Assembly (NCBI GenBank): GCA_021292105.1
Contig: CM037865.1
Span: 74,785,152 to 74,849,151 of the forward strand
Length of the DNA stretch: 64,000 nt
Source of the DNA: Anadara kagoshimensis
Taxonomy: Eukaryota; Mollusca; Bivalvia; Arcoida; Arcidae
Direction of reading: 5' to 3'
Shown piece by piece: positions 1-64,000 of this stretch. The notes below the pieces were generated by a model. That model searched no databases. It worked only from the letters and a program-made list of their open reading frames with translations, and was not told the DNA's origin. A program made the position numbers and the translations under genes. Position 1 is the stretch's first letter. Every line of letters starts with the position of its first letter.

Positions 1-133
1 TTAGAGACGCAATGACTGCTAATACAACTGAACAGACACTAGATAAAATGACATAATAATGTCTAGTGAACATTATGGTTGTTATATGCTTTGGCGATTT
101 TAACCACTCCATATCTCCATATAGACCATTTAC

Positions 134-342
134 CTGATTTGCGTATTTTGGCCAGGTAAAAGGCAATCTTCCTGCAGGGTTGGAGTTCGAACCACTGCCG
201 CTTAAAACTCGATGAATTGCTTCCCCAGCAGACTGGGCGGGAAAGAAGCATTCCATTATTGCCAAAATTTTAGAGTCATCATGAATCCAAGTTATATTTA
301 ATGGACCGGCATTGAACAGCAACAAAACGATCGGGGTGTTAC
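134..342 (-). CDS. GH3-1 exon 9
   Basis: Phase 1 in, phase 0 out; 69 whole codons. Encodes the GH3 C-terminal alpha/beta domain with motifs NAGPLNITW, CFFPAQSAGEAI and NPAGRLPFTWPKY. Acceptor is TTTTTGGCAG|GT and donor CAAATCAG|GTAAAT. Three codons longer than exon 9 of GH3-2 because of a serine/asparagine-rich insertion (SGSGSNSN) before the PAGRLP motif. Confidence 0.9.
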
Positions 343-3300
343 CTGCCAAAAACAATTTGAAAGAGTTAATACTTAGTAGCATTCAAACATCAATACATAA
401 TTAATTTAAAGATGTTAATAATTAAAAACCGAGTTGTTCTTGATTTGAATTCATATATACAATAAAAAAACAGCACATTATCTTGTCTCCTGTCAGTTTG
501 AGATATTGTTTATGATATGGTAAATGACATTCAAAAGTGTGTAATGGTTTTTAAGGGATGTGCTTATTATGGTATCTAACTAAAAAAATGCTTGCCAATG
601 TCGGTTTATAGAGTTGTGAGCAAAACAGCACAGGGTATTTAAAAAGTTGTTTCTTCAAAATAAAGCGTATAATTGTTAGTTGTGCAATAATTTACCACTA
701 TACTGGATAACATCTTTTATCAACTGTGTTTGGTTGACGGGTAAATCCATTGTTCGTCTGTCATTATCCTCTGATTCGAGCTCCTGACCTTAATAAACAA
801 GTGTGAAATTATTAAATTGCTGAAAGTGTGAAAAACATGATTCAACTACAAGTTGGTTGGCAACAAAATGTCAATGTTTATGGATGGAAACATATTCTGT
901 AAGATACGAAACAAACCGAGTGGTCAGACATTTAAACACTTGCTTCATTAGGATTCGGTAAGACCTAAATTATGATGAACAGTCGATGAACGGGTAATTA
1001 TAAAAGAGCAAAAGTAAAAAAATTTACTACAGTGTCCATCCAAAGTCTGAAGTTAATCTATACATAAAATTATGGAAACTGATACTGATATTTTGAATAC
1101 ACAAAATGACAAGCTTACATTGGACAAAAATAAAGGAAACAAATTGTAACTGAAAAGACCATATCTTTGTCAATAGCAAACACAACCTACGAAAGCCTAT
1201 TAAGCTCATGAATAAAAAAAAATTAAAAGGCGTAATAACGAGAAATAAAGGCGTTATAATGCGAAAAAAGGCGTTATAACGCCTTTAGAAAGGCGTAATA
1301 ACGCGAATTGAAAGGCGTTATAACGCGAAATAAAGGCGTAATAACGCGAATTGAAAGGCGTTATAACGCGAATTAAAAGGCGTTATAACGCGAAATAAAG
1401 GCGTTATAACGCGAATTGAAAGGCGTTATAACGCGAAATAAAGGCGTAATAACGCGAAATAAAGGCATAATAACGCGAATTGAAAGGCGTTATAACGCGA
1501 ATTAAAAGGCGATATAACGCGAAATAAAGGCTTATTAACGCGAAGTTAAGATGCCTTCCATAATGATGTGGAGGTCCTGGGGTTTAATCTCTACCCCCCC
1601 CCCCCCCCACACACACACACACACACTTTACATACATATTAAAAGTGTGTGTGTGTTTCCTGCACAACTATATGTAATGTAATAAGCTGTTTTATATGTA
1701 TTTATTCTATGAAAATTAAAAAAAAAACTGCACATCATCCTGCGCTGAAATGAACATACTATTTCAGTAAAACAGAAAGAAAGGTTTCTTTTCAATGTTA
1801 AAGTGTTGTTTTTTCATAAAGAGTATCATTTTATATATGGGGATGGAAATCTTTTAAGTAATCTGAAATATAAACATTGATAAACATTGGCAATGTACAC
1901 ATAGCTTTTTATTAAAAAGTTCCTGTCCAATTGTCAATCGCTAACTTTTAACAATGATTAAATGACACTTGTGACATCTTAGTATGAATAGATCTACAGT
2001 TGCCTTAAGCTATTCAAACTAAAACCAATCTGTTTGTGGTGAGGGTTGTTAACATTCTCCAGGGAAGTGACTGCTCTATATATACACAAAAAGGCGTTAC
2101 GCCTTTTAATTCGCGTTATAATGCCTTTCGATTCGCGTTATTACGCCTTTCTAAAGGCGTTATTACGCCTTTATTTCGCGTTATAACGCCCTTTTTTCGC
2201 ATTATAACGCCTTTTTCGCGTTATTACGCCTTTTAATTTTTTTTATTCATGAGCTTAATAGGCTTTCGTAACAACCAAGGTGACGAAACAATAAAACATT
2301 TTGATCAATCAAACACACAAGAACAGAAAATACAAACAAATGCTTGGACTTTTTACGATAACACTGACCTCGAATTAGCACTTGATGTAATGAACATATG
2401 CTGTCCAGTGGTGTGGTTATAGTACTATTCGAGGACCCAAAACCCATTTTATTTTACATCCAGTGGTCCATAAATACGCACTAAGTACAAACTGCTGTAA
2501 ATATCTGTACACATTAATTCCATACCTGTTCCTAGACAAACAACTATGACGTCAGTAGCTGTTACCGCCGTTTTTATATCTTCTGCTCTATAATCTGTGC
2601 ACTTATTGTCCTTACATCCGGCGCCATATTTGGTGTTTGTAGCAAGCATTCTCAATCCATCTAGCGGAGTTGTAGTAAACCTTCGATCTATATCTGGACT
2701 ATAATTACCAAATAACTGTTCTGTATTGTTAGCCATTGGGCCTACAACCTGAAAAGGATATTTAATGTTTCACACATATAGTAAATATGCTCCGTGCGTG
2801 CTTCGTTGTCAGACATTCAAAGTTAAAGTAAAACAATCAGTATGAAGCTATATGATCTTGAAATGGACCAGCAAAACGACTATTCAGAGTCGTCACCAAA
2901 TGGCGGAAATGAATAGACAATATCCGAATATATTATTAGTCAAATTTTCATGTAAAACTGTTTTTACTGTCAGTTTTTAAATGTTAAGAAAGATGTGTGG
3001 CATAATAACCGTACTCCAAACAGCCAAAGATACAACACTTAACGGACAAAAAATTGTCATTACACGTATATATATCCACTGCGCATACAAAGCCAGCAGT
3101 GGATTATATTCATTGGTTTATGAAGTAACTATGTTTTCTATTTCCTGATTCAGTTCAATTGTTCCTTGAATTTGAATTGACTTTTTTCCGAAATGTTCCA
3201 AATACATATTTGTACAATTTTAGATCTATATAAGAATGCGGTGTCACCAAATGTTGGTTCCGCTGAACAATGCGTATCATTAGCAATCCATAGTTTCATG

Positions 3301-3945
3301 GCTTCATAGGATTAATGTATTGTTTTATTACAAATATAAGAAAAAAATACCATACCGCTATTGAATTATATCTTCTTTTTATCGGTAGAAATCCGTCGAG
3401 GTTTTTTAGAAGTACAAAGGACTTCATTGCAGCATTAAGGGCAATACGACGATGGTAATTACTCTGGATTAAGGTGGTATCAATGTAAGAATAGGGATTC
3501 ATATTTGGTGGGTCAAACTCTCCTAGTCTCATCCTAGTGTAGAATAAAGGCTTAACGTTCTCCAGAACAACAGACTTCTTTAATTTTCCTGCTTTAATGG
3601 CATCAACTAAAACAATTTGATCGACTTTACAATCCGTTCAATTAATATACACTAGGAATATATATATTCATACCGTTTTGAATACATTCAAACAGTTAGT
3701 CTGACGATTGAGAGAATAAGTTGGCTACATTTGCAAAATCACATTCGACCATTAAAATTCTAAGTTTTTATAAGTCTTAAATGGAAGAAAGAAATATGCA
3801 ATAGGAAAACGTTTACTTGTCAAGAGCCAACACGACCAATAAAACAGGCTCCACACAAAGCAAAGAAAACAGGCAAGACCAGAAGGACAAACACATATTG
3901 CGAACAATTATAAAAAGTAAATTAATTCAATCGCATGTTTTTTGT

Positions 3946-3983
<38 letters not shown>

Positions 3984-6900
3984 TATGGACATTGTAAGAC
4001 ATTGTAGTAAAAACATATAGTCAGAATACACATTAATTTACATATTCTGGCTGGTTTGCAAATCAGAGTTGTAAACACCTTGACAAGTGTACATTGCTTT
4101 CTGTTTAAATCTGTTAAGATATTGTTTGATATTAAAATTGTGGAATCTAGTTACACTATTTGCACTCAGTGCCAATTTCAAACTACATTGCACATTATAG
4201 GTACTTTGTGTTACCTGAATTGACATTCACACTAAATTGTTGTTCATAATCTAAATATTACTTACGCATGGAGAAATAGATTGGTTTCTTTAGATTTGTA
4301 GAGAGTTCCAAGTTACATCCGGCATTAACACACAGTGCTACGGTATCTATGGAGTTGTTCCGATAGTGAAAATAGTCTATAACATTCTCGATGGCGGCTT
4401 GGTCACTGACAACATACCCTTTAAATCCCCATTCTTTACGGAGTATATCTGTCAAAAGTCTCTTGTTTCCACACGCTGGTACGCCATTTATTCTACAGAA
4501 ATATCAATATTAAAATGAAACAGTACAAATGTATGGCTGTAGCTACATGTAGCTGTCATATAAACTTCTGTACAGTGAAAATAAAACATAAAACATCATA
4601 AAAGTTTAACTTTAAGTGAATCTGGTACCTGTATTATATTAAACAAGTTCATGAAGTAGCGTATGGTATTACAAACAGGTTCCAATTTACAATAAAAATT
4701 CTACATGTCTGGAATAATTAATTGTCTTTTTTCTCTATAGCCACATTACTCGACTTCATAATCAGCTCAATATCTGGAACTTTATAATAGTTTGGCCCAA
4801 ATATTGTTTTTCTTCGTTTTTGTCTTGCCTTGTCTTGCATGGTTGTTTTATTGTGTCACCGTGTTCTTGGCTGTAATTAGGCTGTAATTATTGTTGTTTT
4901 AAGTCATACATTTCACTTTTTTTATTAATTTGCCAATTAAAATGATTTGCTCTTACTTGTTAAAACTACACATAATGCTGTATGTTCCTGCTTCTACACA
5001 TTTTTTAAAAGCTGGTAGAAATGTCAACCTCCAGTCTCTCTCAGAAACCTGTTCAATACAAATCTCAGACGTTATTCTCTACACTATGTCAAAAAACAAA
5101 ACAAAACAAAACAAATTGTTTTTTGCAAATAATGAGATAAACATATATTGGGGTTGTTGGTCCATTCATTCCTGAAATAAGCATAATAACCTTTTCCAAA
5201 TGTGCATATGGAACAATGGCTGTAAAATAAGTAGGATGGTTGGTCAATTCAACAATAACAACCTTATTGGATGTTTTAATGAGTAATCCTTATATGTGTT
5301 TCTTTTCTTGTTTGGATGTTTTATCATTGCGTCGTGTTTCTAGTTCCGTTGGTTGTTACTAAGTAATGTTTTGTAACCCCCAATTATGTTTTACAGCAAT
5401 GTGTATAAGCATTGTGTCTATAATCGACAAATCTATATTTCGTTTAGAATATGTACATCAGTAATTTTGCAATATTTGTGGCGACATATACACGACTTAA
5501 CGTAATAAATTGTTTTTGGTCTTGTACTAATGTGCCCTTAAAATGACGTTTAGAGTGCTAGTGCAACTACCCCTAGTTACGCAGATAACCATTGTAGACT
5601 GCCGGTGTCAAATCAACCAGACAATACTTTTTATTTTGGCAATGGGTTCAAAAAGAAAATAGAGTAACAAATTACAATAAACGCTATCTATTCAACCTTA
5701 ATTATATTGTTGTAATACATTGCAGCAATGTCAGTATGTGTATAATATGGTCATATAAACCTAACTTACCACGGCATCAAAAGAAAATCTTGACACAGGT
5801 ATGTTTTCTGGTCCGCCATAAACATCAAAATGTTTACATCCAGCATTGGCTCTCACATACCGTGGATTTTCACCCTGCAACCCTGTCACAAAACTCTGAG
5901 CTAGAGAACCCGTCAGGAAAGGATCTTCTCCATAAGTCTCCTGAAACGCAATACAATTAACTGAATGTTTAACTAAACCCATACTAGTCTATTCTGTGTG
6001 CCATGTGCAACTAATCATCAGAACATTGCAATCAAACTGGAAATACTACAATATTGTTTTATGGCACGACCGGCTAAGACTGTTCTCATCGTCACAAACT
6101 GTTCTTTCTATTTCATTTCATTTTTAAAACTTTAATGTCATTCATTTAAATAAATGTGTTAGTGAATATAGGCCCCTAATTTTTTTTAATAAAAACTACG
6201 TATAATCATATTCAAAAACAAACATACTAATCCATGTCCGAATCACAATCCAGAAGCAAAGTAAAAACTTTGGAACTGACTTATCAACAATACTGTGATG
6301 ACGGCCATAAAACTTTTTGAACATAAAAACATAGCCATAAAATTACATCTTGTACTTGGAAGTGGGTCTTTAAGGATATAAACAATAAACACACCATTGA
6401 ATCAGAATCACTGATGCAAAGTTTTTCCTTCAGGCTTCTTCCATGTTCTTTACTGGTACCGATGATGGACTAAATTACATGTATTTCATATATTTCAAAA
6501 CTATTATGATTTGTAAACGACGTATTATTTGGTGACTTCATCTTTGGCTAAGTACATGTTATGCAGTATGCAGCTACTGTAGCTTCTATATTTTATATTC
6601 TGTTGTATACTAACCTGATTTCTACCCCAGAGTGGATGTCTCATTATGTTAATTACTGGACTAAAACAGCTGATTCCCTTATGATCTCCATACTGGCCAC
6701 TTTTAACATAGCCATTGTATTTACCTCTAACTTCCATAGACGTGGCTTGTGCTACCCTCTTTACAACATGACGACTGAAACAAAGATACCCAATAGTTCT
6801 TAATATTATATTATTTTATGGATAATATTTGCATGTCAGAAAATGCCCGTTGAGTCCATTGAGACTTATTATTTTTTGAATGAGTGTTAAAAGGTTCAAG

Positions 6901-8845
6901 GACCGCTGTGTTTTAAATAAGCGCAATCCAATAGTACATTAACCACTAGACACGATTTCAGATCTCGTCTATAATTGGAGGTTTTATACCATATAAGTGG
7001 TATATGATGTTTATTTTGTTTTATCTTGTCTTGCTTCATGTTTTTGTTTCTTCGTTTTAGATCACATTGGTTATTCCCAAGCGGTTTTTTCTGCTACAAT
7101 TTCACATCAATAGCCTAGTAATTATTTAAATAAGTCAGTTTTCTCTTGCATTGTCTATTTTATGCTACTACCGCATGGCTCATATGTTTTGTTAGTATTT
7201 AAGTAAGAAGGTTATAAAATATGTCTGATAGACTAGAAGAAACTGCATTGTAATGATCACATTGGTCATTGTCAATTTGTTTTGTAAATAAGGTGCTTAC
7301 CCTTCCGGAGTACCCGACCTCATGATTACTTCCCTGGTGGAGGTTCATGTGTTTAACCTAACTTGTAATTTTCAAAGTTTTTACTTTGCTTCTGGATTGC
7401 AATTCAGTCATGGATTAGTATGTTTGTTTTTGATTACACAAAAGTTAAGATCAATTAGAGGTTACATGTTTCAATGTTTTTGTCATGATTTGCCTTATTT
7501 GAGATCGTTGGAAAACACACAGGTGATTGTTATCCGAGTTACTTTGTTTTAAACCGTCTATTTGTTACTCATTTCTAAACAAATAGACAGTTTAAACTGA
7601 GTTGTCTTATACATGTAATATGATAATTAATACGTTCACTTAAATTATATAAAGAAATTAACTAATTAGTTAATTAACTTTTACAAATTAAGCCTATCAA
7701 TTGTTTAAAGTCCATTTACATAAATGCAATATTTTTTTAATATTTATTCCTAATCTCACTGAGCTACTATACTACAGTTCTGAGAAACAATATATCACCA
7801 CATTGAAGATGTAAATGGTTATTTATTACACGTAATTAAGGTAAAAACAAGACAGATGACGCTTATAGTCAAAATAAAACGTCAATGGTTTTTGTAGATA
7901 TGTCTGAGTGACCGTATAATAGATGATGTCGAGTATACTATAGACGGTAAAAAAAGTCAACACATGACTGGTTTTTATAGAGATATATGATATCAAATGA
8001 ATGTTGCATAAAAATCATTTAAGTTCAGAGTTAATAGACACCATTTGGTGTATATATGTGTAGCTCGCACTCCATAGTCGGCTTGTACACAACAAACGTC
8101 ATAAATGGAGGAACATTTTTTTTTTAAATGAATACAGTACTGGTGCAAACAAAGTGGCAAAATGTATGAACCACGTGTTTCCAATAGTTCTAAAGTCTTT
8201 AAATAGTTTTATTGTGAATGTTTGTCTCATGCTTTATGGTCATCTAATCGGACATCATGTGCAGAATTTAGAACCTTTCTTTTTGGTAAATATTCAAAAT
8301 TCTGTACACGACATATTTATTGTAGAAGACATTAAATAAAAACAAACATACCAATCAATGTCAACCACAATCCAAAGGCAAAGTGAAAACTTTGAAGTTG
8401 GCAAATTAAATGAAATACGCGAACTTCCACCAGTGAAGTGAGACCGGGTGCTTCGGAAGGTAAGTATCTCCTGTTTAGCTATCTACACGCGTAACGCGTG
8501 TAATAAAAATTGGAAACTGAAGGAACATGGAATTAATAAATACCTAAATGAAGCAGCTAGTCCTAGGGCTTGAGGAAACGAGGTCGCTGGTCCGGAAGTT
8601 CCATCTCCTCTCAAGCATTCCGTATTCCAACTTTTTGGTCCTATATTTAATCTTGGTATCCCTGGGGCCGGACTGGCGTTTGGTCCAGACCCACCTTTAC
8701 TCATCTGGACCATTATTTCTTCCAAAGTCAACCTGTTGACAAGATCGTCCACACGTACATCCCATGATAAAGATGTGTTCCTAAACGGGTAGTCCGACTT
8801 AAAAAGTGGGAGAAACAACAAAAATAATACAACTTCTATCCGCAT
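134..8845 (-). CDS. GH3-1: secreted glycoside hydrolase family 3, beta-xylosidase-like (partial, exons 1-9)
   Basis: Predicted to hydrolyse terminal beta-linked xylose or glucose residues from plant or algal polysaccharides, outside the cell or in digestive vacuoles. Nine exons join in frame to 576 codons: 8845-8544, 6774-6615, 5940-5770, 5048-4957, 4492-4266, 3606-3356, 2748-2526, 788-696, 342-134. Residues 1-17 form a hydrophobic signal peptide followed by DYPFRNTSL. GH3 hallmarks seen: WGRNQETYGEDP, NAGCKHF (K190, H191), MCSFN, and VVSDQAAIE with presumed nucleophile D272; ESEDNDR in exon 8 is the expected acid/base region. The start is the ATG at 8845; the GTG nine bases upstream is not a normal start. 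The fibronectin III-like C-terminus lies beyond the left edge. Intron positions match GH3-2. Family assignment is firm; substrate is inferred. Confidence 0.9.
696..788 (-). CDS. GH3-1 exon 8
   Basis: Small exon with ELESEDNDRRTMDLP, matching the E-x-E-x-x-D-R segment that in GH3 xylosidases carries the catalytic acid/base glutamate. Donor AGTG|GTAAAT. One codon longer than its GH3-2 counterpart. Too small to show as a clear open frame; found by alignment to the paralogue. Confidence 0.85.
1190..2268. mobile_element. TA-flanked DNA transposon/MITE with palindromic tandem units in both arms
   Basis: The outer ends are inverted copies: CGAAAGCCTATTAAGCTCAT on the left and its reverse complement on the right, each bounded by a TA dinucleotide (1188-1189 and 2269-2270), as expected for a Tc1/mariner-type target duplication. 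Just inside, both arms hold about 20-bp tandem units built on the perfect palindrome GGCGTTATAACGCC (about 1230-1540 left, about 2090-2240 right, opposite orientation). The centre has no transposase frame, so the element is non-autonomous. Superfamily is inferred only from the TA flanks. Confidence 0.75.
1593..1626. repeat. Poly-C/(CA)n microsatellite
   Basis: A run of cytosines followed by about ten CA dinucleotides in the centre of the palindromic-unit transposon. Confidence 0.9.
2526..2748 (-). CDS. GH3-1 exon 7
   Basis: Begins VVGPMANNTEQLFGNYSP, the start of the GH3 C-terminal domain, and ends VVCLGTG. Acceptor TTTTCAG|GTTGTAGG, donor GGAACAG|GTATGG. In GH3-2 this same acceptor is the seed of a 75-bp minisatellite; here it is single-copy. 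Confidence 0.93.
3356..3606 (-). CDS. GH3-1 exon 6
   Basis: Encodes the linker from the TIM barrel to the second domain: FYTRMRLGEFDPP, then AAMKSFVLLKN, a GH3 signature (…SxVLLKN…). 251 bases, identical in length and phase to GH3-2 exon 6. Donor GCG|GTATGG. Confidence 0.93.
4266..4492 (-). CDS. GH3-1 exon 5 (catalytic nucleophile exon)
   Basis: INGVPACGN, then RKEWGFKGYVVSDQAAIEN with the presumed nucleophile Asp (D272), then CVNAGCNLEL. 227 bases, same as the paralogue. The residue after the SD pair is Q here and E in GH3-2, instead of the C or W common in microbial and plant GH3 enzymes. Confidence 0.95.
4957..5048 (-). CDS. GH3-1 exon 4
   Basis: Short exon reading SERDWRLTFLPAF then AGTYSIMCSFN, the GH3 'SVMCSYN' region. 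Donor AACAA|GTAAGA. The matching junction in GH3-2 is the seed of a 40-bp, 23-copy array; here it is unique. Confidence 0.92.
5770..5940 (-). CDS. GH3-1 exon 3
   Basis: ETYGEDPFLTG followed by NAGCKHFDVYGGPEN: the conserved GH3 K-H pair that contacts substrate. 57 codons, phase 0 at both ends. Acceptor CGTTTCAG|GAG, donor GCCGTG|GTAAGT. Confidence 0.95.
6615..6774 (-). CDS. GH3-1 exon 2
   Basis: Encodes the barrel segment ending CFSPVINIMRHPLWGRNQ (GH3 'SPVINI.R.PLWGR' motif). Donor AATCAG|GTTAGT; 160 bases as in GH3-2, where this donor is the seed of a 56-bp array. Confidence 0.94.
8544..8845 (-). CDS. GH3-1 exon 1
   Basis: Starts MRIEVVLFLLFLPLFKS, a signal peptide, then the mature N-terminus DYPFRNTSLSW and RVDDLVNRLTLEEI, typical of animal and plant GH3 beta-xylosidases. 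Ends TSFPQALGLAASF with phase 2 donor AG|GTATTT. A TATAAAAG motif lies about 15 bases upstream of the ATG, too close to place the transcription start between them without a further 5' exon. Confidence 0.9.
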
Positions 8846-8859
8846 GTTGTGCACTTCTT

Positions 8860-11800
8860 TTATAAGGAAAGAAAATGTGTGAATGCTCTGCTTACATAAT
8901 TCCTATAAAAACACGCCTTATTCAGTCGGTTGATGATAGATTATAAAGCATGTGATATTTCCTTATAAATGCATGCCCAAAATTTACATATTTAAACCGT
9001 GTTGTTTTACTATCACATGTATTTTGATATATAAGTATGGAGCAAGTCAAGTGGAACGTGATGGATTGTCTTTACTTATGTCTATTTACATTAAACATAT
9101 CATACGCTTATAGGGTTTTTTCAAATGAAAAAGTGACAATTATGATAAAGTTATTGTTGGTGAGAGAGACGTACTATAAATATTGGGTTCTATGGAAAAA
9201 ATCACTTGTATGAGAACAAAACAGTGCAAGGAAAAACCCACATTGAAAACCGGACACCTTAATATATTTCTGCAGTAATAGGATTGTTATAAGGAAAGGC
9301 TTTCGTGGTGCTTGGGAAACCCCTCTCGAAGGACCTTAAACATGCCCATATTAATCCAATGGTGGTTTAGGACCAAATCCCTCATAAAGGACACCAAACA
9401 CCTTAACAATTAAAACAAACCCTTATTTTACCAAACGATAAAAAAGGATAAGCTGCATATCCGAGTTATTTAGGGAGATTTGGTTTACATATTAGTATAT
9501 AGGTGAGGTACCGGTACAAAACAACTTATTGCAGGGCCAAGTTGTTTCCACTGCCGCAAAAGCCATTTATTTCCTTGGACAATGTTTGCACCAAAGTATC
9601 TGTGACATGTACTTGTTGGTCATGGCTAGTGTCAAGCACCTGTTATTCACCTGCAAATTTTTTCACTTCTGAGGCTGCACACACACTGTTCTATACTATT
9701 GTAACGCAAGCATATTTATTTTATTAGATGGTTCTTAAGTTATGCATACCTGGTTCATAAGGAAAAACTTATGGAACTAGATTCGTGAACAAACAGAAAA
9801 TTTGGTATGTAAAATAGAATGTATTACTGAAATTATCTTTTATCTAGTTGAATATGTTTATTATGAACCTTCATGATGCTTGCAATAGTTTGCATAATGA
9901 CACCAGTATTTCATATTAATTTGAGTCAATTGTATGACAGGAAGTATTTGCTGCATGATCAGCCAGATCTAGGTCTACTGTTAGCAATGCTACTTATATC
10001 ACTTAGCCAGAGTCAAAGTGTATGAAATATGAGACAAGTATTTTACGAGAAGCATGTATATCTAGTTTTGATAACTGACCAATCAATCTCATAAAATATA
10101 CACAAATATATGTAAGCAAAGTCATACAACAAGCACGCTAATCTAGTTCCAACAAATGTTCAGAATGTTTCCAATAACATGTTAGAACATATTTTAAAAT
10201 AAACATATACCATTTTACTTACTACACAAGACTGTAAGGTCATGTTCTACACAGATATATTTCATCAAGTCTTCTTCCCTATTAGTATATCTATTTATTA
10301 TTTTTATACTATTTTGATTACACATATTATGATGCCTTGCCTGTAGTATTAAGAAGATTTAAAATCGACCAAAATGTTTTAAGATTAATAACTTGCTAAG
10401 CTAAGAACAATACTTTTCAATAACCAATTACACATTATACCAGGACTAGATGGCAATTTCAGATTACAATTCCTCATCAGTTGTGCTGGTCCAAAATCAT
10501 GAAACCAAAATTTCTGAAAAGGGTTGCAAAAATATATAAGAGAAAATGGAATATTGAAGTATAGTGCATTATCACTATAGCAAGACAAATCCCAAGATTG
10601 AACCTTCAAGGATGTGTGTTACAGAGCATCTTGTAACAACTGGTGATTAGATACACATGTCCAAAGATGAAACTTTCAAGGGAATGTAAATGGGTCTTGT
10701 AATACCTGGTGACGGGATATATATTTAGGCAAGACAAACCCCAAGATGCACTCTCAATGGCTGTAAAAGAGGGGCTTTAAACATGTGGTGACCTGATACA
10801 TACATATTGTGGCAAAGCAACTAAAAGATGGAACTCTCGAGGGTTATCTAAAACACCTGTTGTCTATGTACACACATAAAACTATGCAAAATTCATCCAT
10901 AGACACTTGAGCTGAGATTGAAGGACATATTAATAGAGAGACAGAGTCAAAAAAAGAGAGAAGTGGGGTAATAGTGTCCAAATCAAGATTCTTTCACTTA
11001 TATTGAGGTGGTAGTAATGGGATTGTGGAGGAAACCAGAGTAACTTTAGAAAATAACCAAGCTTCAGATCAAATAAAAATATTTTATTAATGGCTCATGC
11101 TCTACCTCAGAACTTGTATAAATCCATAGCATTAAAATGCATTGAGTAGAAATGCATTGAGTAGAAAAGATTAGAAAACAAAGTAAGTTTTTACCATCTT
11201 TATTTGAGTACTACATGTACATTAGTGACAACAGATGGTGTATTGTAAAACCCAAAACAAATATAATGTGTTCCACTCTCATATAAAAAATGTAACATTT
11301 ATATAAAAATAACATTGCAAGTAAATCAACAAAATATAATGCACCAACAAATGCTGCTTATAGCATAAAAATAAACTATATAAATCAGATTTAGAGATCC
11401 TTGATTACATCATAGTCAGTCTGCAAACAAGTAAACATAGCTCATTTGAAAATTGAACTTCATATTTTTAAGGTGTAAACAAATGAAAAAGTGCTAAAAT
11501 TGATCAAAATTTGAAATATTCTACATGTATTTTATGAACCTATAAATAATTGAAACAAAATTTCTTCAATAACAGTTATTATTTAGAAATATTATGTAAC
11601 TATGTACATGTATCTTATTAATCCATGAACAATTGAAAATAAAAATTGCTCAATCACAAACTAAACTATTCAGAAATATTATGCATGTATCTTACGAACC
11701 TTCAGATAATGAAATTAAAAATTGTCTAATCATAATGAAAATACATGTAAATTTGTTTATATGTAAACCTGCTTTCACATCAAAACCAAAATGTATGGCG

Positions 11801-12740
11801 ACAGGTATCTTAAACATGATTCCACAAATAAAATAAGACATTATAACATACATCTCATCTCCTCATTTGCTTTTCTCTTGATTCAATGTCATACAACTCA
11901 CTTTTCCATCCACTGACTGACGGCTGTGTAAATATTTGATCTTGTTACTCACATCATGACATGTACTAGCCCAAAAATCATTTTATAAACAAAGAGTCAA
12001 ACAAATAGACAGGAATGTACAAGGAATCCATTAATTCTACCAATCATTTACTGGTACATGCTGTTTATAAATACAGCTATCCCTCAATTAAATTAAGGAC
12101 CAATAACCATAACAATAGTATAAAAGTACATGTATAAAAACAATGTTAATAATAAAACAAGTTTGAGAGAGATTCATAAAAAGCAATATCTAATTATCCA
12201 CTTGAATCCTTTTAAAGGATTTATTCCTATTTGATTTAAAATATAAGCAGGTCCTATACTGATGATGAAGAACAATTATCATGAATAGAAATGTCCAAGC
12301 TAATGACATAACTTGAAGCCATCAATACATATTACAATGAATCTCATCAAAGGAAATCATTTAAGAAAAATGTTATTCTACTATCATCAGTGTTCAACTT
12401 TGTTTACTCCGGTTATGGGAATATTCAACTACAGAGCAATTTTAACTTCAATGGAATATCACCATTTGCATGGAAAACATCAAAATGTCCAAATCCAATA
12501 GAAGCAAATAGTTTTGTGCAACATATTGTCAATTGTGTGGACCTCTCTGAACTTTATACCAGTTTTAAGTTAGACAATGACTATGAGGAAGATTTCCATT
12601 CAAAAATTGTCTTTTCCACAGAAAGATTATATTATGCTAAACAGGAAACTGTTCCCACTGGAATGATTCATAAAACAGTCCTCCATAGCTCTGGTTTATA
12701 ACATTAATATTTATATTTGTCACCCACGATTTTATTCATC
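8860..12740. other. Intergenic stretch between GH3-1 (5' end) and GH3-2 (3' end)
   Basis: AT-rich DNA with no supported gene. It should hold the GH3-1 promoter on the left and the GH3-2 3' UTR on the right; an AATAAA on the minus strand lies 11 bases after the GH3-2 stop (12731-12736). A plus-strand frame of 103 codons at 12390-12701 overlaps this 3' region but has no recognisable domain. Diverged tandem units occur at about 10560-10870. Confidence 0.6.
10560..10870. repeat. Diverged tandem repeat, about 95-bp units
   Basis: Three to four degenerate units share 'gcaagacaaaccccaagatg...', a central 'tcaagg' segment and 'acctggtga' followed by a short AT-rich stretch. Old and imperfect. Confidence 0.5.
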
Positions 12741-12746
12741 TTGTTC

Positions 12747-12847
12747 CTAAACTGAATTTTTAATTAATATTACTCCTTCCACAATATTAGATCCAACATT
12801 CCTCTTCTGATGTGGCTGCTGTCCTCCTACATACAGTTTTATCCTAC
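12747..12847 (-). CDS. GH3-2 exon 12 (C-terminus)
   Basis: Encodes the last FnIII strands: KLYVGGQQPHQKRNVGSN then a hydrophobic strand and a TAG stop. Acceptor TTTTTAATAG|GTAGG in phase 1, which fits the exon 11 donor 4.7 kb away. Found by phase and motif match; too short to stand out as an open frame. Confidence 0.88.
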
Positions 12848-15800
12848 CTATTAAAAATAAACATGATATATCTGAGAGTAAGTCTTACATGTATAGTATA
12901 CCTAATAATTATTGAGAATTTCTATAATGAAAAACCATTAATAGTTGGAATTTTTCATAACAATTGTATTTCCATTAACAAGGGGGGATATTTAAATTAA
13001 TAAAATACCAAATAATTTATAATGTTCCAGCCCTCAGTTTAAAACAAGAGGCCCATGGGCCTGATACGCTCACCTGATAACTAATGGCTAGCTGATAGAT
13101 TTAAAGAAAACATAAATACTAAACCCCAATGACTTTTTTCTTTACATCATGATAACCGTTGTATCATTACCTACAACATTCTAGTATACATGCCTATACA
13201 AAAAGTTAATAGTTTTCAAGATAATTAACCATTTCAGTATTGTTTCACATCCGTGACCTTGACCTTTGAACCCATGACCTTTTTCTATACATCAAAATGA
13301 TCATTGTATCGATACCTACAACATTCTAATATACTTGCCTATACAAAATGTTGATAGTTTTCGAGATAATTAACCATTTCGGTATTGTTTCGCATCTGTG
13401 ACCTTGACCTTTGAACCCATGACCTTTTTCTATACATCAAAATGACCGTTGTATCAATACCTACAACATTTTAATATACATGCCTATAAAAAATGTTTAT
13501 AGTTTTCGAGATAATTAACCATTTGGGTATTGTTTCACATCTGTGACCTTGACCTTTGAACCCATGACCTTTTTCTATACATCAAAATGATCGTTGTATC
13601 AATACCTACAACATTCTAATATACATGCCTATACAAAATGTTGATAGTTTTCGAGATAATTAACCATTTCGGTATTGTTTCGCATCTGTGACCTTGACCT
13701 TTGAACCCATGACCTTTTTCTATACAACAAAATGATCGTTGTATCAATACTACAACATTCTAATATACATGCCTATACAAAAGTTTATAGTTTTCGAGAT
13801 AATTAACCATTTCGGTATTGTTTCACATCTGTGACCTTGACCTTTGAACCCATGACCTTTTTCTATACATCAAAATGATCGTTGTATCAATACCTACAAC
13901 ATTCTAATATACATGCCTATAAAAAATGTTTATAGTTTTTGAGATAATTAAACCATTTCGGTATTGTTTCGCATCTGTGACCTTGACCTTTGAACCCATG
14001 ACCTTTTTCTATACATCAAAATGATCGTTGTATCAATACCTACAACATTCTAATATACATGCCTATACAAAATGTTTATAGTTTTCGAGATAATTAACCA
14101 TTTCGGTATTGTTCGCATCTGTGACCTTGACCTTTGAACCCATGACCTTTTTCTATACATCAAAATGATCGTTGTATCAATACCTACAACATTCTAATAT
14201 ACATGCCTACACAAAATGTTTATAGTTTTCGAGATAATTAACCATTTGGGTATTGTTTCGCATCTGTGACCTTGACCTTTGAACCCATGACCTTTTTCTA
14301 TACAACAAAATGATCGTTGTATCAATACCTACAACATTGTAATATACATACCTATACAAAAAGTTTATAGTTTTCGAGATAATTAACCATTTGGGTATTG
14401 TTTCGCATCTGTGACCTTGACCTTTGAACCCATGACCTTTTTCTATACATCAAAATGATCGTTGTATCAATACCTACAACATTCTAATATACATGCCTAT
14501 ACAAAATGTTTATAGTTTTCGAGATAATTAACCATTTGGGTATTGTTTCGCATCTGTGACCTTGACCTTTGAACACATGACCTTTTTCTATACATCAAAA
14601 TGATCGTTGTATCAATACCTACAAGATTCTTATATACATGCCTATACAAAAAGTTTATAGTTTTCGAGATAATAATTATAATGAGAGGTAAAAAAAAATA
14701 GGTCACGACCTTCACAATTGACCTTGACCTCATTTTGAAGATACTAACAAGAAGATGTCAAAACTGAAAACCCATGTCATTATCTGGTCAAATAGTCAAG
14801 TTATAACAATTTGAAGCTATTTTACGATTTTTTCAAAATTAAACGCAAAAACGCGTAACCTATTTTTTTATCAGAATTTCACAAAATGAACAAACTATAG
14901 GCTTAAGACCCTAGAGAAGCCAAATATCACATCAGTTTTTTCTCCAATCAGTACTTTCGGAGAAGAAGATTTTTTAAGATTTTTGCACCCCTAGGTCACC
15001 TTGACCTAGTTATGGTAGCCATGGCAACGCCACGAACAAATTGAATTGCACCGGCCCATATATACTTCTGACAAAGTTTCATTAAAAACTGTCCAGTAGT
15101 TTCAGAGGAGAAGTCGAAAATAGGTGTTAACGACGCACACACGCACACACGCACACACGCACACACGCACATACACACGCTGCGCTATGCCATAAGCTCA
15201 CATGACCTTCGGTCAGGTGAGCTAAAAAGGGGCCTCAATCTAACAGATGTCAATGTCTTAAAAAAAGCCTAGGGTCCAAGTGCCATGTCATGTGTACAGT
15301 CCCAAAATTATACACTCTACCGTTTTCTGTAACGTTTTATGGATCAAATTGGCTCTTTTATTAACTAGAAAGTCTTAGAAAATTGTAATCAGGTTTAGAT
15401 TTGGACTTAGACTTAATTGGCCCCAAATACCCCATTTTGGGCCTCAACCCCCTAAAATAAATGTTGTACATCGCATTTGAGTCATCATCCTTCTAAAAAA
15501 TCTAGCAATCCGGGCTTTTTACACACAAATGAACTCTACATCTTTATTTCATCGAGTTTCAATATTTCTAGCTCCAGTTTAAACTTTAGTATTTCAGACA
15601 AACTTTGCGTTTTCAATAGTAACATTATCAAAAAGTAAAGTACCATCATAAAGGCAGATACTTCAGTCTATTTATTATTATGTCTACTGCCTAGTTACAA
15701 ATTTGTATCATTTTCTTTTCATTTTGTGTATTGTTGCTTGTTTTGTTCTGTTCATTTGTTATTCTGTTCATTTTGATGTTATTCTGTCCATTTTGTTTTG

Positions 15801-17428
15801 GTGTATTCCAGATTGATCCGACTATTGCCAGATCCATTCCATTCAGCTGGAATTCACCATATTTAACTTTAAGATTAAATTTGGTACCAGTTAAGATAGT
15901 TTTAATGTAGCTTCAATATGTTAGGTTTATGGAACGCATAAGTAAAATTAACAAGAGGCCCATGGGCCTTATACGCTCACCTGATAACTAATGGCTAGCT
16001 GATAGATTTAAAGAAAACATAAATACTAAACCCCAATGAATTTTTTCTTTACATCAAAATGATCATTGCATCAATACCTACAACATTCTAATATACATGC
16101 CTATACAAAACTTTTATAGTTTTCAAGATAATTAACCATTTCAGTATTGTTTTCGCATCTGTGACCTTGACCTTTGAACCCATGACCTTTTTCTATACGT
16201 CAAAATGATCATTGTATCAATACCTACAACATTCTAATATACATGCCTATACAAAAAGTTTATAGTTTTCGAGATAATTAACCATTTCGGTATTGATTCG
16301 CATCTGTGACCTTGACCTTTGAACCCATGACCTTTTTCTATACACCAAAATGATTGTTGTATCAATACCTACAACATTCTAATATACATGCCTATACAAA
16401 AAGTTTATAGTTTTCGAGATAATTAACCATTTCGGTATTGTCTCGCATCTGTGACCTTGACCTTTGAACCCATGACCTTTTTCTATACATCAAAATGATC
16501 GTTGTATCATACCTACAACATTCTAATATACATGCCTATACAAAAAGTTTATAGTTTTCGAGATAATTAAACATTTCCGTATTGTTTCGCATCTGTGACC
16601 TTGACCTTTGAACCCATGACCTCTTTCTGTACATCAAATGATCGTTGTATCAATACCTACAGCATTCTAATATACATGCCTATACAAAAGTTTATAGTTT
16701 TCGAGATAATTAAACATTTCCGTATTGTTTCGCATCTGTGACCTTGACCTTTGAACCCATGACCTTTTTCTATATATCAAATGATCGTTGTATCAATACC
16801 TACAACATTCTAATATAAATGCCTATACAAAAGTTTATAGTTTTCGAGATAAGTAACCATTTTGGTATTGTTTTACATCTGTGACCTTGACCTTTGAACC
16901 CATGACCTTTTTCTATACACCAAAATGATTGTTGTATCAATACCTACAACATTCTAATATACATGCCTATACAAAAGTTTATAGTTTTCGAGATAATAAT
17001 TATAATCAGAGGTAAAAAAATTAGGTCACGACCTTCACAATTGACCTTGACCTCAATTTGAAGATACTAACAAGAAGATGTCAAAACTGAAAACCCCATG
17101 TCATTATCTGGCCAAATAGTCAAGTTATAACAATTTGAAGCTATTTTACAATTTTTTCAAAATTAAACGCAAAAACGCGTAACCTATTTTTTGTCCGAAT
17201 TTCACAAAATGAACAAACTATAGGCTAAAGACCCTAGAGAAGCCAAATATCACATCAGATTTTTTCTCTAATCAATACTTTCGGAGAAGAAGATTTTTAA
17301 GATTTTTGCACCCCTAGGTCACCTTGACCTAGTTATGGTAGCCATGGCAACACCACGAACAAATTTGAATTGCACCGACCAAGACATGAATCTGACCAAG
17401 TCTCGTTGAAATCTGCCCAGTGGTTCGT

Positions 17429-17464
<36 letters not shown>

Positions 17465-17491
17465 AACGACGACGACGACGAGACAACGGAC

Positions 17492-17523
<32 letters not shown>

Positions 17524-20500
17524 TGGCTCAGGTGAGCTAAAAACAATAATAATAATAATAATAAAGGTATAAAAAGTCTCTCTTACCGGGTTCAATTATA
17601 AATCCATGTTGATCTGACCACACAGCCATACTATCAGGTTCTATTGTAAAATTATATGATTTTTCTTCCTGATCTTCTAGTGTTACTCTGTTAAAACCAA
17701 CAAGTTGTAGGTTTGGCATTTTCTCTTTGTGTCTAGCCATGACAAATATATCTGAATCACCTGAAATTATTTTTTCAAAAACATATACTATATATAATAG
17801 TTAACATAATACTAAAAAATGGTAATGAAAGTATTGGAGAAACTAAATGCATGTCTCTTCACAGGATAGCATTCAATGAAACTAAAACTGTCTCTTGACA
17901 GCTAAGTACAAATACCCCTGCCATAAAAATGACCTTGTGACCCTGACCTTTGACCTAACACACAGTCTAAAACACTGGTCTACAAATCACAGTCCCTCTT
18001 ACTGGTTCCAGTTCCATTCAGTATACAACAGTATGTCAGCTGTCAGTTCTGACAGAAAATTGGTGGTTTTCTTAGAGTTCCCTCTACTATATCAAAACTG
18101 TCTGTTTTAACTTAACATAAAACATCATTTCATCCACCCCACTACCATGAACCTTGGTATGACCAATAAATGTTCAAACTCTTTTTATGCATAAATAAAT
18201 ATTAAGTATACTTATCTCATCACCAGTATAAGGTCCGTATTGTCACTATGTATTATACAAACCTCATCACCAGTAAGGTCCTGTATTTGTCACATTATTA
18301 TACAAACCTTATCACAGTATAGGTCCTGTATTTGTCACTATGTATTATACAAACCTCATCACCAGTATTAGGTCCTGTATTTGTCACTATGTATTATACA
18401 AACCTCATCACCAGTATAAGGTCCTGTATTTGTCACTATGTATTATACAAACCTCATCACCATATAAGGTCCTGTATTTGTCACTATGTATTATACAAAC
18501 CTCATCACCAGTATAAGGTCCTGTATTTGTCACTATGTATTATACAACCTCATCACCAGTATAGGTCCTGTATTTGTCACTATGTATTATACAAACCTCA
18601 TCACCAGTATAAGGTCCTGTATTTGTCACTATGTATTATACAAACCTCATCACCATATAGGGTCCTGTATTTGTCACTTGTATTATACAAACCTCATCAC
18701 CAATATAAGGTCCTGTATTTGTCACTATGTATTATACAAACCTCATCACCATATAAGGTCCTGTATTTGTCACTATGTATTATACAAACCTCATCACCAG
18801 TATAAGGTCCTGTATTTGTCACTATGTATTATACAAACCTTATCACCAGATTAGGTCCTGTATTTGTCACTATGTATTATACAAACCTATCACCAGTATA
18901 AGGTCCTGTATTTGTCACTATGTATTATACAAACCTCATCACCAGTATAAGGTCCTGTATTTGTCACTATGTATTATACAAACCTCATCACCAGTATAAG
19001 GTCCGTATTTGTCACTATGTATTATACAAACCTCATCACCATATAAGGTCCTGTATTTGTCACTATGTATTATACAAACCTCATCGCCAGTATAGGGTCC
19101 TGTATTTGTCACTATGTATTATACAAACCTCATCACCAGTATAAGGTCCTGTATTTGTCACTATGTATTATACAAACCTCATCACCAGTATAGGGTCCTG
19201 TATTTGTCACTATGTATTATACAAACCTCATCACCAATATAAGGTGTATTTGTCACTATGTATTATACAAACTCATCACCAGTATAAGGTCCTGTATTTG
19301 TCACTATGTATTATACAAACCTCATCAGTATTTGTCACTATGTATTATACACAACCTCATCACCAGTATAAGGTCCTGTATTTGTCACTATGTATTATAC
19401 AACCTCATCACCAGTATAAGGTCCTGTATTTGTCACTATGTATTATACAAACCTCATCACCAGTATAAGGTCCTGTATTTGTCACTATGTATTATACAAA
19501 CTCATCACCAGTATAAGGTCCTGTATTTGTCACTATGCATTATACAACCTCATCACCAATAAAAGGTCCTATTTGTCACTATGTATTATACAAACCTCAT
19601 CACCAGTATTAGGTCCGTATTTGTCACTATGTATTATACAAACCCATCACCAGTATAGGTCCTGTATTGTCACTATGCATTATACAAACCTCATCACCAA
19701 TAAAGGTCCTGTATTTGTCACTATGTATTATACAAACCTCATACCAGTATTTGTCACTATGTATTATACAAACCTCATCACCAATATAAGGTCCTGTATT
19801 TGTCACTATGTATTATACAAACCTCATCACCAGTAAAGGTCCTGTATATTGTCACTATGTATTATACAAACCTCCACCAGTATAAGGTCTGTATTTGTCA
19901 CTATGTATTATACAAACCTCATCACCATATAAGGTCCTGTATTTGTCACTATGTATTATACAAACCTCATCACCAGTATAGGTCCTGTATTTGTCACTTG
20001 TATTATACAAACCTCATCACCAATATAAGGTCCTGTATTTGTCACTATGTATTATACAAACCTCATCAAGTATAAGGTCCTGTATTTGTCACTATGTATT
20101 ATACAAACCTTATCACCAGTATAGGTCCTGTATTTGTCACTATGTATATACAAACCTCATCACCAATATAAGGTCCTGTATTTGTCACTATGTATTATAC
20201 AAACCTCATCACCAGTATAAGGTCCTGTATTTGTCACTATGTATTATACAAACCTTATCACCAGTATTAGGTCCTGTATTTGTCACTATGTATTATACAA
20301 ACCTTATCACCAGTATAAGGTCCTGTATTTGTCACTATGTATTATACAAACCTCATCACCAGTATAAGGTCCTGTATTTGTCACTATGTATTATACAAAC
20401 CTCATCACCAATATAAGGTCCTGTATTTGTCACTATGTATTATACAAACCTCATCGCCAGTATAAGGTCCTGTATTTGTCACTATGTATTATACAAACCT

Positions 20501-23500
20501 CATCACCAGTATAAGGTCCTGTATTTGTCACTATGTATTATACAAACCTCATCACCAGTATTAGGGTCCTGTATTTGTCACTATGTATTATACAAACCTC
20601 ATCACCAGTATAAAGTCTTGTATTTGTTACTATGTATTATACAAACCTCATCAGTATTTGTCACTATGTATTATACGAACCTCATCACCAGTATAAGGTT
20701 CTGTATTTGTCACTATGTATTATACTAACCTCATCACCAGTATAAGGTCCTGTATTTGTCACTATGTATTATACAAACCTTATCACCAGTATTAGGTCCT
20801 GTATTTGTCACTATGTATTATACAAACCTTATCACCAGTATAAGGTCCTGTATTTGTCACTTTGTATTATACAAACCTCATCACCAGTATAAGGTCCTGT
20901 ATTTGTCACTATGTATTATACAAACCTCATCACCAGTATAAGGTCCTGTATTTGTCACTATGTATTATACAAACCTTATCACCAGTATTAGGTCCTGTAT
21001 TTGTCACTATGTATTATACAAACCTTATCACCAGTATAAGGTCCTGTATTTGTCATATATTATACAAACTTCATCACCAGTATAAGGTCTTGTATTTGTC
21101 ACTATGTATTATACAAACCTTATCACCAGTATAAGGTCCTGTATTTGTCACTATGTATTATACAAACTTCATCACCAGTATAAGGTCCTGTATTTGTCAC
21201 TATGTATTATACTAACCTCATCACCAGTATAAGGTCCTGTATTTGTCACTATGTATTATACAAACCTCATCACCAGTATTAGGGTCCTGTATTTGTCACT
21301 ATGTATTATACAAACCTCATCACCAGTATAAAGTCTTGTATTTGTTACTATGTATTATACAAACCTCATCAGTATTTGTCACTATGTATTATACAAACCT
21401 CATCACCAGTATAAGGTTCTGTATTTGTCACTATGTATTATACTAACCTCATCACCAGTATAAGGTCCTGTATTTGTCACTATGTATTATACAAACCTTA
21501 TCACCAGTATTAGGTCCTGTATTTGTCACTATGTATTATACAAACCTTATCACCAGTATAAGGTCCTGTATTTGTCACTATGTATTATACAAACCTCATC
21601 ACCAGTATAAGGTCCTGTATTTGTCACTATGTATTATACAAACCTTATCACCAGTATAAGGTCCTGTATTTGTCACTATGTATTATACAAACCTTATCAC
21701 CAGTATTAGGTCCTGTATTTGTCACTATGTATTATACAAACCTTATCACCAGTATAAGGTCCTGTATTTGTCACTATGTATTATACAAACCTCATCACCA
21801 GTATAAGGTCCTGTATTTGTCACTATGTATTATACAAACCTTATCACCAGTATAAGGTCCTGTATTTGTCACTTTGTATTATACAAACCTCATCACCAGT
21901 ATAAGGTCCTGTATTTGTCACTATGTATTATACAAACCTCATCACCAGTATAAGGTCCTGTATTTGTCACTATGTATTATACAAACCTTATCACCAGTAT
22001 TAGGTCCTGTATTTGTCACTATGTATTATACAAACCTTATCACCAGTATAAGGTCCTGTATTTGTCACTATATATTATACAAACTTCATCACCAGTATAA
22101 GGTCTTGTATTTGTCACTATGTATTATAGAAACCTTATCACCAGTATAAGGTCCTGTATTTGTCACTATGTATTATACAAACTTCATCACCAGTATAAGG
22201 TCCTGTATTTGTCACTATGTATTATACTAACCTCATCACCAGTATAAGGTCCTGTATTTGTCACTGTTACTGTTAATGATATAGACTCCCCTGCCTTTAT
22301 GGTTTGTGGAAATGTTATAGGCTTGTAGAGAAATTTACTAAATGATAATCCATAACCAAATGGATAGAGAGGGTCACCAGTAAAATATCTGTAGGTTCTA
22401 CCATCCATTGTGTATGATGTCATTGAAGGCATCTACAACATAAAATATATAAAGTCACTACTGAGTAACATGTAAATGACAATAGATAGAACAATCAAGA
22501 ACAGGCTACAACAAACACACAAACCCAGACACAAGAACTAAATCCTGTGTTCCTACTTTCACTTCTCAACAAAACAGAGAACTAAAACCTGTGTTCCTAC
22601 TTTCACTTCTCAACAAAACAGGGTATGAATTGAAGATTGTTTTGTTTTTAATTTTTATTTTTCATTTTTATATTTTTACATTAGCTAAATATATTCATGA
22701 CTTTAACAGTTCACATGAAAGCCATTGTTTTTTGTATTATAAACAGTACCACTCCCAATAAGAAGAAGTTTTCTGAATCACATACTAACAAGACTCATAC
22801 TGGATACAAACCTGTGTCACCTGGCCATGTCCACACATGAAAATACAAGAGTACACATCACTGGTGTGTGTGAAATGTATGGGTAAGATTGTATTTAGTT
22901 TATGAGTTTACATAATCTATCATCTAATATACACCTAATACATATGAATAGTGTTTCAGATGGAGAGATGGATTGATTAATGGAGTCAAGCATTTACTAG
23001 GCCTGTTTTTACTTTTTACTTCTGGGTCGAACCAATGTGCTCTCTACCAGACATATACCGGTATGTATGCATCTCAAACTATCATTACCTGTTGTTTAAA
23101 ACTTAACCTAAAATTAATGGTTAGACATTTCAAGTAACATACATGTATAACATGTTAAGCTGGCTTGCAAATCTAGTTATCCAAACAAAACAACTTTAAC
23201 CTAAGTTTCACACCTGTCCATGAAAAAATCAGAGACCAACTGAGACTCAAGTTAAGAATAGGACTTTTTTAACATTTGTACTTCAAACAATGAGCTAACT
23301 ATCTGAATACACACCTGATCTGAATATTTTAACCATGTGTATGGGAGTCTGCCTGCTACTAAGTAAGGCTGTGCAATAATCTGTGTAATAGCATCCCCAG
23401 TTGACTGAGCAGGGAAGAAGCACTGGAAAATGGCAATGATGAATTTACTCTGATCAGCCCAGGTAATATTGACTGGACCAGCTGTAAACAGGAACAAAAT

Positions 23501-26500
23501 CACTGGCCTGTTACCTGTAATTAGTACAAACTGAAATAATAACTGTATAGTAACCATGACAACAAGTAAACAGGAACAAAATCACTGGTCTGTTACCTGT
23601 AATTAGTACAAACTGAAATAATAACTGTATAGTAACCATGACAACAAGTAAACAGGAACAAAATCACTGGCCTGTTACTTGTAATTAGTACAAACTGAAA
23701 TAATAACTGTATAGTAACCATGACAACAAGTAAACAGGTACAAAATCACTGGCCTGTTACTTGTAATTAGTACAAACTGAAATAATAACTGTATAGTAAC
23801 CATGACAAGTAAACAGGAACAAAATCACTGGCCTGTTACCTGTAATTAATAAGTACAAACTGAAATAATGCCTGTATTGTAACTATGACAACAAGTAAAC
23901 AGGAACAAAATCACTGGTCTGTTACCTGTAATTAGTACAAACTGAAATAATAACTGTATAGTAACCATGATAAAAGTATACAGGAACAAAATCACTGTTA
24001 CCTGTAATTAGTACAAACTGAAATAATAACTGTATAGTAACCATGACAACAAGTAAACAGGAACAAAATCACTGGTCTGTTACCTGTAATTAGTACAAAC
24101 TGAAATAATAACTGTATAGTAACCATGACAACAAGTAAACAGGAACAAAATCACTGGCCTGTAACCTGTAATTAGTACAAACTGAAATAATAACTGTATA
24201 GTAACCATGACAACAAGTAAACAGGAACAAAATCACTGGCCTGTTACCTGTAATTAGTACAAACTGAAATAATAACTGTATAGTAACCATGACAACAAGT
24301 AAACAGGAACAAAATCACTGGTCTGTTACCTGTAATTAGTACAAACTGAAATAATAACTGTATAGTAACCATGACAACAAGTAAACAGGAACAAAATCAC
24401 TGGTCTGTTACCTGTAATTAGTACAAACTGAAATAATAACTGTATAGTAACCATGACAACAAGTAAACAGGAACAAAATCACTGGTCTGTTACCTGTAAT
24501 TAGTACAAACTGAAATAAAACTGTATAGTAACCATGACAACAAGTAAACAGGAACAAAATCACTGGTCTGTTACCTGTAATTAGTACAAACTGAATAATA
24601 ACTGTATAGTAACCATGACAACAAGTAAACAGGAACAAAATCACTGGTCTGTTACCTGTAATTAGTACAAACTGAAATAATAACTGTATAGTAACCATGA
24701 CAACAAGTAAACAGGTACAAAATCACTGGTCTGTTACCTGTAATTAATAAGTACAAACTGAAATAATGCCTGTATTGTAACCATGACAACAAGTAAACAG
24801 GAACAAAATCACTGGTCTGTTACCTGTAATTAATAAGTACAAACTGAGGTTACTTGTCTAATGCCTTTATAGTAACCATGACAACTACATGTAGTATATT
24901 CAACTTAAAGTTTGAAAGACTGAGGCCAAAGAAAGGTCCTGTAGTTTTGTTTATTTTTATGAAATTTTGACAAATGCTCAGAGAAGCTGTTTTATTTGAA
25001 AGCTAACTTGTATGGTTTTATTATATGATAACATTGTCTTTCACATTCATACCTCAATATATTCATACCTAAATATAGAAAACAATTAGAAGACCTACCA
25101 TATAGTACAGTATCCTTCAATAAATTAAGCTGCTCTCCTGGTAATTCCATATCTTTTCTATCATTTCCTTCAGATTCCATTAATTTTCCTGAAATAAATG
25201 AAAAACTAGGGTAATGTTTGTAAAACAAATGCCCCAGCCCTTGCATATCATATAAATCAGGATTTCATTGAAGCAAACTTGAGTTATTGTATGAAAATCA
25301 TATTCTATTAATAGTAACAGTTTCCTTCACCTTTGACCGCCAAATTCAATAAATTTCTTCATTTCAAAGTTTTGAAAATTATATAATTTAAAATTCTGTT
25401 AATTCAAACCAAGTTATTTGCAGGAAAACCCCTAAATCTATCTGTAGTAACAAGGACCTTTACCTTTGACTTATGACCTTCAAAAACGATAGGTTTTTCT
25501 CTTAAAAAATATCTATCAGTTGATAAATTCTGAGAGTCTTTACACAGAAAACCTTAAATCAAATTATTGTAACAGTGACCTTGACCTTTGGTTTCCCAAA
25601 CCAACAGAGATTTTCCTTTAAAGAACATCTATTGCTATCAGTGTATTAAGTTTGATGAAATCCCATCGAACCAAACTTTGTCAGATTGAAGTACGTACCT
25701 GTCCCAAGAAAAACAAAAATAAATCCACTTGTTCCATCAATGACACTTTTTACACTATTTTTATCATATTTCTGGCACTTATTGCCATCCATACATCCTG
25801 CAGTGTATGATATATTATGATGAGGATACATCTTCTTTATTCCTTGTAAGGGAGTCTTTATAAACCGAGGTTCTGCATCTGGTGAGTAATCCCCTAATAA
25901 CTGCTCAGTGTTGTTAGCCATTGGACCTATAACCTGTAAAATAAACAGGAATATCTGTGAATAATCTCCCAATAACTGCTCAGTGTTGTTAGCCATTGGA
26001 CCTATAACCTGTAAAATAAACAGGAATATCTGTGAATAATCTCCCAATAACTGCTCAGTGTTGTTAGCCATTGAACCTATAACCTGTAAAATAAACAGGA
26101 ATATCTGTGAATAATCCTCTAATAACTGCTTAGTGTTGTTAGCCATTGGACCTATAACCTGTAAAATAAACAGCAACATCTGGTGAATAATCCCCTAATA
26201 ACTGCTCAGTGTTGTTAGCCATTGGACCTATAATCTGTAAAATAAACAGGAATATCTGTGAGTAATCTCCCAATAACTGTTCAGTGTTGTTAGCCATTGG
26301 ACCTATAACCTGTAAAATAAACAGGAATATCTGTGAGTAATCTCCCAATAACTGTTCAGTGTTGTTAGCCATTGGACCTATAACCTGTAAAATAAACAGG
26401 AATATCTGTGAGTAATCTCCCAATAACTGTTCAGTGTTGTTAGCCATTGGACCTATAACCTGTAAAATAAACAGGAATATCTGTGAGTAATCTCCCAATA

Positions 26501-29500
26501 ACTGTTCAGTGTTGTTAGCCATTGGACCTATAACCTGTAAAATAAACAGGAATATCTGTGAGTAATCTCCCAATAACTGTTCAGTGTTGTTAGCCATTGG
26601 ACCTATAACCTGTAAAATAAACAGGAATATCTGTGAGTAATCTCCCAATAACTGTTCAGTGTTGTTAGCCATTGGACCTATAACCTGTAAAATAAACAGG
26701 AATATCTGTGAGTAATCTCCCAATAACTGTTCAGTGTTGTTAGCCATTGGACCTATAACCTGTAAAATAAACAGGAATATCTGTGAGTAATCTCCCAATA
26801 ACTGTTCAGTGTTGTTAGCCATTGGACCTATAACCTGTAAAATAAACAAGAAGTCACTGTGTTACTAAAAGTCAACCACTCATCTTGTATACAGAACAAA
26901 ATGCATTAATAAATTAAAGAGCATGTTTAAACGTCCATAGAATACCTAAAGACTAAATTTCAGTTTACTTGCCAAAGGTCAGTTTAAACGTCCATAGAAT
27001 ACCTAAAGACTAAATTTCAGTTTATTTGCCAAAGGTCAGTTTACTTGCCAAAGGTCAGTTTCTCTTAAGTTTTCTCTTAGTACTCTGATTTCCTACATCT
27101 TCTTTTAGAAGAGACGGCCTCAATCTTGACTGGGCCATAAAACACCATTACTCCAGTCCACTCCAATCACTATATTATCACTTCACACATGTAAAACTAA
27201 CATTCTACAGTTAAAGTGACAATTGTTATACAAACAACAAAATAAAATGAACACTTACTGCTATATTTTTGCTGACTTTCAATGGTAAACTAAATAATGG
27301 TTCTGACTTCAACAAAACAAATGATTTAACTGCAGCTTCTACAGACAATTTTCTATGGGCTTCACTCTCTATTTCTGTCATGTTATACTTGGTATATGGA
27401 ACCATCTCTGGAGGGTCAAATTCTCCTAGCCTCATTCTGGTATAAAACAGTGGCTTAACTCTGCTACGAATGGTTTCTTCTGTCAATTTTTTAGCATTAA
27501 TGGCTTGAGCTGAGGAAAAAAGAAAAACAATATTATTTGATTGAGAAATCAACATCTACCTGTGATATATCATTGAATAATACACAGGCTGGTGTTCACA
27601 TACGACAGGGTACCGGTATATTACAAGGGACCTAGGACCAATGGAATAGGACCTATAACCATGATGTTATTATGTTTTGTGTTTCATATGAAGAAAAAAA
27701 GCAGATTGTTAGAATTAATAATAAATCAAAAAGTTAAATTTTAATATTATTGAGTTTCTTAGCTTACAAATGTGAATTTATTTTATTTGCATCCATAATC
27801 AAATCTAAATCTTAAGCAGAAATTAAACAACATTTCAAACATGGCAGTGACTGCTTAACAGTAGCATAAATGCCAGTTTCACATTCAGAGGTGGATATAG
27901 AGGCAGACATAGAGGACATGGTGTATGTACCCTTTTATGTTGCTGATTAACATTTTTGTGTTTTTATGATTCTGTTGCTCTGAATGAAAGTTTTTCTCTT
28001 TAATGCAGCTAAGATTTCACCAGAATGTAAAATTTGTGCTGCCATTTTTTCAAATTTTCCCAGGAGAATATGGCCCAAAACATACTAAAAATTCAAGCCT
28101 TTGGCTCTCCAACTTTTATGTCCTTAGCTAAAATCCTACAACTGCCACAAACATCACATCCTACACTCTAAATGGAACCCCAATGTAACTAAATAACTAA
28201 CTAATATGAAAATATGACATGTATTCCTTTGTTGTTAGATTCTAATACATATATGTGGACTATAATAATAACCTTACTCATGTATAAATAATATGGTGTG
28301 GAGATGTTCCCCGACAGTTCCAGGTTACACCCAGCATTGACACATGTGGCCACCACATCTACTGGATCCGTGAAGTATTTATGTTTTGTTAGACTGAATT
28401 CAATAGCACCCTCATCACTAACAACATATCCAGTAAAATTCCATTCTTTTCTCAATACTTCTGTCAATAATCTGGAATTGGCACAAGCTGGAATTCCATT
28501 TATACTGAAAGTAATAGATAAATTCACATAGATCACAATAAAAATTTATAATATGAATCTTATTGTTTTGATATTTTATTCTGTTATTTCTTCTACTTAA
28601 ATTTATCACTACATACATGTATATATACATATACCGGTAAAAAGTACAAAGTTTAGAAGATACAGGCAGTAACTTGGAATATAAATAATTGAAGCTTTAT
28701 GTATCCAATGTAACTGTTTCCAGGATTAAAAACTTGTTTTATCTGTGTACCACTTTACAGTCAGTTGGTTGTGACTTTCTGGGCACTCCAATTTTCTCCA
28801 CCATCCAAGACCTGACAAACTCTGTGTATATGGAAGAATCTTGACTGGGAAATAAACCACCATTACTCCACTCCTTTTGTAAATCAGTATGATATTTACC
28901 TGTTATAACTACACATAACACTGTATGTTCCTGCTTTACCTGTTATAACTACACATAACACTGTATGTTCCTGCTTTACCTGTTATAACTACACATAACA
29001 CTGTATGTTCCTGCTTTACCTGTTATAACTACACATAACACTGTATGTTCCTGCTTTACCTGTTATAACTACACATAACACTGTATGTTCCTGCTTTACC
29101 TGTTATAACTACACATAACACTGTATGTTCCTGCTTTACCTGTTATAACTACACATAACACTGTATGTTCCTGCTTTACCTGTTATAACTACACATAACA
29201 CTGTATGTTCCTGCTTTACCTGTTATAACTACACATAACACTGTATGTTCCTACTTTACCTGTTATAACTACACATAACACTGTATGTTCCTGCTTTACC
29301 TGTTATAACTACACATAACACTGTATGTTCCTGCTTTACCTGTTATAACTACACATAACACTGTATGTTCCTGCTTTACCTGTTATAACTACACATAACA
29401 CTGTATGTTCCTGCTTTACCTGTTATAACTACACATAACACTGTATGTTCCTGCTTTACCTGTTATAACTACACATAACACTGTATGTTCCTGCTTTACC

Positions 29501-32500
29501 TGTTATAACTACACATAACACTGTATGTTCCTGCTTTACCTGTTATAACTACACATAACACTGTATGTTCCTGCTTTACCTGTTATAACTACACATAACA
29601 CTGTATGTTCCTGCTTTACCTGTTATAACTACACATAACACTGTATGTTCCTGCTTTACCTGTTATAACTACACATAACACTGTATGTTCCTGCTTTACC
29701 TGTTATAACTACACATAACACTGTATGTTCCTGCTTTACCTGTTATAACTACACATAACACTGTATGTTCCTGCTTTACCTGTTATAACTACACATAACA
29801 CTGTATGTTCCTGCTTTTATACATTTTCTAAAAGCTGGTAAAAATGTCAGCCTCCAGTCTCTCTCAGAAACCTGATAATATTTTAAACATAAGATCACCA
29901 TTAAATCATTTTACAAGTATTAAATGGACCTCTTGTAAGTTAAGTGGATAAAGTGTTCACTCTATACATCTGTACATGGAATGTTGTTATTGGAAGATAC
30001 AAATTCAGTCCCTAGAAAAGTCATATTCAAGACTGGAAATGGAGTACTGATAGTGTTTAAACTATAATAATATCAGGTTTTATTGATACTACTATCATTT
30101 TACTAGATGTGAATAACTGTTAACAATAATTCATTCATTCTTTCATTCATTCATTCGTTCATTTATTCGTTCATTCATTTATCCACTCATTCATTCGACA
30201 CACGAATGTCATTAACTTACAGTAAATATCAAAGATAACTGAAAGTCATAACTTTATAACAGTGAAGTGACCAGTGCTGAAAAAACTTTAAACCCAGGAT
30301 GGGCATTGAACCTGCGACCTTCTGCTCCGGAGTCAGATGCTCTACCACTGAGCTACGCAGGCTTACAGCTCTATGGAGTGTAAATTATACTACAATAGTA
30401 CCAACAGGTATTCATTGTCATTAACAATTCATTTTTTTATGGTTCAAACATCCAAAAACATCAAGTTAACCACAGTTTAAAGTACAAAGCATGTGGATTT
30501 ATCAACATTTCACTGTAAAGCAATACAGAGGATCAAATATTCAAACTCTATTTGTATCTGACTTGTAAAGCACTTAAGGTACTCACCTTTGCATCAAAAC
30601 TAAGTCTGCTGACAGGTATATTTTCTGGTCCACCATGGACATCAAAATGTTTACACCCTGCATTAGCTCTGATATATCTTGGGTTATCTCCTTGTAATCC
30701 TTTTACGAAATGTTCAGCATATACACCACTCAAGAAAGGATCTTCACCATATGTTTCCTGAAACATGACAAGATTATTAACTGTACTTGTCATTTATTTG
30801 TTAATTAATACATGTATATACATCATTTATTATCTAAACACATGATTCTATAATTAGTTTTATAAAACCAACATTTTTCTAACAAAAATAAAGCAGATCT
30901 TCATTATTTGCAATAAAAAAATCAATCTAAATTTCCCAAAATAAGAAACATCCCATTTAATTCAAAATAAAAGTCTGCAAAACAACAGTGTCTGGAGCAA
31001 ATATGAGAACCCATGTTTCAATGAGTATAAGAAATTAAAGCTGTTTGACTACAGTGTACTCAAGATCACAAAAACTGGTGAATACACATACCTACATACC
31101 TACATGTATGTGTACATGTCACATTGTGTATGCGTACTTCCCACTTCTGTTTTTCTCTATGTTGGTAGGTATGTATACATGTCACATTGTGTATGCGTAC
31201 TTCCCACTTCTATTTTTCTCTATGTTGGTAGGTATGTGTACATGTCACATTGTGTATGCGTACTTCCTACTTCTATTTTTCTCTATGTTGGTAGGTATGT
31301 GTACATGTCACATTGTGTATGCGTACTTCCCACTTCTATTTTTCTCTATGTTGCATTTTATTCCTGCACATGTCTTCCTCTTTTACTTTAGGTATGTTTC
31401 CAATCACGCTCTGAACAGATCCCAATGTGAGAATGTGTGTCAGCTCTGGTTCTTCATCATTCTAGCACTGTCTATCTCTATATAGGTAATATGTTAATTC
31501 TCTAAAATGACATGGTGTCGTTGATCTCTTGTTTTTCCAAATGACCCCGATGTTAAGGCCTTAGTGTATCATATTTGATGTTACATGAATGCAAAAATAT
31601 TGATGTTATGATGTTTTAGAGGAAAATAAATGACCCTCAAACCCCCATCCTCTAAAAAATACTAGATTAAACACCAAGTGACAGAATCTTGACTGAGGCA
31701 TGGTGGTAAATGCTATTACTCCACTCCTTCTTCTTTAGTATATGTACATGTGATTACCTGATTTCTTCCCCATAATGGATGCCTCATAATGTTTATAACA
31801 GGACTATGATTACCTGATTTCTTCCCCATAATGGATGCCTCATGTTTATAACAGGACTATGATTACCTGATTTCTTCCCCATAATGGATGCCTCATAATG
31901 TTTATAACAGGACTATGATTACCTGATTTCTTCCCCATAATGGATGCCTCATAATGTTTATAACAGGACTATGATTACCTGATTTCTTCCCCATAATGGA
32001 TGTCTCATAATGTTTATAACAGGACTATGATTACCTGATTTCTTCCCCATAATGGATGCCTCATAATGTTTATAACCGGACTAAAACAGCTCAGGCCGGT
32101 GTGGTCACTGTATATTTTCTTGTGTACAAAATCACTATGTTTGGCTCGTAGTTCAATAGATGTTGCTTCAGCTATTCTATATATTAAATCTGGGCTGAAA
32201 TATAATTACATTTTATAAAATGTTCTTAAAAGAAACATTGGAAACCAATATCACAGTACAAGTACAGTAAAACCTTGTTATAAAGCCCCTCAATAATTAT
32301 ACCAACTCGTGTACCAATATCACAGTACAAGTACAGTAAAACCTTGTTATAAAGCCCCTCAATAATTATACCAACTCGTGTACCAATATCACAGTACAAG
32401 TACAGTAAAACCTTGTTATAAAGCCCCTCAATAATTATACCAACTCGTGTACCAATATCACAGTACAAGTACAGTAAAACCTTGTTATAAAGCCCTTCAA

Positions 32501-33553
32501 TAATTATACCAACTCGTGTACCAATATCACAGTACAAGTACAGTAAAACCTTGTTATAAAGCCCTTCAATAATTATACCAACTTGTGTACCAATATCACA
32601 GTACAAGTACAGTAAAACCTTGTTATAAAGCCCTTCAATAATTATACCAACTCGTGTACCAATATCACAGTACAAGTACAGTAAAACCTTGTTATAAAGC
32701 CCTTCAATAATTATACCAACTTGTGTACCAATATCACAGTACAAGTACAGTAAAACCTTGTTATAAAGCCCCTCAATAATTATACCAACTCGTGTACCAA
32801 TATCACAGTACAAGTACAGTAAAACCTTGTTATAAAGCCCTTCAATAATTATACCAACTCGTGTACCAATATCACAGTACAAGTACAGTAAAACCTTGTT
32901 ATAAAGCCCTTCAATAATTATACCAACTCGTGTACTGCCACTAATATACTGAAGTTCAATAATCCATTTCTTTTATGTTTTCTTTATTAATTGCCAAACC
33001 CCTTTATAATCCAAAAATCTGACTGAACAAAACGTGACAATGAATTGAGGCTTTATACTGTCTATGTAAGAACAGCTTAGAGTTTCATAACATGTGTGGT
33101 GTGCTACGCTATGGCACTTGAGTGTAAAATTATGATAGACATTCAAATTATAGTAATGATAAGAATCTTAAGTACCATAATATCTAGTTAGCTAGGACCA
33201 AATATTGAGAAAATTTACCTGGCATACAAATTAAATTACCTAAATGAAGCAGCAAGACCAATTGCTTGAGGAAATGATGTAGCATTTCCCGCCTCAACAT
33301 CACCACGTAAACACTCGCTATTCCACTGGTATTTATCTATACCAAGTCTGCCAATATCAGGAGCTGGTCCACCCAGTATTCCAGCACCACCATAAGCCAT
33401 CTGTTCCATTATCTCCTCAACTGTTAACCGCTTAACTAAATCATCTACTCTTAGTTGCCATGGTAATGATGTGTTTCTAAATGGATAATCTACTGCAATG
33501 TACAGTGGTACGATTGATGATAAAAGGTAAAGAGCAGTGATTAAATACTTCAT
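12747..33553 (-). CDS. GH3-2: secreted glycoside hydrolase family 3, beta-xylosidase-like (complete, 12 exons)
   Basis: Exons 33553-33240, 32194-32035, 30757-30587, 29871-29780, 28504-28278, 27509-27259, 25933-25699, 25188-25099, 23514-23315, 22432-22228, 17760-17587 and 12847-12747 join in frame to 740 codons including the stop (739 residues, normal for a GH3 xylosidase). Order: signal peptide 1-20, TIM barrel, alpha/beta sandwich, fibronectin III-like domain (about 600-739). Key residues: K194/H195 (CKHF), nucleophile D276 (VVSDEGAIE), acid/base region ESEGNDR at 488-494. The start ATG has a perfect Kozak context (GCCACCATGA), with a candidate 5'-UTR acceptor 28 bases upstream. Five of its splice junctions have grown into minisatellites. 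The enzyme class is firm; xylosidase rather than glucosidase specificity is inferred. Confidence 0.93.
13043..15228 (+). mobile_element. Bivalve-type interspersed element, copy A, with about ten 145-bp tandem units
   Basis: Begins ACAAGAGGCCCATGGGCCTG and ends TCAGGTGAGCTAAAAA; the GCTCACCTGA near the left end is inverted near the right end. The core is a tandem array of about 145-bp units, each with CTGTGACCTTGACCTTTGAA and CATGACCTTTTTCTATACA. The right part carries a single-copy tail ending in an (ACACGC)n microsatellite at 15135-15180. No protein frame is visible, so it is non-autonomous. The class is unclear. Confidence 0.8.
15135..15180. repeat. (ACACGC)n-type microsatellite
   Basis: Short alternating CA/CG run near the 3' end of element copy A; absent from copy B, which has a (GACGAC)n-like run at the same place (17458-17485). 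Confidence 0.85.
15950..17541 (+). mobile_element. Bivalve-type interspersed element, copy B, with about seven 145-bp tandem units
   Basis: Same ends and tail as copy A and the same orientation. It has fewer core units, and the individual units differ by small indels (for example the shortened 'caaatgatcg' forms). Ends 45 bp from the GH3-2 exon 11 donor. Confidence 0.8.
17587..17760 (-). CDS. GH3-2 exon 11
   Basis: FnIII-like segment: DSDIFVMARHKEKMPNLQLV then GFNRVTLEDQEE, the GH3 'LxGFxRV' motif. Phase 1 at both ends. Donor GAACCCG|GTAAGA. Joins exon 10 only if the exon 10 donor is (T/A)|GTATA, which fixes how that repeat-embedded junction is read. Confidence 0.93.
17761..18214. other. GH3-2 intron 10, unique part
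   Basis: AT-rich, with one short 'gaccttgtgaccctgacctt' stretch near 17930 related to the dispersed GACCTTGACCTTT family. No exon is seen here, and none is needed because exons 10 and 11 already join in phase. Confidence 0.6.
18215..22260 (-). repeat. 49-bp minisatellite, about 82 copies, seeded by GH3-2 exon 10 donor
   Basis: The minus-strand unit reads GGACCTTATACTGGTGATGA, then G, a short segment and GTATAATACATAGTGACAAA. Its first half is the end of exon 10 (GPYTGDEV) and its second half is intron starting with a GTATA donor. Units vary by one-base indels and short internal deletions. A block of about 718 bp is duplicated within the array (around 20430-20800 and 21150-21520), shown by the shared variant 'taaagtcttgtatttgttac'. 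The long open frames on the plus strand here are artefacts of the repeat. Confidence 0.95.
22228..22432 (-). CDS. GH3-2 exon 10
   Basis: Starts MPSMTSYTMDGRTYRYFTGD, then LYPFGYGLSFSKF (the GH3 'YPFGYGLSYT' motif) and VTVTNTGPYTGDEV, the opening of the FnIII domain. Phase 0 in, phase 1 out. The boundary is placed at GTTA|GTATAA, because only this donor is in phase with exon 11; GAG|GTTAGT would shift the frame. The last 25 bases are the seed of the 49-bp array. Confidence 0.9.
22433..23314. other. GH3-2 intron 9
   Basis: AT-rich intron; a 46-bp direct duplication ('cctgtgttcctactttcac...') at about 22535-22622. Nothing else recognised. Confidence 0.65.
23315..23514 (-). CDS. GH3-2 exon 9
   Basis: NRPVILFLFTAGPVNITW, then CFFPAQSTGDAI and GRLPYTWLKYSDQ, the GH3 C-terminal-domain motifs. 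Phase 1 in, phase 0 out, with donor TCAG|GTGTGT. The first 30 bases and the acceptor recur in the adjoining array, so several upstream acceptors exist; this one is contiguous with the full exon. Confidence 0.92.
23515..24890 (-). repeat. 82-bp minisatellite, about 17 copies, seeded by GH3-2 exon 9 acceptor
   Basis: The minus-strand unit contains intronic 'actgtatagtaaccatg...', the acceptor TTACAG|GTAACAG and the first residues of exon 9 (GNRPVILFLFT) before falling back into intron sequence. Units differ at a few positions (ccagtg/ccagtga, aaaaca indels), and units near the two ends carry an extra 'aataag'. Confidence 0.93.
25099..25188 (-). CDS. GH3-2 exon 8
   Basis: KLMESEGNDRKDMELPGEQL: the GH3 'ExEGxDRxxLxLPGxQ' motif, where the acid/base glutamate is expected (E488 or E490). 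Ninety bases, phase 1 at both ends; acceptor TTTATTTCAG|GA, donor ATATG|GTAGGT. Confidence 0.93.
25189..25698. other. GH3-2 intron 7
   Basis: Holds a diverged dispersed sequence related to the 'accttgacctttg' family (about 25310-25640, two or three loose copies). No gene. Confidence 0.55.
25699..25933 (-). CDS. GH3-2 exon 7
   Basis: VIGPMANNTEQLLGDYSP opens the second GH3 domain; ends FVFLGTG. Phase 0 in, phase 1 out, donor GACAG|GTACGT. The first 50-odd bases recur in the array upstream; this copy continues into the unique remainder (DAEPRFIKTPLQG). Confidence 0.93.
25934..26860 (-). repeat. 75-bp minisatellite, about 12-13 copies, seeded by GH3-2 exon 7 acceptor
   Basis: The minus-strand unit has the acceptor TTTTACAG|GTTATAGG, the exonic VIGPMANNTEQLLGDYS, then an intronic filler (QIFLFILQ if translated). 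At 75 bp it is a multiple of three, so the minus strand is open across many units (236- and 177-codon frames). Copies toward 26850 are nearly identical; those near exon 7 are more varied. Confidence 0.95.
26861..27258. other. GH3-2 intron 6, unique part
   Basis: Contains a 58-bp direct duplication ('gtttaaacgtccatagaatacc...') at about 26927-27040 and a SINE-tail remnant ('tcttgactgggccataaaac') near 27124-27165. Confidence 0.6.
27259..27509 (-). CDS. GH3-2 exon 6
   Basis: FYTRMRLGEFDPPEM and AAVKSFVLLKSEP mark the linker between the GH3 domains. Same length and phase as GH3-1 exon 6. Acceptor TTTCCTCAG|CTC, donor ATAGCA|GTAAGT. Confidence 0.94.
27510..28277. other. GH3-2 intron 5
   Basis: AT-rich intron with no recognised repeat or gene. 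Confidence 0.6.
28278..28504 (-). CDS. GH3-2 exon 5 (catalytic nucleophile exon)
   Basis: INGIPACANSRLLTEVLRKE, then FTGYVVSDEGAIEF with nucleophile D276, then CVNAGCNLELSGN. 227 bases, phase 2 in and phase 1 out, as in the paralogue. Acceptor ACTTTCAG|TA, donor ACATGA|GTAAGG. Confidence 0.95.
28505..28899. other. GH3-2 intron 4, unique part
   Basis: AT-rich, with a SINE-tail remnant ('tcttgactgggaaataaacc') at about 28817-28875, immediately beside the 40-bp array. Confidence 0.6.
28900..29820 (-). repeat. 40-bp minisatellite, 23 copies, seeded by GH3-2 exon 4 donor
   Basis: Nearly perfect array; the minus-strand unit is GTAAAGCAGGAACATACAGT followed by GTTATGTGTAGTTATAACAG. Apart from the GT, the unit is exon sequence (AGTYSVMCSYN). 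Only one substitution was noticed (a 'ctactt' unit near 29252), so the expansion is recent or homogenised. The most intron-distal unit (28900) is followed by a different donor context, GTAAAT, likely the ancestral one. Confidence 0.96.
29780..29871 (-). CDS. GH3-2 exon 4
   Basis: SERDWRLTFLPAFRKCIKAG then TYSVMCSYN. Uses the first available donor (AACAG|GTAAAG); 22 more potential donors follow downstream in the array. 92 bases, same as the paralogue. Confidence 0.9.
30128..30196. repeat. (TTCA)n-like microsatellite
   Basis: Imperfect tetranucleotide run with TTCG and TTTA variants. Confidence 0.85.
30293..30363 (-). pseudogene. tRNA-like sequence (tRNA pseudogene or SINE head)
   Basis: The minus strand reads GCCTGCGTAGCTCAGTGGTA with an A box, an anticodon arm with loop CTCCGGA (CCG would be arginine) and a B box GGTTCAATGCC. 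The 3' side of the acceptor stem (ATCCTGGGT) does not pair with GCCTGCG and the anticodon stem has an A-G mismatch, so function is unlikely. Confidence 0.6.
30587..30757 (-). CDS. GH3-2 exon 3
   Basis: ETYGEDPFLSG then NAGCKHFDVHGGPEN with K194 and H195. Phase 0 at both ends, 57 codons as in GH3-1. Acceptor CATGTTTCAG|GAA, donor GCAAAG|GTGAGT. Confidence 0.95.
31095..31365 (+). repeat. 63-bp tandem repeat, about 4 copies
   Basis: Units start 'atgtgtacatgtcacattgt' in GH3-2 intron 2. At 63 bp it keeps reading frames open (plus-strand 95 and 146 codons), but there is no domain and no splice context, so it is judged non-coding. Confidence 0.9.
31752..32045 (-). repeat. 56-bp minisatellite, about 6 copies, seeded by GH3-2 exon 2 donor
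   Basis: The minus-strand unit encodes SPVINIMRHPLWGRNQ and then a GTAATC donor. One unit lacks 'ataa' (near 31842). The plus-strand left edge is flanked by a SINE-tail remnant ('tcttgactgaggcatgg', 31687-31735). Confidence 0.94.
32035..32194 (-). CDS. GH3-2 exon 2
   Basis: Ends GLSCFSPVINIMRHPLWGRN plus Q. 160 bases, phase 2 in, phase 0 out. Acceptor ATATTTCAG|CC. The donor AATCAG|GTAATC at 32034 is the first of several identical donors produced by the array. Confidence 0.93.
32240..32935. repeat. 69-bp minisatellite, about 10 copies, in GH3-2 intron 1
   Basis: Units 'accaatatcacagtacaagt ... ccaactcgtgt', two subtypes (cccctcaa/cccttcaa). It lies about 45 bp upstream of the exon 2 acceptor but contains no exon sequence. 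The 218-codon minus-strand frame across it is a by-product of the 69-bp period. Confidence 0.93.
33240..33553 (-). CDS. GH3-2 exon 1
   Basis: MKYLITALYLLSSIVPLYIA is the signal peptide; DYPFRNTSLPW and RVDDLVKRLTVEEIMEQM follow. The open frame runs upstream to 33682, but the ATG at 33553 is preferred: Kozak GCCACCATGA, a signal peptide starting there, and an upstream acceptor-like TTTGCTATTTCAG at 33582-33594. Donor TTTAG|GTAATT. Confidence 0.93.
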
Positions 33554-33849
33554 GGTGGCTGACCGTGGCTCCCTCTCTGAAATAGCAAACAAAAACTTTA
33601 GTTTATTGGAGTTGATTACTTTTATAAAGCTTATCACTGAATTACCACTGGGATCTGCCAGTGATACTACATGATACCCCAATAACGTTTATACAAAAAA
33701 ATTATTTCCACCGATATGGAATTACATCAGTTGACATTTTCACATAAAAATTACACTATTCAAGAAATATGAATGTTTATTATAACTTTCTAAACATTCC
33801 ACATAAACATATTTTGTTCGACAATTTTTAAACATTCACTTCAAAAATC

Positions 33850-34640
33850 TTTCTGTGTATTGGCCTGGTTAGCTTACAGTTTGTAGATTACTCGTTTATA
33901 GTGTTGGAGGCCCAGGGTTTGATCCCCTGCCAAAGACCAACCCTGTATTTTCCAACTTCCTGTTACACAGAGATACCCTATGGTAACTATAATGGTCTGA
34001 ATAGCTCAGTTGGTAGAGCAGTCTCTCCTATAGTCCATTAATTAGAAGACCCTGGGTTTAATTTCTAGTCCAATCCTGCATTTTTTTTCTCCTTCACATC
34101 ACAATTTTGTGGTCAGTGTCAGGAATATGGGTGAGTTGAGTCATGGTGTTTAATGCCCCAGTCAAAAATATTTCACTTATATTGAGACATTGCCAGCTAT
34201 AGGCGAAAGTGCAGAAGTTTTCCTGTGCATTGCACTGAGGCATTATACAGCAGGGGTTCTTTAGCACACCAAGCCTATCATGACACGGGACCTCTTTATT
34301 TTAAGTTTCCATCCAAAAGAACCGCGACTTTTATTTCGTAATGTCGAGTGCTTGGAGAAAGAACAGTCGCTACCCACTTTCAAGTCCTGGGTCAGACCTG
34401 GCCAGGGTTCAAACCCACAACCTCCCAATTACAGCGTGAGCACTCTACAAACTGTGGTACAGCAGTGATTAGGAATCTGGGCGAGATTTAAAACACAGGA
34501 CCATGGAAAACTAAAATATAATGGGAGGAATGTAGCACATGCCTTTAGTGCAGGAGGTCACAGGTTCGATCCCTAGGTCGCCCCTGCATTGTTTCTCCTT
34601 CCTGTTACAGTAAATAAGGATATATTGTGGTTTTCCATTA
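33850..34640 (+). mobile_element. Cluster of three tRNA-like SINE heads
   Basis: Three segments (about 33862-33960, 33995-34085, 34505-34615) each have A- and B-box-like motifs ('ggttagcttac...ggtttgatccc', 'tagctcagttggtagagc...gggtttaatttc', 'ggttcgatccc') followed by a shared 'cctgcatt...ttcctgttaca' stretch. They are related, diverged copies of one tRNA-derived SINE family, with an unrelated SINE lying between them in the opposite orientation. Confidence 0.55.
34125..34460 (-). mobile_element. tRNA-derived SINE (family S), minus orientation
   Basis: Reverse complement of the element at 40178-40512: tRNA-like head ('gagtgctcacgctgtaattg'), conserved centre with 'tttcggatggaaacttaaaa' type sequence and 3' part 'tgcacaggaaaacttctgca'. 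Moderately diverged. Confidence 0.75.
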
Positions 34641-35369
34641 CAATTAGGACCAAGTTGGCTTAAGTGAAAAATTCTAAACCAATGCAACAGATAGTAGTTA
34701 TAATGAAAATTAAAAAAAAAATGAAATTCTCAGTCATGAATACTGTGCAGTTACCTCAATGACTCCTTAAACTTAGAAGATCACAATGACATCCGATATC
34801 TTATGTATATATACTTGCACAAATATTAGTCTAATGTAATCAGCATCAAGTAATGTCATACAAACCAGCTGACTATTAGTCACAGCCACTGAGCTAGGAA
34901 TGGTGTCACTGATTGATGGAAAGGTAAATTGTCATAACAATGAAGGATGTGGTGAATTAAATATTGAATAATATTTAGTATAATTCAAAATAATTGTCTT
35001 AAAGAGAGAATTCGAACGTTTTAAGTTTTATGAAATGTCACAGCTTATAAAAGGTTAGATTCTGCTTTTTTATTGTAGACGCCTGCAACCTACCTATTTT
35101 TCATTGGGTACACATAGTCTAGGGTACGACTCTATATTGCGTTTCGGCCTTACACTAATTTGCCCAAGTAACATTGCCCATGCTATCATCAACCCTGATG
35201 ACATGAATAAAAAATCTGTTTGTGCGAATTCACCATTGGTTTTATTTTCTCAAAGACTTGATTGTAATTGTTTAAACACATTTATTTAATTTTAAAACTA
35301 TATATCATTAAAGGTAGAACTTTCAAAGTTTCATACGTTTTATAGGATACTGTATTTTCTACGAATGTA

Positions 35370-36240
35370 AAAATGTATAAGGCTTAAAATGAATAGATAA
35401 TGAAAAAGTGTGGTAACGCCAAAAAGGCGTTAAAATGTAAAATGTTGTTATGGCGTAAAGAATAATAGACGTTATATAACGCACATTGAAAGACGTAGTG
35501 ACATAAGCATGAGATGTTATGTACAATGTAAAAGAAAGGCGGTATAACGGGGTTTTATCGTTAATGAAAGTGCCCTCATAATACAAACTGACCGTGAGGC
35601 GTTATAACGCGAGTTGAAGAGTATTTAGAGCGAAATAAAGGCAATACGGCGTTGTAATGCATATTTAACGTAAATTATAAGGCTTAATAACCTATTTAGC
35701 GCGAATTGAAAGGCGTAAATATACCGCGAAATAAAGTTACTGTTTATTTAGCTTATTTCGGAGAAAGCAAGATCGAAAAACATTTTCTATATTTCAATAT
35801 GACGGGTAAAAATTAATGAGTCTTTTACTTGGAAAACATAATATAGCTAATTGAAATGGTTATATAACGCAAAATAAACGCGTAACAACCGGATTGATAG
35901 TCTTTTCGGAACAATTTGGCCATTTTTTTTTTATATTCAGTTTAAATGTTACCAGTACATGTATTCGTTCCCACCTTGATAAGGTTTTCAGTGTTATAAC
36001 GGCTTTTACGTTATATATCACCTCTAAATTGACAGACGTTATAACAAGAATTGAAAGGAGCAATACACTACATAAAGACAGAACGGCGTTATAATGCGTA
36101 TAAAAATTAAGGCAAGGTCAAATAACGCTAACTAAAGGCAGTATACCGTTTTTCTTTCGCATTATACTCCTTAATTTTGCAATTTTCGCGTTATCCCGTC
36201 TTGTTTTAATTCATACATAATAGACTTATTAAATTCCGTC
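35370..36240. mobile_element. Decayed copy of the palindromic-unit (GGCGTTATAACGCC) transposon
   Basis: Scattered 'ggcgttataacg', 'cgcgaattgaaaggcg' and 'cgaaataaag' motifs, with ends resembling the 1190-2268 element ('aaggcttaaaatgaatag' left; 'attcatacataatagactta' right). Much more diverged than the copy in GH3-1, so older. Confidence 0.6.
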
Positions 36241-37923
36241 AAGTTTTATGGAAATATTTAAAGAAGTTGAAAATTCAATGGCGTAAAATCGAGTGCAAGA
36301 TATTCCCAATTCAAGTTTACTTCATTAATTAAGTACATTTTTCTTTTAACGCCAATACTAAATCATGTAAATGATGTCCTGTCTGTCAAAAGAGAAAGAA
36401 CAAGTTTGTGCAAGCGATTCCATTATAGTAATGTAGCTTCTTTTCCTGTAGCTGTAAACGTATGTACCATGTATCGACTTGTCAACCGTATTTAATAGAA
36501 ATTAGTGTGGAACTTGCTCAAAATTATTTCACTTACATCTAGATGCCATCAGCTATAGGCGAAGTTCTAGAAATATATACCATGAAGTTGTAGCAACTGT
36601 TGAAGAATTTTTGTTTTGCATCAGCTGACATCAGTTACCAAGGCTTCATCTACTTTGTGTCATATACATCTTTACTGAGGTAGCCCAAATCTGCAATTTC
36701 ACATGAAACCTATATTCATGTCTTGTCACAAAACAGAGGACCCTAGATATTTAATAAAATATCACAATCCGATTCCATATGAAATTTAACCTTTTCTTCA
36801 CAAATTGTCTGGCAATGAATGCCTAGATGAACATCTCCAATAAAGCCTAAAGTGGTAGGCCTTTTTAATAGTGGTCCCATTGGCCATTCCCTGCCATACA
36901 TTTTTAGGAAATTTTGATTTAAATATTTAACCAGGATCAGAATATGAATTGTACAAGATCCAACAGAAATGTTTACCGAGGTTATTTGCTAGAGGATTCT
37001 GTATACATGTAGTACTATGCTTACTGTGGCATGGGACTTTGGTTCTAGGCATCATTAAAATTATGTGGAGTTTTTGTATTTATGAACAATCTATTATTGA
37101 AAAAGTTCCTTGGTTCGAGGTCATATCATGCCATCAATTTACTGCACCAAACCATTTCCATCAGTGCTTGAGAATAAATCTTTATCCATTTGACATCCAG
37201 ACTCTCTGTTCTAGATGGTAGAAGAAAAGTAATTGGAGAAAACCACAAGTGAACAGACAAATTAGGGTCTCCTTGGATCTTGGTGGTATGAGGTGATCAT
37301 AAGGGAATACTTTATAGACTACTTGGACACTAACACCAGATGTACCATCAAATCTTGTTACAATGCCAAATAATTAAACTACCTTATAGATTCCCCACCT
37401 TATTATATTTTAATTATATACAAATGCCATTACAACAGGTATGGTTGCTGAAAGCCCCATTAGCCTAGCTTAATACAATGGTTAGTTTTATACATTATAT
37501 AAAACATGAGGTACTTAACCATATATGTTGCAATAGAGATAAACATGTGACTACAATTTTCTCCTGAAAGGAAATGGTTATTTTTCACAATTACTTGTCA
37601 ATATAAATTTTAAATAGGGTAGCCAATAAGTGCTCAATATGACACAAAATACTCAATAGTACTTGACTTGACACATCATCCAAAAACGTTTACAGCCTCA
37701 TGCTATGCAGCAACAGTATCTAAACAAATACTAGAATGCACCTTCACAAGACATAGAATTTTAACATGGTGAATGAGGTAACTAAAAGACTAAGCTAATG
37801 GAGCTATTAACAACTTTATCTTGGAGGGTTGGGTAAAATGAAGACAACAAGACACAAGCTTGTAGCGACTCTTGATGTTGTTTATTTACAGCTAAGAGTA
37901 CAATAAATAATCTGTCCTTTAGA

Positions 37924-38145
37924 ACATGATCATCTGTCCCTGTAAATATACAAAATACATAACATTAGACATACAAATACATGATCATCTGTCCCTGTAA
38001 ATATACAAAATACATAACATTAGACATACAAATACATGATCATCTGTCCCTGTAAATATACAAAACATATAACATTAGACATACAAATACATGATCATCT
38101 GTCCCTGTAAATATACAAAATACATAATACGAGACATACAAATAC
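37924..38145. repeat. 55-bp tandem repeat, 4 copies
   Basis: Units start 'catgatcatctgtccctgta' and end 'gacatacaaata'. No coding content. Confidence 0.9.
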
Positions 38146-38749
38146 AAAAACTATCACCAGGAAAAATTAACCACAAATTCCTTTTTACAAGAGGGTTTAT
38201 ACCAAGATTAATACTGGCAAGTATAAGATGTTTATACATGTTTTTAATTTTAAATTTAGCAAAAATTGTGTAAATGTATACATATAATACATTGATATAT
38301 GTATATTTAATATATATAACAAGGCATTACAAGTGATACTTATCCCCTCGCAATGAAGTATTGTGTAATAATTGTATACTAAGTGTGGGTTAAAAAACAT
38401 GAACTAAAGTTGTTCAGAGTGCTGAAAGAACATTTCACTCAAATAAACAAAGGGCAACAACTCAATTTGGGTATGTCAATTAAAAAACAGGAACTAGTCA
38501 GAGATATTACCATAATAAATCTTTGTTTCAAACTAAGTTGTTAGAGCACTGGCAAGAAAAGCGCAATATACGATCGCGCGAAATCCTATATCCCCTCCAA
38601 ACACAGTTTGCGAGTGGATAACAATGAATTCAATTATGCTTTATTTGCAAGACTAGGTAAGAGGTGTCTACATTATATTTGCTTTCTTAATTAAAATGAA
38701 CTAATTTGCATAAAGATTCCACTGTCACCAACTAGATGAACACCCCCAA

Positions 38750-45848
<7,099 letters not shown>

Positions 45849-45935
45849 TTTGGATTATTTTGTGAAAGGAAGTAAACAGGTTTCCCGGAAGTGAACAATG
45901 TGGTTTATCGATTACTTTTCCTTGCTAAACGAATC

Positions 45936-45997
45936 ATGCCGAACTTAGTCCTCACCTTTGGTATCCCGTTTTGGTCAATACTTGCTGTACACTTGAG
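45936..45997 (+). CDS. Possible divergent first exon
   Basis: A short plus-strand frame, MPNLVLTFGIPFWSILAVHL plus R, ends at AG|GTAAAT. It begins about 90 bp from the RPL36A start on the opposite strand, so a shared bidirectional promoter is possible. The sequence is hydrophobic, but no downstream exon was found. Confidence 0.2.
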
Positions 45998-46469
45998 GTA
46001 AATAAATAAAGAGTACATTAGGAACGTTTCCATAAAGACGAAATTAATTTCTAAATAATAATAATGATAATTTAATAATAGTCTTAAATTTGTTTTTTAT
46101 TTATATTTTTTCAACATTTCACATAATACACCACCCACTCACCTATACTTTCATCTTTCATACGGTTTTTTTCATGATACACAAATTCTATATAACAATA
46201 TGTACAAAATATACTTGTTTGTAGTTATTATTCAAATAAAGATATATAGACCCCCCTCCCATCTTTGCAAAAAAAAAAAAATATTAGATTTTCCCGAAGC
46301 TTTGTACCTATGTTTTTCGATTCGATAGTATTTTGTAATGTGATTTTGTAGTTTTATTAGGGTACCGTTGTAGACTAATATACTGTTTGGTTAATGATAT
46401 AATGTGATTTAGAGCATGTGAATCTTTGGTTGGTATGCCCAATATTACATCTTTAATATTAATCAGTTA

Positions 46470-47095
46470 ATAATAACGGGTTTCCCTGTTTTCATAACTA
46501 TCCAAGATTCAACCCTACTCCAAATTTCTCTCACATATTCACAGTCGAAAAAAAGATTGGAAACACTGATCTTCTTCAAACGATTTGCAAAATGTACATT
46601 TTGAATCTTGTTTAACACTGTTTAATGCTTTTAGTATATGAGTGTTGCTATGGGTCAGTCTACGTAGCCATGAAGTTAATTTTACAGATTTGATAAAACT
46701 TTCTAAATGTATCAAGTTACACCCACCAAGCCTGTTACCCCTGAATCATATTTTTTCTACTAATTTTTCACATTTGCTCAGTTGCTATCCCATATATATT
46801 GGTAGAATTTGGTTTCTAAATCTCTAAGAATGTCTTCTTGTGGCTTGGGAAGAACTGTAAGTAAGTGTGTTAATTTTGGCAGAAGTAAAGATTTAATAAC
46901 TACATGTATAATTTTTCCAAATGGGGTAATCATTCTCTTAGACCAAGATCTTAAATCATTCTCTATTTTAGAAATATATTTATTGTAATTTAAAGTATCG
47001 ATTTTATTAAGATCTGGGGTAAAAGTTAAGCCTAATACCGTAAAGTTTGTGTTAGTCCATTCTAATTTTATATCTGGACAAATTTACAGTTTGTT
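46470..47095 (-). mobile_element. L1-like LINE ORF2 C-terminal relic
   Basis: Minus-strand translation with frameshifts and stops gives LGLTFTPDLNKID, NYNKYISKIENDLRSWSKR, TPFGKIIHVVIKSLLLPKL and later CTFCKSFEEDQC, the typical thumb and Cys-rich tail of L1/Tx1-type reverse transcriptases. It is decayed and ends about 300 bp before ACAT2 exon 1. Confidence 0.7.
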
Positions 47096-47414
47096 TTAGA
47101 GCCAAACCAAACAGACAAATAGTCTTAAATTAATAGCAGAGTTTAAGCAGACAGTCTGCCGGCGTTCCAAAATTGTCCTGACTCGACTGCATCATAAATA
47201 ATTTTTTTCTTTTTTCGTAAATGACACGAGAACTGTAAAAAGGTAAAATAATCAGTGTTTACTTTGCTTCTGGTTACGTTACATTTGGTATGCTTTTGAT
47301 AAAGTATGGTTTCATGTACAGGACAATCTAACCGATAAATAACATTGTATTGTTACCCGCAACAGGGAACCAGTAGTTCAAATTGAAAGTAGAGGTTGCT
47401 TCCCTACATAAAAC

Positions 47415-64000
<16,586 letters not shown>

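Follow-up and report, generated by a model that had tools for sequence, protein, structure and literature searches.

The window, the whole 64,000-bp stretch of Anadara kagoshimensis DNA that was analysed, carries the beta-xylosidase-like gene GH3-2 and its paralogue GH3-1, together with an acetyl-CoA acetyltransferase (thiolase) gene identified by thiolase Pfam matches among the ORFs (Table 1). GH3-2 was modelled using the sequence, the open joined frame, tblastn and PDB homologues, the best homologue of solved structure being a beta-xylosidase (4.6e-81). Its exons 1–10, when joined, form 647 codons with no stop. In exon 11, 1 nt is missing compared to GH3-1; the resulting frameshift, either a mutation or an assembly error, would truncate the protein. 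For GH3-1, each of the 12 exons has a match, with introns in the order of GH3-2 and some exon ends approximate; its exons 10–12 lie past the left end of the window (L006) and were detected in added upstream DNA.

Table 1. Genes, exons and tandem arrays in the window (positions in the window; arrays given as unit length x copies).
Feature	Position	Strand	Details
GH3-1 paralogue	134..8870	-	exons 1–9 inside window; exon 1 start approximate
GH3-2, beta-xylosidase-like gene	12747..33553	-	12 exons
GH3-2 exons 1–4	33553-33240, 32194-32035, 30757-30587, 29871-29780	-	
GH3-2 exons 5–8	28504-28278, 27509-27259, 25933-25699, 25188-25099	-	
GH3-2 exons 9–12	23514-23315, 22432-22232, 17760-17587, 12847-12747	-	
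GH3-2 exon 2 donor array	31751..32083	-	56 bp x6.0; donor of exon-contiguous copy after 32035
GH3-2 exon 4 donor array	28895..29817	-	40 bp x23.1; donor after 29780
GH3-2 exon 7 acceptor array	25877..26852	-	75 bp x13.0; exon start 25933 in last copy
GH3-2 exon 9 acceptor array	23484..24832	-	82 bp x16.5; exon start 23514 in last copy
GH3-2 exon 10 donor array	18216..22265	-	49 bp x83.7; donor after 22232 in first copy
GH3-2 intronic array	31106..31353	-	63 bp x3.9; no junction
GH3-2 intronic array	32244..32935	-	69 bp x10; end 50 bp from exon 2 acceptor; no junction
Array behind thiolase donor 55294	55298..55420	+	30 bp x4.1; begins 3 bp into intron; counted as non-spanning
Thiolase donor array	56707..58828	+	102 bp x20.8; exon 56670-56786

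Arrays in the window were detected with Tandem Repeats Finder. Repeat calls and exon model together confirm the original prediction that five arrays lie on splice junctions of GH3-2, namely at three donors (exons 2, 4 and 10) and two acceptors (exons 7 and 9). The copy contiguous with the exon is the first one in the donor arrays and the last one in the acceptor arrays. Since the five units bear no relation to one another, the arrays represent independent events, as had been proposed. Considering gap-free copies only, the GT of the donor is unchanged in 53, 19 and 23 copies of the three donor arrays and the AG of the exon 7 acceptor in 12 copies, while the exon 9 acceptor has lost its AG in 2 of 10. 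Individual copies bear variants of their own, and no array was found to lie wholly within a GH3-2 exon. The two intronic arrays of 63 and 69 bp, the satellites and the exon 11 frameshift had not been mentioned in the original prediction. None of the 22 splice junctions of GH3-1 carries an array, so that the description of this paralogue as array-free with the same introns holds. The introns must be older than the arrays because they are common to both genes.

Junction arrays are not peculiar to GH3-2, and the notion of one odd gene was dropped. The thiolase donor array is a sixth case in the window, six further ones (with mostly ORF-based exons) lie downstream of it, and others were detected elsewhere in the genome, CCT (two donors and one acceptor) and myosin genes among them. 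Conserved genes with junction arrays further include an EF-hand/calcyphosin-like gene, and arrayed exons that by their motifs appear PCGF-, ABCF- and lectin-like were also found. Every junction array examined leaves its exon with a splice site that directly adjoins the remaining exon sequence. Unit lengths (33–102 bp over 25 arrays) are not tied to codon size; only 5 of 25 are divisible by 3, and most copies could therefore not be translated in frame.

We consider it very improbable that the arrays are assembly artefacts. One of the comparable amphioxus structures known as mirages is indeed reported to have been aberrantly assembled in the genome draft (PMC3087553), but the copies here have their own variants, units differ among many loci on several contigs, and an 82-bp array with about four copies is present at both of two CCT loci 0.83 Mb apart in the one assembly.

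The claim that five arrays are too many for random placement in GH3-2 was borne out, as a junction is spanned by 5 of its 7 non-satellite arrays compared to 0.94 expected (P 0.0004). When the three window genes modelled by homology are taken together, a junction is spanned by 6 of their 12 arrays (1.40 expected, P 0.00095). These window counts omit two arrays of a 143–145 bp dispersed satellite and arrays with <2.5 copies (44 bp x2.0 and 57 bp x2.1, both in GH3-2 introns). Richness of exons in GC as the sole cause is weakened, since GC-matched placement for the same genes still gives P 0.004 (1.83 expected). This excess favours the idea that splice junctions under transcription themselves attract new tandem duplications, through R-loops, breaks associated with the spliceosome, or microhomology of donor and exon sequences. 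We nevertheless regard such direction as unlikely, given the counts in exons that were chosen without regard to repeats. Taken by itself, the CCT sample is in its favour (3/32 junctions arrayed, P 0.016–0.064); myosin exons had none in 26 junctions. In total, 4 of 94 array-blind junctions (CCT, myosin, GH3-1 and ACAT) were arrayed, which does not differ significantly from 1.7–2.9% of ordinary points (P 0.07–0.29). L066 and the downstream junction arrays were excluded from these counts because they had been discovered via their repeats. Three CCT matches with long single frames (C2:6896881 and two on C19) were removed, as were apparent second copies from both the CCT and the myosin sample; for both samples, two junctions per exon were assumed and not individually checked. 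Ab initio exons predicted in 264 kb of array-collapsed sequence showed no excess either (2, 2 and 4 junction arrays among 57 at three thresholds vs. 1.4–2.9 expected), but this test is weak, as the predictor recovered just one of the six cases already known from the window.

GH3-2 stands out against the other junctions examined (5/22 vs. 4/94 junctions, P 0.012). This difference, together with the base missing from exon 11, would fit a decaying gene in which arrays are harmless anywhere and the cluster of five reflects relaxed selection. Such decay is improbable as an explanation: the base may have been lost in assembly, the remaining exons are open and conserved, and conserved genes such as CCT have junction arrays too. 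Further, relaxed selection alone would not place arrays on junctions, and none was found wholly within a GH3-2 exon.

The strength of splice motifs within the repeat units was also ranked. Donor motifs gave a weak signal, with a rank below 0.05 in 7 of 57 arrays (binomial P 0.023), and acceptor motifs none (4 of 57, P 0.32). A donor word was found in 1218 triples compared to 165 for the reversed word (single words: 19,018 vs. 12,152). While this favours direction, the figures are copy counts dominated by a few long arrays, and the control CAGCTAAGV, with one base changed, gave 566 triples, among those listed nearly all from one array. For the donor word AAGGTAAG, 1436 triples were counted vs. 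675 reversed, and of five arrays inspected for it, one is an exon donor; the CAGGTAAG families L043 and L038, the latter with its flank out of reach, were left unassigned. The units at donors tend to consist mostly of exon, intron making up a mean share of 0.37 (n=18 including one faulty row, L040, with an irregular period; KS P 0.028), which is a hint only. Intron parts of at most 12 nt occur in 7 of 18 (4.15 expected, P 0.10). A splicing-directed cause of the arrays, envisaged as one possibility in the original prediction, is not established.

We favour, with a probability of about 0.6, the explanation that the junction arrays are mirage minisatellites, i.e., products of tandem duplications of the ordinary kind, in a genome rich in minisatellites and with selection acting as a filter. 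A short tandem duplication would by chance take in the edge of an exon together with the splice site there. Splicing could then use the exon-contiguous copy, and the other copies would leave inside the intron. Because extra copies would be spliced out, such a duplication should be nearly neutral and free to grow, presumably to tens of copies by slippage or unequal exchange. On the other hand, a duplication confined to coding sequence would in most cases disrupt the reading frame and probably disappear. Junction arrays may accordingly be the visible remainder of all duplications reaching into exons, in a genome with a high birth rate of minisatellites. Two arrays outside splice junctions are consistent with this filter. 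One runs over the 3′ end of a coding sequence, stop codon included (L010 5446-5639), a case which tolerance would predict, and another, with a unit of 40 bp (not a multiple of 3), lies within the reverse-transcriptase frame of a retrotransposon, where this constraint does not apply. The array-blind counts also support tolerance, as they show no significant surplus of arrays at junctions over ordinary points. However, plain tolerance does not predict the excess in GH3-2. The pooled count of 9/116, which exceeds the background (P 0.0002–0.007) but includes the gene that prompted the question, and the mostly exonic donor units count against tolerance as well.

A more far-reaching view would be that tandem duplications in this lineage arise preferentially at the edges of transcribed exons, so that several per cent of the junctions in the 1.115-Gb genome are minisatellites or becoming so. 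The junction would then be a nursery in which exon and splice signal are multiplied within introns, ready for recruitment as new exons or introns. We judge this unlikely. The junction arrays are real and worth study. The mechanism is not newly discovered, since structures of the same kind are in print (PMC3087553, PMC3902484), and the label of an undescribed mode of repeat birth was dropped. Mirages are reported there from a handful of amphioxus genes, and here they affect several genes including housekeeping genes. In the literature searched, which was covered in part, no report of mirages beyond amphioxus was found apart from the two human cases described below. A genome with mirages in several genes and an array-free adjoining paralogue would allow mutation bias to be weighed against selective tolerance by counting, and the suggested passage of a mirage into a new intron would become testable in this way as well. 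Gene models in such genomes may be wrong at arrayed junctions.

Several known systems resemble the arrays described here. The Rogers model of intron gain, with the potato RdRp as an example (PMC4974935), likewise invokes a tandem duplication over an intron-exon boundary. It yields a new intron, though, whereas GH3-1 has the introns of GH3-2 without arrays. In human segmental duplications, internal tandem repeats formed by expansion of minisatellite units at exon-intron boundaries affect splicing, and 27 intron modifications are reported (PMC2812944); these are recent paralogues with new introns, unlike the old introns shared by the GH3 paralogues. Units bearing splice donors are also known from the minisatellite of human IFI6/G1P3, which contains several of them (Turri et al. 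1995, as cited in PMC4526556). Its repeat donors serve alternative transcripts. The closest match is found in the amphioxus mirages, a kind of structure described some twenty years ago and reported from Adh3, the globins BflGb6 and BflGb9, troponin C and PGBD5. Splicing is reported to be undisturbed, and the origin of mirages is called unclear, with a role in intron gain proposed (PMC3087553, PMC3902484). As in amphioxus, the units span the exon-intron boundary including the splice site (five cases in GH3-2, one in the thiolase gene), donors and acceptors are both affected, unit lengths are inside the amphioxus range of 10–160 bp (PMC3087553), and many interior copies have kept the splice signals. 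What differs is the organism, the copy number of up to 84 and the presence in several genes as well as in exons chosen array-blind.

The original prediction placed five tandem arrays across splice sites of GH3-2, a beta-xylosidase-like gene, and described its paralogue GH3-1 as free of them. Both statements were confirmed. GH3-2 was modelled on the reverse strand, where exons 1-10 join to 647 codons without a stop and the protein resembles solved beta-xylosidases (best E-value 4.6e-81). TRF run on the window gave the same units as claimed, and the arrays contain the donors of exons 2, 4 and 10 and the acceptors of exons 7 and 9. In the 40-bp array, AACAG/GTAAA occurs in every unit; exon 4 runs on into the first copy, and the remaining copies lie past its donor. 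GH3-1 is partly inside the window, and contiguous upstream DNA was added to place matches to all 12 exons; 0 of its 22 junctions are in an array. In the last GH3-2 intron, a satellite with a 143-145 bp unit forms two arrays (window 13129-14673 and 16042-16997), and this unit was found again in several arrays across 264 kb.

For a chance model, each array was treated as one unit and given a random place in the collapsed gene, though never entirely within an exon; the two satellite arrays and arrays below 2.5 copies were omitted from the counts. In GH3-2, five of seven non-satellite arrays are on junctions versus 0.94 expected (P = 0.0004). GH3-1, GH3-2 and the thiolase (acetyl-CoA acetyltransferase) gene together have 6/12, with 1.40 expected (P = 0.00095) or, under GC-matched placement, 1.83 (P = 0.004).

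Restriction to a single gene is contradicted by a 102-bp array (20.8 copies) spanning a thiolase donor in the window, by six further junction arrays downstream of it (five donors and one acceptor, from ORF and splice-site inspection) and by others elsewhere in the genome. Among the six, homology supports L009 only, the other five being judged from open frames and splice sites. The 30-bp thiolase intron array may be what is left of a junction array after loss of the exonic portion. At window 49994-51687, a 40-bp array of 42 copies, with a unit length not divisible by 3, lies within a non-LTR-type reverse-transcriptase frame.

Arrays at or beside gene junctions outside GH3-2 (L-numbers denote further fetched stretches of the same genome)
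Feature	Location	Unit	Remark
Thiolase intron array	window 55298-55420	30 bp	begins 3 bp into intron after donor
Donor array	L007 7645-8886	40 bp	open frame and splice site
Acceptor array	L007 9452-9740	58 bp	open frame and splice site
Donor array	L008 6334-6720	82 bp	open frame and splice site
Donor array	L009 5302-6506	69 bp	homology: EF-hand, calcyphosin-like
Donor array	L010 8891-9468	58 bp	open frame and splice site
Donor array	L015 3356-4346	55 bp	open frame and splice site
Stop-codon array	L010 5446-5639	54 bp	stop codon and following sequence, coiled-coil gene
CCT donor array	L050	82 bp	
CCT donor array	L063	64 bp	2.0 copies
CCT acceptor array	L065	77 bp	

An array-blind sample was drawn by choosing exons by Pfam profile, ignoring repeats and assuming two junctions per exon. 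In the CCT/cpn60 set (best 16 exons, once three long-frame matches and what looked like second copies had been set aside), arrays span 3 of the 32 junctions; none was found at the 26 junctions of 13 myosin exons. Pooled with GH3-1 (0/22) and thiolase (1/14), this gives 4/94 (4.3%, 95% interval 1.2-10.5%), which is not significantly different (P = 0.07-0.29) from the background of 1.7-2.9%, by filter, of points in the 264 kb that fall inside a non-junction array unit. When GH3-2, the gene that raised the question, is included, the pool becomes 9/116 (P = 0.0002-0.007). An ab initio test of the whole 264 kb gave no junction excess and recovered only one of six known window cases.

GH3-2 exon 11 (window 17587-17760) has one base fewer than in GH3-1; the resulting frameshift lies close to the C-terminus, which would be truncated. 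A decaying GH3-2 might tolerate arrays more freely, in line with its 5/22 junctions versus 4/94 elsewhere (P = 0.012). The missing base may be a real mutation or an assembly error.

Two CCT loci in opposite orientation on contig C11 (L080 and L081, 7.97 and 8.80 Mb) each carry the 82-bp CCT donor array, in about 4 copies; blastn found no similarity between their introns past the array. At C11:32.455 Mb (L066), a conserved myosin-head exon has a 97-bp acceptor array (8.2 copies).

Across the genome, the donor word CAGGTAAG forms 2147 tandem triples spaced 33-63 bp apart, versus 373 for the reversed word. CAGGTAAGV yields 1218 triples versus 165 reversed, and 19,018 single words versus 12,152. 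The one-base controls gave 704 triples (CAGCTAAG) and 566 out of 11,906 singles (CAGCTAAGV); among the matches listed, nearly all of the latter come from one array, so that donor-word copy counts carry little information per array. Seven of nine fetched CAGGTAAG array families were judged exon donors, four also by an exon scorer (L031, L040, L041, L045) and three by eye (L032, L039, L042). Judging by motifs, PCGF RING-finger-like, C-type-lectin-like and hemicentin-like exons are among them. A control array, L047, turned out to span the donor of an ABCF-like exon. At C3:22.75-22.93 Mb (L044, L045), several adjoining loci have related donor arrays with CAGGTAAG at apparently related exons (frame ...VYVRWGKTRCP...LVYSG).

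In every junction array one splice site still directly adjoins the exon, and only 5/25 unit lengths are divisible by 3, so most copies are not translatable in frame. The simplest account, and the most likely, is general tandem duplication with survival of duplications crossing a splice site. Duplications would arise at a high general rate and mostly be lost when inside exons, whereas those crossing a splice site or stop codon would persist because the extra copies never reach protein. Slippage or unequal exchange, as in minisatellites generally, would then enlarge the arrays. Exon sequence tends to make up most of a donor unit (mean intron share 0.37 over 18 units, one faulty row included; KS P = 0.028), a mere hint that births within exons are frequent. 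The cluster of five in GH3-2 is left unaccounted for by duplication plus survival.

Rogers-type intron gain does not describe these arrays, which lack its defining feature since the introns are common to GH3-1 and GH3-2. For human genes, sections of the literature describe a minisatellite with several donors in an interferon-induced gene (PMC4526556) and list variable repeats at exon-intron boundaries of duplicated genes (PMC2812944). The suggestion of a new mode of repeat birth was not upheld, as equivalent amphioxus "mirages" are published: the relevant sections (PMC3087553, PMC3902484) describe intron-exon boundaries, both donor and acceptor, duplicated in the manner of minisatellites, with units of 10-160 bp, undisturbed splicing and length instability, term their origin unclear and suggest a part in intron gain. 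The genome studied here differs from amphioxus in size and composition, and its repeat motifs tentatively suggest a bivalve. Length polymorphism aside, the arrays found here agree with mirages, as those sections portray them, in all testable features.
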